Shown piece by piece: positions 1-64,000 of a stretch of 64,000 nt of DNA. Under the pieces are notes generated by a model that saw nothing but the letters and a program-made list of their open reading frames with translations, had not been told where the DNA came from and did not search any database. The stretch's first letter is position 1, and every line of letters begins with the position of its first letter. The translations under genes and the position numbers were made by a program. The DNA comes from Gorillibacterium timonense (lineage in GTDB: Bacteria; Bacillota; Bacilli; Paenibacillales; NBRC-103111), in assembly GCF_001457415.1 (NCBI RefSeq), contig NZ_LN881722.1, forward strand, positions 620,001 through 684,000, written 5' to 3'.

Positions 1-1
1 A

Positions 2-439
2 ATGGAATTGTACCTGTCGATTCCTGTCACTTGCCTTCGCAAATCGCAAGCTCTCAGCACGGCGGAGGGCGAGCTTAACGAGCGCAATATCCGCCTCTCT
101 TTCCTGCAGCTGTTTGATAGCAGCGGAGCGGCCTACGGCTTTCAAGTGCGCAAAGTGAAGGATGTCCAATGGCTTCATGTCGTTCCTTCCGATTACAGCC
201 GTATGTTTCGAGCTTTCGGCCGTATGGAGCTGTCCCTCTCGGGTTTGGGTGGAGATGGGTGGCCAGGGGATGCCCCTGTGTTTCAAGAGCTGAATTTTCC
301 GGCCTCGCGCCTCAGCTCAAAATCGGTGCTGTCCATTCCGACGACAGCGAATCCGATCAATACCCGGATCGAACGGCATTTGATCAAATGGATCCCTGCG
401 GAAACGAAGAACGTTCCTCCTTATTCCGCCGAAGCGTGA
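2..439 (+). CDS. Hypothetical protein, possibly 5'-truncated by window edge
   Basis: This open frame begins at an ATG on bases 2-4 and ends with TGA at 437-439, giving 145 residues. The window starts one base before the ATG, so I cannot tell whether this is the true start or an internal methionine of a longer protein. No signal peptide, membrane helix or catalytic motif is visible. The composition is that of a mixed alpha/beta globular protein, with a charged N-terminal half and a serine/proline-rich C-terminus. I do not recognise the family. A GC-rich hairpin (CCCGGGCC near 445 pairing with GGGCCGGG near 460) follows the stop and could terminate it. Codon use resembles the neighbouring genes, which favours a real gene. 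Confidence 0.5.
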   Translation: MELYLSIPVTCLRKSQALSTAEGELNERNIRLSFLQLFDSSGAAYGFQVRKVKDVQWLHVVPSDYSRMFRAFGRMELSLSGLGGDGWPGDAPVFQELNFPASRLSSKSVLSIPTTANPINTRIERHLIKWIPAETKNVPPYSAEA

Positions 440-444
440 GAGCC

Positions 445-514
445 CCCGGGCCTTTTGGGCCGGGTTGCCACCACCTGAGATTCCCGGTATCATGATAACG
501 GGCCCCGCGGCAAC
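445..514 (+). other. Nested inverted repeats in intergenic region, possible structured RNA or terminator
   Basis: The 211-base gap between the first gene and the RHH gene holds three inverted repeats. CCCGGGCC (about 446-453) pairs with GGGCCGGG (about 458-465) around TTTT. GTTGCC (464-469) pairs with GGCAAC (509-514). Inside that pair, a stem-loop at 483-502 has arms CCCGgTATC and GATAaCGGG. No known riboswitch class is recognisable. The first hairpin may simply end the upstream transcript. Confidence 0.3.
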
Positions 515-580
515 GGGTACGTCTGTCCATTCACAAACGGTGGTTCCCGCAATCCCTTTTATTTTACCGATTGATGAGGG

Positions 581-617
581 TTCATATCCACACGATTAAG
601 GCTGGCAGCGTACTATA
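581..617 (+). repeat. Copy A of a 37-bp intergenic repeat upstream of the RHH/PIN pair
   Basis: This stretch matches 10182-10218 at 31 of 37 positions. The shared core is TATCCACACGATTA, followed by GGC and then GCGTACTA. Both copies lie just upstream of a gene start (651 and 10237). This suggests a shared promoter or regulator site rather than a decayed gene. The GCGTACTA end could be a -10-like element of an alternative sigma factor, but I cannot assign it. Confidence 0.5.
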
Positions 618-650
618 GGGACTACTACGATCGGAACAGGATGGAATCCA

Positions 651-950
651 GTGGAAAACAAGTTCAAGGAGTACATGGGCAAACTGAGAGACTCCGCTTC
701 CCAATTCCTGTCGGACAAGCGCGAGGATGATGTTGAAGGTACGGAAGTTGAGTTGGAATTGCGCGATTATACGCTGCTTCAGAGTGTGGCGGACGAACGT
801 CGGACGACAGTCAAGGTGTTGGTGGATCAGGCCATACGCGCTTTCTTAGCGAATGAAGCGGCATTGAATCAGGAAGAGGACATTCAGGAGGAACGCAAGC
901 GGGCCAATCCGCTGCTAGCCCTGGATGGAATCGCCCGGCGCAACAACTAA
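651..950 (+). CDS. Ribbon-helix-helix-like protein, possible antitoxin
   Basis: A 99-residue protein starting at GTG 651. Residues 33-68 have the pattern of a ribbon-helix-helix (CopG/Arc-type) DNA-binding domain: a short strand (VELELRDY), a helix (TLLQSVADERR) and a second helix after TTVKVLVDQ. The N-terminal 30 residues and the C-terminal 30 are charged and probably flexible, as in many antitoxins. The stop codon is 21 bases before the start of a PIN-like gene (971), with a clear GGAGG at 958-962 between them, so the two are probably co-transcribed. In VapBC-type modules the RHH protein neutralises the PIN nuclease and represses the operon. That role here is inferred from gene order and fold only. 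The ATG at 641 is in another frame, so GTG is the best start. Confidence 0.6.
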   Translation: MENKFKEYMGKLRDSASQFLSDKREDDVEGTEVELELRDYTLLQSVADERRTTVKVLVDQAIRAFLANEAALNQEEDIQEERKRANPLLALDGIARRNN

Positions 951-970
951 CCAACTCGGAGGTTCTAAAG

Positions 971-1426
971 ATGATGGATAACGGATACGGGAATGCCGTT
1001 TTTTTGGATGATACCGCTCTGAAGGCGTTTATGGATCCAAACCATGGGCAACATGTCAGAGCGCGGGCATTCTTTCTTGATTTGGATGATGTGGAGAGAG
1101 ACTTTGTCTCGACCAGCTACATTGTTTTTGAGACGCATGAATGGCTCCGCAATCATTTTGGGCCGGCACCTGCCGAGACGTTTCTCAGCACGATCGAGCA
1201 GGCAATGAGCAAGGGAAAGCTGTCCTTGATCTCCGGCAATGAGCAGTTGGAACAAGAAGCGAAAAATCTGCTTGCGGGATGCCCGCAGCTTTCGTTTACT
1301 TTCGGAGAAGCCGTCACTGCTGTTGTGGTGCTGGCTTACCAGATCCGGCGGATTTTCACCTTCAACCGCAATTATCAGGCGCTTGCCGAGCTTCAACCGG
1401 GCTTACGGCTGATTCCTTCCCGGTGA
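971..1426 (+). CDS. PIN-domain-like protein, possible toxin with altered active site
   Basis: A 151-residue protein with the length and order of conserved segments of PIN-domain ribonucleases. These are a first strand with acidic residues (VFLDDTAL, residues 10-17), a middle helix with a glutamate (IVFETHEWL, E54), and a C-terminal block (residues 108-136) where PIN proteins normally read ifTfDrhF. Here that block is IFTFNRNY, so the usual aspartate is asparagine, and the preceding LSFTD motif is LSFTFGEA with E113 nearby. The nuclease site is therefore partly altered and may be inactive or use other ligands. It follows an RHH-like gene by 20 bases, with GGAGG eight bases before the ATG. Together they resemble a VapBC-like toxin-antitoxin pair. 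A strong terminator follows at 1476-1522. Confidence 0.6.
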   Translation: MMDNGYGNAVFLDDTALKAFMDPNHGQHVRARAFFLDLDDVERDFVSTSYIVFETHEWLRNHFGPAPAETFLSTIEQAMSKGKLSLISGNEQLEQEAKNLLAGCPQLSFTFGEAVTAVVVLAYQIRRIFTFNRNYQALAELQPGLRLIPSR

Positions 1427-1475
1427 TTCCGGCGAAGCGAGGCCATGAACCGGAATAGGTTTTAAAAAGACACGA

Positions 1476-1522
1476 GAAGCGACAGGAGCTGCCCGATCAC
1501 GGGGGCTCCTGTCGCTTCTTTT
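1476..1522 (+). terminator. Rho-independent terminator after the RHH/PIN pair
   Basis: A 14-base perfect stem (GAAGCGACAGGAGC at 1476-1489, GCTCCTGTCGCTTC at 1505-1518) is followed by TTTT. Confidence 0.85.
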
Positions 1523-1686
1523 GAGGACACTTCCGAAGCATGCGGGGCTTACGAATTCCTTTCCCGTTACATCCCCTAGCGGGAGGAAGCGAAGGTCGTC
1601 GAATATTATCTTCATCCGCTGGCAAACTTAGCGCGGGACAAGTACAATGAAAGCAGAACGTCTGCAGAAAGGATGGCCCTCTACCT

Positions 1687-2814
1687 ATGCTAAAGATCGG
1701 ATCCCATGTCTCCACAGCGGACAAAGGTTTGCTTTGTGCCGCCGAGGAAGCGGTCTCCTACGGTTCGAGCACCTTCATGCTGTATACGGGAGCCCCGCAG
1801 AACACGAGACGCAAAGCGATCGAGGATTTTTACGTCCCCGAAGGGAAAAAGGTCATGGAAGAGAACGGACTCACCGACATTGTCGTCCATGCGCCCTATA
1901 TCATCAACCTCGGCTCTTACAAGGATGGGACATATCAGCTTGCTGTCGATTTTCTCCAGACGGAGATCCGCCGCACCCATTATATGGGGGTGCGCAACAT
2001 CGTGCTTCACCCCGGCGCCTTTACCGAGAAGGATCCCGAATACGGACTGAAGCGGATTGCCGAGGGGCTAAATGAAGTGTTGAGCGGAATCCGGGAGACG
2101 GACGTGAACATCGCCTTGGAGACGATGGCGGGAAAGGGCTCAGAGCTTGGCCGGACCTTCGAGGAATTGGCGATCATCATGGACAACGTGGAATTGAATG
2201 ATCGGCTCTCCGTCTGCCTGGACACCTGCCACACCCACGACTCCGGTTACGATATCGTCGGAGATCTGGACGGCGTTCTTGAGCAGTTCGATCGCACGGT
2301 GGGGATCGGTCGCCTTGCCGTCGTACATATCAATGACAGCAAGAATCCCAGAGGAGCGGCCAAGGACCGCCATGCTCCGATCGGAGCAGGCTACCTCGGC
2401 TTCAAGACTATCCAAAGAGTGGTCCAGCACGAGCAGTTGAAGCATCTTCCTTTCATTCTGGAGACGCCTTGGATCGGCAAGACCGACAAGTCCTCCAGTC
2501 CCATGTATGAGGCCGAAATGGCCCTCCTGCGCGGGAATGCTGAGGAGCGGCTTGGAGTAGGCTACGTCGAGGATGTCGCGAAGCTGACCCGTTTCTTCGC
2601 CGGACGAGAGATCGACCGCCGCAATTTCATCGATTCGACCTGGGAGCTGCTGCGCACCGATCCGAAGGCGAAGAAAGCCGACAAGCGTGAGCCGATGGAA
2701 CGACTCTATGACATCGTAGTGGAGGAAGGCGTTTTTCCTGAGCTTGGGGAAAAGGATATCAACATGCGGTTGATCGGCTTTTTTGCAGGGACGGATGCCC
2801 TTCCGCTTACATGA
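1687..2814 (+). CDS. nfo: Deoxyribonuclease IV (AP endonuclease, Nfo/YqfS family) with C-terminal extension
   Basis: Endonuclease IV cleaves DNA 5' to abasic sites in base-excision repair, using three zinc ions in a TIM barrel. The N-terminal 280 residues match the family throughout: [13 protein letters not shown] at the start, [58 protein letters not shown] and FILETPW. These include the expected His, Glu and Asp zinc ligands. Classical members are about 280-300 residues, whereas this one has 375. The extra roughly 95 C-terminal residues are charged and helical (from about [12 protein letters not shown] onward) and have no motif I recognise. An AAAGGATGG ribosome site precedes the ATG. It stands alone between the TA-like pair and transketolase. 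Confidence 0.93.
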
Positions 2815-2897
2815 AAAGAGAATCAAGAATGCAGGATGGTATTCACCTGATAGACAGGGTACAATGATTAAACTAAGATACAGGAGGTAGCTAGTTA

Positions 2898-4919
2898 ATG
2901 GCGACTACTACAAACAATCTTCTGGAGAAGCTGGCTGTAACCACGATCCGCACGCTTGCCATCGATGCGATCAACAAAGCCAACTCCGGACATCCCGGCA
3001 TGCCGATGGGGTCCGCTCCGATGGCGTACGAGCTGTGGACGAAATTCATGCAACACAATCCGGCAAATCCGAAATGGTTCAATCGCGACCGCTTTGTCTT
3101 GTCCGCAGGTCACGGCTCCATGCTTCTCTATAGCCTGCTGCACTTGACGGGATACGATCTCCCGCTCAAAGAGCTGCAAAACTTCCGCCAATGGGGAAGC
3201 CTGACTCCTGGACATCCCGAGTACGGTCACACCGCCGGCGTGGACGCCACGACGGGTCCGCTTGGTCAAGGCTTTGCCATGGCCGTGGGGATGGCAATCG
3301 CGGAAGAGCATCTTGCCGATACGTACAACAAGGACGGCTTCCGGGTCGTCGATCACTATACGTACGCCATCTGCGGCGATGGTGACCTGATGGAAGGCAT
3401 CAGCGGCGAAGCGGCTTCGCTCGCCGGTCATCTGAAGCTGGGCAAGCTGGTCGTGCTGTATGACTCCAATGATATCTCGCTCGACGGTGAGCTCAACCTG
3501 TCGTTCTCGGAGGATGTCGCGAAGCGCTTTGAAGGCTACGGCTGGCATGTGGCCCGGGTATCAGACGGCAACGACCTGGCCGCCATCCATCAAGCCATCG
3601 CGGAAGCGCGCGCCGATTATCGGCCTTCCCTGATCGAGGTGAAGACGATCATCGGGTACGGCAGCCCGAACAAATCCGGCAAGGGCGGCGAGCATGGGGC
3701 GCATGGAGCACCGCTCGGCGCAGAGGAAGCTCTGTTGACGAAGCAGTTCTACGAATGGCCGGGCCAAGAGGACTTCTATATCCCGGTTGAGGTTCAGGAG
3801 CATTTCGCAGCTGTGAAGAACCGCGGCATTCAAGTGGAAGCCGAATGGACGAAGCTGCTTGCGGCTTATCGTGAAGCTCATCCCGAGCTGGCCGCCCAAT
3901 TGGAGCTGGCGATCGCGGGCGAATTGCCGGAGGGCTGGGATTCCGAGCTGCCGGTATACTCTCCCGCCGACAAAGCGGTCGCTTCCCGCGTCTCCTCGGA
4001 AAGCGCGCTGAACGCCATCGCCAAGAACTATCCGATGCTGGTCGGCGGTTCCGCTGACCTCGAAACGTCTACCAAAACGGGCATCCGCGTATCCGGCCGG
4101 ATGTCGGCGAAGGATTACAGCGGCCGCAACATCTTCTTCGGCGTTCGCGAATTCGCCATGGGTGCGGCGGTCAACGGCATGACGCTGCACGGCGGAGTCA
4201 AAGCCTTCTCCGGCACGTTCTTCGTCTTCTCCGATTACATGAAGCCGGCGATCCGCTTAGGCGCGATCATGGGCATTCCGGCGATTTACCTGTTCACGCA
4301 CGATAGCATCGCCGTCGGCGAAGACGGTCCGACGCATGAACCGATCGAGCAGCTTGCCGGCTTGCGCTCCATTCCGGGCCTCACTGTCTTGCGTCCGGCG
4401 GACGGCAACGAAGTGAGCCAGGCTTGGGCCTATGCGGCCTCCAACCAAGGCGGACCGGTCGTGCTCGTCTTCACCCGCCAGGCGCTGCCGAACCTGGAAG
4501 GCTCGGCGGAGAAAGCGGCTGAAGGGCTGCGTCGCGGCGCTTACGTGCTCTCCGATGCTCCGAACGGCAAACCGGTCGCGCAGATCATCGCAACCGGCTC
4601 CGAAGTGGCGCTTGCGGTTGACGCTCAGAAGAAGCTGGCCGAAGAAGGCATCCAGGTTCGCGTCGTCAGCATGCCGAGCATGGAGCTGTTCGACAAGCAG
4701 CCGAAGGAATACCGCGATTCGGTCATTCTTCCGGACGTTCGCGCCCGTGTCGGCGTAGAAATGGCTTCCTCGTTTGGCTGGTACAAATACATCGGCCTCG
4801 ATGGGGACACCGTGACGATCGATCACTTCGGTGCATCCGCTCCGGCCGGCGTCGTTCTGAAAGAATTCGGCTTCACGGTGGACAACGTGGTCGCCAAGGT
4901 GAAGGGCGTTCTCCGCTAG
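2898..4919 (+). CDS. tkt: Transketolase
   Basis: A 673-residue thiamine-diphosphate enzyme of the non-oxidative pentose phosphate pathway. It moves two-carbon units between ketose and aldose phosphates. The length is typical. The N-terminal region has the family hallmarks [11 protein letters not shown] and [18 protein letters not shown]. The ThDP/metal-binding motif is [19 protein letters not shown] followed by [10 protein letters not shown]. The middle domain carries [16 protein letters not shown] and [28 protein letters not shown] at 2882-2887 sits ten bases before the ATG. A TACAAT at 2860-2865 may be its -10 element. It is a single-gene unit closed by the hairpin at 4944-4992. Glucose-6-phosphate isomerase lies 2 kb downstream, so central sugar metabolism is clustered here. 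Confidence 0.97.
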
Positions 4920-4943
4920 GGAACTTCCTCTCGAACAACAATA

Positions 4944-4992
4944 AACAGCACTTCAGGTTAGATGGATGAATCTAATCGGGGTGCTGTTTTTT
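4944..4992 (+). terminator. Rho-independent terminator of tkt
   Basis: AACAGCAC (4944-4951) pairs with GTGCTGTT (4981-4988), with an inner TTAGAT/ATCTAA stem, followed by a run of T. Confidence 0.85.
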
Positions 4993-5150
4993 CATGCTGT
5001 TTGTGATGGCAGACAAACCTCAATTTGCGGGTACGTTTATTCAAAATGAGGGGGTATGGCAGCGTCTCACTCTCCTCTTCATGTATCTGCCGCTTGCCTA
5101 TATCTCCATCCGACAAATCCTTTTTCTTTCGAAATAACGGGTTCATCGTA

Positions 5151-5196
5151 AAAAATGCGGGGAACAACACTCCGTTCGGAGCGCTGTTCCCCGCAT
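5151..5196 (-). terminator. Rho-independent terminator of the dehydrogenase-PilZ gene
   Basis: ATGCGGGGAACA (5155-5166) pairs with TGTTCCCCGCAT (5185-5196). On the minus strand the stem is followed by a run of T, just downstream of the stop at 5218. The tkt terminator lies on the other side of the 298-base gap, so the two genes converge and are separately insulated. Confidence 0.85.
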
Positions 5197-5217
5197 CCAT
5201 TCCGTTGATGATCGGCT

Positions 5218-6498
5218 CTAGCGGTTTTGTAGAATTCCGTTGATGTACTCGACTAGGCGCACGCGGATGACCGGAGCGAGGCCGGACATCATGCAGCCGT
5301 AGCGGAACTTCCCGGAGCCCTCTTCCTTTTCCACGCGGATGATCTTGGCGGTGATGGGAGGAAGGGAGGCTTCCTCCGGGAAATGGACCACGACGAACAT
5401 ATCGTGGGCGAGCGGATAATCGGTTACGATCTGCAAGCCGTCTCCCGATAGATCCTGAAGAGTGACTTCGATGTTCTGCCCGGAGAAAGCTCCTTCGAGC
5501 TGCCATTGGTAGACGGACATCTGCAGGCGAATGCCGAGGTTGATCCGCTCGGTCCGCCGACGTTCGGCAGCTGTCGCGATAACGCCGCTGTCCGCTGATT
5601 TCGAGGCGTGACCGACCGGCTTGCCGATCCAGTCCTCGTAACACTGTACCACGGAACATAGATCCAAGGGACCATTGCCCTTCGACAGCCCCATCTGATA
5701 CAGCGAAGCCGCGTTGTTCAGCATGGGGGAGGGAAGCTGGAAGCCGGCGGTTTCGCGCATGGCGAGAAGAAGGTCCTTCAGCATGAGCTGCAATGAGAAC
5801 TGCACGTCGAAGTTTCCGTCGATGATTTTGCGGCCCTTGAGGTCGGCCTGCTTGCTTGCGGCGCCCCCGGCTTGGACGATCTCCAGGAACTTGCCGAGAT
5901 CGAGATCGGCTTTCGAGGCGAAGGCCATCCCTTCGGCCAATGCGGCAGAGTTGATGCCGACGATCAGATTATGGGCAAGCTTGGTGTAGGAGCCGGCCCC
6001 ATTGTCACCCATGTGCAGAAGCTTTGAGCCAAGCACCTCGAACAGATCGCGGTGCTCGTCCATCGTATCGGCGCTGCCGCCGACCATGAACACCAGCTGC
6101 CCGCTCTCTGCAGCCGGCTTGCTGCCGGTTACGGGGGCGTCCAGGAAGCGGGCGCCGCGGGCTGCCAGCTCATCCGCCGCGCGCCGGCTCGTTTCTGGAG
6201 CGACCGTGCTGCAGTCGATCACGGTGAGGCCGCTGTCGGCGCCGTCCAGAACACCATTTACGCCGAGGAGGACTTCGAGGAGAGCTGAATCATTGCTGAC
6301 GTTCGTGAAGAGCACATCCGACTCCCTAGCGGCTTCCGCCGGCGTAGCGGCCCGTCGGGCTCCCGCTTCCACCAGGCTGTTCGCTTTGTCCGCCGTTCGG
6401 TTATACACGGAGAGGGGATAACCCGCTCTCAGTAGATTCAGCGCCATCGGTTGTCCCATGGTGCCGAGTCCGATAAAACCAACCCGTTTTTGCTTCAA
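5218..6498 (-). CDS. NAD(P)-dependent beta-hydroxyacid dehydrogenase fused to a PilZ domain
   Basis: The first 290 residues form a 3-hydroxyisobutyrate/6-phosphogluconate-type dehydrogenase. There is a Rossmann [10 protein letters not shown] loop, the substrate motif [14 protein letters not shown] (normally DAPVSGG) and the catalytic-lysine segment [11 protein letters not shown]. These enzymes oxidise or reduce small beta-hydroxyacids or aldehydes such as succinic semialdehyde. From about residue 312 a second domain begins with RRRTER (RxxxR) followed by DLSGDG ([D/N]xSxxG). This is the cyclic-di-GMP signature of PilZ, in a block of about 115 residues ending the protein. No frameshift separates the two parts, so this is a true fusion. 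TTG 6498 is preferred because AAAAGGA lies 11 bases upstream; GTG 6507 is only 2 bases from it. Substrate unknown. Confidence 0.88.
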
Positions 6499-6847
6499 TC
6501 GTAACACCGTCCTTTTCCCTTCATCATACCATTGTGCCAGCGGGATGGAAACGGCCTCGGGGAGAGGAAGAAAGGGGCGGTTCCATCTGTCGGAGAATCA
6601 GGCGAAATGTGAAGGGGAGCACTTGCAATTCCCACCTTTTGAAAGTATTCTTATGTGTAGTCAACATGCGGCAAGGGCACCCGTCTGCCTTTCCCCCACT
6701 TGGATTCGCCGCGATCGGGGAGCTTACGGCATAGGCCAGCAACGATTGATCACGTTCATACTCGGCAATGCCCGCCTTCGAACAACCAACAAGCTTTCGC
6801 TCACGCGGACGATTCCGATACTTTATCGACATAGGAGGATTTCTCAC
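6499..6847 (+). promoter_or_regulatory. Divergent intergenic region with candidate pgi promoter
   Basis: The 349-base gap between the divergent dehydrogenase-PilZ and pgi genes contains TTGCAA (6623-6628), a 17-base spacer and TATTCT (6646-6651). This would make a reasonable sigma-A promoter for pgi with a leader of about 190 bases. An open frame runs through the gap into pgi, but the AGGAGG at 6833-6838 fixes the pgi start at 6848. I see no riboswitch. Confidence 0.4.
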
Positions 6848-8203
6848 ATGGTCAACAAACTTCATTTCGACTATTCCAAGGCGCTTGGCTTCATCGGCCA
6901 GCACGAGATCGACTACCTGGAAGGAGCCGTGCGCGTGGCGCATGAGCAGCTCCACAACGGTACGGGAGCCGGCAGCGATTACCTCGGCTGGATCAACCTT
7001 CCCCTTTCTTACGACAAGGAAGAATTCGCCCGCATCAAGAAGGCGGCGGAGAAGATTCAATCCGACTCCGAAGCGCTCGTCGTCATCGGCATCGGCGGCT
7101 CGTACCTCGGCGCACGCGCAGCCATCGAGATGCTGACGAACAGCTTCTACAACCTGCAATCGGGCGAAGCTCGCAAGACGCCGCAGATCTTCTTCGTCGG
7201 CAACAGCATCAGCTCGACCTACGCCACCCATCTCATTCAACTGTTGGAAGGCAAGGACTTCTCCGTCAACGTCATCTCCAAATCGGGAACGACGACCGAG
7301 CCTGCGATCGCATTCCGGATTTTCCGTGAATTGCTTGAGAAGAAGTACGGCAAGGAAGAAGCGCGGAAGCGCATCTACGCAACGACCGACAAAGCGCGCG
7401 GCGCTCTCAAGAAGCTGGCGGACGAAGAAGGCTATGAATCCTTCGTCATTCCCGACGATGTCGGCGGCCGCTACTCCGTACTGACACCAGTAGGCCTTCT
7501 GCCGATCGCGACGGCTGGCATCAACATCGACGAAATGATGCGCGGCGCGTCCGATTCCATGATGGATTTTGCCAACCCGAACCTGCCCGAGAACCCGAGC
7601 TATCAATATGCGGCTGTCCGCAACGCTCTGTACCGCAAGGGCAAGACGACGGAAATTCTCGTTAACTACGAGCCGTCCCTGCACTTCGTCTCCGAATGGT
7701 GGAAACAGCTCTTCGGCGAAAGCGAAGGCAAGGATTACAAGGGCATCTACCCGGCATCCGTCGATTTCTCGACCGACCTTCACTCCATGGGTCAGTTCAT
7801 TCAGGAAGGCAACCGCACCCTGTTTGAGACGGTCATCCAAGTGGAGAAGGTTCCGGAGGAAATCGAGATTGGCGTGGATGCCGACAACCTGGACGGCCTG
7901 AACTTCCTGGCTGGCAAGACGATGGACTTCGTCAACAAGAAGGCGTTCCAAGGTACGATGCTCGCCCACACGGACGGAGGAGTGCCCAACCTGATCGTGA
8001 CGATTCCGGACATGACCCCGTACACCTTCGGCTACATGGTCTACTTCTTCGAGAAGGCTTGCGGCGTGAGCGGCTACCTGCTCGGCGTGAATCCCTTCGA
8101 CCAACCGGGTGTCGAAGCGTACAAGAAGAACATGTTCGCTCTGCTCGGCAAGCCGGGATATGAGAAAGAAAAGGCGGAGCTGGAAGCCCGCTTGAACGAC
8201 TAA
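6848..8203 (+). CDS. pgi: Glucose-6-phosphate isomerase
   Basis: Interconverts glucose 6-phosphate and fructose 6-phosphate in glycolysis and gluconeogenesis. The 451-residue length equals the Bacillus-type enzyme. Recognisable motifs are [18 protein letters not shown], the phosphate-binding [30 protein letters not shown] (a signature of the family), QFIQEGNR and the C-terminal [15 protein letters not shown]. The frame is open upstream, but AGGAGG at 6833-6838 nine bases before ATG 6848 decides the start. This gives the typical N-terminus beginning with [13 protein letters not shown]. It is transcribed alone, with a terminator at 8425-8476 ahead of the next gene. Confidence 0.97.
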
Positions 8204-8286
8204 GCTATAGAAGCTGAACAAAAGAAGGAAACAATGGAGGAAGTGCCGGAGGGAATTTGGAAGTGGAGGAGTGCTAACGTTCGCCT

Positions 8287-8337
8287 TTGTTTTCGGATTT
8301 CATCAGCGACTTATTCATTCAAGGAATCCGAAAACAA
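8287..8337. repeat. 13-bp perfect inverted repeat downstream of pgi
   Basis: TTGTTTTCGGATT (8287-8299) is exactly complementary to AATCCGAAAACAA (8325-8337), with 25 bases between. There is no adjacent T run, so it is not an obvious terminator. It could be a protein-binding dyad or mRNA 3'-end structure. The rest of the 294-base gap holds only the terminator described next. Confidence 0.4.
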
Positions 8338-8424
8338 CAAGTGATCGGAGCTCCAAATCTCCCGCAGGTACGGCCCTACCTCATTCGTAACATTCTTAGG
8401 TTCAGCCCATATAAAACACGGACA

Positions 8425-8476
8425 AAAAGCCTGCCTGCGGAAAAGAGATTCCATTCCGTTAGGCGGGCTTTTCTTA
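8425..8476 (+). terminator. Rho-independent terminator upstream of the WYL regulator
   Basis: AAAAGCCTGCCT (8425-8436) pairs with AGGCGGGCTTTT (8461-8472) with one G-T pair. It is probably bidirectional and ends the pgi transcript. Confidence 0.8.
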
Positions 8477-8497
8477 TCCCAGATAACAGGTGAAGCG

Positions 8498-9421
8498 ATG
8501 AAACTGGATCGGCTGCTTGGAATCACCATCTACATGCTCAATAGAGGGAAAGTGAACGCTCGGCTCTTGGCGGAGAAGTTCGAGGTTTCTCAGAGAACCA
8601 TTCAACGAGATATGGAAGCTTTGAATCTAGCCGGGATTCCGGTCGTCTCGACTTATGGAACGGACGGCGGCTATGAAATCCTGGATACCTTTCGGATGGA
8701 TCGCCTGCTTGCGGATGACAGCGATTCCTCTTTCATCCTGACCGCGCTCAAGGGGCTGGCCACAGCCTACGTGAATCCCAGGCTCGAATCCGCCTTGGCC
8801 AAGGCGCAAGCGCTCCATAAGGGAAAACCGGGCGCAGCCGACCTCATCCTGGATTTCAGCGTGTTGCGCGAAAATCCTGAGACGCAAGAGCGGCTATCCA
8901 TCATTCGCGAAGCCATCGCTCGGAAGAGTGTGGTTGCTTTTGACTATGCCGGCCAATCCGGCCTTTGCCGCCGCCGCGAGGTCGAACCCGTGGTGCTGAC
9001 GTACAAATGGTATGCCTGGTATCTGTTTGCCTATTGCACGGATGTGGAAGATTACCGCTTGTTTAAGCTCGTCCGCATGGACAAGCTGAGCGTCACCCGT
9101 AAGCAATGGCAACGCGAGCATGACGAGCCCGAGCGGCTCCTGGCTCGTCACACTTCGGCGGAAAGCGGCCGATATCTGGAGTTGAAGTTGCTGTGCAAGG
9201 CGGAGGCGAAGTCGGCCGTGCTCGAATACTTGAACGGTCGGGTCGAGGTGGAGGGCGAGAACGGGGAAGTCATCGTTACCGCCCGGGTTCTGGAGGAGGA
9301 ACGGGTCTGGTATGGGATGCTGGTGGGCCTTGGCGGGAAGGTGAAGGTGCTGGAGCCGGAACGGATCAAACAGAAGCTAAGAGAGACGGCGCACGATATT
9401 TTGGCTGTTAATGGGGAATGA
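8498..9421 (+). CDS. HTH/WYL-domain transcriptional regulator (YafY/DeoR-like)
   Basis: A 307-residue one-component regulator. Residues 1-55 form an HTH_11-type winged helix (ARLLAEKFEVSQRTIQRDMEAL). The middle and C-terminal parts match the WYL ligand-binding domain, with VVAFDYAGQSGLCRRREVEPV and the aromatic core YKWYAWYLFAYC corresponding to the WYL strand. The C-terminal WCX-like extension ends the protein. Such regulators bind nucleotides or oligonucleotides, or control DNA-damage and metabolic genes; the ligand here is unknown. It is a paralogue of the minus-strand gene at 36550-37479, sharing MKLxRxLGI and the LAEKFEVSxRTIxRDME block. A GNAT acetyltransferase follows in the same direction and might be its target. 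Confidence 0.9.
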   Translation: MKLDRLLGITIYMLNRGKVNARLLAEKFEVSQRTIQRDMEALNLAGIPVVSTYGTDGGYEILDTFRMDRLLADDSDSSFILTALKGLATAYVNPRLESALAKAQALHKGKPGAADLILDFSVLRENPETQERLSIIREAIARKSVVAFDYAGQSGLCRRREVEPVVLTYKWYAWYLFAYCTDVEDYRLFKLVRMDKLSVTRKQWQREHDEPERLLARHTSAESGRYLELKLLCKAEAKSAVLEYLNGRVEVEGENGEVIVTARVLEEERVWYGMLVGLGGKVKVLEPERIKQKLRETAHDILAVNGE

Positions 9422-9569
9422 CGACAAGTTGTTGTCGGCATTCCTCCGTTAAGATAAGGGCAAACGAAGCGATTCAACCCAAATCGTGAGGGATGTTTCG
9501 GCGTCAATGAGTATGGAGAAGATGCTGAACCCTCGGTTATGGATAGAAAGCTTACGAGGAGGAGCCCCT

Positions 9570-10139
9570 ATGCAGAAGAATGCCCTTTATGAGAATTGCC
9601 CGGTCTACGATACACAGAGGTTTCGGCTGAGACTGGTTACCGAGGAGGATGCCGAGGATTTGCTCGCCTGCTATTCCGATCTGGAAGCATCCCGGTTCTT
9701 CAACAGCGACAACTGCATTTGCGATTTCCGGTTTGACACGCTGTCGGATAGGCAAGGCTGCATTCGGCAGTGGCTGTACGAGTACGGAGAAGGGCATTAC
9801 GCTCGGTTTGCGATCGTCGACAAGCTAACGGCCAGAGCGGTTGGAACCCTGGAGATCTTCGCTCGCGAGGATCGGCCCGGAAGTGCAGAGCGTGTCGGCA
9901 TTCTCCGGTTAGATCTTCTGTCTGCTTTCGAGCGGAAAGAGGAGATTGCGGACATTCTGACAACTGCGATGGCTATCTTTTATCCCCTTCTCGGATTTGG
10001 ACATCTCCTCACGAAGGCCATTCCGGAGGCGGAGGAGAGGAGACAGGCCTTGAATGAGCTAGGATTTGTGCCGATCCCCGATTCCATACCCATGCCTTAT
10101 CCACATTACTTTATAAGACCAAGTACGCTGCCCGCTTAA
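9570..10139 (+). CDS. GNAT-family N-acetyltransferase
   Basis: A 189-residue protein starting at ATG 9570, placed by GAGGAGG at 9556-9562 (seven bases). The frame is open further upstream but without a better ribosome site. The pattern is that of RimJ/RimL-type GNAT enzymes, which transfer acetyl from acetyl-CoA to amino groups. The N-terminal RFRLRLVTEEDAEDLLACYSD is the usual first strand and helix, and the core strand is ARAVGTLEIFARE. The acetyl-CoA loop is less typical than usual (R-x-x-G is not clear in GILRLDLLSAFERKEEIADI), so activity is not assured. Substrate unknown. It lies between the WYL regulator and the YcaQ-like gene, whose upstream gap contains the 37-bp repeat. Confidence 0.75.
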   Translation: MQKNALYENCPVYDTQRFRLRLVTEEDAEDLLACYSDLEASRFFNSDNCICDFRFDTLSDRQGCIRQWLYEYGEGHYARFAIVDKLTARAVGTLEIFAREDRPGSAERVGILRLDLLSAFERKEEIADILTTAMAIFYPLLGFGHLLTKAIPEAEERRQALNELGFVPIPDSIPMPYPHYFIRPSTLPA

Positions 10140-10181
10140 AACCGTGGTCTCCGCACAACTTCCTCTACCCATTTACGCGGA

Positions 10182-10218
10182 TTCCTATCCACACGATTAG
10201 GGCCGACGGCGTACTAGA
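10182..10218 (+). repeat. Copy B of the 37-bp intergenic repeat, upstream of the YcaQ-like gene
   Basis: 31 of 37 bases match 581-617, with identical core TATCCACACGATTA and GCGTACTA. It ends 18 bases before the ATG at 10237, as expected of a promoter-proximal element. Confidence 0.5.
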
Positions 10219-10236
10219 AATGAGGATGAATAAGAG

Positions 10237-11415
10237 ATGAGCGCGATTTCTTTTTCAAAGGAACAGGCCGGAAGGTTTCTGCTTCTGAAGCACGGCTTGC
10301 TGGGAGAATACCGGTTTATGGGGAAGGAGGGTGTTTGCCGCTTTGTCCGTCAGGCCGGCTGCATCCAATATGACCCGATCGATGTGTGCGGGAAAAATGC
10401 GGAGCTAGTTCTGCAGGCGAGGGTGCCCGGCTTCACCAAAGGCATGCTAGAGGAGCTGCTGTATGAGGACCGGAAGCTGATCGACTATTTCGATAAGAAC
10501 ATGGCCATCATCCAAGCGGAAGACTGGAAGTATTTCTCGCGGACTCGGGAGGCCTACGGCAAGAACGGCCGCAGCCGCGACAATGTCGATCGGGTGAAGG
10601 AACAAGTGAAGCAGCGGATTCGAGACAAAGGGTATGCCTGCTCCAAGGATATCGATCTGAAGGAGACGGTGGATTGGTATTGGAACTCAACCTCGCTTGC
10701 CCGGGCGGCGCTCGAATCGTTTTATTTTCGCGGAGAGCTGATCGTTCATCACAAGAAGGGCACGATGAAGTATTACGGGTTGGCCGAGGATTACCTCGAG
10801 TCTTCGCTGCTGACGGCTCCCGATCCGAATGAATCGGAGGACGATTACTTGAAATGGCAGGCTGAGCGGCGAATCGGGTCGGTCGGTCTGTTATGGAACA
10901 AGGCATCCGATGCGTGGCTCGGGATTAGCGGATTCGGGAGTGAAGCGCGCAACCGTATCTTTTCGTTGCTGGAGGCCGAGGGGAGAATTACCGAATGCTC
11001 GGTTGAGGGAATGGTGGAGCGATTCTATATCCGGAAGGAAGACAAAGCTCTGGCAGATCGAGTTCGATCGGAGACCTCGCTATTCGGGAGGCTGGAATTT
11101 CTCGCCCCCTTGGACAACCTCCTGTGGGACCGGAAGCTGATCAAGGCCATCTTCGGTTTTGATTACAAATGGGAGATTTATACACCGCTCGCACAGAGAA
11201 AATTCGGGTATTATGTGCTGCCGGTTCTCGACGGAACCCGGTTTCTGGGCAGGATCGAAATGACGGTGGACAAGAAAAAGAAGGAATTGACGGTCCAGCA
11301 TCTTTGGCTGGAACCCGAGATGGAGCTGACCGATGCCGTTCAGCGACGTCTTCAAGAACGTCTCACGAGGTTCGCAGAATTCCATCAATGCCGCACGATT
11401 CATTCGCTTCTCTAA
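10237..11415 (+). CDS. Winged-helix protein of the YcaQ-like DNA glycosylase superfamily (HTH_42)
   Basis: A 392-residue protein of the HTH_42 family, to which the crosslink-unhooking glycosylases YcaQ and AlkX belong. Characteristic segments are the N-terminal SKEQAGRFLLLKHGLLG and the VRQAGCIQYDPIDV block, where the family has its QxD catalytic motif; here it reads QYDP. The C-terminal FDYKWEIYTPLAQRKFGYYVLPVL is highly typical. Studied members open interstrand crosslinks or alkylated bases using tandem winged helices. The length and motifs fit a glycosylase, but substrate choice cannot be read from sequence. The gene is monocistronic, preceded by a 37-bp repeat shared with the RHH/PIN locus. 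Confidence 0.85.
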   Translation: MSAISFSKEQAGRFLLLKHGLLGEYRFMGKEGVCRFVRQAGCIQYDPIDVCGKNAELVLQARVPGFTKGMLEELLYEDRKLIDYFDKNMAIIQAEDWKYFSRTREAYGKNGRSRDNVDRVKEQVKQRIRDKGYACSKDIDLKETVDWYWNSTSLARAALESFYFRGELIVHHKKGTMKYYGLAEDYLESSLLTAPDPNESEDDYLKWQAERRIGSVGLLWNKASDAWLGISGFGSEARNRIFSLLEAEGRITECSVEGMVERFYIRKEDKALADRVRSETSLFGRLEFLAPLDNLLWDRKLIKAIFGFDYKWEIYTPLAQRKFGYYVLPVLDGTRFLGRIEMTVDKKKKELTVQHLWLEPEMELTDAVQRRLQERLTRFAEFHQCRTIHSLL

Positions 11416-11503
11416 ACGTGAGCCAAGCTTCTGTGTACGGTAGAACCGTTCCCGGCGGCTTGGTCTGTGATGGTGCTCAGGGCTTCAGGCTCTCCCGCTT
11501 CTC

Positions 11504-11824
11504 TTACAGCGACTTGATCTTGCGGACGATTTCGACTCGCATCACCTTGAGCTCCCATACCTTGCTCCTGAGCTCCGCTTCCCGTTCTCGGTCCTGCTCG
11601 CTTCGCAGCTCTCCGAAGAGCTCCAGCATCTTGACGTTGATCTGGTCGAACATCCTCCACAGGTCCTGCCGCAGGAGATCCGCCGTAACCGAGTTGAAAT
11701 GCTTTTCACGAGCCAGAAAACGCTGCTTCAGCTCCGCCTGCCATTCCGAATCGCCGAGAGCCAAGGCATAATTATACAGATCGAGATGGTCATTAATCCA
11801 AGCCTGCTCATAAGGATCATACAT
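11504..11824 (-). CDS. Hypothetical helical protein
   Basis: A 106-residue protein, almost entirely alpha-helical by composition, with a long charged C-terminal segment from about residue 60 that could form a coiled coil (MFDQINVKMLELFGELRSE and onward). No cysteines, no signal peptide and no membrane helix. I do not recognise the family. It lies convergent to the YcaQ-like gene, 88 bases from its stop, and downstream of the ABC exporter operon but separated from it by a terminator at 11917-11948, so it has its own transcript. Confidence 0.6.
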   Translation of the reverse strand: MYDPYEQAWINDHLDLYNYALALGDSEWQAELKQRFLAREKHFNSVTADLLRQDLWRMFDQINVKMLELFGELRSEQDREREAELRSKVWELKVMRVEIVRKIKSL

Positions 11825-11916
11825 GGATGCGTCGCCTCCGTTTTCTTTCGTTTATACCGAGTATTATACTAGGTATTTATGGAATTACAATGGGTAACCG
11901 TAAAACCTGCAAAAAG

Positions 11917-11948
11917 AAAAACGTCATCCTTGAGGGGATGACGTTTTT
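11917..11948 (-). terminator. Rho-independent terminator of the ABC exporter operon
   Basis: AAAAACGTCATCC (11917-11929) pairs with GGATGACGTTTTT (11936-11948). The A and T flanks make it work on both strands. Confidence 0.88.
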
Positions 11949-11976
11949 GTTTGAAGATAAGGAATCGGGACTGAGT

Positions 11977-13746
11977 TTACCCGAGTGACGGCGGGGCTTC
12001 CTGATTCCACAAACGGCGCATCTCCTCGCTCGTGGAGAGAAGCTCCTGAAGGGTTCCTTCGGCTTCGATACGGCCGTCCTTCATAAGCACGATTCGATCC
12101 GCGCGGGAGAGTACGGCAGGCCGATGCGAGACGACGAGGCAGGTCGCCTGCCGCCGTTCGAACAACCGCTCCCAAAGAATCTGCTCCGTCTCCACGTCGA
12201 GCGCGCTCGAGAGATCGTCGAAGACGAACAGCTCGGGATCACGGACGAACATGCGTGCCGCCGCTGTCCGCTGCGCCTGACCGCCGGACAGCTTCACTCC
12301 GCGCGGACCGATCTTGGTCTCGAGCCCTTCGGCAAGAGCGGCGACATCGCGCTCCATGACGGCTGAACGGATGGCTGTGTCCAGCTCCTCCGGAGTTGCA
12401 GCATGGCCGAGCAGGATGTTGTCTTCGAGCGAATCGCTGTATAGACGCGGGGATTGCGGCGTATAAGCCGAGCGCGGCGGGATGAAGAAAGCGCCGGGAT
12501 CGTTCACCGCATCTCCGTTCCAGCGGATCTCGCCCTTATCCTTGGGCAAGAGGCCGAGGAGGGTACGGATGAGGGTGGTCTTGCCCGAGCCGATGCGGCC
12601 CGTGATCACGGTGAAGGAATGGCGAGGCAGCACCAGGCCGATATCGGCGATGCCCCGGTCGCTGTCCGGGTATCGGTACGAAAGCCCCTCGACGCGCAGC
12701 TCCTCAAGCTGATCCTCGGGTCTAACCTGCGGCGTGGGAATCGCAGGAAGCTCTTCCCGCAAATAGAGCGGATGCGGCTCGGTCAGCCTCTCCGGCGGCG
12801 CATCTTGAAGCAGCTCCGTGAGCCGGTCCTTGGATACCGCGCATTGCTTTAGGTCGGTGATGAATTTGCCGAAGTTTTGGATGAACTGGGTGACGAAGGT
12901 CAGGTAATAGACGAACAAAGCAAAATCTCCGACGGTGAAATCGCCGGTGCGCATCTGGCTGGCGGCAAGAATGAGCACGAGGCCGGTTCCCAGATTCACG
13001 GTGTTGGAGAAGGTCGAGTCCAGTAGCTGAGTGAGGACTTTGTCCTTCAATACGGACATGCGACGCTTCTCGCCAAGTTCACGGAAGCGCTGGATGACGC
13101 GTTCTTCCGCACCCGCCACTTGAATCGCCTGCACGGTGTTGAACATCTCGCTGATCGCGCCGGTTACCTGGCTCGTCGCTTCACGGCTTGCTGCGCGATA
13201 TTTCTGAAGCAGCGTGGTCGCCAGTTGGGCGATAGTCACGACCACCACCAGCGGCAGGAAGACCCACAGGGTGAGCTGAGCGTTGATCTGAACGAGGATA
13301 GCGGCGGCCACGCTCGCAAACGCGACCATGCCGAAGGCGTCCACGGACCAACTGATGGCCTCTTCTACATGGTCCACATCGTCGCGGAAGGTGCTGATCG
13401 CTTCTCCCGGAGAAACCGGAATCGCCTTCGCTCCCGGCTCCTTCAGGATGTGGCGCAGCAGGTTATGCCTTAGCAATGCCCCGATGCGGAAGCGGAAATG
13501 AACGTCGGTCACGAACCCCATGGCGATGAACAGGCAGCGGGCGACGGAGGCTCCGAACATCAAAGCGATGACGGCGGGGAGTCCGAGCCGGTAGCTCTCG
13601 CCCTGCGTCAAAGCATCGAAGAACATCTTGGTGACGATCCCGGGCAATACCGGGGTGAGGTATACCATCGTCCAGGCGAACAAATTGGCGAAATAAATCA
13701 TCGGCCGATAGCGGAATAGCCGCCATAGAAACGAAAATGTGCTCAT
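11977..13746 (-). CDS. ABC exporter half-transporter, degenerate-NBD subunit
   Basis: A 589-residue type IV ABC exporter (membrane domain with six helices in the first 310 residues, nucleotide-binding domain after about 345). Walker A is GRIGSGKTT and the signature is [14 protein letters not shown]. The Walker B end reads [12 protein letters not shown], where the catalytic glutamate (DE) is aspartate. Such a change is typical of the non-catalytic half of heterodimeric exporters such as BmrCD. The start overlaps the stop of the upstream half-transporter by the four bases ATGA, so the two are translationally coupled and surely partners. Heterodimers of this type export drugs, lipids or peptides; the substrate is unknown. 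Confidence 0.93.
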
Positions 13747-15497
13747 TCGGACAACTCCTCCTCTCCGGTGCTTAGGATGTGGCTGAAGCGCGATCCGGGA
13801 TCGTCGGCGAGTGCTTGACGCGGACCGTGCTCGATCATGTGCCCGTCTTCGAGGATGAGGATGTCATCCACCCGGCGCACGGTGGCAAGCCGGTGAGCGA
13901 TGATGATGCAGGTACGCTCCCGGACGAGCCGGTCGATAGCCCGGACGATCTTCTGTTCCGTCGCGGGATCAAGCTTCGAGGAGGCTTCATCCAGGATCAC
14001 GACGCCAGGATCACTCAGGAACACTCGAGCGAAGGCGAGCAGTTGGGCTTCCCCGGCGGAGAGGCCGCCTCCGTTCGAGGACAGCGGGGTATCGAGTCCG
14101 CGCGGCATTGAGGCGAGCCACTCTTCCATGCCGAGCTCGCGGAGAATGTCTTCGATGCGGCTGTCCGGTATCGCTTCATTGTAGAAGGTCAGATTGTCCC
14201 GCACCGTCCCTTGGAAGAGCTCGATCTGCTGCGTGACCATGCCGACATGGCGGCGAAGATCCTCGACGCGGAATTCCCGCAAGTCCCGCCCGTCCAGCGT
14301 AACGACTCCCTCGCGAGGGTCATGGAATCGCAGGAGAAGCCGCGCGAGTGTCGTCTTGCCGCTCCCGGTGCGACCGAGAACGCCAAGGCTTTTGCCGCGT
14401 TCCAGCGTGAAGTCGATGTGGTTCAGGGTGACGAGGTCCTCCTCATAGCCGAAGACGACCTGGTCGAAGCGGACCGTGGATGGTCCTGCCTCCGGCGGGC
14501 TGCCCGTTCCGTCCTTGATGGTTGATTCGGTCGCGAGCAGCTCTCCGATTCGGGTAATGCTCGCGTCCGCCTTTTGCAAATCCTCCATCTGGGTACGAAT
14601 CTGCTCGATCGGCCGCGACAACTGTTCCGTATAATAAATGATCATGTAGACCGTTCCGAGAGTAATGGCTCCGTGTCGATACAGAGAGGCGCTGACGGCG
14701 AACGCCATCGCGGTGCCGAACGCAAAGAGAATGAGCGAGGTGATCCACATGGAAGCAAAGCCCATGAAGGCCTTGAAGCGCAGCGGAAACCAGCGGCGCA
14801 TGATGCGATGGAAGCGGTTCATGACGAACCCTGCGGCTCCGTTGGCGCGAGCGTCCTCGGTGCCTTCCAGATGCTCGCCCAGGAAGCCGAAGAATTCGGC
14901 GCTGATGGCCCGGACTTTCGTCCAGAGCGGAGCTGTGTAGCGCCGGACATATTGTAAGGCGCTGATCGCGGCTCCGACAAAGACGAGCATGACGAGCCCG
15001 ATCTGCCAGCCTTCCCGGAAGAGCAGGATCAGGATGCCGATCACAAGCGCGAGGTTCGATAAGAGCATGACGGACAGCTTCGAGAAGAAGTTGGACAAGG
15101 CGTTGATGTCCCCGTCCACCCGTTCGATCAGCATACCCGAGGAATGGGCCTTGTGGAAGCTGGGATCGAGCCGCAGGCAGTGCTCGGCAACATCCTCGCG
15201 CAGCCGATTGGTCGCCGTCCAGCCGACATTTTCGCTCAAATAGGTGGTGATCAGGATCATGAGCTGGTAGATAAGGGAGATGCCGATGAACAAAGCACCG
15301 GCGTAGTATAGCTCCCGAACCTCCGCTTTCGCCTGTGCCGAGTCGATAAAGTGGCGGATGATCTGGGGATTGACGAGCTGCATGGCGATGGAGGCAATCA
15401 GCAGACCGTACAGGAGTGCGACACTTTTCCATTGCGGCTTCAAGTAACCGGAGAGGAGCCTGAGATAACGGCTGAGTGGAATTTTGACGGGATTCAT
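13743..15497 (-). CDS. ABC exporter half-transporter, canonical-NBD subunit
   Basis: A 584-residue ABC exporter half with N-terminal six-helix membrane domain and C-terminal ATPase. Walker A is GRTGSGKTT, the Q-loop is VTQQIELF and Walker B is [12 protein letters not shown] with the catalytic glutamate present. The signature reads [13 protein letters not shown], where the usual second glycine is alanine. It is therefore the half with the better catalytic residue, paired with the downstream half whose glutamate is Asp. First gene of a two-gene leftward operon, divergent from the YigZ gene. AAAGGTG precedes the ATG. Substrate unknown. Confidence 0.93.
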
Positions 15498-15668
15498 AAG
15501 TGCACCTTTCGTTCTTCAGAGTCGATAAGCTTGAAACAGGGGATGAATCCGAAAAAAAGGGGAACGGATGATCGGTTTCCGGTTTCTCTTCGATAACTTT
15601 AGTGGATTCGGAAGATCGAGTCAACGGACTTTTTCTCTTTAGTGGAGTTTTCCCTCGAGTGCTTCATT

Positions 15669-15698
15669 TTGCTGCGGCGCGGAATGCCGTGCTACAAT
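15669..15698 (+). promoter_or_regulatory. Candidate sigma-A promoter of the YigZ-family gene
   Basis: TTGCTG (15669-15674), an 18-base spacer and TACAAT (15693-15698) lie about 30 bases before the chosen ATG. Confidence 0.4.
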
Positions 15699-15729
15699 GG
15701 ATCAAAATTGGCGAGAAGGAGCAACAACC

Positions 15730-16362
15730 ATGCTGGACAGCTACAAAACCGTGGAGCGAAGCGGCTCTGCGGAGATTGTCATCCGAAAATCCCGCTTCAT
15801 CGGACACGCCCGGCCTGTGGCGACGGAGGAGGAGGCGCTCGCGTTTATCGCGGAGATCAAGAAGGAGCACAGCGCGGCGACCCATAACTGCTCCGCCTAT
15901 GTGATCGGTGAACGGGACGAATACCAGAAGCAATCCGACGACGGGGAACCGAGCGGCACGGCAGGCAAGCCGATCCTCGAAGTGATCAAGCATCAGGGAT
16001 TGAAAAATGTCGCGGTCGTCGTAACCCGTTACTTCGGCGGCATCTTGCTCGGTGCGGGGGGGCTCATTCGGGCCTATACCGACGGAGCGGTCGCCGGTCT
16101 TGCCGCGGCGAAGCCGGTGCTGCAGGTGCTGCATCGCGATGTCTACCTGGAGATCGACTATACCTGGCTCGGCAAGGTGGAGCATGAGCTGAGAGGAAGA
16201 GGGACGCTGCTTGGGGAGACGTCTTTTGCCGACAAAGTGACGCTTCACTGCCAGCCTATTACCTCCGAAGCGGACGCGTTTGCCGCTTGGCTGACGGATA
16301 TCACAAGCGGTCAAGGAATCGTGGCCCTGGGAATCGAGCATTATGTGACGAAGGAGGTATAG
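15730..16362 (+). CDS. YigZ/IMPACT family protein
   Basis: A 210-residue UPF0029/IMPACT protein. The N-terminal domain shows the family signature EIVIRKSRFIGHARP, then HNCSAYVIG, QKQSDDGEPSGTAGKPILEV and VVVTRYFGGILLGAGGLIRAY, all near-diagnostic. The C-terminal DUF1949 ferredoxin-like domain follows. Eukaryotic IMPACT modulates GCN2/GCN1 in translational stress; the bacterial role is not settled and may involve ribosomes or nucleic acids. ATG 15730 is preferred over the upstream in-frame ATG because AGAAGGAGC ends eight bases before it. Confidence 0.92.
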   Translation: MLDSYKTVERSGSAEIVIRKSRFIGHARPVATEEEALAFIAEIKKEHSAATHNCSAYVIGERDEYQKQSDDGEPSGTAGKPILEVIKHQGLKNVAVVVTRYFGGILLGAGGLIRAYTDGAVAGLAAAKPVLQVLHRDVYLEIDYTWLGKVEHELRGRGTLLGETSFADKVTLHCQPITSEADAFAAWLTDITSGQGIVALGIEHYVTKEV

Positions 16363-16388
16363 GTGGGAAAAATACTCCTAACGATCGA

Positions 16389-16419
16389 CAAGATTTGAAA
16401 GCGACGGGGGCAAATCTTG
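16389..16419. repeat. 9-bp perfect inverted repeat between the YigZ and kinase genes
   Basis: CAAGATTTG (16389-16397) is exactly complementary to CAAATCTTG (16411-16419). It has no T run, so it may be an operator or a weak terminator. Confidence 0.35.
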
Positions 16420-16579
16420 ATGGAATCTGTTGGAAAAAATTAGTAGAAGTGGTAGGGGCGATATTGTATCATGGATAAGGTGGCATGTTGTCTCTAAGGA
16501 GAGGCGGCTTTGCAGGAATTGGCCGGTCCGGATGCTCAATTGAAGGCTCTGGATTCAATTCGTGAGAAGGGAATGTCAA

Positions 16580-18334
16580 ATGGAACAGGGAAAGAGTCGC
16601 TACAGGATGTCCGCAAGCAGGCAGGAGCATCGATTGAACCTACTGGGAGCAAATCCGGACGTAAGCCCGTCCTCTATTCCGTTTGATGGTTCCGGAGATT
16701 CCGCGAGCGGCGGCAGAGAGGAGCCATCATCCAAGCGCCAACTGGAGTTGACGGTCAGGAACCGGGAGCTGGCCAGCGCGAATAAGGAGCTGGAAGCCCA
16801 CAACCGCGAGCTTTTGCGCCGCCTTGCCGATATGAAAGCCGCGAACCGGGAGTTAGCCAGCCGCAATGCGGAGCTCATCATGAATGAGGCGAAACGGGAC
16901 AAGGATAGCGCCCACATGTGCGAAAAGCTTCAGCAGTGGTCGCAGTGGTACGAGAACTGGAACGAGTGGATGGAGAGCGCTAAGATCGGGACCCTGTTTT
17001 TGGACATGGAGCTGCGGATTAAGCAGTTCAACTCCTTGATGAGCAGTGTCATCGAACTGAATGCCGAAGATATCGATCGTCCTTTCGGGCAATTGGCTCA
17101 TACGCAATTCGAAGAGGGGTTGTATGCGGATATCCTACGGGTAGCCACGAGCCTGAAGCCGCTCGAGAGAGAGTTGAGGAGCAAATGCGGGTGTTGGTAT
17201 AACCTGATCATCCTGCCCTACAGCTCGCGGGACAAGCAGCCGAGTGGAATTGCCGTCACGCTGGCCGAGATCACCGATCTGAAACAGGCGACTACCGAAT
17301 TGTTGAAGCTCTCCTATGCTGTTGAACAGAATCACAGCATCATTCTCATCACCGACACGGAAGGCTTCATCGAATATAGCAACTTAAAATTCACCGAGCA
17401 TATCGGATACACTCCCGAGGAAGTGCTTGGGCAGCCGGTGGCGGGCTTGCATCCGGAGGAGATCAGCGGCACCGCCTTCGGCGACATCTGGAATCAGGTG
17501 ATGGAAGGGAATCGCTGGGCCGGAGAAATCGAGATGATCCGCAAGGATGGAGAGCGATTCTGGGAAGGGGCTACGATCCTGCCGATCAAGGACCGGGAGG
17601 GAAAGATCATTCATGTGCTCAAGATGTCTCAGAATATTACCGACCACAAGACGGCGGAGGAGCTCTTGCGCAAATCCGAGATGCTATCGGCCATCGGACA
17701 GCTTGCGGCGGGAATCGCTCATGAGATCCGCAATCCTTTGACAGCGCTGAAAGGGTTTACGAAGCTGCTGGAGAGGGGCGTGACGAACAAAAACAAGGAT
17801 TACACCCGAATCATGGGCAAAGAGCTGGAACGGATCGAGACGATCATCAACGAATTTCTCGTGCTAGCCAAGCCGCAGGTTTGGAGCTTTGAAAAGAAAA
17901 GCATTCCCGATATCCTGAAGGATGTGCTCATGCTGCTCAAGCCGGAGGCCCTACTTGGCAATGTGGAATTGATCACCGACTACGATTCCCGATTGAAGCC
18001 GATCTCCTGCGTGGAAAATCAATTGAAGCAGGTCTTTCTCAACATTCTTAAGAACAGCCTGGAAGCGGTACCACAGGGAGGGGTCATCAAGATCGAAGCC
18101 GGTCTATGTGAGGATGAGTATCTCTTTGTAAGGATTGTGGACAACGGCTGCGGCATTCCGGAGGAGAAGCTGGCCCGCTTGGGCGAGCCGTTCTATTCGA
18201 CCAAGGAGAAAGGAACGGGACTCGGGCTCATGGTCAGCTTTAAGATCATTGAGAACCATCGAGGCGCTTATACGGTCAAAAGCGGACCGGGCGGGGGCAC
18301 GTCGATGGAGATTCGACTGCCCTTCGAACGGTGA
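16580..18334 (+). CDS. PAS-domain sensor histidine kinase (sporulation-kinase-like, soluble)
   Basis: A kinase of about 584 residues with no membrane helix. Order: a charged N-terminus, a coiled coil rich in NRELASANKELE-type heptads, one PAS-like domain, a second PAS domain with PAC motif (GFIEYSNLKFTEHIGYTPEE to IIHVLKMSQNITD), a HisKA dimerisation domain with phospho-acceptor His in AAGIAHEIRNPLTALKGF, then HATPase_c with N-box, DNGCGIPEEKL and GTGLGLMVSFKIIENH. This architecture is that of KinA/KinE-type kinases feeding the Spo0 phosphorelay, and no cognate response regulator is adjacent, as usual for those. Start ATG 16580 follows GAGAAGGGA by eight bases; GTG 16562 is less likely. Confidence 0.92.
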   Translation: MEQGKSRYRMSASRQEHRLNLLGANPDVSPSSIPFDGSGDSASGGREEPSSKRQLELTVRNRELASANKELEAHNRELLRRLADMKAANRELASRNAELIMNEAKRDKDSAHMCEKLQQWSQWYENWNEWMESAKIGTLFLDMELRIKQFNSLMSSVIELNAEDIDRPFGQLAHTQFEEGLYADILRVATSLKPLERELRSKCGCWYNLIILPYSSRDKQPSGIAVTLAEITDLKQATTELLKLSYAVEQNHSIILITDTEGFIEYSNLKFTEHIGYTPEEVLGQPVAGLHPEEISGTAFGDIWNQVMEGNRWAGEIEMIRKDGERFWEGATILPIKDREGKIIHVLKMSQNITDHKTAEELLRKSEMLSAIGQLAAGIAHEIRNPLTALKGFTKLLERGVTNKNKDYTRIMGKELERIETIINEFLVLAKPQVWSFEKKSIPDILKDVLMLLKPEALLGNVELITDYDSRLKPISCVENQLKQVFLNILKNSLEAVPQGGVIKIEAGLCEDEYLFVRIVDNGCGIPEEKLARLGEPFYSTKEKGTGLGLMVSFKIIENHRGAYTVKSGPGGGTSMEIRLPFER

Positions 18335-18425
18335 GATCGGGTATAATCAAGGCGTTATGGGAACCATGGGTTTTGAGTTGAAGGTGTACAAGCACCAAGA
18401 ATGAGGACGCAAAGGGGAAATTCCA

Positions 18426-18647
18426 ATGGATTTGACGAAAGCTTCGAAGGAAAACGTAGAATACATGATCGAACAGGTTAAGCAAAAGCTGAGAATGGCA
18501 TCGGGAGCGGCGATCCGCGCTGAGCATTTCGATGAGAGCCGCTATGAGGAGCTGGTCGAGCTGTACGAGCATGTGGCGGGCAAATCGACCTTCAGCGTCA
18601 GTGAAATCGACGCGATCGTTCAGGAGCTTGGCCGGCTGCGCAAATGA
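18426..18647 (+). CDS. DUF1128 family protein (YfkK-like)
   Basis: A 73-residue protein matching the DUF1128 family across its whole length: KENVEYMIEQVKQKLRM at the start, AAIRAEHFDESRYEELVELY in the middle and FSVSEIDAIVQELGRLRK at the end. The family is small, soluble and restricted to Bacilli; its function is not known. The 3' end overlaps the convergent gene at 18620-19051 by 28 bases. Confidence 0.88.
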   Translation: MDLTKASKENVEYMIEQVKQKLRMASGAAIRAEHFDESRYEELVELYEHVAGKSTFSVSEIDAIVQELGRLRK

Positions 18648-19051
18648 ATCTTTTCTCGGCTCAGAGCGGCTTCGATCCTCTCCTGCAGCCCGGTAAGCTT
18701 GGCGAGTAGATTCAGAATCTGCCCCGGCTTAGGAGAATGGGGAAGAACGTAATCATAATGCTCCGAAACGTACCAAACGGTTCGGAGCAGGAGCTCGTCG
18801 GTTAACGGAAGCTGTCCGTTGTCCGATGCCGTCTGCAGCAGGGCCGCCTCGTAACCGGGACCTTTCAGCGGCAGCGCATTCCTTTCTTTCATATAATAGG
18901 CTTCAAGCAGCAGCCGGGCTGCCTTGGCGGCGTACGACAGGCTTGTCTTGGACATCTTCTGGTTGGCGAAGCTTACAGCAGTCTCCAAATGCAGACGGGA
19001 ATCCTGGATTAGCGAGTCCGCGGTGAATGAGGCTTCAGTCGAGTTCTCCAT
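18620..19051 (-). CDS. Hypothetical protein, HEPN-like helical bundle
   Basis: A 143-residue, nearly all-helical protein. The segment HLETAVSFANQKMSKTSLSYAAKAARLLLEAYYM followed by a short variable part and a second pair of helices resembles the four-helix HEPN bundle, which occurs in nucleotidyltransferase partners and ribonucleases. The Rx4-6H catalytic motif of nuclease HEPNs is not visible, so a nuclease role is not supported. AAGGAAG precedes the ATG. Its end overlaps the DUF1128 gene by 28 bases on the opposite strand, so their mRNAs would be complementary there. Fold suggestion is tentative. Confidence 0.55.
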   Translation of the reverse strand: MENSTEASFTADSLIQDSRLHLETAVSFANQKMSKTSLSYAAKAARLLLEAYYMKERNALPLKGPGYEAALLQTASDNGQLPLTDELLLRTVWYVSEHYDYVLPHSPKPGQILNLLAKLTGLQERIEAALSREKIHLRSRPSS

Positions 19052-19263
19052 GATCCGATCTTCCTTCTGCCGGCCTCGTGCAGCGAAAAGGCCTATCCGA
19101 TATCGAGGGTTCCGGCACGGCGGAGGGACTCCTTTCGTGAGCAGATTCTCCTATTATACATGAAAATAGGATTTTAACATATCATTTCGTGACTCTATAA
19201 TACTCAATTACCTATTTTTACTGCTTGCCTTCTTCTCTACACTTTCTCTATAGTGGGGTGTAG

Positions 19264-19617
19264 ATGATGCAGAAGGACATTTTGAAATTGGTTGGACACC
19301 GGGTGAGAGACCTGCGCAAGGAAAGAGGCTGGTCCCAAGAAGCTCTCGGAGAAAAGGGCGGCTTTCACTACTCCTATATCGGTCAGATCGAACGTGGAGA
19401 GAAGAATGTCTCGCTGCTCAATCTCGTCAAAATTGCGGACGCGCTCGAAGTCGGCGTTCCCCAGCTCTTCGCTTATCTGGATGACGAGGAGAAGTATATA
19501 GGCTCGGAAGCGGACCTGCAGGAAATTGTGAAGACCCTGCGGACCAAGAAGCCGCATCAGGTTCGAATGGCAAGGAACGTCGTAAGAGAATTGGTGAACG
19601 AAACGTACGAGGTATAA
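19264..19617 (+). CDS. XRE-family transcriptional regulator
   Basis: A 117-residue DNA-binding protein. Residues 8-65 are a Cro/CI-type helix-turn-helix: VGHRVRDLRKERGWSQEALGEKGGFHYSYIGQIERGEKNVSLLNLVKIADAL is a textbook HTH_3 pattern, quoted here only as an outline of its position. The remaining 50 residues may mediate dimerisation. The gene lies alone, followed by a perfect hairpin terminator, and could regulate itself or the nearby leftward genes. Target unknown. Confidence 0.88.
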   Translation: MMQKDILKLVGHRVRDLRKERGWSQEALGEKGGFHYSYIGQIERGEKNVSLLNLVKIADALEVGVPQLFAYLDDEEKYIGSEADLQEIVKTLRTKKPHQVRMARNVVRELVNETYEV

Positions 19618-19623
19618 AGAAGC

Positions 19624-19664
19624 GACAAACGCCCGGTGCCATGGACATGCACCGGGCGTTTGTC
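19624..19664. terminator. 16-bp perfect stem-loop between converging XRE and zinc-ribbon genes
   Basis: GACAAACGCCCGGTGC (19624-19639) is fully complementary to GCACCGGGCGTTTGTC (19649-19664). It sits between two converging transcription units and probably ends both. Confidence 0.8.
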
Positions 19665-19724
19665 ATATGCAGGGGAGAGCGCAAGCGGTATCGTCTATTT
19701 GAGGGCGAGCTGCGCTTCATCGGG

Positions 19725-20666
19725 TTATCTTATCAAAGCCTGAACTTCCGGGTCATGGGCATAACGCGATTCAGCGATCTGGGCGACACGAGCGGTTAAA
19801 TTCGGGTATTCCCATCTCGCGTTCGACAGCATGCCGCACAAGCGGATAAAGCGGTCGCGCGGCAGAGCGATCGCATAATCGCCAATCAAGTATTCGCAGG
19901 CGCTGAGATTGGTTTTGGAGCGGAGAGCGGCGCTTGCGACATTCGTGAGCAGCTCGGTCCCATAGCTCAGCTTTTCGATATCGCTGCGGAAGCGAAGCGC
20001 GTAGTCGAGAGACTTTTCGCGGATCAGCGTCCGGTTGACCTTGGAGACCTCCCACATATAATGAACGAACAGCTTGCTGTATTTGCGGGGGACGACGCTT
20101 TCCAGCTCCAGGTCCATATCCTTGCGGAGAACAAACCGGCCGAGGCAGATGATCTTGTTGTACCGGATTCGGTCTTCCAGCACGAATACTCCGACTTCGC
20201 GCAGCTTTTCATAGCATTCGCGGTATCGGTCGGCTTCGTAATCCGCTTCGGCTGCTTTCTCATCCGCATCCAGGCCGTCGGCGATCTGAGGGCTTTTCTC
20301 GACAAGCAGCCGATGCAGCCGGTAAGGAGCAAAGATGCCCGAGTAGCGGCGCAGCAAGAGCCCGTAGCCGACGAGCAGACCGGCGCCGAGAAGGGCAGTG
20401 GCCGTGCGTTGAACCGCGTTCGGGGATAAGTAGACGGCGCTTATCGCGGCAGCCGTCAAGAGCAAGGCCTCGACCGCGGTGCGGAACCGGGCTTTGCCCG
20501 CTCCGATCCGGGCGAGCGGCTTCAGGGTTCCGCTTCGCTTACAGGAGGAGCAAACCGGACCGCGCAGCGACGTAAAGGACCCGCATTTGTCGCAGTGGCG
20601 CAGCCGCTCATAGCGGTATTTCGTGACCAGCGGCTTGCTGAAATGAGCGGCGATCTTATCGTTCAT
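19725..20666 (-). CDS. Zinc-ribbon membrane protein with C-terminal helical repeats
   Basis: A 313-residue protein. Residues 24-44 carry two CxxC pairs (CDKCGSF and CSSC), forming a zinc ribbon. A membrane hairpin of two helices follows at about 65-105 (VEALLLTAAAISAVYL and ATALLGAGLLVGYGLLL). The remaining 200 residues are helical and repeat-like and contain no known catalytic motif. It overlaps the small membrane protein gene upstream by 11 bases. The pair is divergent from the vWA/tubulin/GTPase operon starting at 21450, and zinc ribbons also occur in that operon's GTPase. This suggests, without proving, a functional link. Family not recognised. Confidence 0.7.
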   Translation of the reverse strand: MNDKIAAHFSKPLVTKYRYERLRHCDKCGSFTSLRGPVCSSCKRSGTLKPLARIGAGKARFRTAVEALLLTAAAISAVYLSPNAVQRTATALLGAGLLVGYGLLLRRYSGIFAPYRLHRLLVEKSPQIADGLDADEKAAEADYEADRYRECYEKLREVGVFVLEDRIRYNKIICLGRFVLRKDMDLELESVVPRKYSKLFVHYMWEVSKVNRTLIREKSLDYALRFRSDIEKLSYGTELLTNVASAALRSKTNLSACEYLIGDYAIALPRDRFIRLCGMLSNARWEYPNLTARVAQIAESRYAHDPEVQALIR

Positions 20667-20847
20667 GGGGAGACCTCCCCTCGTTCAGCCATTCGATCAA
20701 ATCGGTATCCATGACTTCCGGAGGTGGAATTTCGCGCTTGCGGCGGCGAAACCGCAAGGCCTTGACGAGCACATAGACGGCCAAGATTCCAAGGATCAGA
20801 TAGGGGGGCCACGCCTCCGCAGCCAGCAACCCGTAAGCTTTCATCAT
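20656..20847 (-). CDS. Small single-pass membrane protein
   Basis: About 63 residues beginning MMKAYG, with one strong transmembrane helix (AWPPYLILGILAVYVLVKAL) followed by a very basic RFRRRKR stretch, so the C-terminus should be cytoplasmic. The frame is open further upstream and no strong ribosome site marks the start, so the start is uncertain. Its end overlaps the start of the zinc-ribbon gene by 11 bases, which suggests translational coupling. Function unknown. Confidence 0.5.
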   Translation of the reverse strand: MMKAYGLLAAEAWPPYLILGILAVYVLVKALRFRRRKREIPPPEVMDTDLIEWLNEGRSPHER

Positions 20848-21449
20848 TTGTCGAGCCCGGGCTTGTGCCTGGCTCTTCCTCCTAGCTAGAAAGGTATGGA
20901 AATTTCGATAGGGGAACGGTATGATTACAGATAAGTTGATCCCTTTACCCGGCCTGACGCGCTTTGGCACGGGCGGGTCCAACGGCTTAGGCGAGAAGGG
21001 TCACGTAGTATGCGTTCAACCCTAGTCATGTGGTTTTCTTTTGGCGCGTTAATGAATATGAAAAGGGTGCGGAAACCACGGTGATTGAGTTGTATGCGTA
21101 CTAGCGGTGGAGCTTTTTGTAAGTTTTCCTGTTTTCCAGTAGAATGGACGCAGGGATACCCACAATAGGACGTTTTTCCCTGCGCCAGATGTGATGAGAT
21201 GTAACCAGAATGCCTTGACTGACGAACGAATGCGTTCGCATACGGCAGAGAAACCAGCGATCAAGGAAGCTTGCAGGTGATTGACCTTGTAGGCTCATTT
21301 TACTATCAGCCAGGGTCCTTGAACAAGGCTCGAACATCGTCATGAATCAGTAAGGGCATCCTGAGCCTCACCCTTGATGCCAATCCGCAAAGGATTATCG
21401 TTGACGACATGCGAGTCTGACAGGCCCAAGTACCGGAGGAGTTACCCAA
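20848..21449. other. 602-base divergent intergenic region
   Basis: This region separates the leftward zinc-ribbon pair from the rightward vWA operon and should contain promoters for both. The only clear small dyad is ATGCG-TT-CGCAT at 21229-21240. Short minus-strand open frames here have no ribosome sites or family features. I see no transposase remnant that I can support, and no recognisable riboswitch. Confidence 0.5.
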
Positions 21450-23246
21450 GTGAAGATCAAAAATAGACTCATTGCTTTCCTCGCCGTTATCAGCTTGACG
21501 TTCGCTTTCATCCTGAATCCCTTCACCGCTTCCACCGCTCGGGCTGCCGATACGGATGAGAAGCTGGACGTCGTGCTCGCCGTTGATGTCAGCAATTCGA
21601 TGGCCGAGAGCGATCGGAATAAGGTTGCGAACGAAGCGATGAAGATGTTCATCGACATGACCTCCGTCCAAGGCGACAAGATCGGTGTTCTCGCCTATAC
21701 GGACCAGATCGTCCGGGAGAAGGCGCTGCTTCAGGTGAACAGCGCTCAGGATAAGCAAGACTTGAAGGATTTCGTCGACCAGCTTTCCCGCGGAGCATAC
21801 ACCGATATAGCGGTTGGGGTCAAGGAATCTGTGAAGATTCTTGAAGCCGGTATGACGCCGGGACATCGTCCGATGATCGTTCTGCTTGCCGACGGCAACA
21901 ATTCGTTGAACAAGGGCCGCTCTCAGGCAGAATCCGATAAGGAGTTAGCCGATGCCGTAGAGCAGGCTCGCCAAAAGGGCATTCACGTCTATACCATCGG
22001 GCTGAACGCGGATGGCAAGCTGAACAAAACGGTGCTGGAGAAGATTGCAACGGACACCGGAGGCAAAGCTTTCGTAACGGATACAGCCGAGACTTTGCCG
22101 CAGATTCTGAGTGAGATCTTCGCGAGCGAGCTGCGGCTTAAGGTCGTTCCTCTCACGAATCTGACGGGAAACGGCTCCTATCAGGATGTCACGGTTTCCA
22201 TACCCAACAACAACGTGCTGGAAGCGAACATTTCCATCGTATCGAACAAAGCGGTGGATGTGAAGCTCTTTGATCCGGCTGGTAAGAGCGTCCCTGTGCC
22301 GAGCGACGGGGTGATCTATTCCCGCTCCAGCTCTTACTCGCTGATGAAGCTGACCAAGCCAGCGGAGGGCGATTGGAAGCTTCAAGTGAAGGGAGCCGAC
22401 CGCGACAAGATCGACATCAGTCTCGTCTTTAACTATGACATTCGCGTTGTCATGGAGCCCTTGACCCAAACGAGCTACAAAGCGGGAGATCGCCTCAAGA
22501 TTAAGGCGCATCTGGAATCCGGCGGCGATCCGCTCACGGATGCCGGGCTTCTCGGAGCGGCGAAAGCCACCCTCGTAGCGACTGACCTGGATCTCAAGAA
22601 GGAGCTCACCAGCCCGCTTGCACTCACAGGAACCGACTTCACCGGTGAGTGGGCTCTTCCAGAGAATCACCGGTATGAAGTGCGGGTCCGGGTAGAGGAT
22701 TCCGGCTATGTCCGCGACAGCGATAAGGTGACCGTGGATGCGGCCAAGGGAACGGTGAGCGCTTCCCCCACTCCAACCGCATCAGCTCCCCCAGCGGCAC
22801 AGCCGGAAAAGGAGAAGAAACCATTTCCCTGGACAGCCGTACTTCTTGGTGGGCTCCTCACTCTCCTGGTCATCGCGGGCGCGATCGTCCTATTCACCCG
22901 CCACAAGAAAGCCAACCGCGGCTTTTTCGGCCAGATGGTGGTGGAGATCCGGGATGAGAATACCGGGGAGCGGCTCAGCCCGCAATACCGCAAGCTGAAC
23001 GCCTTCAAGGGCCGGATTCGCCTGCATCAGCTGCTCCAGCTGGCTCCGGAATACGCCGAGACCGACAAAATCTATTTCGAGCCGGGCAAAGGGGATGCGC
23101 TCTTGCTCTTCAACCGCTCCGGCTGCCTGATCGAACGCTCCGGGCGTGCGGTGGATGCAAGCAAGGGAATCGAGCTTCGCAAAAATGACCGAATCAAAAT
23201 CACGCTTCAAAACGTCAATAAATCGATCCAGCTTGAGTACATTTAA
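21450..23246 (+). CDS. Secreted, membrane-anchored vWA-domain protein
   Basis: A 598-residue protein starting at GTG 21450, fixed by GGAGGAG at 21435-21441. It has an N-terminal signal peptide (positive KIKNR, hydrophobic core, ARA/AD near residue 32). A vWA domain follows at about 38-215 with an intact MIDAS: DVSNS (46-50), the Thr in GAYTDIAVG and Asp in LLADGNN. Beta-rich extracellular segments come next, then a Pro/Thr linker and a membrane helix at about 461-482. The cytoplasmic tail of about 115 residues is probably a small beta domain. vWA/MIDAS domains bind metal-dependent protein ligands, so this could be the external sensor of the operon. First gene of a seven-gene unit; 45 bases to the tubulin-like gene. 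Confidence 0.88.
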   Translation: MKIKNRLIAFLAVISLTFAFILNPFTASTARAADTDEKLDVVLAVDVSNSMAESDRNKVANEAMKMFIDMTSVQGDKIGVLAYTDQIVREKALLQVNSAQDKQDLKDFVDQLSRGAYTDIAVGVKESVKILEAGMTPGHRPMIVLLADGNNSLNKGRSQAESDKELADAVEQARQKGIHVYTIGLNADGKLNKTVLEKIATDTGGKAFVTDTAETLPQILSEIFASELRLKVVPLTNLTGNGSYQDVTVSIPNNNVLEANISIVSNKAVDVKLFDPAGKSVPVPSDGVIYSRSSSYSLMKLTKPAEGDWKLQVKGADRDKIDISLVFNYDIRVVMEPLTQTSYKAGDRLKIKAHLESGGDPLTDAGLLGAAKATLVATDLDLKKELTSPLALTGTDFTGEWALPENHRYEVRVRVEDSGYVRDSDKVTVDAAKGTVSASPTPTASAPPAAQPEKEKKPFPWTAVLLGGLLTLLVIAGAIVLFTRHKKANRGFFGQMVVEIRDENTGERLSPQYRKLNAFKGRIRLHQLLQLAPEYAETDKIYFEPGKGDALLLFNRSGCLIERSGRAVDASKGIELRKNDRIKITLQNVNKSIQLEYI

Positions 23247-23291
23247 GCAGAGGCGCTCCGAACAAGCGCTCTGGCAGGAGGCAGAAAACCA

Positions 23292-26200
23292 ATGAAAGCT
23301 TTGGTCCGCGAACATATCCAGCAGCTTGATGTATCGCTTGGCGGAGGCATCGTCTCCGAGAAGATCCGAGTGGACACCATCGACAACCCGATGCTCGTCA
23401 TCGGGCTCGGCGGCACGGGCATCGACGCCCTGCTCCGCTTGAAGTACCAGATCAACCGGCGTTTCCGGCTTCCGAACGACCCGCTCTCCAAGAAGAAGCG
23501 GGAGAAGCCGGACAATATCGAATACATCGGCTTTGAGACGAACGAAGGCGAGCTTCAGAAGAAATACAAGGGCATCGGCCTAGACCCGCTCACCGAGTTC
23601 GTCCTTCTCTCGAACGCCGAGATCGGAAGCCTGCTGCAAAACCGCAGTGTGCTGGAGCCGTACATAACGGAATGGCTCTCTCCCGAGATCATTGTTACGG
23701 ACGGGGTCGGCGGGGCTTCCGGCAACCGCCAGACCGGCCGTCTTCTGCTGTTCACGAAGATCGTGCAGGTGGTCCAGACGATCGAGAAGAAGATCAAGAC
23801 GCTGACAGAGGGCACAAACAAGAAGCTGATGGTGTTCCTGCTCACGGGTCTTAGCGGCGGTACGGGCAGCGGCGGCTTCCTCGACATCGCCTACATCGTC
23901 CGCGGCCTCATGGAGCGGGAGTATGCCGATGCAGGCGTCGACAAGGTGAGCCTGCTCGGTTATCTGTTCATGCCGGACGTGAACCTGTCCAACAAAAGCC
24001 TCACGGACCACACCCGCGAGTACATCAAGAAGAACGGTTACGCCGCCTTGAAGGAACTCGACTACTGGATGAACGCTGATGAACGCGGGGAGCGCTTCAA
24101 GCAGCGCTACGGGAATATCCTCAGCGTGAATTCCCCCCTGCCGCCCTTCAATCTCGCCCATCTCATCTCGGCGACGAACCTCGACGGCCGCCTCTTAGAG
24201 AACGCTTATGACTATTGTATGAACGTGACCGCCGAGAACATCACCAACTTCATGGCGATGGAAGAGAAGCAATCCGGCGAAGAATTCGCCATCCACGACT
24301 ACATTAGCAACATCCGCAGCAACATCAATCAGATGTCGAAGCCCTATGCGGCTAACTATCAATACAACATCATCGGAGCTTCCTCGGCGGTGCTGCCGAT
24401 CGAGGAAATGACGACTTACCTCGCCTATCGCTTGTTCCGCAAGATGGAAACGATGTTCCAGGTGTCTCCTTCTCGCGAGGATGTCGAGAAGATGGCGCAC
24501 AAGCTGGGCATGGACCTGGACGCGGTGCACCGGGAATTCCTCAAGCGGGTACCGGAACCGATTCCTGGCTATCAGAACAGCGAGCGGCTCAGCTACGCGA
24601 ACTTGATCAAGCTGCAGGCCGTGAGCATGGATACGGAGCTGGAGCAGCAGTTCTTGACCCGTGCCCGCGAAGAATACATCAAGGCTCGCCGCCAACTGCC
24701 CGGGGAGCTGATCGAACGCTTCACCGAGGAGATCCGGCGCGTCTTCCTGAATCCCGAGCAGGGGCCGTTCTACGCGAACCGGTTGATCTATACCAATAAA
24801 GGAGCGAGCCTTCTTGAGCTCATCCGCTCCTATATCGAGAGCCTGCGGGAATCGCTCTATCGCATTCCCCAGGATATCGAGGCGGCGAAGGCGGCATCCG
24901 AGCAGAAGCTCGGGGATGCTCGGGACGCTTTTATCTCCAAGGAGAAGAAAAAGGATCTCTACATCGATGCCAAAATTCAGGAATATGAGCTTTACTCCGA
25001 CCGCGAGCGGATGGAGCAGATGGTCGATTTTTACGAGGATCTGTACCGGACGCTGAATGATCAGAACTCGCGAATTTATTCCGTCTTTACGGAGCTGCTC
25101 AACGCCCTGAATGTCATCTTCGAGAAGAACGGCAACATTCTCGCCAAGGGCGAGGAGAATGTCGACCACAAGGGCAATCGCACTTACTACTGGAACATTG
25201 TTGGCGTACCGGATGTAGAGCGGGTCATTAACGGCATCATGGATGAGAAAAACGTCCAAGACCTCATTCGCGATTTCACGGCGGAGCTGCTGAACAAATC
25301 GGCGAGCTGGATCAAGGATACGGAGGTCGATGTGGTCGGGTCCATCTCGGAATTCATGACCGATCAATTCGGTGACCTGATCACGAAATCGATGGAGGAC
25401 TTCCTGCTGATCAAATACGGCAAAGACGAGTCCATTGAAAGCATCATGGAAAAGATCATCGCCAAACGATTGAACGAAGAAGCGGTTCCGGTGTTCCACC
25501 TGAGCAACAGCTCGGGCAGCTTTCATTTCCCGTCCTACGGCTTTGTCTCGGTACCGGTCAAGGCTCCGAATATCTACAAGGGCATCAAAAACTTCGAGGC
25601 CCATTCCGTCGGCAATTCCCGCTTTACCGTCAAGGAAAGCGAAGTGAAGAACCGCATCTTCTGGCTGAACACGAAAAACGGGGTGCCGCTCTTCTCCTAC
25701 GCGCCGCTCAAGAGCTACGAGGAAAGCTACGAGAAGACAATCTTGCTTCCAGAAGGAACGGGACGTCATCTGGTCCAGACCGATAAGATCAATTGGGTGA
25801 ACCTGCCGTCTCCGATTCCGGAAAAGTCGTGGGGCGATACTTATGAGAACGGACGGGTCCAAAAGCACAATGCAGCCATCCGTACCCTATTCGAGGAAGC
25901 CGAGCGCCGCAGGATCATCCGTGAGAAATCGATCGAATCCAATACCTCCAACCGGTATGAGTGCATCCTAACGGAGCCGTACGATTCGGCGGCGTTTCTG
26001 GCCCGCTTCGACATGCAGCTCACCGGCGGCAAGCCGAACCTGGGCGAAGTGAAGAAGGCAGCGGCTGAATTAAAGAGCTTGGTGGACCAAGGCTTGAAGC
26101 AGACGGCAAGCCGGGAGATCTTCGGCAGTGTGAGCCGCGAGGTGGCGATGGAGAACCTCATCCGCTACCCAGGGCTCTATGAAGAGGTGCGCCGGGAAAT

Positions 26201-26681
26201 CGCCAAGTATGAACGAATCGAGACGGAAATCGACCAGTTGAATGCCGTGATCGGCGCTCATCAGGACGAGGAAAAATGGTTGAATCTCTTTGTGGAGGCC
26301 CTGTACACAGGTACCATCGTGAAGAAAGGCGCCCAATTCGTCTATGACCACGACGCGGAGGAAGAAGCCTGGGAACCGTTCGTCAACCTGCTTCGGGTCA
26401 ATAAGTTCGTCGATTACGCCATCTATGAGAAAGTGCGGTCTCTCGATGCGAAGAAGGTTGCCCTCCTGGAACGCAAGGCGGCAAAGCGCAGCGAGAAGCT
26501 GACCTCCGCAGCCGATGTGGAGCAGTTGATTACGTCGCTGGAAGTCATGGCGGCCGGTTATCAGGAAGCGAAGGAAACCCTCGATTTCGACCGAGCCGAG
26601 CTGGTGAACGGGGAAGAGATGTACCGCTTCTACCGGCAGGTTGCCGGGAAAGTGAACGACATTTGGAAGACGATCAAGTAA
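23292..26681 (+). CDS. Giant tubulin/FtsZ-like GTPase (Tubulin_2 type)
   Basis: An 1129-residue protein whose N-terminal part has the tubulin/FtsZ nucleotide-binding layout. The first glycine motif is VIGLGGTGIDALLRLKYQI (residues 36-54). The T4 signature is GLSGGTGSGGFLD (about 186-198), corresponding to GGGTGTG of FtsZ and tubulin. Residues 200-500 continue the GTPase and intermediate domains. The large remainder is helical, with coiled-coil stretches, and is unlike FtsZ, which has under 400 residues. No membrane helix. AGGAGG lies ten bases before the ATG. It is probably the cytoplasmic, possibly polymer-forming core of the operon, next to a degenerate homologue. Related 'tubulin-like' proteins are known only from genome analyses, so the function is open. 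Confidence 0.88.
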   Translation: MKALVREHIQQLDVSLGGGIVSEKIRVDTIDNPMLVIGLGGTGIDALLRLKYQINRRFRLPNDPLSKKKREKPDNIEYIGFETNEGELQKKYKGIGLDPLTEFVLLSNAEIGSLLQNRSVLEPYITEWLSPEIIVTDGVGGASGNRQTGRLLLFTKIVQVVQTIEKKIKTLTEGTNKKLMVFLLTGLSGGTGSGGFLDIAYIVRGLMEREYADAGVDKVSLLGYLFMPDVNLSNKSLTDHTREYIKKNGYAALKELDYWMNADERGERFKQRYGNILSVNSPLPPFNLAHLISATNLDGRLLENAYDYCMNVTAENITNFMAMEEKQSGEEFAIHDYISNIRSNINQMSKPYAANYQYNIIGASSAVLPIEEMTTYLAYRLFRKMETMFQVSPSREDVEKMAHKLGMDLDAVHREFLKRVPEPIPGYQNSERLSYANLIKLQAVSMDTELEQQFLTRAREEYIKARRQLPGELIERFTEEIRRVFLNPEQGPFYANRLIYTNKGASLLELIRSYIESLRESLYRIPQDIEAAKAASEQKLGDARDAFISKEKKKDLYIDAKIQEYELYSDRERMEQMVDFYEDLYRTLNDQNSRIYSVFTELLNALNVIFEKNGNILAKGEENVDHKGNRTYYWNIVGVPDVERVINGIMDEKNVQDLIRDFTAELLNKSASWIKDTEVDVVGSISEFMTDQFGDLITKSMEDFLLIKYGKDESIESIMEKIIAKRLNEEAVPVFHLSNSSGSFHFPSYGFVSVPVKAPNIYKGIKNFEAHSVGNSRFTVKESEVKNRIFWLNTKNGVPLFSYAPLKSYEESYEKTILLPEGTGRHLVQTDKINWVNLPSPIPEKSWGDTYENGRVQKHNAAIRTLFEEAERRRIIREKSIESNTSNRYECILTEPYDSAAFLARFDMQLTGGKPNLGEVKKAAAELKSLVDQGLKQTASREIFGSVSREVAMENLIRYPGLYEEVRREIAKYERIETEIDQLNAVIGAHQDEEKWLNLFVEALYTGTIVKKGAQFVYDHDAEEEAWEPFVNLLRVNKFVDYAIYEKVRSLDAKKVALLERKAAKRSEKLTSAADVEQLITSLEVMAAGYQEAKETLDFDRAELVNGEEMYRFYRQVAGKVNDIWKTIK

Positions 26682-26780
26682 GCCGCACCCGCGGCCGACA
26701 AGAACGGCCGGGCTGCCAAGGTCCCGGCCTTGCCGGTTTCCGCGGCGGTCCCGGCTTGCTCCCGGAGGATGCATAAGCCG

Positions 26781-29123
26781 ATGCGCGAACGTATACAGGC
26801 ATTTCTATACGAGTATGACAACGAGACCGACCACGCAGCGGATGAGGCAGACGAGCAGCGCAGCCTCTACCATCCCCTCGTTTTCCTGTGCATTGGAGAC
26901 CAGGCGGGTGAAGCGCTTCGCGCGGTTCACCGCCGGATGAAGCGCAAGTGCGTGAATAGCTCCGCCATCGTCTATCTGCATCTCTATGAAAACGAGCCGG
27001 TGGAGGGCTTGGATGAAGTTCTCTCCCTTTCTATCGGGCAAGGGGAAGCGGATCGCAAGTCGGTGCGGCCTGAACTCCACCGCAGGTTCCGGGAAGACAA
27101 GGAGACGCTGGCGGAGCTCAATCGGTTAATCCGTCGAGCCGGAACGCGGCTTGCCGAGAACGGGCTGCAGTTCGGCAGCTTCGGGCGGCTGAGCCTCGCC
27201 GTGATCACCCGAGCGGACGATCCTGCCAATGCACTTCTGCCGGAAGCGGTGCTGCTGACCCGCGGCATACTGGGCGAATCCTTCAAGCATATCCAAATGG
27301 ATCTGTTCACTCTGCTGAAGGAAGGGGAGGCGGGAGATGACTTTGCTTATTCGTCTTCGCTCGGACTCAGCTTTCTCAAGGAGCTGGACAGCTTTCAGCT
27401 GCGGAGCTTCCGTCTGAACGAGCCGCTTCTGCTGACTCAGGACGGCTTCTCCTTGTCCCTGGAGCACGGCCCTTCACCGCTGTTTGATCTGGTTTACCTG
27501 CTCTCCGACAAGGATGAAGCGGGGCTCCTTGCACCGGATGGCCTCGAGCGGGCTTACCGCGCCATCGCGAGCCTGAGCCTGCTCAAAAACCGGCGGACCG
27601 TTCACGAGTTCGACCGGGAGAGCGGGCTCTACAACAACCTGCAATACAAGCAGAGCATCATGAACCCGGCCGTACCGGAGAATGTATATTCCTCCGCAGG
27701 CTATGCGGAGGTAAGGAGACCGAATGCAGCGATTGCGGCGACGGTTCTCCAGCAGTTCTTCCGGTCCTTCACGGCCAGGCTGGAAGAAGCCGGGAGGATT
27801 CCTCCCGACGAATCCGCCGAGCTGTTCGGACTTGACGCTTCTTCGGTGGCCCGGCTGACGCTCAGCCTGCTTCCGCCCGAATCGGCGCTTGAGGAGCTGA
27901 ATGCCCTGCTGTCCCGCAGCGCGAAGCTTGCCGACCTGCAGAGGCTGAACCTCCGCGAAGCGCTTGAGGAGCTGTATGGAGGCATCGACGCTGCCTTCTT
28001 CAAAACCCATTTTGAAGCGGCGGCTCGCGATGCCCTGGAGGCTCTTCCCCTCGCGGAGGAAACCGCGCGGCGGTTGAGCGAAGGACTCAAGCCGCCTTAC
28101 AGCTTCTATTCCGTCTACCACTGGACGCGGCCGCGAACGGAGACGGGGCTGTTCGAAGAGATTCACCGCCAGCAGACCGAGACGAGACGGCAGCTCACTG
28201 TTGCTCGGGAAGAGCTTCAGGCGGTGCTGGACGATCGGGCCGACAAGCTTCCGGCCGGAGGGATGCTGGCAGGTGCCCGCCTGCGCAAATTCCGCCGAGC
28301 GCTCCTCGAAGCGATCTATCCGCTGCGGTATCAAATCCTCGCTCTGGAGACGAGACAGCTTCTTCTGGACAAATGGGAGGAGGTGCTAGCCCTGCTTCAC
28401 CGGAGCTCTTCCCGGCAGGTGGAACAGCTTGGCGAGCTCTCAGCGGTTCTGGACCAGGCGGTAAAAGAGCACACGGGGAGCTACGGAGATTACCTCAGCC
28501 GCAACCTCCCGGAGTATTACGGCTTGCAGACCAAGCGGATCACCGAGAGCCTGGTCGCGCGACGTGGTCCCGATTTTTATTTCGACGGTCGTTTTTTTGG
28601 AGATGTCACGCGGCTATTGGAGAAAGGGACCTCCGAGCTCCTAGAGCGCTTGATTGCCGTCTGTCGAAACGAAGTCTTCACGGATGCCGTATTCCGTCAA
28701 TCGTTTGAGGAAGAGCTGCTGGAACGGGCGAATGTGACCGTCCGGTTCGAGGAGCAGAACCTGATCCTGCCGAAGGAGGAGCTGTTCCGCGATCTCTATG
28801 AGCGATTGGAGAGCGGGGCTACGATCCGTATAGCGTTGTTTCACTATACGCAGAAGCACCGCTATGAGGAGAAATACTTCTTTGGCGATTACGAGAGCGA
28901 GTTCATCCGATATTCCTTTGGTCTTGACCGGGGCAGCCGGACCTACCAGCTCGGTTGCGTTCACGAGAAGAAGACGAGCGGCATCGACAAGCTGAACATC
29001 ATGGGCGGCTTCCGGCTCGCCGATGCCCTGTATGTCCGCAATGCAGAGAAATATTACAGCACCTATGTTCAAAACGGCTTCCGCTTTCATCCTGAAGGGC
29101 GGGAGACGATAGGGGGATTTTGA
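26781..29123 (+). CDS. Probable degenerate tubulin-like partner protein
   Basis: A 780-residue protein, unrecognised by name. The segment FLCIGDQAGEALRAVHRRMK (about 35-54) aligns with the first glycine motif of the upstream tubulin-like protein (VIGLGGTGIDALLRLKYQI), but most loop glycines are lost. A later segment (HIQMDLFTLL to LSFLKELDSFQ) aligns with KVSLLGYLF to YAALKELDYW in the same protein. No GGTGSG-type motif is present. I infer a tubulin-fold subunit that lacks GTP binding, perhaps a pseudo-enzyme partner. The C-terminal two thirds are helical with coiled coils. ATG 26781 follows GGAGGA by 11 bases; ATG 26769 lies inside that site. The stop is directly abutted by the next ATG. Confidence 0.75.
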   Translation: MRERIQAFLYEYDNETDHAADEADEQRSLYHPLVFLCIGDQAGEALRAVHRRMKRKCVNSSAIVYLHLYENEPVEGLDEVLSLSIGQGEADRKSVRPELHRRFREDKETLAELNRLIRRAGTRLAENGLQFGSFGRLSLAVITRADDPANALLPEAVLLTRGILGESFKHIQMDLFTLLKEGEAGDDFAYSSSLGLSFLKELDSFQLRSFRLNEPLLLTQDGFSLSLEHGPSPLFDLVYLLSDKDEAGLLAPDGLERAYRAIASLSLLKNRRTVHEFDRESGLYNNLQYKQSIMNPAVPENVYSSAGYAEVRRPNAAIAATVLQQFFRSFTARLEEAGRIPPDESAELFGLDASSVARLTLSLLPPESALEELNALLSRSAKLADLQRLNLREALEELYGGIDAAFFKTHFEAAARDALEALPLAEETARRLSEGLKPPYSFYSVYHWTRPRTETGLFEEIHRQQTETRRQLTVAREELQAVLDDRADKLPAGGMLAGARLRKFRRALLEAIYPLRYQILALETRQLLLDKWEEVLALLHRSSSRQVEQLGELSAVLDQAVKEHTGSYGDYLSRNLPEYYGLQTKRITESLVARRGPDFYFDGRFFGDVTRLLEKGTSELLERLIAVCRNEVFTDAVFRQSFEEELLERANVTVRFEEQNLILPKEELFRDLYERLESGATIRIALFHYTQKHRYEEKYFFGDYESEFIRYSFGLDRGSRTYQLGCVHEKKTSGIDKLNIMGGFRLADALYVRNAEKYYSTYVQNGFRFHPEGRETIGGF

Positions 29124-30395
29124 ATGGTTCGGCGTAAATTCAGCTTGATGTTGTTTCTGTTCAGCTTGATCGGGGGAGCGATCGGCTTCGCGGGAGGAGA
29201 GCTCCTGCTTGCCCGATTTGGTTCCGAGTGGCCGAATGTATGGCTCATGGCGCTTTATTTCGGCGTTCTCGGCCTCGCCACGGTGTTTTTCTGCCTGCTC
29301 GCCGAAACCGTCTCTCCGGAGATCGCCGGGCAAGGCTGGAGGCTCCGGCATTCCGGTACCGGCTGGAAGCTGCTCGTTCCCGCGGCGTTTATCATCCTGT
29401 TCTCCGCCGGAGCGATCTTCCAGTTTCTCTACGGCTTCGGGCTCGGGAAGCAGGAGCCGGCGCAGGATATCGTACTCGTCATCGACAAATCCGAAAGCAT
29501 GCTGCAAACCGATCCGAAACGCGAGAGCGTAGAGGCGGCGCAGAAGCTCATCCGCCGTATGGACTCCCATAAGCAGGTGGCGGTGATTCTGTTCAATGAA
29601 CAGCCCGAGCTGCTTCAGCCCTTGTCTCCCTTGAGAGACGCGGCCGACCGGGATGCGGTGGCCGACCGCCTGGATAGCTACCGTGCCGCCGGACAGACCG
29701 ATATCGCGAAAGCGCTGGATCTCGCAGTCGAACAGCTCGATTCGCGGACGAATCCGCGCAAGAGCATGGTCATCCTCATCTCGGACGGATACAGCGACGT
29801 GAATCTGGCGAATGCAACGGGACCTTATAGCGCAAAGGGGATTGCCATTCATACCGTCGGCATGAACAATACCAATACCGATGCGACGAAGCTGCTTAAA
29901 GAGCTGGCTGAGCGGACGGGCGGCAGTTATCACGGGATCGGAAGCGCGGGTGAGCTGTCCGGCGTCTTTACAAAGATCTATGATTTGAACCGCGGCTGGC
30001 ATTTGATGGGCGAACGCTCCGAGAATGGCGGCGACAGTCTCTATTATCGGTTCCTGCGCGTACTGCTGTTTGCGGGAATCGGAGCATTCATGGGCCTTGC
30101 GCTAGGCATTGTCTTCGACAACCGTCACCTGGCCAAGAGCTTTACCCTTGGCGGCGCCATCGCCGGCATTCTGGCAGGCACGGTTGTGGAGTTTTGGATG
30201 GGGATGGGGATTGCTCCAGGATTCGGTCGGTTTCTGGCTGACCTCATCCTGGCTGCTGTACTGGCCTTATCACCGCTCCTCATTCCGGTGAAGACGTCCG
30301 GTTCTCTCGGAAGCGCGGCTTCGATGAATCGACCGGGACGAGGTCCAGCCGATGATTATGGCCGTGCGAGCAGCGGCAGCTTTGACAGAAGGTGA
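29124..30395 (+). CDS. Polytopic membrane protein with external vWA domain
   Basis: A 423-residue protein with three membrane helices (about 7-28, 40-61, 83-104), a vWA domain at about 113-290, and three more helices (about 305-388). The MIDAS is complete: DKSES (121-125), Thr in AGQTDIAKAL and Asp in LISDGYSD. The positive-inside rule (RRK at the N-terminus, RLRHSGTGWK between helices 2 and 3) puts the vWA domain outside the cell. This makes a second extracellular vWA module in the operon. The ATG immediately follows the stop of the preceding gene. Related vWA membrane proteins (BatA-like) work with MoxR ATPases; here the partners appear to be the GTPases. Confidence 0.87.
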   Translation: MVRRKFSLMLFLFSLIGGAIGFAGGELLLARFGSEWPNVWLMALYFGVLGLATVFFCLLAETVSPEIAGQGWRLRHSGTGWKLLVPAAFIILFSAGAIFQFLYGFGLGKQEPAQDIVLVIDKSESMLQTDPKRESVEAAQKLIRRMDSHKQVAVILFNEQPELLQPLSPLRDAADRDAVADRLDSYRAAGQTDIAKALDLAVEQLDSRTNPRKSMVILISDGYSDVNLANATGPYSAKGIAIHTVGMNNTNTDATKLLKELAERTGGSYHGIGSAGELSGVFTKIYDLNRGWHLMGERSENGGDSLYYRFLRVLLFAGIGAFMGLALGIVFDNRHLAKSFTLGGAIAGILAGTVVEFWMGMGIAPGFGRFLADLILAAVLALSPLLIPVKTSGSLGSAASMNRPGRGPADDYGRASSGSFDRR

Positions 30396-30400
30396 TGCAG

Positions 30401-31102
30401 ATGAAGGATTGGGAATGGATCACGGAAGTTCCGCAGGAACGCAGAATAACAGGAGCGGCATGCCGTGTCCAGGACCGGGAGGGCGTGCTCACCTGGAACT
30501 GGCCGGCGGGTCTGCCCTTTGTCTATTTGCTTGGATTCGTTCCGGGAGAAGGCTCCGAGGCTTCGACTTGGGAACTGCTATCAACTGGCGGGTCTTCGGA
30601 CGGAGCGTCGTTCGGGACGTATCCCCCGCGCGAACGGCTAAAGCTGTATACCCGCGAAGAGTATAAGGCAAACGGCGGTTATCGGAAGCACCTCGACCGA
30701 TACGGCTCCTATGCCTATCGCATCTACCCCGGAGAACGTCGGGATGGAGTGATTCAAGTATACGCCCAGCAGGATGACGGGAATTCCACTATGTTCAGCA
30801 TGGGGAAGGCCAAGATCCACTGTACCGTCAAATACAAAGCCAACTGGTTTTCCAAAGGAAAGGTCGCTCGCATGACCGTGACGCCGGAGGTGTTTGTCCC
30901 GAAGGAAGCGCTCTGCTACGTCAAGAAAACGGGAGCGATGCCGCAGAGTGTTCAGGATGGAACGGCATATCCACTTTTGTCCGATCTGCAGCCCGGTCCG
31001 AATGCGCTGCCGGACATCGAAATCGGCAAGGACGATTTCATCAAGCTCTTTTTTACAGACGGTAAAGTGTACGGAGAAGCGTTTGATTTGATTCACAGCT
31101 GA
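30401..31102 (+). CDS. Hypothetical beta-rich protein of the vWA/tubulin/GTPase operon
   Basis: A 233-residue protein without signal peptide, membrane helix or known motif. The composition (many Trp, Tyr and Gly, alternating hydrophobic residues) suggests a beta-rich fold, possibly a tandem of small beta domains. ATG 30401 is preferred, eight bases after GAAGG; the GTG at 30392 and ATG at 30395 are alternatives that would overlap the upstream stop. It sits between the membrane vWA gene and the GTPase gene in a tight operon, so it is probably a structural or ligand-binding component. I do not recognise the family. Confidence 0.65.
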   Translation: MKDWEWITEVPQERRITGAACRVQDREGVLTWNWPAGLPFVYLLGFVPGEGSEASTWELLSTGGSSDGASFGTYPPRERLKLYTREEYKANGGYRKHLDRYGSYAYRIYPGERRDGVIQVYAQQDDGNSTMFSMGKAKIHCTVKYKANWFSKGKVARMTVTPEVFVPKEALCYVKKTGAMPQSVQDGTAYPLLSDLQPGPNALPDIEIGKDDFIKLFFTDGKVYGEAFDLIHS

Positions 31103-31156
31103 ACGGCTGAACGGCTGAACTGAGGTTCGCCAAGTACCGCAAAAGGAGGTCTATCC

Positions 31157-32422
31157 ATGCTGAAAGCGCTGAGGGGCTTGTTCCAGAGAACTCCGGTCAA
31201 GGTCAAGCCGCCTTTTTACGATATCGTCTGCCCTTATTGCTTCAGCAAGTTTCAACCGGAAGACGTGCTGTTCCGGGCCACCCACGACAAGGAAGGCGAT
31301 CCCGAATACCGGCTTCAGGAGGATGAAGAGCTGGACCGTTACCGCGCTAAGTTCAATCTCGACTCAGCCGGTGACATCGAGGCGGTCATCTCCCCCGCAT
31401 CCGTTCCGGAGGAGAACAGGACCTATGTCGATCACGTCCTGGTCGGAATCATCGACAAGCATGGCGAATCGACTCGCAAACGGATTTGCCCCCGCTGTCA
31501 CAACGAGCTTCCGATCTCAGCCGGGAAGGTGCCGAGCAACATCATTTCGATCATCGGAGCCACGTCGGTAGGCAAATCCGTCTACATGACCTCCCTGATT
31601 CATACCCTGCAGCAGGTGACGGCAGCGAACTTCGGAGCGGCTTGCATCCCGATGAACGCCGACATCAGCCGTCGCTTCCGTACGTATTACGAGGAGCCGA
31701 TCTTCGAGCAGGGCCGGATGCTGGGAGCTACTCAGAAGATTGAGAAGATGGAGCCGTTCATCTTCAACTTTGTGTTCAAGGATGAGAATTTGCCGCCGCT
31801 TACTCTCGTATTCTTCGATGTGGCGGGAGAAGGGATGACCGACCGGAATTATCTGGACATCTATGCGGCGCATATCCAGAATTCCTCTGGCATTCTCTTC
31901 ATGGTCGATCCTCTGCAGATTCGGACCATCCGCGACCGGCTGCTGATCGGTCTAGGGGAAGGAAGCGGAGATCTGGCAAGCCGGCACGCGGAGCCGCGCG
32001 ATGTCATCATCACCCTCTTCGAAAACTTCATCGGCCACAATGAGAAGTCCAAGACGGATATCCCGACCGCCATCGTCCTCACCAAGAGCGACATGCTGCA
32101 GCATCTGAAGGAAGAGCACGGAGCATACATTGATACGAACAGCAACGTGTTCCGCAATGTCGTGCACGCGGAGCATTTGGACCTGACGGAGTTCTCCAAC
32201 ATCGATGGGGAAATCCGGCGATTTCTCGAGAAGGTGGACCGTCCTTTCAAGGATGCGGTCGATGTGTATTTCACCAACACCGCGTATTTCGCCGTCTCGG
32301 CACTCGGCAGCAATCCGGTGAACAAGCAGATCGAAGGAGTCGTGTCGCCGGTTCGGGTCGATGAACCCTTCGTCTGGCTGCTGCACAAGCTCGATTACAT
32401 CGAGGGGAGAGATTCCCGATGA
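31157..32422 (+). CDS. Zinc-ribbon TRAFAC-type GTPase (GTPase-centric system component)
   Basis: A 421-residue GTPase. Residues 25-28 (CPYC) and 111-114 (CPRC) would form a zinc ribbon interrupted by an 80-residue insertion. A P-loop GTPase domain follows: G1 GATSVGKS (134-141), G3 DVAGEG (221-226) and a G4-like TKSD (309-312). The family resembles the 'TRAFAC clade GTPase' or double-GTPase proteins that occur beside GAP1-type proteins in NTP-dependent conflict systems. Exactly such a gene follows, overlapping by four bases (ATGA), which strongly implies a working pair. AAGGAGG precedes the ATG. Cytoplasmic. It probably acts as a switch controlled by the neighbouring GAP1-like protein. Confidence 0.87.
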   Translation: MLKALRGLFQRTPVKVKPPFYDIVCPYCFSKFQPEDVLFRATHDKEGDPEYRLQEDEELDRYRAKFNLDSAGDIEAVISPASVPEENRTYVDHVLVGIIDKHGESTRKRICPRCHNELPISAGKVPSNIISIIGATSVGKSVYMTSLIHTLQQVTAANFGAACIPMNADISRRFRTYYEEPIFEQGRMLGATQKIEKMEPFIFNFVFKDENLPPLTLVFFDVAGEGMTDRNYLDIYAAHIQNSSGILFMVDPLQIRTIRDRLLIGLGEGSGDLASRHAEPRDVIITLFENFIGHNEKSKTDIPTAIVLTKSDMLQHLKEEHGAYIDTNSNVFRNVVHAEHLDLTEFSNIDGEIRRFLEKVDRPFKDAVDVYFTNTAYFAVSALGSNPVNKQIEGVVSPVRVDEPFVWLLHKLDYIEGRDSR

Positions 32423-35154
32423 CGGAGGCGAAGATTCAGCAGCATTATTACACGCGGGGCCGCGAAGGCTTGTTTCAAGGTGGAGAAGGCTTTGACACAG
32501 TGGCCAAATCCTCCGGCCTCGAGGCTTCGTTCATCCGGAAGACTCTTCATCCCTATTGCCTCTACATAGCCCCGCAAGAGCTGATTCGGCGAGGGGAACT
32601 CGATCCAGCCCGTTATCCGGAATCACTGACCGTGTTCCCGGCGGAGTCGGGCGAGCTTGTGATCGGTCGTGCCGTCTTCAGTGGATCGGATTTTACCGGT
32701 CAGCGGGAGGCTGTCTTCATTCATCAGTTTGTTGTTCCGCGCACCCGCGCCGAGGAATTCCTTCAGCACCCGTCCTCGCTTCTGAGGGTGACCGCTTTTC
32801 ATAACCGTTATGACGAAAGTGAAGGCAAGGACCTTCCTGAGCTTGACCAACTGCCGCATGGGGCAGCGGCATCGGCCGAAGAGAGGGACGCTGTCCTCGT
32901 TCGCTTAGGCGTCGGAGACGCCGTCTTCAAGGCGCTCCTCGCCGCGATCTTCACGGCGATTGCTTCGAAGAAAAAGGTCTATGTTGCGCTCGATGCCGAC
33001 GTCAGCGAAAGTTCCAAGCTCGCCGCGAGCCTGCTGGAGATTCTCTATGTCGGCCTTCCGATCGAGGTGCGCCGCCGCTTCGGGTTTACCACCTATAACA
33101 ACGAACCGCAAGGCAAGAAGGGCATCGACCTCATGGTTGTGGAAAAAGGCAGCATTCGGCCGGGAGACCGTTCCATGGGGAAGGACATCGTGTTCGACTT
33201 CCCGAACGGCCGGTTCCCCGTTCCCGAGCCAGGAACGAAATCAGCTTTCCTCGAGATGGTATGGGAATGGCGGAATGCGCCGAGCGAGCTTGCGGAGTTT
33301 TACGATTTCGCGGCCGAAGCGCTGGATGGTTTTCCCGCTGCCGAGCAGATCTCCCTTGCCGCTTATCAGGAGCTGGCTGCCATTTATCGGACAGGCCGGG
33401 GGGACTACGAGCGCTATCCACTGGAAAAAGGGGAGATCGCGTCGGGAATCCTCCGCTACCTCAAGGTCGGCGGCCATGACAAGAAGCCGAGGCTAAATGA
33501 GCTGCTCCTGGCATTGCTGCGGCAAGAGCAGAGCAACAGCTCCCTTGTGGGAGGAGAGCGGTCACCCTTGCCCCTTGGCGCGCTGGCTGCGTATATGGAC
33601 TATTATGAGGCCGCTCCTGTAGAGAATAAGGAGGAGATCGTAAGCGCCGTCATCGAGTTCCTGGACGGGCTGGCGGCACAGACGCTGCCTGCGAGCGAAG
33701 GAAACGGGAAGGCTGCGACGTCCGGACTTATGGCGGAAGCGAGTGAGGCTCTGCGCAAGCATTCAGAGCTTCAGCGGCTAGTCTACGAACGCACGGGAAG
33801 AGACATTCGATATTCGGCTCTGCAGGAAGCATTTCTGACCGATCGGATGAGCCGCGTGAAGACCGTGAAGGAGCTGCAGGAGGAAATCGTCTTCTGGGCC
33901 AGTCATTCCTTCGACTCGCTCGGGCTTCCGTACTTCATCGATCAGTTTCGGGACAAGCTCCGCAGGGCGCTGCTGAAGTCAGGCGATCATGCGGTGGCCG
34001 GAGAAAGTCTCTTTCGCTTCTGCTCGCAGCTGTACAAGGCTCATTCCAGCCGCAAGGGCTTTGAAGCGTTCTGCGATGCTCTGGAGATTGAAACGGCGCG
34101 AGTCGTTCTCGATTCTCTGTCGCTGTCCACAAGCACGTATGCGGAGGTCATGCAGGCCGGTTATATTCTGGCGGAAGACCGGCTCTTAACCGGAGAGGAG
34201 CTCACGGAGGAGCAAGCCTCCAAGCTGAGAGTTCTGCGCGGCGTCTATGAGGCTATGGTGAATCTGGGGCCGGTTGCCGCTTTGGGCACGGGGATGAAGT
34301 CCGCCCCGGATGGCGATGATCCGCTCGGAGGGAAGGTGCTTCCAGCCGATAAGGCTAGAAGTCATGAGGCGGCCGCATCGCCCCATAAAGAGGAGCGACG
34401 CTTTCCGATCGAGGCGTACACCGAAGGGGAAATGGGTCGAATTCAAGAACTGGTGCGCCGGTTTTTGAAGGGTCGGGTGCATCCTCCTCAGTATGGAACC
34501 CTTTTGTTTTCCTTCACCGAATGGAGCTTCCGGACCGGTGGTGAAGATCGGCCGGTCTCCTATTTCGATCTGTTGACCTTTATCCATAACGAAACGGAAG
34601 GGACCGGGGAGCTCGATAATTTCCTTATCTGGAGCTCGACTCAACCGGCCTTCCGCGACGGCAGCGGAAAAATGCTGAAGCCCGCTTACCGGAATGCTTT
34701 GCGCAAGTATTTTACCGAGGTGGATCGGAAAGCGTTGAAGGACCGGAAACGCTATCGCCAATTGACGGACGAAGCTTTGCCGAGGGAATTCCGGAGAGTG
34801 ATCTCGACAATCCGCGAGGATGGTGGAAATCCGGTTCTGCGTTTCGTGAAGCGCAATGGACGATCGTTGTCCCTTCTCCTGCTTGTCCTCGTTCTCGGAA
34901 CAACAGCCGTTTTCCTGTTCGGTCGCTCGGGGCGCGGCGGTGACGGTTCTCCGTCTCCGACGCTGCTCCCGTCCCCCTCTCCCGGAGGTTTTTCCGTTTC
35001 GCAGAGCCCTGCAAGTTCGATCAGCCCGGACAGCTCGGCTGCTCCGACAGGCTCGGCGAGTCCTGCAGGTTCAGCGAGTCCTGCGGGCTCTGCCAGCCCT
35101 TCGGTTTCGGCAAGTCCGTCCGGCAGCCCTGTTTCTGCTTCTCCTAGTCCTTAA
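32419..35154 (+). CDS. GAP1-N2-like GTPase-associated protein with membrane anchor and Ser/Pro tail
   Basis: A 911-residue protein. The N-terminus (QQHYYTRGREGLFQGGEGFD, then PYCLYIAPQEL and FIHQFVVP) has the pattern of the GAP1-N2 domain found in proteins paired with TRAFAC GTPases. The VYVALDADVSESSKLAASLL and FGFTTYNNEPQG segments are also typical of that family. A long helical middle part follows, a membrane helix lies at about 816-835, and the last 75 residues are a low-complexity tail with repeats of GSASPA. A basic KRNGR before the helix places the bulk inside and the tail outside. The start overlaps the GTPase stop by four bases. It is the last gene of the operon and is followed by a terminator. 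Confidence 0.82.
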   Translation: MTEAKIQQHYYTRGREGLFQGGEGFDTVAKSSGLEASFIRKTLHPYCLYIAPQELIRRGELDPARYPESLTVFPAESGELVIGRAVFSGSDFTGQREAVFIHQFVVPRTRAEEFLQHPSSLLRVTAFHNRYDESEGKDLPELDQLPHGAAASAEERDAVLVRLGVGDAVFKALLAAIFTAIASKKKVYVALDADVSESSKLAASLLEILYVGLPIEVRRRFGFTTYNNEPQGKKGIDLMVVEKGSIRPGDRSMGKDIVFDFPNGRFPVPEPGTKSAFLEMVWEWRNAPSELAEFYDFAAEALDGFPAAEQISLAAYQELAAIYRTGRGDYERYPLEKGEIASGILRYLKVGGHDKKPRLNELLLALLRQEQSNSSLVGGERSPLPLGALAAYMDYYEAAPVENKEEIVSAVIEFLDGLAAQTLPASEGNGKAATSGLMAEASEALRKHSELQRLVYERTGRDIRYSALQEAFLTDRMSRVKTVKELQEEIVFWASHSFDSLGLPYFIDQFRDKLRRALLKSGDHAVAGESLFRFCSQLYKAHSSRKGFEAFCDALEIETARVVLDSLSLSTSTYAEVMQAGYILAEDRLLTGEELTEEQASKLRVLRGVYEAMVNLGPVAALGTGMKSAPDGDDPLGGKVLPADKARSHEAAASPHKEERRFPIEAYTEGEMGRIQELVRRFLKGRVHPPQYGTLLFSFTEWSFRTGGEDRPVSYFDLLTFIHNETEGTGELDNFLIWSSTQPAFRDGSGKMLKPAYRNALRKYFTEVDRKALKDRKRYRQLTDEALPREFRRVISTIREDGGNPVLRFVKRNGRSLSLLLLVLVLGTTAVFLFGRSGRGGDGSPSPTLLPSPSPGGFSVSQSPASSISPDSSAAPTGSASPAGSASPAGSASPSVSASPSGSPVSASPSP

Positions 35155-35244
35155 GCTAAGTATTCTGAAGGGGGACCCCTCCCGATTGCGAAGGGGCGTA
35201 TCGGACAACGACTGGCGGCCCGTTCGTCATTGTCGCTAACTAGC

Positions 35245-35284
35245 AAAGACCTCCAAGCCTGTTACGAGGCGGAGGTCTTTTTGC
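35245..35284. terminator. Rho-independent terminator ending the vWA/tubulin/GTPase operon
   Basis: AAAGACCTCC (35245-35254) pairs with GGAGGTCTTT (35271-35280), with an inner GCCT/AGGC stem and flanking T. It also serves the converging acetyltransferase gene. Confidence 0.85.
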
Positions 35285-35321
35285 TTCCAGCGGTTTCTAA
35301 GCCATCAATTCCTCCGGATTC

Positions 35322-35864
35322 TTATTCCTCGGGATTCAGGATCGACAGCACCGTATGATCCTCCCAGCGCCCGTTGATCATGACGTTTTTGCGGGCGATG
35401 CCCTCCTGCTCAAAGCCGGCCTTCTCGAGCACGCGGATGGAGCCGAGGTTGCTCGGCTTGGCCTCTGCCCAGATGCGGTGCAGCTTCAGCTCCCGGAAGC
35501 CGAAATCCACCAGCAGCCGAGCGGCTTCCGTCATGTACCCATTGCCCTCATAGTCCTTGTCCAGGCTGTATCCCATCATAGCTCGTTGAAAGAATCTTCG
35601 CTGTACTTGGAACAGGCTGATGCCGCCGATGAGCTCATCGTTCACTTTCAGGAAGATGCCGAAGTGATACTGTCGATCCTCACGGAAATCCTCCGCACAA
35701 TGGCGGATCCAGTCCAACTGGAAGTCCTCGGAATAATAGCTTTCGTCGCGCGCGGGCGTAACGGCTTGGAAGTGGTCCTGGTTCTTTACATTGTGTTCGG
35801 TCCAGACGGCTGCGTCTTCCTCTTCCAGAGGGCGCAGGTAGATCCGTTCGCCTATCAGCTTCAT
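35322..35864 (-). CDS. GNAT-family N-acetyltransferase (RimJ/RimL-like)
   Basis: A 180-residue acetyltransferase starting at MKLIGERIYLRPLEEEDA, a standard RimJ/RimL N-terminus. The acetyl-CoA binding core is MGYSLDKDYEGNGYMTEAAR, where the usual QGxG/A is EGNGYM. The later HRIWAEAKPSNLGSIRVLEKAGF is diagnostic of this branch, which acetylates ribosomal protein N-termini or small amines. ATG 35864 is supported by GGGAGG ten bases upstream; a longer in-frame ATG at 35957 lacks a ribosome site. It is a stand-alone gene converging on the large operon. Confidence 0.92.
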   Translation of the reverse strand: MKLIGERIYLRPLEEEDAAVWTEHNVKNQDHFQAVTPARDESYYSEDFQLDWIRHCAEDFREDRQYHFGIFLKVNDELIGGISLFQVQRRFFQRAMMGYSLDKDYEGNGYMTEAARLLVDFGFRELKLHRIWAEAKPSNLGSIRVLEKAGFEQEGIARKNVMINGRWEDHTVLSILNPEE

Positions 35865-36046
35865 GGTTGTTCCTCCCGACGGTCCGCAAGGGACCGCTCC
35901 CTTCAAATGTCGTATCCTACCATTGTAAGCCGAGCGGCTGCGAGAGACAATCCCCATAGAAAAACGGCGCGATTCGCTATGCGTCTGCCGCGCATTCGAA
36001 CCACACCGTTATATTTATTCGATCCGCTCTCTTCGATCTGTGGTGC

Positions 36047-36328
36047 TTACGATAGAGGCGAAGCCGCCCAGCGCTTCAGCTTAGGGAACAATTCCTTCAT
36101 GGCCGTTCTCGCTGTATTTGCATCTGGATAAGGATTTCCGTTTGACACATGCGGAACGCAGGATTCGATCATTTCGTCCATGGTTTCTTCAGTGGTAAAT
36201 CCTCCATCTTTAAAGCAGTAACAACAGTATTCTTCATGGAGCATGCCATCCGTTTGGGTGCCGTGATCTTCCGGTTGAGCAAGGGGCATCGCACAGCTTT
36301 GGCAAAAGACAAGGGCGGTCATTATCAT
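36047..36328 (-). CDS. Small zinc-ribbon protein
   Basis: About 93 residues. The pattern FCQSCAMPL, later YCCYCFKDGGF, is that of the putative zinc-ribbon family in which two CxxC pairs bind one zinc. The rest is a short helical C-terminus (MDEMIESC to ELFPKLKRWA). Function of the family is unknown. ATG 36328 follows AAGGAG by seven bases; GTG 36334 upstream is too close. Directly upstream lies an array of four 38-bp palindromic repeats, so its expression may be controlled there. It is downstream of the WYL regulator gene on the same strand. Confidence 0.85.
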   Translation of the reverse strand: MIMTALVFCQSCAMPLAQPEDHGTQTDGMLHEEYCCYCFKDGGFTTEETMDEMIESCVPHVSNGNPYPDANTARTAMKELFPKLKRWAASPLS

Positions 36329-36368
36329 CTTCACTCTCCTTCAGGGGATGTCTTTATTTTACCTTTGG

Positions 36369-36502
36369 GAAGTGGACAATAGGTTGTCCACTTCTTTAAT
36401 GAAAAAGAAGTGGGCAACAGTGTCCACTTCTTTATAGGAAAAAGGAAGTGGACAACAGTGTCCGATTTCAGTGTGAAGCTGAACTTGGACAACAGTGTCC
36501 AA
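36369..36502. repeat. Array of four palindromic repeats with 37-38 bp period
   Basis: Four dyads are present: 36369-36394, 36407-36430, 36445-36469 and 36485-36502. The consensus half-sites are GAAGTGGACA and TGTCCACTTC around a short AC-AG centre. Equivalent positions are 38, 38 and 37 bases apart. The linkers are A/T-rich, and CCACTTCTTT of one unit can also pair with AAAGAAGTGG of the next. The last unit is shorter and more diverged. The array lies between the WYL regulator and the zinc-ribbon gene, in the leader of the latter. It could be a multi-site operator, a folded leader RNA or a set of tandem attenuators. Confidence 0.85.
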
Positions 36503-36549
36503 TTGCTTTATGAAGAACGGCGCCTCCGGTTCTTCTTGTTTCCAGGAGC

Positions 36550-37479
36550 TTATTGCTCGGCATAGCGCTCAACAATTTTGGCTGCTTCGGCTTGCAATTC
36601 CTCCCGTAGGAAGGAGGGGGAGAGGACGAGGAGATCCGATCCGAAGGAAAGCAAAGCGGAGATCACCCAGCGGTCAAGCGGCCAGGTGCATTTGACCTCA
36701 ATGTCCCCCGAATCCAGAAATTCAAGGGTCTCCCGATGAAACAGATCGTAGACACGGGATATGGACGGGGAGCGAAAACGCAGATGCAGGACGAGAGGCG
36801 GCTCCTGCTTGCGGGTCGCTTGCTCCTCCGCTTGCTCCTGCTCATAGGCGAGCATGGAGCCGGTTCGGCGGACAAAAGGCTCGTTCAGCACGGCGAGGGC
36901 AATGACCCGCGAAAGCCGGAATGTCCGGTAGCCACCGCGCAGTCGGCACCAGCCCCATAGATACCAACCACTCCCGCGGTAGTGAAGCGTCATCGGCTCG
37001 ACCCTGCGCACTTCCGGCAAGCCCCCGGCGTTGATGTACGTGAGTTCAAGCAAATGGCGAGCTTCGATGGCATTGCGAAGGACGGCAAATTGTTCATCCT
37101 CGTGACGCGGCCCCCAGCCCGACAGATCGACCCGCAGCCATTCATCCTGGGCCTTCGAGCCGAACAAGGCGCTCAGCTTGGCGAGGACTCCCTCGGCTCC
37201 GATATCCTGCGTAAACGATAGGTTGGATAGCAGGGTGAGGAGAAGGGCTCTTTCCTTTTCGTCGAGAAGAACGCGCGACAAGGAATAACCCTCCATAAGC
37301 CGGATTCCTCCACCCGTCCCTTGTGACGTATAGATCGGAATGCCAGCGATGGACAGGTCTTCCATGTCGCGCCTGATGGTTCGGGTGGAAACTTCAAATT
37401 TTTCGGCCAGCTCTCGGGCCGTCGTTTTGTCGTGGGCGAGCAAATGCATCAGGATGCCAAGCTGTCGATTCAACTTCAT
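36550..37479 (-). CDS. HTH/WYL-domain transcriptional regulator
   Basis: A 309-residue regulator of the YafY type. Residues 1-55 give the HTH_11 winged helix (ARELAEKFEVSTRTIRRDME). The central WYL domain includes LLELTYINAGGLPEVRRVEP and the aromatic core YRGSGWYLWGWCRLRGGYR. The C-terminal WCX part ends the protein. It is a paralogue of the regulator at 8498-9421. The gene is followed by the palindromic array and the zinc-ribbon gene, which are attractive candidate targets. Ligand unknown. Confidence 0.9.
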   Translation of the reverse strand: MKLNRQLGILMHLLAHDKTTARELAEKFEVSTRTIRRDMEDLSIAGIPIYTSQGTGGGIRLMEGYSLSRVLLDEKERALLLTLLSNLSFTQDIGAEGVLAKLSALFGSKAQDEWLRVDLSGWGPRHEDEQFAVLRNAIEARHLLELTYINAGGLPEVRRVEPMTLHYRGSGWYLWGWCRLRGGYRTFRLSRVIALAVLNEPFVRRTGSMLAYEQEQAEEQATRKQEPPLVLHLRFRSPSISRVYDLFHRETLEFLDSGDIEVKCTWPLDRWVISALLSFGSDLLVLSPSFLREELQAEAAKIVERYAEQ

Positions 37480-37549
37480 CGAGAGAGAGCCTCCTTGGAT
37501 ATAAGACGCGCATGACGATCCGGCATAAACCCAGATGTCGGAATTCCAA

Positions 37550-38725
37550 TCAAGTCGCCTCTATAACTTCCCGAGTGCGCAAGGGCAGCCGGATCATGAA
37601 ACTCGTGCCTTGGCCTTCGGTGCTGGAAACCTCCAGCTTGCCGCCGTGGTCTTGAATGATTTTCAGGGAGATGGAGAGGCCGAGGCCGGTTCCCGTCTGC
37701 TTGGTGGTGAAAAAGGGATCGAAGATCTTTTTGAGATCGGCCGGACGGATGCCCTTACCGGTATCGGTGAGAACCACATGAACCCAGCCTTTGCTGTTGT
37801 ATAGCCGGATGGTGACCTTGCCTGGCTCCGTCATCGCTTCGAGCGCGTTTTTGATCAGATTGACAAAGACTTGGACCATTTTGTCGGCATCCATGTAGAC
37901 ATGGAGATCGGGGGAGTATTCGCTATATTGCAGCTGGTGACGCAGAATACGAGCTTCGGATTCCGTCAGGGAGATGACCTTTTGCAGACACTCGTGCATG
38001 GAACTAACCTGGTAGCAGGTGATCCGAGGCTTGGAAAATTCCAAAAACTCGCCGGTCAACTCGGTCATCCGTTCCACTTCGTCCGACAGCAGCTCGTACC
38101 ACGGCTTGATGTTGTAATTTTGGCTTTTGGACAGCTGCAGGAAGCCTTTGATGGTCGTAAGCGGGTTGCGGATTTCATGCGCCATCCCGGCAGCCAGCTC
38201 TCCGATGACCTTCAGCTTTTCCGATTGATAGAAGCTGCTTTCCCGTTCGATCTGCTCGATCAGCTGATTCTTTTCCCGCTCGGTCTTGACGATGTACTGA
38301 ATGATAAAGACGACGGCTAGCGAGGTTAGAAAATCCGAGACGACCGCCAGATAATTGTATTTGGTGACGTCCATATAAGACAATCGAGCTCCCGTGTACA
38401 GAAGCATGGACATGGCGCCGACAAAGATGGCAATAGACACCTTTTTGATGGGATAGAGCACCTTGCTGAGCAGGATGATATAAAGAGAGTAGCACCAGTT
38501 CAACTGGGAGACATAATGGAAACTGAATAAAATCAGAAATTGTAGCACAGAAAAGAGCGTAACCTGCTTCGGGAACCGAATGTCCGAGAACATGCTGACG
38601 ATAAGCAGCAAGCCTAGACTAATGAGCATCGCCTCATTCAGGTCTTTTCCTAATGTGATGGAAGAATACACCACAAAAACCACATAGAGCGGAAACACAA
38701 CATAGTAGACTATCCGGGAGATCAT
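37550..38725 (-). CDS. Membrane sensor histidine kinase (KinB-like)
   Basis: About 391 residues. The first 170 are hydrophobic, with five or six predicted membrane helices (from MISRIVYYVVFPLYVVFVVY on) and almost no external loop. A short coiled coil (KTEREKNQLIEQIERESSFY) leads into HisKA with the phospho-acceptor His in AAGMAHEIRNPLTTIKGFLQ. HATPase_c follows with N-box LINLIKNALEAM-like residues, DTGKGIRPADL and GTGLGLSISLKIIQDHGG. This layout matches KinB/ResE-like sporulation or redox kinases sensing within the membrane. ATG 38725 has GGAG nine bases upstream, better than ATG 38785. No response regulator is adjacent. It lies beside, but not within, the heme operon. Confidence 0.92.
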   Translation of the reverse strand: MISRIVYYVVFPLYVVFVVYSSITLGKDLNEAMLISLGLLLIVSMFSDIRFPKQVTLFSVLQFLILFSFHYVSQLNWCYSLYIILLSKVLYPIKKVSIAIFVGAMSMLLYTGARLSYMDVTKYNYLAVVSDFLTSLAVVFIIQYIVKTEREKNQLIEQIERESSFYQSEKLKVIGELAAGMAHEIRNPLTTIKGFLQLSKSQNYNIKPWYELLSDEVERMTELTGEFLEFSKPRITCYQVSSMHECLQKVISLTESEARILRHQLQYSEYSPDLHVYMDADKMVQVFVNLIKNALEAMTEPGKVTIRLYNSKGWVHVVLTDTGKGIRPADLKKIFDPFFTTKQTGTGLGLSISLKIIQDHGGKLEVSSTEGQGTSFMIRLPLRTREVIEAT

Positions 38726-38895
38726 CGTAGCAACTCCATGTGTAAGATTTTGTAAGCAACCGTGGCCTCCCACTTGATTCGACATTTTTCATGGTAATTC
38801 CTTCTTTTCTGTAAAAGGAATCCGAAGCGGGTTGGGACATTCGGTGCGCTTCTGTAGTACCGGGTATTTCTGTTCCATAAGGGGCTATGCGGTGT

Positions 38896-39909
38896 TTATA
38901 GCGAAAAGGAGGTCTTCTTCCATTCCGCCGTGCTGAACAGCAAGTCGTGGGCGATCATCCGCTCCCCCCATACTTGAAGAAAACCGTGGGTTATGGCGCG
39001 GACTTGATCCTCGGTGTGCCCGTGAATCATGGCATAGAGATTGTAGGGCCAATCCGGGTAGGCCTTGCGCCGATAACAGTGGCTGACCTCGGAGCGGGCA
39101 GCCAATTGCCTGCCCGCTTCAGCCACGCAGCCGGGCGGAAGCTGGCAGACGAGCATCCCACCGGCGGCGAAGCCCGCGTGCCGATGCCGAAGAATCACGC
39201 TGATCCGCTTGAGCGCGCCGTATGCGGACAAAGCTTCGAGGCGGATGAGCGCTATCTTTCGGGTGCAGCCGGCTCGTTCGGCCAAACAGCCGTAGGGGTC
39301 CCGGCAGAGAGGGAGATCGTGAGCCAAGCGGAGCAGCGTAAGATCGAGAGAGTCAAGCGGTCGATCAGACGGCTCGGCGGAATCCGGTCCGACAGGAATT
39401 TCGGCTCCTGGGGAACTTCCTTCCATATCAAGATAGACCCTGAGCTTGTACACTTCCTCGGAAGGGAAATCGTAAACCTGCTTTGCCCGAGAGATCTGAA
39501 GGACGCGGTCCATAAAGCGATTCTTATCCGTATCGGAAGAGACAGACAGAGTGAACCACAGGTTCAATCGGCCAGTTCGGCGGTAGTTGTGCGTTACGCC
39601 GGGATGAGTATTGATGAGCTGCACTGTCGCTTCGTAACGGTCCTCCGGGACCTCCAGCGCGTGCAGGCCGCTTGTGAATCCGAGCCGTGACGGGTTTAGA
39701 ACGGCGCCGATCCGGCGGATGTACCCCTGCTCTTGCAGGCGTTCAAGCCGTAACAAGCATTCGCCCGCCGATACCTCGAGTGCTTGCGCAATTGGCTCAA
39801 AAGGGTCCTCCACGAGTGGCAGTCCCCGCTGCATGAGATTGAGCAGCCTGCGGTCAAGCGCGTCCATCAAAACCGCAGGGTCGTTCGGAGAACTTGTAGA
39901 ACCTGTCAT
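38896..39909 (-). CDS. ahbAB: Fused siroheme decarboxylase AhbA-AhbB (Lrp/AsnC-like)
   Basis: A 337-residue protein with two tandem Lrp/AsnC-like halves. Each has a winged helix (about 16-65 and 180-230) and a ferredoxin-like domain with the decarboxylase-type motifs GVTHNYRRTGRLNLWFT and SHCYRRKAYPDWPYNLYAMI. The family removes two acetate carboxyls from siroheme to give 12,18-didecarboxysiroheme, the first step of alternative heme synthesis (or a step to heme d1). The two chains are usually separate; here they are fused. The ATG overlaps the stop of ahbD by four bases (ATGA). AAAGGAG precedes it. Such proteins are often misnamed AsnC regulators. Product in this organism is inferred from the operon. 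Confidence 0.88.
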   Translation of the reverse strand: MTGSTSSPNDPAVLMDALDRRLLNLMQRGLPLVEDPFEPIAQALEVSAGECLLRLERLQEQGYIRRIGAVLNPSRLGFTSGLHALEVPEDRYEATVQLINTHPGVTHNYRRTGRLNLWFTLSVSSDTDKNRFMDRVLQISRAKQVYDFPSEEVYKLRVYLDMEGSSPGAEIPVGPDSAEPSDRPLDSLDLTLLRLAHDLPLCRDPYGCLAERAGCTRKIALIRLEALSAYGALKRISVILRHRHAGFAAGGMLVCQLPPGCVAEAGRQLAARSEVSHCYRRKAYPDWPYNLYAMIHGHTEDQVRAITHGFLQVWGERMIAHDLLFSTAEWKKTSFSL

Positions 39910-40976
39910 CGCTTGTTCTCCTTTGCGGGCCGAGGGGATGGACAGGCTTGCCTCGGTTCTTCCTCTGTTAATGGAGACGTTCCAGTGCGGATTTTGTAGC
40001 ACCAAGGCTCCTCCGCCATATAATCTCCATTGTGATAGCGGTAAGCGCGAGCTCGGCAGCCGCCGCATAGGCCGATGTCCGAGCATGAGCCGCACGCCCC
40101 GCCATAGCCGGAATAATCGCGCAGCTGGTTGAATACCTCGCTGTCCCGCCAGATTTCGTCGAAAGGTGCCTCGCGAACGCTCCCGGCTTTGACCGGGAGA
40201 TACGGACAGATATGAACCTCGCCGTCCGGAAGGATGCAGCAGTACGATAGGCCGGCCAGGCAGCCGCGGGTATACCGCATCGGAAGCTCCATGTCACGGG
40301 CCATCGGCAGAAACTGCGGAGCGCAGGTCGGCTTGATGTCGAGGCGGCTCTTCTTGCCGCGATCGAGGACGGCCCGCAGGACATCGAAATAGCGGAGCTG
40401 CCTCAGCATATCGTCTTCGATCGCGGTCCCCCGGCCCGTTGGCACAAGGAAGAATGGATGGAGCGCACGAACATTTAGCTCCTCGGCTAAATCGGCGACG
40501 GCGGAGAAATGAGAGGCATTGTCCTCCGATAATGTCATGTTGATCTGAACATCCAGCTCCGCTTCCTGGCAGCGGCGGATGCCTTCGATCGCTTTCTCCC
40601 ATGCGTCGTACCGATTGCGGAAGTCGTTATGGAAGGAAGGATCGTGGCTGTCCAGACTGATCGCCGCTCCCGCAAGTCCCGCAGCCTTCAGCCGAACCGC
40701 CACGTCCTTCGTGATCAGCGTTCCGTTCGAGCCGAGGGCGGTTCGGAGTCCAAGAGAGGATGCGTATGCGATCAGCTCGAATAAGTCTTCCCGCATGAGC
40801 GGCTCCCCGCCGCTCAGAATCACGAGGCGGAATCCGGCCTTTCGGATTTCACTTAGAAGCTGCTTGCCCTCTTCCGTCGTCAGCTCCCGGTCTGTCGGTG
40901 CATCCGGCCCGGAGCTGCGGTAGCAGTGCTTGCAATAGAGATTGCATACCTTGGTTACGTTCCAGGAGATCAGCAT
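39906..40976 (-). CDS. ahbD: Radical SAM heme synthase AhbD (NirJ2-like)
   Basis: A 356-residue radical SAM enzyme. The [4Fe-4S] motif is CNLYCKHC (CxxxCxxC) near the N-terminus, followed by LSGGEPLMREDLFELI. The C-terminal part carries the second-cluster cysteines in CCILPDGEVHICPY, CGSCSDIGLCGGCRARAY and EEPWC. AhbD converts iron-coproporphyrin III to heme by decarboxylating two propionates to vinyls. NirJ2 is the older name for this branch. The start overlaps the end of ahbC by seven bases, and its stop overlaps ahbAB by four, so the three genes form a translationally coupled operon. Confidence 0.87.
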   Translation of the reverse strand: MLISWNVTKVCNLYCKHCYRSSGPDAPTDRELTTEEGKQLLSEIRKAGFRLVILSGGEPLMREDLFELIAYASSLGLRTALGSNGTLITKDVAVRLKAAGLAGAAISLDSHDPSFHNDFRNRYDAWEKAIEGIRRCQEAELDVQINMTLSEDNASHFSAVADLAEELNVRALHPFFLVPTGRGTAIEDDMLRQLRYFDVLRAVLDRGKKSRLDIKPTCAPQFLPMARDMELPMRYTRGCLAGLSYCCILPDGEVHICPYLPVKAGSVREAPFDEIWRDSEVFNQLRDYSGYGGACGSCSDIGLCGGCRARAYRYHNGDYMAEEPWCYKIRTGTSPLTEEEPRQACPSPRPAKENKR

Positions 40977-42175
40977 GGACGAGGTACTCCCGCGAACAGC
41001 CGGTTATCCGGCCTGATCTCCTCATCGGTGAGGTAGCACGAAGGGTCCTCGCTCCAGAAATCGCCTTCAGCCGTTGCGCGAGCGCGGAAATTACCATTGC
41101 ACAGGTTGAGCCACCCGCATTCGCCGCACCGACCCTTGAGCAGCGAGCCGCGATTTCGGAGGGAAGCGAGGAGAGGTTCATCAGGATCGGTCCAAATGGC
41201 GCTGAATGGGCGTTCGCGTATCGTGCCGAGAGAGCGGTCCCTTGTGAATTGATCCGGGTAGACATGGCCATGCCAATCGACGCAGCCGAAGGCAACGCCC
41301 GAGCGGTTGCCTCCGTTGTTTTGCAAGAGAGCGAGAACCGTATCGGCCGTCTCCGGATGATTCTCCTTGATATAGTGATAGAAGAGAATGCTGTCGGCAT
41401 GATTATCCACGGTGAGGATCTCCGTTCCCACGCCGCGCCTCTGGAAGTCCAGCACAGCCTTGATCAGGCGCAGCACAGCGTCTCTCGCTTCCTGCCGGGT
41501 GATATCCTCCTCGCGTAAATGCTGCCCGCGTCCGGTGTAGACCAGGTGATAGAAGCAAGCCCGGGGAATCCGTTCCTCCTCGATGAGGCGAAGGATGGAA
41601 TCGAGATCCTCATAGGTGTGGCGGCTGAGGGTAAAGCGCAAGCCGACCTTCTGACCAGCGGACAAGCAGTGACGGATTCCGGCAAGAGCTCCGCGGTAGG
41701 CGCCAGGTGCTCCCCGGAAACGGTCATTTCCTACCTCGCTTCCGTCCAGGCTGATCCCGACATATCCGGTGCCCGCTCTTTGCAAGCGATGTGCCGTTTC
41801 TTCTGTGATCAACGTTCCGTTGCTGGAGACGACGGGCCGGATTCCACGGGCGGCTGCATATTCGATCAAGGTAAAGAGATCCTCCCGCAGGAGGGGCTCT
41901 CCGCCGGAAAAAAGCAGGACGGGAACGTGAAAAGCAGCCAGATCGTCGATGAAGGCCAACGCTTCCTCATGGGAGAGTTCATCGGCATCCCCGCTTGCCG
42001 TCGCATTGGAATAGCAGTGGAGACAGTTCAGATTGCAGGCCCGGGTAACATTCCAGACGACAACAGGCCCGCGCCCGGAGGACACCCCGTGCTTCGTTTG
42101 AGCGGCATGCGGAGAATAACGCAAAGAATCGCCGTCGGCGGAGATTCCCGTTAACAGGCGGGTCAAATTCAACAT
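40970..42175 (-). CDS. ahbC: Radical SAM Fe-coproporphyrin synthase AhbC (NirJ1-like)
   Basis: A 401-residue radical SAM protein with a 40-residue N-terminal extension, then VVWNVTRACNLNCLHCYS (CxxxCxxC cluster motif) and LLFSGGEPLLREDLFTLI. The C-terminal auxiliary-cluster segment is CGECGWLNLCNGNFRARA followed by a distal Cys in EDPSC. AhbC removes acetate side chains from 12,18-didecarboxysiroheme to form Fe-coproporphyrin III; NirJ1 is the common annotation. ATG 42175 has GGAGG seven bases upstream. First gene of the ahbC-ahbD-ahbAB operon, divergent from glgP. The assignment of AhbC versus AhbD rests on length and motif pattern and could be exchanged. Confidence 0.85.
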   Translation of the reverse strand: MLNLTRLLTGISADGDSLRYSPHAAQTKHGVSSGRGPVVVWNVTRACNLNCLHCYSNATASGDADELSHEEALAFIDDLAAFHVPVLLFSGGEPLLREDLFTLIEYAAARGIRPVVSSNGTLITEETAHRLQRAGTGYVGISLDGSEVGNDRFRGAPGAYRGALAGIRHCLSAGQKVGLRFTLSRHTYEDLDSILRLIEEERIPRACFYHLVYTGRGQHLREEDITRQEARDAVLRLIKAVLDFQRRGVGTEILTVDNHADSILFYHYIKENHPETADTVLALLQNNGGNRSGVAFGCVDWHGHVYPDQFTRDRSLGTIRERPFSAIWTDPDEPLLASLRNRGSLLKGRCGECGWLNLCNGNFRARATAEGDFWSEDPSCYLTDEEIRPDNRLFAGVPRPC

Positions 42176-42582
42176 GAGCCAACCTCCATTTTTCTATAGA
42201 ACGGATACGTTCAGTATCTCCTTCCTATGGAAAATTACAGCAAATGAAAATGTGATAAAAAATTGAACGAAGAGGGCAGGAGGGTACCGATCAAAAATCG
42301 CGTTGTTTCATGGGAAATCGGGTTAATTGCAGCATGGATGATGCAAATAAGTGTATCATTTGCACAAATATTTGCGCAAAACATGGCGAATTAGCCGGAA
42401 AAATTGCTTTGATTTGCCTGAAAAGTATAGACCGTTTTTTCAAATAGTGCTATTATGATACCGTAATCGCTTTCATATAATCTTCATGTGCAATCAATAA
42501 TGCAAACGATTGTCTTGTGGGTAATGCCTATATGCAATGGCAATCGCGGGCAACCACCATTTCGGATCAGGAGGCGTATCGA
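42176..42582. promoter_or_regulatory. 407-base divergent control region between ahbC and glgP, with a 22-bp palindrome
   Basis: At 42359-42380 the half-site TTTGCRCAAAT is followed by its inverted copy, with only one mismatch in 22 bases. It lies about 184 bases before ahbC and 203 before glgP, so it may be a shared operator. TATAAT at 42476-42481 may be the glgP -10; no good -35 is visible. A canonical B. subtilis Fnr box (TGTGA-N6-TCACA) is not found, only a half-site TGTGA near 42250. Confidence 0.5.
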
Positions 42583-44196
42583 ATGAACGTAAAAGCATGG
42601 CCGACCGTCGCATACTTCAGCATGGAATATGGACTTCATTCCGATTTTAAACTGTATGCGGGCGGACTCGGTATTCTCGCAGGCGATTATATCAAGGGGG
42701 CCAAGGACATCGGCGCTCCGATTGTCGCGATCGGCATCAAGTGGAAGCAGGGCTATACCGATCAGCGGATCGATGCAGAAGGCAAGCCCTATGACACCTA
42801 CCATAACTATGTATATGATTTCCTCGAAGATACCGGAGTAAAGGTCACGGTTAAGGTACGCGGCATTCCGGTTGTGTGCAAGGTGTGGAAGACAGAGCAA
42901 TTCGGCAATAGCCCGCTTTATCTACTGGATACGGACATTCCTGAGAATGGGGATGCTTGGATCACCGGTCAGCTGTACGGCTGGTTCGGAGAAGAACGGA
43001 TCGCGCAGGAGATCGTACTGGGCATCGGCGGCGTTAAAGCGATGCGCGCTCTGAACATCCCCATCGACGTCTACCATTTCAACGAAGGGCACGCCGCCCT
43101 CGCTGCCACCGAGCTGATCCGCGAGAAGATGTTCGACGGCTACACCTTTGAAGAAGCCTGGAAGGCGACGCGGGAAGAAGTGGTCTTCACCACGCATACG
43201 CCGATCAAGGAAGGCAATGAAGAGCATCCGCTCGACAAGCTCGAATACATGGGAGCCTTCAACGGGCTAACCCGCGATCAGATGGTCCGCATCGGTGGCG
43301 AGCCTTTCAATATGACGGTTGCCGGGCTGCGGTTGTCCCGCATCTCGAACGCTGTAGCTCAGCTTCACGCGGATACGGCGAACAAGATGTGGAAGGAAGT
43401 CTCCGGACGATCCGCCATCATCGGCATCACCAACGCCATTCATACGCCTACCTGGGTGGATGAGCGCATGACGCGCGCCTTTGAAGCAGACGGAGATCTT
43501 TGGGCAGCCCATACTGAAGTTAAGGGAGAGCTCGTTGACTTTATCGAAAAGCGATCGGGCATCCGTTTGAATCCGGAAAACCTGTTAATCGGCTTCTCCC
43601 GCCGGGCGGCTCCCTACAAGCGCAGCGACCTCATCTTCTCCCAGCCGGAGTTGATTGAACCTTACTTGAAGGACGGTAAAATCCAGATCGTCTTCTCCGG
43701 CAAGGCACACCCGCTCGACGACACCGGAAAACGGATTGTCAGCAACCTTGTCGCCATGATGAAAAAATATCCGAAGAGCGTGGTCTTCCTGGAAAACTAC
43801 GACATGACCATCGGAGCGATGCTGACGCGCGGCTCGGACGTTTGGCTGAACAATCCGCGTCGTCCGCTCGAAGCGAGCGGAACCTCCGGCATGAAAGCAG
43901 CGATGAACGGGGTGCTGAACTGCTCGATCCTCGACGGCTGGTGGCCGGAGGCGTGTCTGGACGGAGAGAATGGCTGGCAGATCGGAGACGGCTTCGAGAC
44001 GAAGGACTTTGAACTGCTCGACAAGCATGACAGCGACGCGCTCTATGAAACGCTGCTGAAGCGGGTTGTCCCTACCTACTATGAAAACCGCTCCAAGTGG
44101 GTCGAGATGATGAAGAGAAGCATCGCCACGACGCGCGAGCCTTTCGCTACCAAGCGGATGCTGGAGGAATACTTCACCCGGATGTATATCAAGTAA
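42583..44196 (+). CDS. glgP: Alpha-glucan (glycogen/maltodextrin) phosphorylase
   Basis: A 537-residue short-form GT35 phosphorylase that releases glucose 1-phosphate from alpha-1,4-glucans. Motifs: YFSMEYGLHSDFKLYAGGLGILAGDYIK near the start (given by position only), VYHFNEGHAALA, FTTHTPIKEGNE, and the pyridoxal-phosphate lysine region RRPLEASGTSGMKAAMNG. The short family (about 540-560 residues) fits. AGGAGG at 42569-42574 and ATG 42583 are eight bases apart, so the further upstream ATG 42517 is rejected. Single gene followed by a terminator overlapping the MoxR leader. No glycogen synthesis genes are in this window. Confidence 0.95.
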   Translation: MNVKAWPTVAYFSMEYGLHSDFKLYAGGLGILAGDYIKGAKDIGAPIVAIGIKWKQGYTDQRIDAEGKPYDTYHNYVYDFLEDTGVKVTVKVRGIPVVCKVWKTEQFGNSPLYLLDTDIPENGDAWITGQLYGWFGEERIAQEIVLGIGGVKAMRALNIPIDVYHFNEGHAALAATELIREKMFDGYTFEEAWKATREEVVFTTHTPIKEGNEEHPLDKLEYMGAFNGLTRDQMVRIGGEPFNMTVAGLRLSRISNAVAQLHADTANKMWKEVSGRSAIIGITNAIHTPTWVDERMTRAFEADGDLWAAHTEVKGELVDFIEKRSGIRLNPENLLIGFSRRAAPYKRSDLIFSQPELIEPYLKDGKIQIVFSGKAHPLDDTGKRIVSNLVAMMKKYPKSVVFLENYDMTIGAMLTRGSDVWLNNPRRPLEASGTSGMKAAMNGVLNCSILDGWWPEACLDGENGWQIGDGFETKDFELLDKHDSDALYETLLKRVVPTYYENRSKWVEMMKRSIATTREPFATKRMLEEYFTRMYIK

Positions 44197-44206
44197 TTCC
44201 CAAAAC

Positions 44207-44268
44207 AAAACCGCCCTTTGGTACAATGGTGATAGATCATCACCGTTCACGCGAAGGTGCGGTTTTTT
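44207..44268 (+). terminator. Rho-independent terminator of glgP
   Basis: AAAACCGC (44207-44214) pairs with GCGGTTTT (44259-44266), with inner stems including GGTGAT/ATCACC and a T run. It lies only 40 bases before the MoxR start, so some readthrough or attenuation is possible. Confidence 0.75.
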
Positions 44269-44308
44269 ATTTCGTGAGAAAATCAAACGGAAACGGAGAG
44301 GTTATCCC

Positions 44309-45265
44309 TTGGAACTTCATGAAATTCGCGGCTTGACGGATCGCATCCGCGATAATGTGGCACAAGTCATTGTCGGCAAGGAAGAGGCCGTCGAGCTTAT
44401 TCTTATCGCGCTGATCACCGGCGGCCACGTCCTCTTGGAGGATGTGCCCGGTACGGGCAAGACGCTGCTCGCCAAAACGATTGCCCGCTCGCTCGATTGC
44501 AGCTTCAAACGCGTGCAGTTCACGCCAGACCTGCTGCCCTCGGATATTAGCGGGATCAACTTCTTCAATCAAAAGAGTGGGGAATTCGAATTTCGCGCCG
44601 GTCCGCTGTTCGCCCATATTCTGCTGGCCGATGAAATCAACCGGGCAACTCCGCGCACCCAGTCCAGCCTGCTGGAGGCGATGGAGGAGCGTCAGGTCAG
44701 CGTGGATGGAGATACCCGGGCGCTGCCCGACCCGTTCTTGGTCATCGCTACCCAGAATCCGGTGGAAAACCAAGGAACCTTTCCTTTGCCGGAAGCACAG
44801 CTAGACCGGTTTCTGCTGAAGCTTGCCATGGGCTACCCGAGCACGGAAGAGGGAGTCGAGCTGCTGATCCGGTTCAAAGAACAGAACCCGCTCGCGTCCG
44901 TCCGGCCTGTTGCCGATCGGAGTCAGCTTGTCGCGGCGGGACAGGCCTATTCCCGCGTGCGGGTCAGCGAGGATCTTCTTCGCTACCTCGTGGAGATCGC
45001 GGAGAAGACACGCATTCATCCGGAGCTCTCGCTCGGAGTAAGCCCACGCGGAACCCAAGCGCTGCTGCGCTCCGCCCAAGCTCTTGCAGTCATCCGCGGA
45101 CGGGATTATGTACTGCCGGATGACATCAAAAAACTCGTGAAGCCGGTATTCGCCCATCGGCTTGTGTTCCGCAATCGCATGAACGGACAAGCGGGCGGAG
45201 CGGACCGGATTCTTGACCGGATTGTTGCGGATACCGTGGTTCCGGCCGAAACCGGGATTCACTAG
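44309..45265 (+). CDS. MoxR-family AAA+ ATPase
   Basis: A 318-residue AAA+ chaperone-type ATPase. Walker A is GGHVLLEDVPGTGKTLLAK, Walker B LLADEINRATPRTQSSLLEAM with sensor 1 in VIATQNPVENQG. Typical MoxR-AAA_3 plus lid domain. MoxR proteins mature or activate partner complexes, commonly together with DUF58/vWA and transglutaminase-like proteins, as here. The start is TTG 44309, supported by GGAGAGG seven bases before; no ATG is available in frame. First gene of the moxR-DUF58-DUF4129 operon. Confidence 0.95.
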   Translation: MELHEIRGLTDRIRDNVAQVIVGKEEAVELILIALITGGHVLLEDVPGTGKTLLAKTIARSLDCSFKRVQFTPDLLPSDISGINFFNQKSGEFEFRAGPLFAHILLADEINRATPRTQSSLLEAMEERQVSVDGDTRALPDPFLVIATQNPVENQGTFPLPEAQLDRFLLKLAMGYPSTEEGVELLIRFKEQNPLASVRPVADRSQLVAAGQAYSRVRVSEDLLRYLVEIAEKTRIHPELSLGVSPRGTQALLRSAQALAVIRGRDYVLPDDIKKLVKPVFAHRLVFRNRMNGQAGGADRILDRIVADTVVPAETGIH

Positions 45266-45276
45266 AGGCTGCTGCG

Positions 45277-46392
45277 ATGGGGATCAGCTGGTTACTCTTG
45301 GCGGCAGGAGCCGTCATCTTCCTGCAAGCGCTTTTATTCCGTAAAAGGGCGCTTAAGCATCTTGCCTATTCCCGGGAATTCAGCCAGTCTCGCTGCTATG
45401 CGGGCGAGCAGGTGGAGCTGGTGGAGAACCTCACCAACCGGAAGCTGCTGCCGCTTCCCTGGCTCCGCATGGAGTCGATGATCCCGGCGGGACTTCGGTT
45501 CGACAAACAGGTGAACCTGGACATGTCGAGCGGGCAGCTCTACCAGAATCACAAGAGCCTTTTCAGCCTCATGCCGTATACCCGGATTGTCCGCTCTCAC
45601 AAGATTACCTGTGAAGCGAGAGGATACTACCGGCTGAACAGCGCGACGATGACGGCCGGCGATCTCCTCGGCATGCGCGCGGCGGTTCAACCGGTGGCAG
45701 CGCCGACCTCTCTGATCGTTTATCCCCGCTTCATCGCATTGGATGAGGTGGAGATCCGCTCCAACAGCTTCCAGGGGGATGTTACGGTTCGCCGTTGGGT
45801 GGTGGACGATCCCTTCCTCGTCAGCGGGGTGCGCGAATACCGCTATGGGGATTCCTTGAACCGCGTGAACTGGAAGGCGACCGCGAGAAGCGGCCGGCTG
45901 CAGGTGCATGAGCGGGATTTCACCGCCGATCCGCGGATCGTCATCCTCGTCAATATGGAGGTCAGCGAACACATGTGGGCGGCCGTTACCGACCCGGCGA
46001 TGATCGAGCGGGCGCTGTCGATTGCGGCCACCCTTACGAACGATGCGATCAGCCGCGGTATTCCGGTCGGCTTCGGAACGAATGGCTGGCTAATCGATGG
46101 AGACAAGCAGGCCGTCCATATCGGACCGGACGGTGGAGCGAAGCATCTCACGCTCCTGCTGGAAACGATGGCGAAGCTGGTGGTGGAGCGCTGCGAGCCG
46201 ATGGATGTCCTGCTGGAGCAGGAGGTCCTTCGCGGTACCGCGCACACGGATTATGTGCTTCTGAGTGCCTATGTGTCGCCGGCCATGCGGGAGTGGATGC
46301 GTCAGCTGGAGGCGCAGGGGAACTCGGTGAGCCGCATTCACTTGGAACCAACGCCGCTTACGGAGAAAAGAGGGGAAGAGGATGGGCAGTAA
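45277..46392 (+). CDS. DUF58 domain protein
   Basis: A 371-residue protein with one or two N-terminal membrane helices (ISWLLLAAGAVIFLQALLF) and the DUF58 core GVREYRYGDSLNRVNWKATAR, the most diagnostic block of the family. The rest is a vWA-like fold whose MIDAS residues are largely absent. DUF58 proteins are encoded beside MoxR ATPases and are thought to be their partners at the membrane. It begins 12 bases after the moxR stop, and the next gene overlaps it by 11 bases, so all three are coupled. Confidence 0.92.
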   Translation: MGISWLLLAAGAVIFLQALLFRKRALKHLAYSREFSQSRCYAGEQVELVENLTNRKLLPLPWLRMESMIPAGLRFDKQVNLDMSSGQLYQNHKSLFSLMPYTRIVRSHKITCEARGYYRLNSATMTAGDLLGMRAAVQPVAAPTSLIVYPRFIALDEVEIRSNSFQGDVTVRRWVVDDPFLVSGVREYRYGDSLNRVNWKATARSGRLQVHERDFTADPRIVILVNMEVSEHMWAAVTDPAMIERALSIAATLTNDAISRGIPVGFGTNGWLIDGDKQAVHIGPDGGAKHLTLLLETMAKLVVERCEPMDVLLEQEVLRGTAHTDYVLLSAYVSPAMREWMRQLEAQGNSVSRIHLEPTPLTEKRGEEDGQ

Positions 46393-47791
46393 ACCGTCTG
46401 CGAACGAATGGGGGACCGAAGAACAGGACCAGGGGCAGAACTTGAAGCGGAAACAAGCACCGGCTGCGCTGAAACAGCTTGGAACCGAGATTCTCCTGTT
46501 TTTGCCGGTGGTCTTCTTTCTCACCTATGCTTTTCAGGAACGCTTCCTCGCTCTGAACGGGCTGATTCCGGTTCAGGTTGTAACACTTTATGCCGTCTGT
46601 GCTTTCGCAGGTTGGATAATTGCTGGACGCCCTGGCTTCTGGAGATCGCTTGTGCAGATTGCCTCCATGCTCGGAATTTCCGCCATCATGGGATGGCTCC
46701 TTCTATCCGAGCCATACGCCGCTGGCTTCCTTGCTTTCTACGGCTTTCTCTTTTCATTTCGTGGAAGAAGGCTGTTTTATACGAATGTCCATGAGTATTT
46801 CCAACCGCTCGTGGCTGTGGTTGGACTCTTCGGCTACTTTTTGCTGCCGCTGTTCGTTCGGTTTTTGCCGCTGCTGACGGCGGATCGAGCTTTTTTGAAC
46901 GCTGCGGGAATCGTTTCGCTCGGCATCGTCTTTCTGCAGATCAGCCGCGCCAATCTGCTCTATGCGAATCAGCAACGGGAAGGCGGAGCATGGTCCTCGA
47001 TGCTCTGGAAGAACCGGATGTGGGCGTTCCTTCTGTTCGGGATTGCCATTGTAGCAGGCTTTATTACCCCGATCAGCCGCGTCATCCGGGAAGGGGCGCG
47101 CAACGTTTGGGAACAGCTCGTGCACCTCTATCTGTGGCTTTTGCCTGATGCACCGGCCGAGCTTGCACCCGCGCCCCCTGCTGAGCCTCAGCAGCTTCCG
47201 ATGCTTCCGGAATCGAATCCACCGCATCCTTTTTGGGCTGTGTTCGAGAAGATCGTCACTTATCTAGCTTTGGCAGCTCTAGCGCTTGCGCTCGTCTATC
47301 TCCTCTACCTCGGAGGGAAGAAGTTCCCTGCGGCCCTTGCCAAACTGAAGGCATGGATCGCCCGTTTGTTCGGAGGAGGTTCACCGGAAGAGTCGACCGG
47401 ATATGTGGATGAGAAGGAGTCGCTTTTGGAGCTCTCCGAGACTCCCCGGCTGCTGCTCACTCGGGTTAAGGATTGGTTCAGCCGGAAGCTGCAGAGGAAA
47501 GAAAGCTGGAGCGAGCTCACCGACAATAAGGAGAAGATGAGGTTTCTCTATCGCCTCATGCTCAGGCAAGCCGAAGAGGGCGGATACACCGCCAAGCCGG
47601 ATATGACTCCGATGGAAGTGGGTCGGGAGCTATCTGGGAAAACGGCAGGGAACGTTCAAGCTGTGAAGCTGACAGAACGGTATAGCGCCGTCCGCTATGG
47701 AGAGGTATCGCCTTCCATCGATGAGGTGAACGAAATAGCGCAAGTCATTTTCGAGAAACGATCACGAAACACAGGGAAACCTAACATGTAG
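46382..47791 (+). CDS. Membrane protein with C-terminal DUF4129 domain
   Basis: A 469-residue protein with several membrane helices in the first 240 residues, a Pro-rich loop (APAPPAEPQQLP), one more helix (about 295-315) and a cytoplasmic C-terminal domain of about 110 residues. The latter matches DUF4129, with MRFLYRLMLRQAEEGGY, MTPMEVGREL and RYSAVRYGE. Many relatives carry a transglutaminase domain between the two parts; it is absent here, so this is a shortened member or a distinct branch. It overlaps the DUF58 gene by 11 bases. Role probably in envelope homeostasis with MoxR and DUF58. Confidence 0.82.
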   Translation: MGSKPSANEWGTEEQDQGQNLKRKQAPAALKQLGTEILLFLPVVFFLTYAFQERFLALNGLIPVQVVTLYAVCAFAGWIIAGRPGFWRSLVQIASMLGISAIMGWLLLSEPYAAGFLAFYGFLFSFRGRRLFYTNVHEYFQPLVAVVGLFGYFLLPLFVRFLPLLTADRAFLNAAGIVSLGIVFLQISRANLLYANQQREGGAWSSMLWKNRMWAFLLFGIAIVAGFITPISRVIREGARNVWEQLVHLYLWLLPDAPAELAPAPPAEPQQLPMLPESNPPHPFWAVFEKIVTYLALAALALALVYLLYLGGKKFPAALAKLKAWIARLFGGGSPEESTGYVDEKESLLELSETPRLLLTRVKDWFSRKLQRKESWSELTDNKEKMRFLYRLMLRQAEEGGYTAKPDMTPMEVGRELSGKTAGNVQAVKLTERYSAVRYGEVSPSIDEVNEIAQVIFEKRSRNTGKPNM

Positions 47792-47856
47792 ATCACATGA
47801 ATGGGGTAGCTATTTTTCAGATGAAATCCGCACTTACCAAAGGTTAGTGAATGATG

Positions 47857-47888
47857 AGCCCTCGCAGGAATTCTGCGGGGGCTTTTTC
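47857..47888 (+). terminator. Rho-independent terminator of the MoxR operon
   Basis: AGCCCTCGCAG (47857-47867) pairs with CTGCGGGGGCT (47873-47883), followed by TTTTTC. Confidence 0.85.
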
Positions 47889-47925
47889 TTTTTCCTTGAT
47901 AGATAAGGATTTTTTCGATTGAATG

Positions 47926-47940
47926 CGTTTTCTGAAAATG
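47926..47940 (+). promoter_or_regulatory. Candidate CodY-binding box
   Basis: The sequence is CG-TTTTCTGAAAA-TG against AATTTTCWGAAAATT, with three mismatches all at the ends. CodY is activated by branched-chain amino acids, and the downstream operon imports them, so the site makes biological sense. It is about 193 bases before livH. Confidence 0.5.
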
Positions 47941-48132
47941 ACCAATGATTGGAATTTTTTATTAGTATATACCGTTTTTTTTATGAGCCCAGTTCACGTT
48001 TTGTTCATGCTTCTATCTAGAAGTGATTACCTCTTCGTGTTACTATAAATAACATTAAAATCAACCTTTCTGGTACGCTAAAGCATCGTGGCGGTAACAC
48101 CAAACACAGACAAAGAATCGAGAGGGTGCCTG

Positions 48133-49032
48133 ATGGATTATCACATTCAGCAGTTAATCAACGGAATTTCGGTTGGCAGCATCTATGCTCTGATCGCTCT
48201 TGGGTACACCATGGTGTACGGCATCATCAAGCTCATCAACTTTGCGCATGGCGACGTCTTCATGGTAGGGGGCTTCGTCGGTCTGTATACGACGCAAATC
48301 CTCGAGAAATTCCTCCCTCCCGTTCCGATGTTTCTCACGGCTCTCATTGTTGCGATGCTCTTCAGTTCCATACTCGGTGTGTTGATCGAACGTCTCGCTT
48401 ACCGTCCTCTTCGCGGGGCATCCCGGATTGCAGTCCTCATCACGGCCGTCGGCATGTCCTTCCTCCTCGAATACGTCATGATGGCTATTGTCGGCCCTCA
48501 GGCCAAAGGGTACCCCGGCATCATCGGCAAAAAAACTTTTCATCTATATGGAGACATTCAGATCGATTCCAATCAGGTGATGATCCTGCTCGCCACCATC
48601 ATCCTGATGCTCGTCCTGGTCTACGTCGTTCACAAGACGAAGACCGGCAAAGCGATGCGGGCCGTTTCTTACGACATGGAAGCCGCACGGCTGATGGGCA
48701 TCAACGTCGACCGGACGATCTCCGCCACCTTCGCCATCGGCTCGGCACTCGCAGCGGCAGCCGGCGTAATCTTCGGCATGACCTACAGCTCCATCGACCC
48801 GCTCATGGGCATCATGCCCGGCTTGAAAGCCTTCGTTGCCGCCGTTCTCGGCGGAATCGGCAGCATTCCCGGCGCACTCGTCGGCGGTTTGCTGCTCGGA
48901 ACGATTGAGACGGAGGTATCCGCCAACGGCTTCTCCATGTGGCGCGACGGCGTCGCCTTCCTCGTGCTGATCCTGATCCTGATCTTCCGGCCATCCGGAC
49001 TCTTCGGCAAAAACATCAGGGAGAAGGTGTAA
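48133..49032 (+). CDS. livH: Branched-chain amino acid ABC transporter permease LivH
   Basis: A 299-residue integral membrane protein with eight or so helices. The start HIQQLINGISVGSIYALIALGYTMVYGIIKLINFAHGD is the hallmark of LivH (first residues cited by position), with GDVFMVGGFVGLY following. The EAA-like loop is SYDMEAARLMGINVD. One of two permeases for branched-chain amino acids or related compounds such as urea/amides. ATG 48133 follows AGAGGG by six bases, so the in-frame frame extension upstream is not used. First gene of livHMGF plus binding protein. Confidence 0.93.
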   Translation: MDYHIQQLINGISVGSIYALIALGYTMVYGIIKLINFAHGDVFMVGGFVGLYTTQILEKFLPPVPMFLTALIVAMLFSSILGVLIERLAYRPLRGASRIAVLITAVGMSFLLEYVMMAIVGPQAKGYPGIIGKKTFHLYGDIQIDSNQVMILLATIILMLVLVYVVHKTKTGKAMRAVSYDMEAARLMGINVDRTISATFAIGSALAAAAGVIFGMTYSSIDPLMGIMPGLKAFVAAVLGGIGSIPGALVGGLLLGTIETEVSANGFSMWRDGVAFLVLILILIFRPSGLFGKNIREKV

Positions 49033-49035
49033 CCC

Positions 49036-50004
49036 ATGGCGATCCTGCGCAAGCTCAATTCCTTCTGGTTGTTTCTCGCCGGCTCTCTCGTTCTCTTCGC
49101 CGTTATTCAGGTTCTTCTCAGCACCGAGACCATGGGAGACGTGTTTCAGTCCACGGTTGTTCTGATTGGCATCAACATCATCCTCACGGTCTCGCTTAAT
49201 CTGATCAACGGCATCACCGGTCAATTTTCTCTCGGCCATGCGGGGTTCATGTCCGTCGGCGCCTATGCTTCCGCGATCATGACGCTCGATTTTTCGGTGC
49301 CGTTTCCTCTTGCTCTCATCATCGGCGGCTGTGCCGCGGCACTTTGTGGAGCGGTGATTGGAATTCCTACCCTCCGGCTCAAGGGAGACTATCTGGCGAT
49401 CGCCACCCTTGGCTTCGGGGAGATCATCCGAATCACTTTCCTTAATACGGAATACGTAGGAGGAGCTGCGGGACTGAGCGGCATTCCCAATAAGACGACC
49501 TGGATCTGGTTGTTCCTGTTCACGGCGGTCAGCGTCATCATGATCCAGAACTTCATTCGCTCCAAGCATGGCAGAGCCTGCATCGCCATCCGGGAGAATG
49601 AGATCGCCGCGGAAGCGATGGGCATCAACACCACCACCTACAAGGTGATCGCGTTCATGATCGGCGCCTTCTTCGCCGGGATTGCCGGCGGCTTGTCAGC
49701 CCATTTCTTCTATGTCATCAGCCCTTCCAGCTTCGGCTTCATGAAATCGTTCGAGATTCTCGTCATGGTGGTGCTCGGCGGCCTCGGTAGCACGAGCGGC
49801 GCCATTCTCGGGGCAATCGTTCTCACCGTGCTGTTCACTCTACTGCAGCCATATCCCGAGCTTCGCATGATCATTTATTCCGCGTCGCTTGTTCTGATGA
49901 TGATTTTTCGCCCCGGCGGTCTTTTGGGTACGAAAGAATTTTCGCTTTCGTTTTTGAAGAAGAAGGAGGGGGAACCGCATGATATCGCCAGCCGTTCTGC
50001 TTAA
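49036..50004 (+). CDS. livM: Branched-chain amino acid ABC transporter permease LivM
   Basis: A 322-residue permease, second membrane subunit of the LIV transporter. Hallmarks are LNLINGITGQFSLGHAGFM, IGIPTLRLKGDYLAIATLGFGEI and the cytoplasmic EAA loop IRENEIAAEAMGINTT. Starts three bases after livH and overlaps the beginning of livG by 26 bases, so the operon is tightly coupled. The shift in the last residues (KKKEGEPHDI) lies inside that overlap. Confidence 0.94.
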   Translation: MAILRKLNSFWLFLAGSLVLFAVIQVLLSTETMGDVFQSTVVLIGINIILTVSLNLINGITGQFSLGHAGFMSVGAYASAIMTLDFSVPFPLALIIGGCAAALCGAVIGIPTLRLKGDYLAIATLGFGEIIRITFLNTEYVGGAAGLSGIPNKTTWIWLFLFTAVSVIMIQNFIRSKHGRACIAIRENEIAAEAMGINTTTYKVIAFMIGAFFAGIAGGLSAHFFYVISPSSFGFMKSFEILVMVVLGGLGSTSGAILGAIVLTVLFTLLQPYPELRMIIYSASLVLMMIFRPGGLLGTKEFSLSFLKKKEGEPHDIASRSA

Positions 50005-50755
50005 TGTCAAGGAAGCGAGCCGTCAGTTCGGAGGCATCCGGGCCCTGACCGATGTTTCCATTGAGCTCCGCTCCGGGGAACTGATCGGCCTGATCGGACC
50101 GAACGGGGCCGGCAAGACCACCTTGTTCAACCTGCTAACCGGTGTGTATGAACCCTCACAAGGCGAAATCACCCTGAACGGACAGTCCATTGGAGGCAAA
50201 AAGCCTTATGAGATCTGCCACAAGGGAGCGGCCCGCACCTTCCAGAACATCCGCCTGTTCGGAGAGATGACAGTCGCCGAAAACATCAAGATTGCTTATA
50301 CCCAGCATGCTAAATACTCCATATGGTCTTCGCTCTTCCGCCTTCCCGCTTTCTCCAAGGGAGAGAAGGAAATCGAAGAGAAGGCCGACGAGCTGTTAAA
50401 AATCTTTGGCCTCTCGGAGCATAAGCATGAGAAATCGAAGAACCTCAGCTACGGGGCCCAGCGCCGATTGGAGATCGCCCGCGCCTTGGCCGCCCGGCCG
50501 AAGCTGCTCTTGCTCGACGAACCAGCAGCCGGCATGAACCCGCAGGAGACCCGCGAGCTCATGAACCTGATCCGCTGGATTCGTGAGGAATTCGATCTGA
50601 CCATCCTCCTGATCGAGCATGACATGTCCCTCGTCATGGGGGTCTGCGACCGCATTTACGTCTTGGACCAAGGCAAGCTCATCGCCGAAGGAACTCCCGA
50701 ACGCATCCGCAACAACAAGGCCGTCATCGACGCTTATCTCGGACAGGAGGCCTAA
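49979..50755 (+). CDS. livG: Branched-chain amino acid ABC transporter ATPase LivG
   Basis: A 258-residue ATPase. Walker A is GPNGAGKTTLFNLLTG, the signature LSYGAQRRLEIARALA (LSYG in place of LSGG, normal in LivG), Walker B LLLLDEPAAGMNP. The insertion with FQNIRLFGEMTVAENI is a LivG marker. AGGAGGG at 49964-49970 precedes ATG 49979, which lies within the 3' end of livM. Works with LivF to power uptake. Confidence 0.95.
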   Translation: MISPAVLLNVKEASRQFGGIRALTDVSIELRSGELIGLIGPNGAGKTTLFNLLTGVYEPSQGEITLNGQSIGGKKPYEICHKGAARTFQNIRLFGEMTVAENIKIAYTQHAKYSIWSSLFRLPAFSKGEKEIEEKADELLKIFGLSEHKHEKSKNLSYGAQRRLEIARALAARPKLLLLDEPAAGMNPQETRELMNLIRWIREEFDLTILLIEHDMSLVMGVCDRIYVLDQGKLIAEGTPERIRNNKAVIDAYLGQEA

Positions 50756-50761
50756 ATCAGC

Positions 50762-51463
50762 ATGCTCAGAGTCGACAACATGGATGTGTATTATGGGGCG
50801 ATCCACGCCCTGAAAGGCATCACTCTTGAAGTGAACGAGGGGGAGGTCGTCTCCCTGATCGGCGCCAACGGTGCCGGCAAATCGACGCTGCTCAAGACGA
50901 TATCCGGTTTGCTAAAGCCCAAAACCGGGGATATTCGCTTCCTCGACAAGCCGATCGCCGGCTGCTCCGCGCAGTCGATCGTGAGCCTCGGGCTCGTCCA
51001 TTGCCCGGAAGGCCGTCGGATCTTCGCCAACATGACCGTGGAGGAAAATCTCGATCTCGGAGCTTATCTCCGCAAGGACAAAGAGGTGCAGAAAGATATC
51101 GAAGGCGTATATGAGCGCTTTCCGCGGCTCGGGGAACGCCGCAAGCAGCAGGCCGGGACCCTGTCCGGCGGTGAACAGCAGATGCTGGCCATCGGACGCG
51201 CCTTGATGAGCCGCCCGAAGCTGCTGCTCTTGGACGAACCGTCCATGGGGCTTGCCCCCATGCTCGTTCAAGAGATTTTCCGAGTGGTCGAGGAGATCAA
51301 CAAGAGCGGGACGACGGTCCTCTTGGTCGAGCAGAACGCCAATCAGGCGCTGAAGATCGCCCATCGGGCGTATGTGGTGGAGACAGGCAAGATCGTTCTG
51401 TCCGGTACGGGCGCGGAGCTGTCCGCTGCGGAAGAGGTTAAGTTGGCTTATTTGGGCCATTAA
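50762..51463 (+). CDS. livF: Branched-chain amino acid ABC transporter ATPase LivF
   Basis: A 233-residue ATPase, second of the pair. Walker A GANGAGKSTLLKTISG, signature LSGGEQQMLAIGRALM, Walker B LLLLDEPSMGLAPML, and the LivF-type VPEGR-like block here CPEGRRIFANMTVEENL. It begins six bases after livG and GGAGG lies within the end of that gene. The next gene is the binding protein, 31 bases on. Confidence 0.95.
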   Translation: MLRVDNMDVYYGAIHALKGITLEVNEGEVVSLIGANGAGKSTLLKTISGLLKPKTGDIRFLDKPIAGCSAQSIVSLGLVHCPEGRRIFANMTVEENLDLGAYLRKDKEVQKDIEGVYERFPRLGERRKQQAGTLSGGEQQMLAIGRALMSRPKLLLLDEPSMGLAPMLVQEIFRVVEEINKSGTTVLLVEQNANQALKIAHRAYVVETGKIVLSGTGAELSAAEEVKLAYLGH

Positions 51464-51494
51464 CAATAATTAGGGGGATAAGGGAGGATACCGT

Positions 51495-52664
51495 ATGAAG
51501 GTTGGGAAAGCTTCGATTTTGGCGGCTGCGCTCGTTCTGGCAATCGGAACGACAGGCTGCGGTAACAAAAAGGCCAGCGACAGCGGGGACATTCTGATTG
51601 GGGCCAACTTTGAAATGACCGGGGGTGTCGCTTCCTTCGGTAACTCCTCTTTGAACGGCGTGAAGCTGGCCGTCAAGCAGATCAACGACGACGGCGGCGT
51701 ACTCGGCCGCAAGCTGAAGGTTCTGGAAGCGGACAACGCCTCCAAAGCGGATGAAGCCACTCGCGCTGCTCAGAAGCTGATTGCGGACGGAGCCATCGCT
51801 CTCGTCGGTCCGGTAACGACCGGTAACACGATGGGCGCCGTACCGGTTGCCCAGGAGAAGAAAATCCCGATGATTACGCCGACCGCTACCGCCGTCAAGG
51901 TAACGGTAGATGAGCGCACGAGCAAGGTGTACGATTACATCTTCCGCGCCTGCTTCATCGACCCCTTCCAAGGTCAGGTCATGGGAGATTTCGCCTTGAA
52001 CGAGCTGAAGGTGAAGAACGTTGCGATCTATGTCAACTCGTCCAGCGATTACTCCAAAGGTCTGCAAAAATTCTTTAAGGAAACCTTCGAAAAGGGAGGC
52101 GGCAAAATCGTTGCGGAAGAATCCTTCCAGGAGAAGGATACCGATTTCAAAGCCGTGCTGACCCTGCTGAAATCGAAAAACCCGGAAGCCATCTACATCC
52201 CCGGCTATTATGAAGAAGTCGGCAAGATCGTCAAGCAAGCTCGCGAGCTTGGCATCACGGTTCCGCTTCTCGGCGGCGACGGCTGGGATTCCCCCAAAAT
52301 CGTCGAGATCGCCGGCAAAGACGCGCTGAACAACACCTTCTTCTCCAACCACTATGCGCCGGATGATACCTCCAAGGAAATTCAAGATTTCGTCTCCGCC
52401 TACAAGAAAGAGTACAGCGACCAGACGCCGGATGCTCTCGCTGCTCTCGGCTACGATTCCGTCAAGCTGCTGGCAGACGCCATCACCCGCGCCGGCTCCA
52501 CCGACTCCGGCAAGCTGAAGGATGCTCTCGCCGCAACGAAGGATTTGAAGCTGGCAACGGGTACTGTAACGCTGAACGATACTCATGACCCGGTCAAATC
52601 CGCCGTCGTTCTGGAATTTGTCGACGGAGTCCAAAAGTTCAAAGCCAAGATCGACCCGAAATAA
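51495..52664 (+). CDS. Branched-chain amino acid-binding lipoprotein (LivJ/LivK-like)
   Basis: A 389-residue periplasmic-binding-type protein, here anchored outside the membrane as a lipoprotein: the signal peptide ends in IGTTGCGNK, with Cys as the lipid-modified residue. Type I fold with repeated features LIGANFEMTGGVASFG, ALVGPVTTGNTM and LGGDGWDSPKIVEIAG. It captures leucine, isoleucine, valine or related ligands for LivHMGF. AGGATACC precedes the ATG. It is the last gene of the operon, which is unusual since binding proteins are often first, and a terminator follows. Confidence 0.93.
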   Translation: MKVGKASILAAALVLAIGTTGCGNKKASDSGDILIGANFEMTGGVASFGNSSLNGVKLAVKQINDDGGVLGRKLKVLEADNASKADEATRAAQKLIADGAIALVGPVTTGNTMGAVPVAQEKKIPMITPTATAVKVTVDERTSKVYDYIFRACFIDPFQGQVMGDFALNELKVKNVAIYVNSSSDYSKGLQKFFKETFEKGGGKIVAEESFQEKDTDFKAVLTLLKSKNPEAIYIPGYYEEVGKIVKQARELGITVPLLGGDGWDSPKIVEIAGKDALNNTFFSNHYAPDDTSKEIQDFVSAYKKEYSDQTPDALAALGYDSVKLLADAITRAGSTDSGKLKDALAATKDLKLATGTVTLNDTHDPVKSAVVLEFVDGVQKFKAKIDPK

Positions 52665-52705
52665 GCGGCTCGCGTCTCAACGAGAAGCTATCCGATTATC
52701 TCAAG

Positions 52706-52746
52706 AAGCCCGGCTCGCATCCATGCGCAGCCGGGTTTCCCTTTTT
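52706..52746 (+). terminator. Rho-independent terminator of the liv operon
   Basis: AAGCCCGGCT (52706-52715) pairs with AGCCGGGTTT (52729-52738) around GCAT/ATGC, followed by CCCTTTTT. Confidence 0.85.
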
Positions 52747-52854
52747 GTGAAAGGAAATCTCGCTCGAAGGGACCATTCATCTACGTAAGCGCTCTCGAAA
52801 AGATGCTTGTTGAGAAAATGGTGATTTATTACAATAGAAGGAGGTGAGAAAACG

Positions 52855-54183
52855 ATGGATAAAAAGCAATACTTAAAAAAAGCGATCACGATCATCGAAA
52901 ACAACCTTTCAGACAAAGTGGCTGTGGGACAAATTGCTCTCGATTGCTGTGTTTCCCCTCGACAATTTTATCGTGATTTCTACAGCCTGACCGGTCATTC
53001 TGTCCATGAATACATTCGCAGACGGCGGTTGTCAAAGGCCTTAAGCTTACTCAAGAATTCCGAAATGGATGCAGCAGCGGTTGCTTACACATGTGGGTAT
53101 AGCTCGCAGGCTGCTTTGTGTCAAACCGTTAAAACCTATTTAGGCACGACTCCAAAAGCGTACAAGAATCGCTCCGATCATTATTTTTTTCCTATATTCA
53201 ATACGGAACGTTTTATGCAAATCGAGGTTAAATCCGAGGCACTTCCCCAAATGATTTCGATCCAATATGGTCATCGTCAGTTAAGGGGGATCGAGAACCG
53301 TGCCGTTGCCTATTTTTTATCCCTCATTCCAGAGTATAAAGGAAGGCTATTCGGTAGGAATGAAAAGCAAGTCGGGAGGCAATTTTGTTACGAGCTGCAG
53401 GTGGAGTATTCGGAAGCGCTCCTTGAGCAGATCCGAAAGTCGGAATTTATCTTTTCTTCCCTAAAACCTCCTGGCACCTCGATGTACGCGAAAACAATCG
53501 TAAAAAATGACGAAGCCGAGATTAACGACGCTTGGGAGTATCTATACAGCCAATGGATGAAGAACAGCATGTTTGAGCAGGGCGATTCGGTCTATTTTGA
53601 AGAGTACGTGATCAAAAAAAGCAAAGTCCAGAAGCTCGTCCTGCACCTACCGATCAAGCTTCGCGCTCACTATCATCGAATCGGGATGACGACCTGTGAG
53701 GATCGATTGGTTCTCGCTTCTACTCAGCAAGGTGCTCATGCGGAGAAAGCGGCGGCGAAGGTTTTGGGGGATTTCCTATCCAAGCAATATCCTTATTTGC
53801 TGCAGACCCAAAAAGAATACTATGTCTCAAAAGAAGGGGACCGCTGCACATGCGGAGTGATGATCAACGAGAGCCGCTATATTCCGAATGATGGGAGCAT
53901 CTCTTTATTACCGATTCCTGGCGGCACCTATGCGGTTTTGGAAGGTGATTGTTACGGTACAAGCAGTGACGATGAGCATTTTTTACGGCGATGGGTAGAG
54001 GAGAACGGATTTGAGAAGGATGGACAAGCCTTCACCCTCTACGATGTCTCGGTGGGTACGGAAAGAAATCAAATCATCGTGCGATCCTATCTGAAAATGG
54101 CAGAAAACAATAATACATCGTCCCCAAAGATCGATAAGCTGTCTAGGAATGGGTTAGATTCCTATAAAATGCGAGGTGGATAA
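52855..54183 (+). CDS. AraC-family regulator with two GyrI-like effector domains
   Basis: A 442-residue regulator. Residues 1-110 are the AraC double helix-turn-helix (VAVGQIALDCCVSPRQFYRDF and AAAVAYTCGYSSQAALCQTVK). The rest appears to be two GyrI/SOUL-like effector-binding domains in tandem, at about 118-270 and 275-430, the second ending RSYLKMAE. Relatives normally have one such domain, so this is a longer variant. AGAAGGAGG precedes the ATG. The next gene encodes a stand-alone GyrI-like protein three bases after the stop and is surely co-transcribed. The gene is less GC-rich than the liv operon, suggesting later arrival. Ligand unknown, probably a small hydrophobic or cationic compound. 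Confidence 0.85.
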   Translation: MDKKQYLKKAITIIENNLSDKVAVGQIALDCCVSPRQFYRDFYSLTGHSVHEYIRRRRLSKALSLLKNSEMDAAAVAYTCGYSSQAALCQTVKTYLGTTPKAYKNRSDHYFFPIFNTERFMQIEVKSEALPQMISIQYGHRQLRGIENRAVAYFLSLIPEYKGRLFGRNEKQVGRQFCYELQVEYSEALLEQIRKSEFIFSSLKPPGTSMYAKTIVKNDEAEINDAWEYLYSQWMKNSMFEQGDSVYFEEYVIKKSKVQKLVLHLPIKLRAHYHRIGMTTCEDRLVLASTQQGAHAEKAAAKVLGDFLSKQYPYLLQTQKEYYVSKEGDRCTCGVMINESRYIPNDGSISLLPIPGGTYAVLEGDCYGTSSDDEHFLRRWVEENGFEKDGQAFTLYDVSVGTERNQIIVRSYLKMAENNNTSSPKIDKLSRNGLDSYKMRGG

Positions 54184-54186
54184 TCA

Positions 54187-54840
54187 ATGAATGCAGCCCA
54201 AAAAGCAAATAACAACCCAGAAGGGTACGGTCCTGGAGAAAAGCCAGAGCTTATCCAAGTGTTTGAGCAGAAAGCGGCAACCCCCTACCAAACCTACAAA
54301 ACGATCGAGTATCGAATGGATGATGTGGAATATCCGGACAGCTTCAAGATGGCAGGCGTTCCCTATAGCCTGTATCCGGATTTCGCGAATATTGGAAGGT
54401 TCCATGACGAATATAAGGCTCTTATGATGGATCGATATGCTCCCTATACGGAAGTGGGCATATCTCGAAGTTTTGGCGAGAGCTACGATTACTTGTTCGG
54501 CTGTCAGGTTGAATCTCTGGACGAGCTTCCCGAAGGGCTGATCGGAATCGACACCGGATTGAAACGGTTTGCGTCGATTACGTTCCGAGCCCCGTCTCAG
54601 GAGGAGCTGGTGGGAGGCTCCGATGGGCCTGGTGATGCGATGGTTATCGCCACGGAATTTCTAAAAGAGGTTTGGCTGCCTGAGCACTTGGATGAGGTGG
54701 CTCCTATCGTGGATTGGGACAGCTCCTGCTTTGAGATCAAGATTGGTGAAGAGACTTATCACATGAACCTGATTGAGGTTTATAAAGTGGAGCTCGACGT
54801 TGATGCGGAAATGTGCTATTACATCCCATTGAAACCGTAA
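54187..54840 (+). CDS. GyrI-like effector-binding domain protein
   Basis: A 217-residue protein without a DNA-binding domain. The pattern SLDELPEGLIGIDTGLKRFASITFRAP corresponds to the GyrI core where the family has a 'pEGl...ip.g.ya.f' motif, followed by a C-terminal YYIPLK. Such stand-alone domains may bind toxic small molecules or modulate a partner regulator. It starts three bases after the AraC-type regulator that has the same domain twice, so joint function is likely. A terminator follows at 54891-54922. Confidence 0.78.
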   Translation: MNAAQKANNNPEGYGPGEKPELIQVFEQKAATPYQTYKTIEYRMDDVEYPDSFKMAGVPYSLYPDFANIGRFHDEYKALMMDRYAPYTEVGISRSFGESYDYLFGCQVESLDELPEGLIGIDTGLKRFASITFRAPSQEELVGGSDGPGDAMVIATEFLKEVWLPEHLDEVAPIVDWDSSCFEIKIGEETYHMNLIEVYKVELDVDAEMCYYIPLKP

Positions 54841-54890
54841 GGGATTATTTATTCGGCTGCAACGAGAGCCACTGAACGCTAAAGGAAACG

Positions 54891-54922
54891 GAACGGCCTT
54901 TTGCCGTTCTTTTTCTTTTTTG
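54891..54922 (+). terminator. Rho-independent terminator of the AraC/GyrI pair
   Basis: GAACGGC (54891-54897) pairs with GCCGTTC (54903-54909), followed by TTTTTCTTTTTT. Confidence 0.85.
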
Positions 54923-54942
54923 GAGTCTAGCTATGTTTGGTT

Positions 54943-54970
54943 TTGTGAACGGCGCGCCTTTTGCTACAAT
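54943..54970 (+). promoter_or_regulatory. Candidate sigma-A promoter of the radical SAM gene
   Basis: TTGTGA (54943-54948), a 16-base spacer and TACAAT (54965-54970), about 40 bases before ATG 55011. It directly follows the previous terminator. Confidence 0.5.
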
Positions 54971-55010
54971 AGAAGAGCTCTCTATTTGTCTCTTAAGAAA
55001 GGACGCTTCT

Positions 55011-56807
55011 ATGAACGTCGTACTCGCAACTCTAAACGCCAAATACATTCATACCAACCTCGCGCTCAGGCTTCTCAAGGCTTATTGCGGCGAAGAGTTT
55101 CCCGTGGAGATCGCGGAATATACGATTAAAGATCCGACGATGAACATCGTCACCGATCTGTTCGGCAGAAGGCCGGACGTTCTCGGTTTCTCCTGCTACA
55201 TCTGGAATATCGAAGAGACGCTTCGAATCGTTGAGCTGGTCAAAAAGGTGTTTCCCGACGTGCTCATCGTACTCGGTGGACCGGAAGTTTCCTACGATGC
55301 TGACATTTGGCTGAAAAAGTCGCCGGCGGTCGATTTTATCGTCATGGGAGAAGGGGAGGAGCCGTTTCGCGGCTTGCTCAGGCAAATTCGAGATGAGCGG
55401 AAGTGGAGCAAGGTCGACGGAATCGCCTTCCGAGATGGCGGCCATATCCGCATGAATCCGGCTGCGGTAAAGCTTGATTTGGACGATATCCCTTCTCCGT
55501 ACCGCTTTCCCGACGATGCTCTTGAGCTCGGAAGCCGCATCGTTTACTTCGAGACGAGCCGCGGCTGCCCGTTCAACTGCCAGTTTTGTCTGTCGAGTAT
55601 TGAAACGGGTGTGCGTTATTTCGATATCGAACGGACGAAAGCCGATATTCTCTACCTGGTGCAGAATGGAGCTAAGACGATCAAATTCGTCGACCGCACC
55701 TTCAACATCAAACGCGACTACGCGCTGGAAATGTTCGATTTTCTCATCAAGAACCACGGGGGTTGCGTGTTCCAGTTTGAGATCACCGCTGATATCATGC
55801 GCCCGGAAGTGCTGCAGTTCCTTGCGGAGAATGCGCCGCCCGGGATCTTCCGATTTGAGATCGGGGTGCAGTCGACCAATGAGACGACGAATGAGCTTGT
55901 GAAGCGCAAGCAGAACTTTGCGAAGCTGTGCCGTACGGTGAACGCCGTGAAGGAATCCGGTAAGATCGATCAACATCTGGATTTGATCGCGGGGCTGCCC
56001 GGCGAGGATTACACTTCCTTCAAAAAAACCTTCAACGATGTATTCGCTCTGCGTCCCGAAGAGCTGCAGCTCGGTTTCCTGAAAATGCTGCGCGGAACGG
56101 GCCTGCGCCGGGAAGCCGACAAATACGGATACGTCTATATGGATCATCCGCCCTATGAGATTCTTGGCAATGAGGTGCTGCCCTTTGCGGATATCGTGCG
56201 GATCAAACGGACGGAGGATATGCTCGAGAAGTATTGGAACGATCATCGACTCGATTATTCGGTCACCTTCCTGATTGAGCAGGTGTTTGCGACTCCGTTC
56301 GATTTTTTCCAGGAGTTCGGGGATTATGCGGCGGCGGAGGGTTGGCGCACGACAGGGCATCAACTGGAGGATTTGTTCGGAAGGCTGTACCAGTTTCTCG
56401 CTGCGCGCGGCACAGAACCTCTCGAGGTGGCGGAGGGGCTCATGAAGCTGGATTATTACCTCGGCCACAAGTACAAGCCGCGCAAGATCTGGTGGGAATC
56501 CCGGTCTGGTAGGGAACGTCACACCAGTTCGATTCAGCTCGCGGTGGAGCATCCGGAACGATTCACGGGGCCGTTTGGTTCCTCGAAGGAAATCGAGGGG
56601 CAGGAGGGAGCAGCGACCGGACTCGGGCTATTATCGAAGGATCTGTCAAAGCATGCGATGGTGGAGGTTTTGCCGTTCGATCTGGAGCTGTACCGGCGGG
56701 ATAAGAGAGTGGATTCATCGCGCAGTACCGTGCTTTTGGTGGTCTACCCGCCAGGCCGGGAACGAGCGGAATGCTATACATTTATGCTGGATAAGACCGA
56801 CTGCTGA
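55011..56807 (+). CDS. B12-binding-domain radical SAM protein (DUF4080 type)
   Basis: A 598-residue protein. The N-terminal 150 residues form a cobalamin-binding-like Rossmann domain (VLATLNAKYIHTNLALRLL, DVLGFSCYIWNIEETL, DVLIVLGGPEVS), although the classic DxHxxG is absent. The radical SAM core has SRGCPFNCQFCLSS (CxxxCxxC) and later IGVQSTNETTNELVKRKQN. The C-terminal 130 residues match DUF4080. Family members are assigned broadly as methyltransferase- or modification-type radical SAM enzymes; the substrate is not known. ATG 55011 follows AAAGGA by seven bases; the longer frame from 54933 overlaps the promoter and is rejected. Single gene with its own promoter and terminator. Confidence 0.88.
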   Translation: MNVVLATLNAKYIHTNLALRLLKAYCGEEFPVEIAEYTIKDPTMNIVTDLFGRRPDVLGFSCYIWNIEETLRIVELVKKVFPDVLIVLGGPEVSYDADIWLKKSPAVDFIVMGEGEEPFRGLLRQIRDERKWSKVDGIAFRDGGHIRMNPAAVKLDLDDIPSPYRFPDDALELGSRIVYFETSRGCPFNCQFCLSSIETGVRYFDIERTKADILYLVQNGAKTIKFVDRTFNIKRDYALEMFDFLIKNHGGCVFQFEITADIMRPEVLQFLAENAPPGIFRFEIGVQSTNETTNELVKRKQNFAKLCRTVNAVKESGKIDQHLDLIAGLPGEDYTSFKKTFNDVFALRPEELQLGFLKMLRGTGLRREADKYGYVYMDHPPYEILGNEVLPFADIVRIKRTEDMLEKYWNDHRLDYSVTFLIEQVFATPFDFFQEFGDYAAAEGWRTTGHQLEDLFGRLYQFLAARGTEPLEVAEGLMKLDYYLGHKYKPRKIWWESRSGRERHTSSIQLAVEHPERFTGPFGSSKEIEGQEGAATGLGLLSKDLSKHAMVEVLPFDLELYRRDKRVDSSRSTVLLVVYPPGRERAECYTFMLDKTDC

Positions 56808-56847
56808 ATGCGTCGAGACTTCACCGAATTTAATAGCATAGAACGAG

Positions 56848-56886
56848 AGCGCTCTTGGTATACGAACCAAAAGCGCTTTTGCTTTT
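56848..56886 (+). terminator. Rho-independent terminator of the radical SAM gene
   Basis: AGCGCTCTTGGT (56848-56859) pairs with ACCAAAAGCGCT (56866-56877), followed by TTTTGCTTTTCC. Confidence 0.8.
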
Positions 56887-56958
56887 CCTAGCGCTTCTCG
56901 TTCATACGGCTTGCCGCTGGGGCGTGGAATGGTCTCTCCGCGTTCCTGTCGGGGCTTT

Positions 56959-57585
56959 CTATTCCATCAAATCACGCGCATGGGTGCCACTGCAGAAGAA
57001 GGCGACAATGGCATCGGCGGCTTCTTCGCGAGAGGAGAAGGGGCTCGTCTCCAGCTCGCGCCCTCCGATCATGAGCAGCGCAGAGAAGGCATGGGAGAGA
57101 AAGAGCGGGTTTGCTTCTCCAATCTCTCCCTTGGACATCGCATCCCGGAATGTTTCGGCCATCAGTTCGTGGATGCCGCCTTCCGCTTGTCGCATAGCCG
57201 CCATCTGTTCATCAGTCACATGGGGGCGGACCTCCCGAAGCATGCTTTCAAAGTCGCTATGACGAACCTGTAAGTAAGCTCGCACGACCTCTCGCAGCCG
57301 CTCCGGTAAACTGCCCGGACGGTCGAGAATCAGCTTCGTCTGGTGGCGGACGTTTCCCATGAGCATGACGATGCTGGCTGTAAACAACTCCGCCTTGTTA
57401 TGGAAGTAGTAATAGACGGAGGCTTTGGTCACTCCACAGGCGTCTGCAATGGCATCAAGAGAAACCTTCTCATATCCGTGCTCCATAAACAACCGAGAGG
57501 ACAACGCAAGAATTTGCTCCTTTACGTTCTGGGAGGTATCCGATGTTTTAGGGCGTCCGGGTTGACGTTTCGAGGGTTTGTTCAT
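56959..57585 (-). CDS. TetR-family transcriptional repressor
   Basis: A 208-residue regulator. The N-terminal TetR_N helix-turn-helix reads ILALSSRLFMEHGYEKVSLDAIADACGVTKASVYYYFHNKAELF; the remaining 150 residues form the ligand-binding helical domain with an arginine-rich C-terminal helix. It is divergent from an MMPL exporter, the usual arrangement in which the TetR protein represses the pump. ATG 57585 has GGAG nine bases upstream, so the longer starts at 57600 and 57609 are less likely. An evident palindromic operator is not clear in the AT-rich spacer. Confidence 0.92.
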   Translation of the reverse strand: MNKPSKRQPGRPKTSDTSQNVKEQILALSSRLFMEHGYEKVSLDAIADACGVTKASVYYYFHNKAELFTASIVMLMGNVRHQTKLILDRPGSLPERLREVVRAYLQVRHSDFESMLREVRPHVTDEQMAAMRQAEGGIHELMAETFRDAMSKGEIGEANPLFLSHAFSALLMIGGRELETSPFSSREEAADAIVAFFCSGTHARDLME

Positions 57586-57639
57586 AGGCTTGTACTCCAT
57601 TTTTAACATATTTGTAAATGAGAATAATTATTATTTATC

Positions 57640-57668
57640 TTGATAATTAACCTACTGGTATATATAAT
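57640..57668 (+). promoter_or_regulatory. Strong sigma-A promoter for the MMPL transporter
   Basis: TTGATA (57640-57645), exactly 17 bases, then TATAAT (57663-57668). Located in the divergent gap between tetR-like and MMPL genes, so a bound TetR protein here would block it. Confidence 0.65.
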
Positions 57669-57783
57669 AAAAATCGAAATCGACCTTTAACACCCTTTCC
57701 AGCACTGGGAGGGTTTTGTCCAAGTTACGGCTTTATTATAGCGTGCGCGGAGCAGAAAGAACACCTGACGGGAGATGATCCAA

Positions 57784-60081
57784 GTGGAATGGGAAAACGA
57801 AGAAGCTGGCAGACAAACGAATAAGTCCTTTTTGGACCATTTGAGCAGAGGGGTGGCAGGTCCCAAGTCGCGCTGGGTGATCGTTCTTCTCTGGATCGTG
57901 CTCATTAGCGTGCTGACCCTCATCTGGCCATCCGTGTCCAAGGAAGAAAATGACGGAGCGAAGAACCTGGCGGCAACAGAGCCTTCCGTCATCGCGGAGG
58001 AGATAGCCGCCAAAGAATTTCCTGGAGAAGACGGCATTCCGGCTCTCGTGGTGTGGAATCGCGAGAAAGGACTCACCGAGGATGACCTGGCCGCCATCCG
58101 TCAGGTGACGGAAGCCTTGACCGAGAAGCCTGCGCCGGGTATGCAATCCGTCCTTCCTTATCACCTGTTGCCGCTTCCCGCCATGCAGGGCAGCCTGTCT
58201 CAGGACCGCAGCACGCTGGTCATGCCTGTACTTTTCCGAAACGGGTTGGACAGCGACCAACTCAAGGAAGGGCTGGAGCAGCTGACGGCCAGTGTCAAAA
58301 CCACAATTGCCGACGATCCGTTCACCGCTGCCAGCCGAGATCCGGAGCTTCTTAACGCACGGATTACCGGGCCAGCCGGAATCGCCGTCGATGCTACCGG
58401 CTTGTTCAAGGATGCGGATGTCTCGCTGCTTATCGCCACCGTGATCCTCGTCCTGGTTCTGCTGTTATTCATCTACCGCTCGCCGGTGCTCGCGCTCATT
58501 CCGATCGTTGCGGTCGGCTTCGCCTACGGTCTGATCAGCCCCATTCTCGGCAAGCTGGCACAGGAAGGCATCATTGTGGTGGACTCGCAAGCGATCTCGA
58601 TCATGACCGTGCTCCTCTTTGGTGCCGGTACGGATTACTGTCTGTTCCTCGTCGCGCGCTACCGAACCTATTTGACGCTTGAGGCTGACAAACGGAAGGC
58701 TCTCGCTCGGGCCATCAAGGGCTCCGCCGGGGCCATAGCGATGAGCGGATTGACCGTTGTGTTATCCTTACTTGCCCTTTTGCTGACGCACTACGGGGCT
58801 TACCACCGGTTTGCGATTCCATTCAGCCTGTCGATTCTGGTCATGGGCTTGGCGAGCCTAACCCTCGTTCCCGCCCTTCTCGCCATCATGGGCAGAGGAT
58901 CCTTTTTCCCTGTCATTCCGCGAACCGAGGCGATGAGGAAGGATCTTGCACGCCGCAAGGGGAAGCTGTATCGGGAACGTAAAACCGGCAAGCTCGGTGG
59001 AGCTATCGGTTCTCTCGTAACCGGGAAGCCTGTGGCCGTGACGGTTCTGTCGCTCGTTCTGCTTGTCGGTCTTGCGGCCTTCACGCCTGGAATCAAGGTG
59101 ACCTATGACATCCTTTCCTCCTTTCCAGGCGACATGCCGTCGCGCGAAGGTTTTGCCACTCTCGGGGAGAAATTCAACCCCGGTTCGCTGGCTCCCGTCC
59201 AAGTGATGGTGGATTCGGAGGGGAAGGCGACCGAGGTGGGCGATGTCCTCGCCAAGCTTCCTTATGTCGCTAGCGTTTCCGATCCGAAGGAGAGTGCGAG
59301 CAATCCGACAATCGTCGCCTACGAGCTGGAGCTAGCGATTAACCCTTATTCCTATGAAGCGATGGGGCATATTCCTGATATTCGTCAGGCGGTCGTCGAA
59401 GCTTTGACCAAGGCTGGGGTTCCCACCGCGGATGAACATGTATGGATCGCCGGACAGACCGCCCAGCAGCACGATACGGAAGAAGTTACGCGAAGAGATT
59501 CGCTCACGGTCATGCCGGTTGTCATCGGCCTTATCGCACTTCTGCTGCTCGTATACCTGCGCTCCATTATCGCCATGCTCTACTTGGTTGGGACGGTGCT
59601 GCTTTCCTTCTTCTCGGCACTCGGCCTCGGTTGGCTCATCCTCCACTACGGCTTTGGTGTGGATGCGATTCAGGGCGCCATTCCTTTGTATACCTTCGTT
59701 TTCCTCGTCGCGCTAGGTGAGGATTACAACATCTTTATGGTGTCCAGCATCTGGCAAAAGGCGCGAAAGGGAGTCCCTTTACGGACTGCGGTCAGTGAAG
59801 GCGTCAAAGAGACGGGATCGGTGATCACATCCGCGGGGATCATTCTGGCAGGCACATTCGCCGTCCTGACCAACCTGCCCATCCAGGTTCTGCTTCAATT
59901 CGGACTCATCACGGCGCTCGGTGTGCTTCTGGATACCTTCCTCGTCCGGCCTTTCCTGGTTCCGGCTATCACAGTGCTGTTGGGCCGCTATGCTTTCTGG
60001 CCGAGCAAAGCATGGAAGCTGCCGAACACCATCTCTCGTGCGCCGCGCAAGGAATATGGACAAACGACAAGTTACGAATGA
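57784..60081 (+). CDS. MMPL/RND-type membrane exporter
   Basis: A protein of about 765 residues with twelve membrane helices in two repeats and two large external loops. The repeats carry LLLFIYRSPVLALIPIVAVGFAYGLISP plus FGAGTDYCLFLVARYR, and later ALGEDYNIFMVSSIWQKARKG, the usual proton-relay Asp/Tyr region of MMPL proteins. Such transporters export lipids, drugs or peptides using the proton gradient. The start is probably GTG 57784, nine bases after GGGAG; ATG 57775 is adjacent to the same GGAG and too close. Controlled by the divergent TetR gene. Terminator follows. Substrate unknown. Confidence 0.92.
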   Translation: MEWENEEAGRQTNKSFLDHLSRGVAGPKSRWVIVLLWIVLISVLTLIWPSVSKEENDGAKNLAATEPSVIAEEIAAKEFPGEDGIPALVVWNREKGLTEDDLAAIRQVTEALTEKPAPGMQSVLPYHLLPLPAMQGSLSQDRSTLVMPVLFRNGLDSDQLKEGLEQLTASVKTTIADDPFTAASRDPELLNARITGPAGIAVDATGLFKDADVSLLIATVILVLVLLLFIYRSPVLALIPIVAVGFAYGLISPILGKLAQEGIIVVDSQAISIMTVLLFGAGTDYCLFLVARYRTYLTLEADKRKALARAIKGSAGAIAMSGLTVVLSLLALLLTHYGAYHRFAIPFSLSILVMGLASLTLVPALLAIMGRGSFFPVIPRTEAMRKDLARRKGKLYRERKTGKLGGAIGSLVTGKPVAVTVLSLVLLVGLAAFTPGIKVTYDILSSFPGDMPSREGFATLGEKFNPGSLAPVQVMVDSEGKATEVGDVLAKLPYVASVSDPKESASNPTIVAYELELAINPYSYEAMGHIPDIRQAVVEALTKAGVPTADEHVWIAGQTAQQHDTEEVTRRDSLTVMPVVIGLIALLLLVYLRSIIAMLYLVGTVLLSFFSALGLGWLILHYGFGVDAIQGAIPLYTFVFLVALGEDYNIFMVSSIWQKARKGVPLRTAVSEGVKETGSVITSAGIILAGTFAVLTNLPIQVLLQFGLITALGVLLDTFLVRPFLVPAITVLLGRYAFWPSKAWKLPNTISRAPRKEYGQTTSYE

Positions 60082-60463
60082 ATGAATCATATAGGAAAAG
60101 AACTGACGGCTTGCACAGCGTCAGTTTTTTTTCGTTTAAGCTGAAAGCGTTAACGCGAAGAGTCGAATTTTGATACAATCATTCAGCTAACAGGCAAGAT
60201 AGTCGCAAAAAAAGGAAAAATGACATTTTTAGAGAAATAAAATAATTATTAATCAAATAGGAAGGGGATGTTCTCTTATTCGATAAAATTACCTTATTTT
60301 AACATTACGACCTTAGATTTTGGGAGATCAATATCGTGATATCAGGTTAATGTTGATTACATAATTCGGTCAATAAAGGAATCGAGTTTGCATTGCTTAA
60401 AAGCTCAGGTAATCCGTTAATGCCAACATAGAAAATTTAACTAATGTGCTGGAGGTTAAAATA
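60082..60463. other. AT-rich intergenic region with terminator
   Basis: Apart from the terminator at 60101-60132, this 382-base stretch has much lower GC than the coding regions around it, with homopolymer A and T runs. I see no gene; it marks the start of an AT-rich, probably acquired segment reaching to about 63.6 kb. Confidence 0.6.
60101..60132 (+). terminator. Rho-independent terminator of the MMPL gene
   Basis: AACTGACG (60101-60108) pairs with CGTCAGTT (60119-60126), followed by TTTTTT. Confidence 0.88.
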
Positions 60464-60964
60464 ATGGGTAAACCGACAATCGAAGTATTTCAAATGAAGC
60501 ACGATGAGTTTCTTTTTTTGGGTATGGAAAGTTCGCTTCAAAACCCGGATTTTCAAAAAATATGGGAAAACTTTTTTAATGCTGGCGGATTTGATAAAAT
60601 CGAACCCTATCAAAAAGAGCCATGCCCTATGAACATATGGCATAATAACAATCCCGAATACGATGTTTATTTTATCGGTAAAATCGTTGAAGGAATAGAC
60701 GAAGCACCTGAAGGGTATACATTAATGAAATTTCCCGCGCGTGAATTTCTTGTCGTTACTCATGAATGGTTATCCGAACATGAAAGAATTGTCGGGGAAG
60801 ATGGGAATGGACAATGCAACAGATATGCGGATAACGTACAAATACCGGACGGCTATATAAGATATGACGAATCCGGTAGTCAAATTAAGTTAATCGAAAG
60901 AGAATATTCCGATACCGAAAACGGACATAGATATGAGGTTTGGGTACCAATAAAAAAATTATAG
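60464..60964 (+). CDS. GyrI-like effector-binding domain protein
   Basis: A 166-residue stand-alone GyrI/AraC-E_bind-like protein. The signature region is KIVEGIDEAPEGYTLMKFPAREFLVVTH and the C-terminal RYEVWVPIKK, closing the barrel. No DNA-binding domain. Such proteins bind small ligands and may confer toxin or antibiotic tolerance, or act as sensors. GGAGG lies nine bases before ATG 60464. The gene is AT-rich, unlike the core genes in this window, which supports recent transfer. Family membership is clear, function unknown. Confidence 0.78.
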   Translation: MGKPTIEVFQMKHDEFLFLGMESSLQNPDFQKIWENFFNAGGFDKIEPYQKEPCPMNIWHNNNPEYDVYFIGKIVEGIDEAPEGYTLMKFPAREFLVVTHEWLSEHERIVGEDGNGQCNRYADNVQIPDGYIRYDESGSQIKLIEREYSDTENGHRYEVWVPIKKL

Positions 60965-61117
60965 AAGCAATCTTACAAAGAACCATAAAATTGCAAAAAT
61001 GTCCATCCCATATGTGTCTTTTACCATCAATGTGGTCGAATACACTTATCTTCTAAATTTAAGCTGAACATCCTAATGTCAATCATTAACTTAATGGGTA
61101 ACGATAGTTTAATCACT

Positions 61118-61156
61118 GGCAACAAGGCCGTCGATTACTTCGATGGCCTTGTTGCC
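61118..61156. repeat. 17-bp stem-loop in AT-rich gap
   Basis: The arms GGCAACAAGGCC and GGCCTTGTTGCC extend inward through TCGA/TCGA, giving a 17-bp stem with one G-T pair. There is no T run after it. It lies between a GyrI-like and an AraC-type gene and may be a terminator remnant or the end of a small mobile element. Confidence 0.45.
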
Positions 61157-61259
61157 ATGTTGATGACGTAAACTTCGACTATTGAGAATAAACATCACAA
61201 CTTAGATCATAAATTCGTTCTTGCTTTTCCGTATGATGGATACAAGGGAGATGAACAGA

Positions 61260-62159
61260 TTGTATGAATGGAACGAAGCGATCCAAAAAATGATTGACTG
61301 GATTGAGGACCATGTCACGGAAAACCCATCGCTATTAGATATGTCAAAGCAGATAGGGTATTCCCCTTATTATTGCTCGACGCAGTTTCACAAGATTGCC
61401 GGCATGACATTAAAAAGCTATATGGCAGGGCGACGGCTCTGCCTCGCAACGCTGGACATCCGAGACTCCAACGAGCGCATACTCGATATCGCAATCCGAT
61501 ATGGATTTTCTTCGCAGGAGGCGTTCACCCGGGCTTTTGTTACCGCATATGGATGTACACCGTATGTATTCCGTAAAAATCCCCGGCCATTGCCTCTGTC
61601 CATCAAACAAACTGTACTCTTCCCCGAACACTATAAAGGAAAGGGAGAATCGACAATGAGCCGAACGATTTTAACAGACGCTAGTATCCGTATAGAGTAC
61701 ATTCCTGCACACAAATACATTGGAGTATACGACAACACTTCAACGAATTATGGGGAACTATGGGCAGGCCATGATTGCGATTTAATTACGGGATTGGTTG
61801 AAAGCATGGGTCATATCAGTCATCCTGTAGTAACTGCTCATACTGCGGGATGGACTTGGAAGGACGGCAAGAAAACTTATTTCTACGGTCTTGGTGTGCC
61901 ATTCGAGTACGAGGGTGAAATTCCCAAGGGTTTTGACATGCGCGAGTTTGCCGCAAGCTATTACCTTGTGTTCTCCCATCCGCCTTTTCATTATTTGAAG
62001 GATAACGGAGAAGTCATGAGCCGAGTCGAGAGCCTGGCATGGACGTTTGACCCTTCCACAATGGGATACAAATGGAATGAAGATGTGTGTCAGGACTATC
62101 AAAGACATTATCCTGAAGGCTTGGGCTATCAAGTCTTGAGGCCAGTGGCGAAGCTGTAA
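61260..62159 (+). CDS. AraC-family regulator with GyrI-like effector domain
   Basis: About 300 residues. The N-terminal AraC-type double HTH (PSLLDMSKQIGYSPYYCSTQF and ILDIAIRYGFSSQEAFTRAF) is followed by VTAYGCTPYVFRKNP, typical of this family. Residues 140 on form a GyrI-like effector domain (IEYIPAHKYIGVYDNTS, YGLGVPFEYEGEIPKGF). Related to multidrug-sensing SoxS/Rob-like regulators. The start is probably TTG 61260, nine bases after AAGGGAG; ATG 61251 directly abuts that site and ATG 61236 has none. It shares its effector fold with the nearby GyrI-like genes. AT-rich. A terminator follows. Confidence 0.87.
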   Translation: MYEWNEAIQKMIDWIEDHVTENPSLLDMSKQIGYSPYYCSTQFHKIAGMTLKSYMAGRRLCLATLDIRDSNERILDIAIRYGFSSQEAFTRAFVTAYGCTPYVFRKNPRPLPLSIKQTVLFPEHYKGKGESTMSRTILTDASIRIEYIPAHKYIGVYDNTSTNYGELWAGHDCDLITGLVESMGHISHPVVTAHTAGWTWKDGKKTYFYGLGVPFEYEGEIPKGFDMREFAASYYLVFSHPPFHYLKDNGEVMSRVESLAWTFDPSTMGYKWNEDVCQDYQRHYPEGLGYQVLRPVAKL

Positions 62160-62187
62160 GCTTAAGCTACAAACACGGAATCACTCA

Positions 62188-62224
62188 AAGAAACGACTAA
62201 TTCAAGACGAGTTAGTCGTTTCTT
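62188..62224. terminator. Bidirectional terminator between converging AraC-type and nucleotidyltransferase genes
   Basis: GAAACGACTAA (62190-62200) pairs with TTAGTCGTTTC (62212-62222), with A-rich and T-rich flanks. Confidence 0.8.
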
Positions 62225-62233
62225 CGTCGATCA

Positions 62234-62989
62234 TTACACCTTTGAAAGCTCCTTTTTTATTTCCATTAGCATATACTCGGCAAATGCTGAAAGTTGAGAT
62301 GGATTACCATAATTATCCGTGCTCACTCCGGTATACTCATTCAAGTAAAATTGAACCAGATCTCGATACGGATTAGGTACGTTCTCTACCCCCCATATCC
62401 CCCCTTCTTTCTTTGATGAGATTTTGCCTTCCCTAATGAAATAAAGCACTCTGCATAAGTTCAATGTCAGGTACAGAGGGTTCTCCATAATTGCATCGGA
62501 TGCACCTTCGATGTCGTGAAGGATGGAAGCAAGATAGTGTTGACTGTCTATCGGTGGGTAAAGGTCTGCAAGTGGTCTTCCATATAAGGTCCTGCCTCTG
62601 TGATAGGCTACCGTTATTTGAGAAGCTAGATCCTGATCCTCATAGCCCCCTATCAAATAATGTTCATTTGCGCGATACTGCTCACGGTGATAATCGGAGA
62701 AATGAAACTCACAAGGTGTCGGGTATACAGACTCAAGTAGAGCAGCCTCCAAGATTACGCTGCATTCAATCCCATTCTCGATTTCATCACGCAGCGATAG
62801 AATCTTGTGTGATAGCTGTTTCGCGGATAAGGTCGGTAATGGTTCTTTTACGACAATTAATAGATCAATATCGCTCCTTGAAGGATTAAAACATCCCATT
62901 GCCAAAGAACCATGAAGATAGAGTCCAACTAAATTCTCTCTTAACTCCTCTACAAATATAGCTTTTATTTTGTCTAAAGTGATCTGCAT
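62234..62989 (-). CDS. Aminoglycoside adenylyltransferase-like nucleotidyltransferase
   Basis: A 251-residue protein of the AadA/ANT(3'')-ANT(9) type. The polymerase-beta-like active site is GSLAMGCFNPSRSDIDLLIV, with GSxxxG and the paired aspartates of SDIDL. The C-terminal part matches the DUF4111-type helical domain, with YLTLNLCRVLYFIREGKISSK and GGIWG. AadA enzymes adenylylate streptomycin/spectinomycin; the homologous Bacilli proteins are often uncharacterised and may have other substrates. Stand-alone gene in an AT-rich segment, transcribed leftward from the 63-kb gap. Resistance is possible but not shown by sequence alone. Confidence 0.87.
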   Translation of the reverse strand: MQITLDKIKAIFVEELRENLVGLYLHGSLAMGCFNPSRSDIDLLIVVKEPLPTLSAKQLSHKILSLRDEIENGIECSVILEAALLESVYPTPCEFHFSDYHREQYRANEHYLIGGYEDQDLASQITVAYHRGRTLYGRPLADLYPPIDSQHYLASILHDIEGASDAIMENPLYLTLNLCRVLYFIREGKISSKKEGGIWGVENVPNPYRDLVQFYLNEYTGVSTDNYGNPSQLSAFAEYMLMEIKKELSKV

Positions 62990-63087
62990 TTGAGTAAGCC
63001 TCCTTGTATTCTAATGATCAGTTCAATTGTAGGAAAAGAATTGAACCGAAGATAGGCAAAGAATATACTTACCTATGTTTGCACAAC

Positions 63088-63128
63088 AAAAAGGCTCACG
63101 TTCGTGTTCCTTGCACGCGAGCCTTTTT
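63088..63128. terminator. Bidirectional terminator downstream of the CD3324-type gene
   Basis: AAAAAGGCTC (63088-63097) pairs with GAGCCTTTTT (63119-63128). The hairpin directly follows the stop at 63130 on the minus strand. Confidence 0.85.
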
Positions 63129-63129
63129 G

Positions 63130-63393
63130 CTATTTCTTTGTACGATAAACGATTTTCTTTATACTGTCATGGGACAGGCAAAATGAACTTGAAAGTTGAT
63201 CCAGAGCCATACCCTGTTGGAATAATTGCCGGATCTCTGTGTTTCGTTTCAGAAGAAATTTTCTCTGACCCGATTTTTGTCCCCACTTTTTCCTGCTTGG
63301 AGAAGGGATATAAAGAATCTGACCTTGAACATATTTTTGGATTTCAAGAAGTAAATCATCGGGTAAAACATCACTTGCGGAAACATATTTCAT
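63130..63393 (-). CDS. CD3324-type small regulator
   Basis: An 87-residue protein. The start MKYVSASDVLPDDLLLEIQKYVQGQ is the family hallmark (cited as outline), followed by LYIPSPSRKKWGQKSGQRKFL and a C-terminal helix-turn-helix (LDQLSSSFCLSHDSIKKIVY). These Mor-like short proteins of Clostridia and Bacilli are likely DNA-binding; targets are unknown. ATG 63393 follows AGGAGG by ten bases, so the upstream in-frame ATG 63450 is rejected. Downstream in the same direction of a tiny ORF at 63464-63574 and followed by a terminator. Confidence 0.82.
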   Translation of the reverse strand: MKYVSASDVLPDDLLLEIQKYVQGQILYIPSPSRKKWGQKSGQRKFLLKRNTEIRQLFQQGMALDQLSSSFCLSHDSIKKIVYRTKK

Positions 63394-63463
63394 AAGCTTC
63401 GCTCCTCCTTCATCACCTTTCGATGGCAGGGTGCAAAGCCTATATAACAAACGATATCAAGAT

Positions 63464-63574
63464 TTATTCAGCGGTTAAGGAAAGCAGGCTCCATACAAAC
63501 AACCGCTGTTGTTCATCATACAGACTTTGCATGGAGCAAATTTCACGAAGGGATGGTTTTCTATTCAACTTCAT
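63464..63574 (-). CDS. Small ORF, 36 codons, with good ribosome site
   Basis: Reads from ATG 63574 to TAA 63464-63466, encoding 36 residues starting MKLNRKPSLREICSM and ending WSLLSLTAE. AGAGGAGA lies seven bases before the ATG. No signal peptide or known motif. It lies 70 bases upstream of the CD3324-type gene on the same strand, so the two could form a small operon, or it could act as a leader peptide. Evidence is limited to position and ribosome site. Confidence 0.4.
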   Translation of the reverse strand: MKLNRKPSLREICSMQSLYDEQQRLFVWSLLSLTAE

Positions 63575-63715
63575 GACGGCTTCTCCTCTCTCTTACCATT
63601 TTCTTAAACATTATCATGTACTTGTATTTTTCTTCAAGATCTTTGGTAAATCTTCTTGAGGGGATTCTCCACCGTTAGATCGGCAGGAAGGTCAGCGGTA
63701 AGAAGGATTAAATCG

Positions 63716-63762
63716 AAAAAGGCTCGGCAGAAGGGACCGTGAGGTCGCTCTGTCGAGCCTTT
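63716..63762. terminator. Terminator of mannose-6-phosphate isomerase
   Basis: AAAGGCTCGGCAG (63718-63730) pairs with CTGTCGAGCCTTT (63750-63762) with one G-T pair; on the minus strand a T-rich stretch follows. It lies 18 bases beyond the manA stop. Confidence 0.8.
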
Positions 63763-63779
63763 GTTTCACGCGGGGCCGT

Positions 63780-64000
63780 TTACGGCAAATAGCTGCGGAG
63801 CACGGTCATATTTCCGTCGAGGCTGTATGCGCCAAGCGAGGCGGGCAGCAGATAGCATTCGCCTGGAGCCAGAACAGCTTCCCCGTCTTCCCAGACAAGC
63901 TTGCCAGCGCCATCGCAAATGACGAGGATCGTGAAGGTGTCCGGAGTGGTCGCAAGCTCCCAAGCTTGGGTAACGACACCCTTCTCAGTGATGAAATAGG
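63780..64000 (-). CDS. manA: Mannose-6-phosphate isomerase, C-terminal fragment (cut by window edge)
   Basis: The last 72 codons of a leftward gene whose start lies beyond the window. The residues (YFITEKGVVTQAWELATTP, FTILVICDGAGKLVWEDGE, VLAPGECYLLPASLGAYSLDG and the end RSYLP) match the C-terminal cupin of class I mannose-6-phosphate isomerase, which interconverts mannose 6-phosphate and fructose 6-phosphate. The stop TAA is at 63780-63782, followed by a terminator. Catalytic zinc ligands are in the missing part. Confidence 0.85.
   Translation of the reverse strand, partial: YFITEKGVVTQAWELATTPDTFTILVICDGAGKLVWEDGEAVLAPGECYLLPASLGAYSLDGNMTVLRSYLP

Follow-up and report, generated by a model that had tools for sequence, protein, structure and literature searches.

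What a single locus encoding vWA proteins, a tubulin-like protein, a GTPase and a GAP1 protein might do for the cell was examined in a 64,000-nucleotide stretch of the Gorillibacterium timonense genome (contig NZ_LN881722.1, positions 620,001 to 684,000), referred to here as the window. A preliminary description had read the locus as a candidate membrane-spanning signalling or conflict system, with vWA sensors outside the cell and a tubulin/GTPase switch inside. The analysis delineated a nine-gene cassette, comprising seven rightward genes and a divergent pair encoding ZnR313 and a small membrane protein, with the following features (window positions):

19725..20666, minus strand: ZnR313, 313 aa; zinc ribbon with two CxxC pairs, one or more hydrophobic segments and a helical-looking domain
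20656..20847 (approximate), minus strand: small one-helix membrane protein, ~63 aa; start read from the sequence
21450..23246, plus strand: vWA1; signal-like segment, VWA, beta-sandwich region, one TM segment and a C-terminal domain
23292..26681, plus strand: TubA, 1129 aa; Tubulin_2/FtsZl1-type tubulin with GGTGSG
26781..29123, plus strand: TubB; predicted diverged second tubulin, without the GTP-binding glycine motif
29124..30395, plus strand: vWA2; six TM segments, with the vWA domain between TM3 and TM4
30392..31102, plus strand: tandem FNIII-like protein (predicted fold), 236 aa; the window copy lacks a TM segment
31157..32422, plus strand: DO-GTPase; two CPxC pairs, G....GKS, DVAGE and TKSD
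32419..35154, plus strand: GAP1; GAP1-N2, GAP1-M, a further region, TM segment at residues 817-835 and a tail
35245..35282 (approximate), plus strand: intrinsic terminator ending the operon; stem AAAGACCTCC/GGAGGTCTTT followed by a T-run, read by eye

Architecture of the cassette

The ORF listing returned the seven rightward genes at 21450-35154, as the preliminary description had placed them, and their tight spacing was borne out by intergenic gaps of 45, 99, 0, -4, 54 and -4 bases, taking ATG 26781 as the start of the third gene. That frame is listed as 797 aa from TTG 26730, and 26781 is probably its true start. The single closing terminator was also recovered, by direct reading of the sequence; it is absent from the automated scan's list. 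A promoter scan found 10 candidates versus 5.6 expected, and a search for structured RNA between 18000 and 36500 gave no Rfam match at the gathering threshold.

The divergent genes had been described as a zinc-ribbon pair, which holds for the 313-aa protein with its CxxC pairs but not for its partner, a one-helix membrane protein of ~63 aa (the ORF listing runs to 20982 from a TTG, giving 108 aa; the shorter form was taken instead). Each of the four ZnR313 cysteines is kept in 79/79 aligned sequences. A pattern search gave 280 loci, of which the best 80 were sampled here; ZnR313 adjoins vWA1 in 78 of these 80, and the remaining two lie on contigs of 5-6 kb. In 76 of these 78 loci, the interval from ZnR313 to vWA1 encodes a homologue of the small membrane protein, with a hydrophobic segment in 74; the profile behind this count had been trained, over successive rounds, on the loci that it then counted. 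The protein also appears as a 25-member ORF cluster. Both proteins are constant divergent components of the cassette. A TPR/SH3 protein, absent from the window but encoded near ZnR313 in 47/78 loci (best 80 of 280), is an optional component.

Both vWA proteins have Pfam VWA matches, with metal sites reading DVSNS (the MIDAS) in vWA1 and DKSES in vWA2, and DxSxS is kept in 79/79 aligned sequences of each; against NCBIfam, BatA, chloride-channel and other models matched them only below their cut-offs. Membrane topology across the cassette was derived from hydropathy (a simple Kyte-Doolittle window) and loop charge. The signal peptide and anchor previously ascribed to vWA1 correspond to a signal-like segment at the N-terminus and a further TM segment, followed by a C-terminal domain of ~115 aa that is predicted to be cytoplasmic. 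The beta-sandwich region of vWA1 is MG2-like in its relatives: in a scan of 13 homologues, MG2 was matched in 12 and GBD_Hemicentin in all 13, and YtkA is absent among the matches listed, which cover 25 of 31 families. The six membrane helices attributed to vWA2 were recovered by hydropathy, with six segments in 60/79 homologues, five in 18 and four in 1, and its vWA domain is predicted from hydropathy and loop charge to be extracellular.

The 236-aa protein has no Pfam match, and its identification as a tandem FNIII pair is drawn from the predicted fold. Its AF2 model (pLDDT 89.6) has the domains 1-2 of NCAM FN3 as the top Foldseek match (E 4.9e-5); against FNIII chains, the first domain aligns with Z 9.4 over 93 residues at 2.3 A, and the full length with Z 8.9 across 166 residues, but at an rmsd of 9.6 A.

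The CxxC-bearing GTPase noted earlier is a DO-GTPase (DO-GTPase2, PF19993, E 3.1e-8, above the cut-off). Two CPxC pairs and (L/I)VFFDVAGE, with the Walker B glutamate, are present in 79/79 sequences, as are its other motifs, bar one AKSD replacing TKSD; the profile gave no match among sequences of solved structures. The GAP1 gene lies downstream with a 4-base overlap, and its product fits the expected GAP1-N2-like protein with a C-terminal anchor: it matches GAP1-N2 (PF20013, E 2.8e-42) and GAP1-M (PF20014, E 2e-23), and hydropathy places the TM segment ahead of a polar Ser/Pro-rich tail that is predicted to lie outside the cell. In 78/79 homologues, a hydrophobic segment late in the protein precedes a tail of 60-364 residues; polar or small residues make up, on average, a fraction of 0.78 of these tails. 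Family matches and conservation support the earlier view that this is one of the GTPase/GAP1 pairs known from computational descriptions and, together with hydropathy, support a predicted topology with vWA domains outside and tubulin and GTPase inside.

Two tubulins

The tubulin-like protein with GGTGSG, TubA, was confirmed by a Tubulin_2 match (PF13809, E 3.3e-72, residues 35-385) and by the presence of the motif in 79/79 aligned sequences; its mean pairwise identity of 77% is the highest in the cassette. Its profile gave one match among sequences of solved structures (E 0.2), taken as chance.

The third ORF, TubB, is by its model a diverged second tubulin: the predicted fold is that of a complete tubulin, with a helical insert inside it. 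The AF2 model (pLDDT 85.8) aligns with 5o09_1B of the BtubABC mini microtubule with Z 22.9 over 326 residues at 3.7 A and with 2btq_B over 321 residues, at 6-12% identity to known tubulin structures among the matches listed. Profile comparison with TubA by hhalign gave E 6.5e-6, and, of 27 TubB homologues, 19 reach E<=1 against Tubulin_2 (best 1.5e-5). The model differs from tubulins of known structure (BtubAB, CetZ, FtsZ and TubZ) in the absence of the glycine loop, the GTP-binding glycine motif being missing in 79/79 aligned sequences, and in an insert of ~380 residues (about model residues 312-693) read as sitting between tubulin strands S7 and S8. The M-loop/H9 position is the lateral-contact site of microtubules, and the insert is predicted to stand at this likely lateral site. 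Conservation is 0.78 in the C-terminal part versus 0.56 in the insert, suggesting that contacts are kept. A profile comparison of TubA with TubB over their C-terminal regions gave only E 0.21 (controls 0.12-0.58), and a C-terminal tubulin domain is therefore claimed for TubB only. The preliminary description had missed this second tubulin.

Conservation, distribution and movement

Gene order and strand of the seven rightward genes and ZnR313 are kept in 78/78 long-enough loci (best 80 of 280), indicating that the arrangement is more than chance. Genome-wide searches with GAP1-N2, Tubulin_2, TubB, ZnR313 and the 236-aa protein found these five components, ZnR313 among them, together in 47/104 family genomes. 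Neighbourhood conservation, proposed earlier as a check, is thus upheld, and the possibility that homologues occur scattered and never together is ruled out. No cassette match was found in 57/104 family genomes, including 40 of the 71 more complete ones, and cassette frames are broken in G078, G099, G069 and L118.

Covariation was assessed in 26 of 30 chosen genomes (G049 was dropped for a broken rpoB frame, G069 for an interrupted cassette and an rpoC that was not fetched, and G009 and G103 for one component beyond the fetched stretch). Cassette components covary strongly with one another (Spearman 0.80-0.96) and less with rpoB/rpoC (0.37-0.54, versus 0.84 between rpoB and rpoC), and strongly supported splits conflict, in part, between the cassette and rpoB/rpoC trees. 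The cassette thus seems to pass as a whole both down lineages and between them, although rpoB/rpoC are slow-evolving and part of the transfer signal could be mimicked by differential loss. A vertical signal is present as well, TubA identity correlating with that of rpoB (r 0.63, 0/999 permutations as high). Upstream flanks are mostly lineage-specific: the TPR/SH3 gene aside, neighbours are common to at most 3 of 27 lineages among the 25 largest clusters listed. A phage- or plasmid-borne module was rejected, as searches returned two partial plasmid matches (25-27% identity), no phage match and no confirmed match in viral contigs. The apparent movement as a unit is compatible with a conflict role but does not prove one.

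NTP-dependent conflict systems in general have highly variable effectors. No lineage-variable effector gene was seen within the cassette in gaps of at least 270 bases, among the 30 clusters listed, in a survey of 121 loci that are not independent (named and handle loci overlap, some coming from the same genomes). A GNAT gene lies between TubB and vWA2 in 6/78 named loci (best 80 of 280), and a NUDIX-like ORF, named by eye, occurs in one genome, seen twice. The composition is constant, with no toxin recognised.

Relation to known systems and candidate functions

Among the GAP1-N2/double-GTPase systems described by Kaur et al. 2020 (PMC7159879), the locus falls within the tubulin theme. The available portion of that text shares with it a DO-GTPase that carries zinc ribbons at its N-terminus and a glutamate in Walker B, the downstream GAP1-N2/GAP1-M protein with a polar C-terminal extension, an FNIII component and a mobile neighbourhood, and, for the firmicute tubulin theme, two tubulins with a helical region (the coiled-coil region of the theme is matched here as predicted helices only, the TubB model having long helices) and two vWA proteins, one polytopic with its vWA outside. 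In contrast to that portion, the loci described here include the divergent small-membrane-protein/ZnR313 pair and, in relatives, the optional TPR/SH3 protein; vWA1 relatives are MG2/GBD_Hemicentin-like, whereas one vWA of the theme is fused to YtkA; and the helical region of TubB is predicted to interrupt the tubulin fold instead of being fused to its C-terminus. Tubulin and vWA genes are themselves counted there as variable components. The kind of system is already known by computation; what is added here are further parts, which make the inventory of Paenibacillus-type loci more complete, and the evidence of movement as a block.

Relatives of the locus are also found among the FtsZl1 systems described by Makarova and Koonin 2010 (PMC2875224), which, as far as the consulted text goes, share with it a Tubulin_2-type protein with a glycine loop, a vWA with MIDAS, a GTPase with a TxKD-like motif (here TKSD) and membrane proteins. 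In the FtsZl1 family, the FtsZ-like N-terminal domain with its glycine loop, a feature of TubA as well, is joined by a coiled coil and a helical C-terminal domain. The locus lacks the OmpA protein and kinase of those loci and has GAP1, FNIII and a second tubulin, none of which that text names; the FtsZl1 C-terminal domain is described there as having no detected tubulin similarity, whereas the TubB model contains such a domain. A further Tubulin_2 protein with membrane-linked partners, Sll0445 of Synechocystis, has experimental links to motility and the photosystem: interruption of sll0445 impairs phototaxis, and the product associates with pilus assembly proteins (PMC9880817, excerpted text). 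Its gene lies beside FtsA-domain and DivIC-domain genes, and vWA, GAP1 and DO-GTPase are not named in that excerpt. This is the only experiment met on a Tubulin_2 protein, and its links are not to defence.

The best overall explanation, held tentatively at a little short of even, is a vWA-controlled GTPase/GAP1 switch gating membrane assembly of the tubulin pair, plausibly for protection against invaders. The vWA domains outside would sense a ligand or envelope disturbance and set the GTPase, which would be partnered by GAP1 at the membrane and would then license TubA assembly there, with TubB as a non-hydrolysing partner and the helical inserts spacing or bundling protofilaments. As the cassette contains no recognised enzyme effector, the TubA/TubB assembly itself is proposed as the output, which may contain or seal a damaged or invaded membrane. 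The likeliest use would be protection from invaders such as phages, a plausible role. A narrower version, in which the polymer is the effector (a vWA trigger acting through GTPase/GAP1 on a TubA/TubB heteropolymer that has its protofilaments held by giant helical inserts at M-loop/H9 and that walls off or seals sites on the membrane, all encoded by a horizontally spread, toxin-free nine-gene block), is rather unlikely in its entirety. The earlier classification as a conflict system stays conjectural: a defence system known to PADLOC was rejected, as no model matched the cassette proteins, no variable effector was seen in the cassette gaps surveyed, and, in the literature searched on this predicted family of bacterial tubulin systems, no experiment on GAP1-linked members was found.

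Ranked close behind, and nearly as likely while itself clearly below even, is an envelope maintenance, membrane-remodelling or surface machine, in which the tubulin pair would shape or support membrane, wall or surface structure in growth, movement, sporulation or stress, with no anti-invader role. It stands near the reading of Makarova and Koonin, who predicted FtsZl1/vWA/GTPase loci to be membrane-remodelling complexes (PMC2875224, text consulted in part), and is consistent with the sll0445 phenotype and pilus association, with slow-evolving TubA and GTPase, with wall-facing parts (the GAP1 tail and the TPR/SH3 protein) and with near-absence from plasmids and phages; the invariant component list also fits a structural machine. 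However, the many family genomes with no match, the broken frames and the apparent transfer across lineages suggest that the cassette is dispensable, unlike a core machine, and Sll0445 sits in a different gene setting.

A polymer-free signalling switch, with TubA/TubB as a GTP-binding scaffold and an output that is transcriptional or via an unlinked effector, is improbable. The missing TubB glycine loop and the lack of a recognised effector agree with it, large helical inserts could prevent filament packing, and non-filament FtsZl1 was raised as a less likely option in the text consulted (PMC2875224); nevertheless, TubB keeps the predicted tubulin fold and its better-conserved C-terminal part. 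Membership in a known transport or secretion system, suggested by multiple membrane proteins within one operon, is rejected as barely conceivable, since none of the nine proteins has an above-cut-off Pfam or NCBIfam match to such families or a PADLOC match. The predicted TubB fold and the constant composition, in which no toxin was recognised, give assembly and membrane localisation priority over a hunt for a nuclease or protease effector.

Composition of the cassette and its relation to GAP1-N2 systems

The preliminary description had presented 19725-35154 as a vWA/tubulin-like/GTPase/GAP1 locus and a candidate membrane-spanning signaling or conflict system; this locus is real and was well described. 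The cassette is arranged as follows.

19725-20982, minus strand: divergent pair of ORFs, the 313-residue zinc-ribbon protein ZnR313 and a small membrane protein
21450-35154, plus strand: seven closely spaced ORFs (vWA1, TubA, TubB, vWA2, a 236-residue protein, DO-GTPase and GAP1)
About 35245-35282: terminator that ends the operon

Pfam matches were obtained for genes 1 and 4 (vWA), gene 2 (Tubulin_2), gene 6 (DO-GTPase2) and gene 7 (GAP1-N2/GAP1-M). At an E-value of 0.01, neither the divergent pair nor operon genes 3 and 5 had a Pfam match, and PADLOC models found none of the nine proteins. According to the accessible part of Kaur et al. (2020, PMC7159879), a firmicute tubulin theme of GAP1-N2 systems combines two tubulins, two vWA proteins, a DO-GTPase and a GAP1 with a polar extension, while FNIII proteins are a feature of GAP1-N2 systems generally. 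The window locus shares all of these features, including a polar-tailed GAP1 and FNIII domains, confirming the class (GTPase/GAP1 systems) proposed in the preliminary description. The locus belongs to a known kind of system, some parts of which are newly recognized. As far as the available portions of these papers show, the tubulin family was named FtsZl1, with a predicted role in membrane remodeling (Makarova and Koonin 2010, PMC2875224), Tubulin_2 proteins are a divergent group (PMC9871819), and a DO-GTPase occurs near psp genes, with a predicted role in membrane stress (PMC11237479). Literature searches for experiments on the GAP1-linked systems, covering few preprints and subscription journals, yielded computational papers only.

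A diverged second tubulin and a tandem FNIII-like protein

The structural model of TubB, the product of gene 3, was built from 27 input sequences (pLDDT 85.8). In VIA-align, BtubAB, CetZ and tubulins ranked top (Z 21.9-22.9 among the 50 matches listed), the best match covering 326 residues at 3.7 A over a range from residue 30 to the end. Foldseek likewise returned CetZ, tubulins, FtsZ and TubZ. Its E-values were weak (3.9e-4 at best) and its rmsd long-range, as expected if the fold is interrupted. In the model, S1 to S7 occupy residues 32-311 and S8-H10-S9-S10-H11 residues 694-763, with only helices between the two parts. By our own unaided reading of this element order, the insert would lie between S7 and S8, the position of the microtubule M-loop/H9. 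Mean column identity was 0.78 for the C-terminal piece, 0.63 for the N-domain and 0.56 for the insert. The glycine-loop pattern was found in 0/79 TubB sequences, the family keeping T-R-x-D-D-P-x-N followed by P-E at that position instead. By profile comparison, TubB is homologous to TubA (E 6.5e-6; 3.1e-5 on a wider set).

The model of the 236-residue protein (pLDDT 89.6) resembles FNIII, its first domain matching over 93 residues (Z 9.4). Tandem FNIII chains matched most of its length (Z 7.6-8.9) with a large rmsd that probably reflects a different angle between the two domains.

Conserved motifs include GGTGSG of TubA, the P-loop, DVAGE and two CPxC pairs of the GTPase, DxSxS of both vWA proteins and the four Cys of ZnR313 (each 79/79), as well as TKSD of the GTPase (78/79). 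The slowest-evolving cassette proteins are TubA (mean pairwise identity 77%) and the GTPase (76%); the fastest are GAP1 (37%) and ZnR313 (40%).

Distribution, gene order and inheritance

Among 104 family genomes, GAP1-N2 occurs in 48, Tubulin_2 in 49, and orthologs of TubB, ZnR313 and the 236-residue protein in 47 apiece; an identical set of 47 genomes carries all five searched components. GAP1-N2 gave one match per genome, except in G078 (two pieces of a decayed copy). The extra GAP1 genome, G064, has a different GAP1-N2 locus (L066, 10377-17810) that encodes a PIN-domain protein, a DO-GTPase, GAP1 and a further DO-GTPase whose N-terminal part is long, and lacks a cassette tubulin; upstream, a group II intron-type reverse transcriptase lies between pieces of a UvrD-type helicase. 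In the extra Tubulin_2 genomes, G013 (L068) and G070 (L067), the proteins are distant and no cassette homolog surrounds the matched places; they possibly represent another tubulin-like system.

A pattern scan of 84,980 species (one genome each) recovered 280 TubA relatives, the best 80 of which, all recorded as Paenibacillus or Brevibacillus, served as the locus set. ZnR313 and the seven operon genes were all present in 78/80 loci, and the other two lie on 5-6 kb contigs ending within the third gene. Order and strand of all eight genes were identical in 78/78 of these loci, so the neighborhood, whose conservation the preliminary description had proposed as a check, is conserved. The small membrane protein lies between ZnR313 and vWA1 in 76/78. 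No relative was confirmed in phages or viral contigs, and two partial matches were seen in plasmids.

Across 26 genomes, pairwise identities of eight cassette proteins correlated with each other at Spearman 0.80-0.96 and with those of rpoB or rpoC at 0.37-0.54 (rpoB vs rpoC, 0.84). The TubA+GTPase and vWA1+TubB+vWA2 trees share 20/23 splits without strong conflict. Against rpoB+rpoC, the former shares 9/23 splits, with 9/18 strongly supported splits in conflict, and the latter conflicts at 12/20. On this evidence, the whole cassette seems to be passed on as a single unit and to have crossed lineages at times. Some vertical signal is left, as TubA correlates with rpoB (r 0.63, 28 genomes; 0/999 permutations as high).

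A ~600-residue gene is close to ZnR313 in 45/78 loci, as its first neighbor in 44 and overlapping it in 19; tblastn added two further loci. Its homologs have an N-terminal hydrophobic segment (41/45), weak TPR matches (7/15) and bacterial SH3 matches (4/15, best E 5.3e-12). A search of the window did not recover this TPR/SH3 gene; in L129, short similar pieces at its usual place (6340-6680) are likely its remnant. Within the 25 largest clusters listed, other upstream neighbors were common to at most 3/27 lineages. Among the intact loci measured, ZnR313 and vWA1 are 87-599 bases apart; in L071 (G103, 2761-11103), the distance is about 8 kb. The TubA-TubB gap ranges from -26 to 1733 bases by locus; in L035 (G098), repeated DNA at 8137-8782 between these genes yields repetitive ORFs. 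Six loci (L072, L075, L076, L080, L087 and L092) carry a GNAT acetyltransferase in the TubB-vWA2 gap, and a GNAT 50-52% identical to these lies just beyond the window terminator on the opposite strand (35322-35957), perhaps a coincidence in a common family. Frames are broken or short in L065 (G078), L038 (G099), L026 (G069) and L118, through either decay or assembly error, suggesting that the system can be lost.

Predicted topology, working and purpose

Hydropathy predicts one membrane pass for vWA1 and six for vWA2. Their vWA domains are predicted to lie outside, since positively charged loops and termini, read by eye, fall on the inner side. GAP1 is predicted to be membrane-anchored, the N2 and M domains facing inward and the polar tail outward. 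Hydrophobic segments are absent from the GTPase (79/79), TubA (75/79), TubB (71/79) and the FNIII pair (77/79). In the simplest chain, sensing would take place outside the cell, a GTPase/GAP1 switch would operate at the membrane, and the TubA/TubB pair would then assemble. Because no effector was recognized in the cassette, assembly of the tubulin pair is suggested to be the output.

The reading of purpose is tilted modestly toward protection against invaders by the apparent movement between lineages, the patchy occurrence and the broken copies in G078, G099, G069 and L118. Envelope upkeep is a nearly as likely alternative: the constant parts list tilts the reading back, as does the result for Sll0445, a Tubulin_2 protein of Synechocystis. 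In the accessible text of that study (PMC9880817), cells with an interrupted sll0445 showed impaired phototaxis as well as an effect on photosystem II electron transport, and Sll0445 was associated with pilus assembly proteins.
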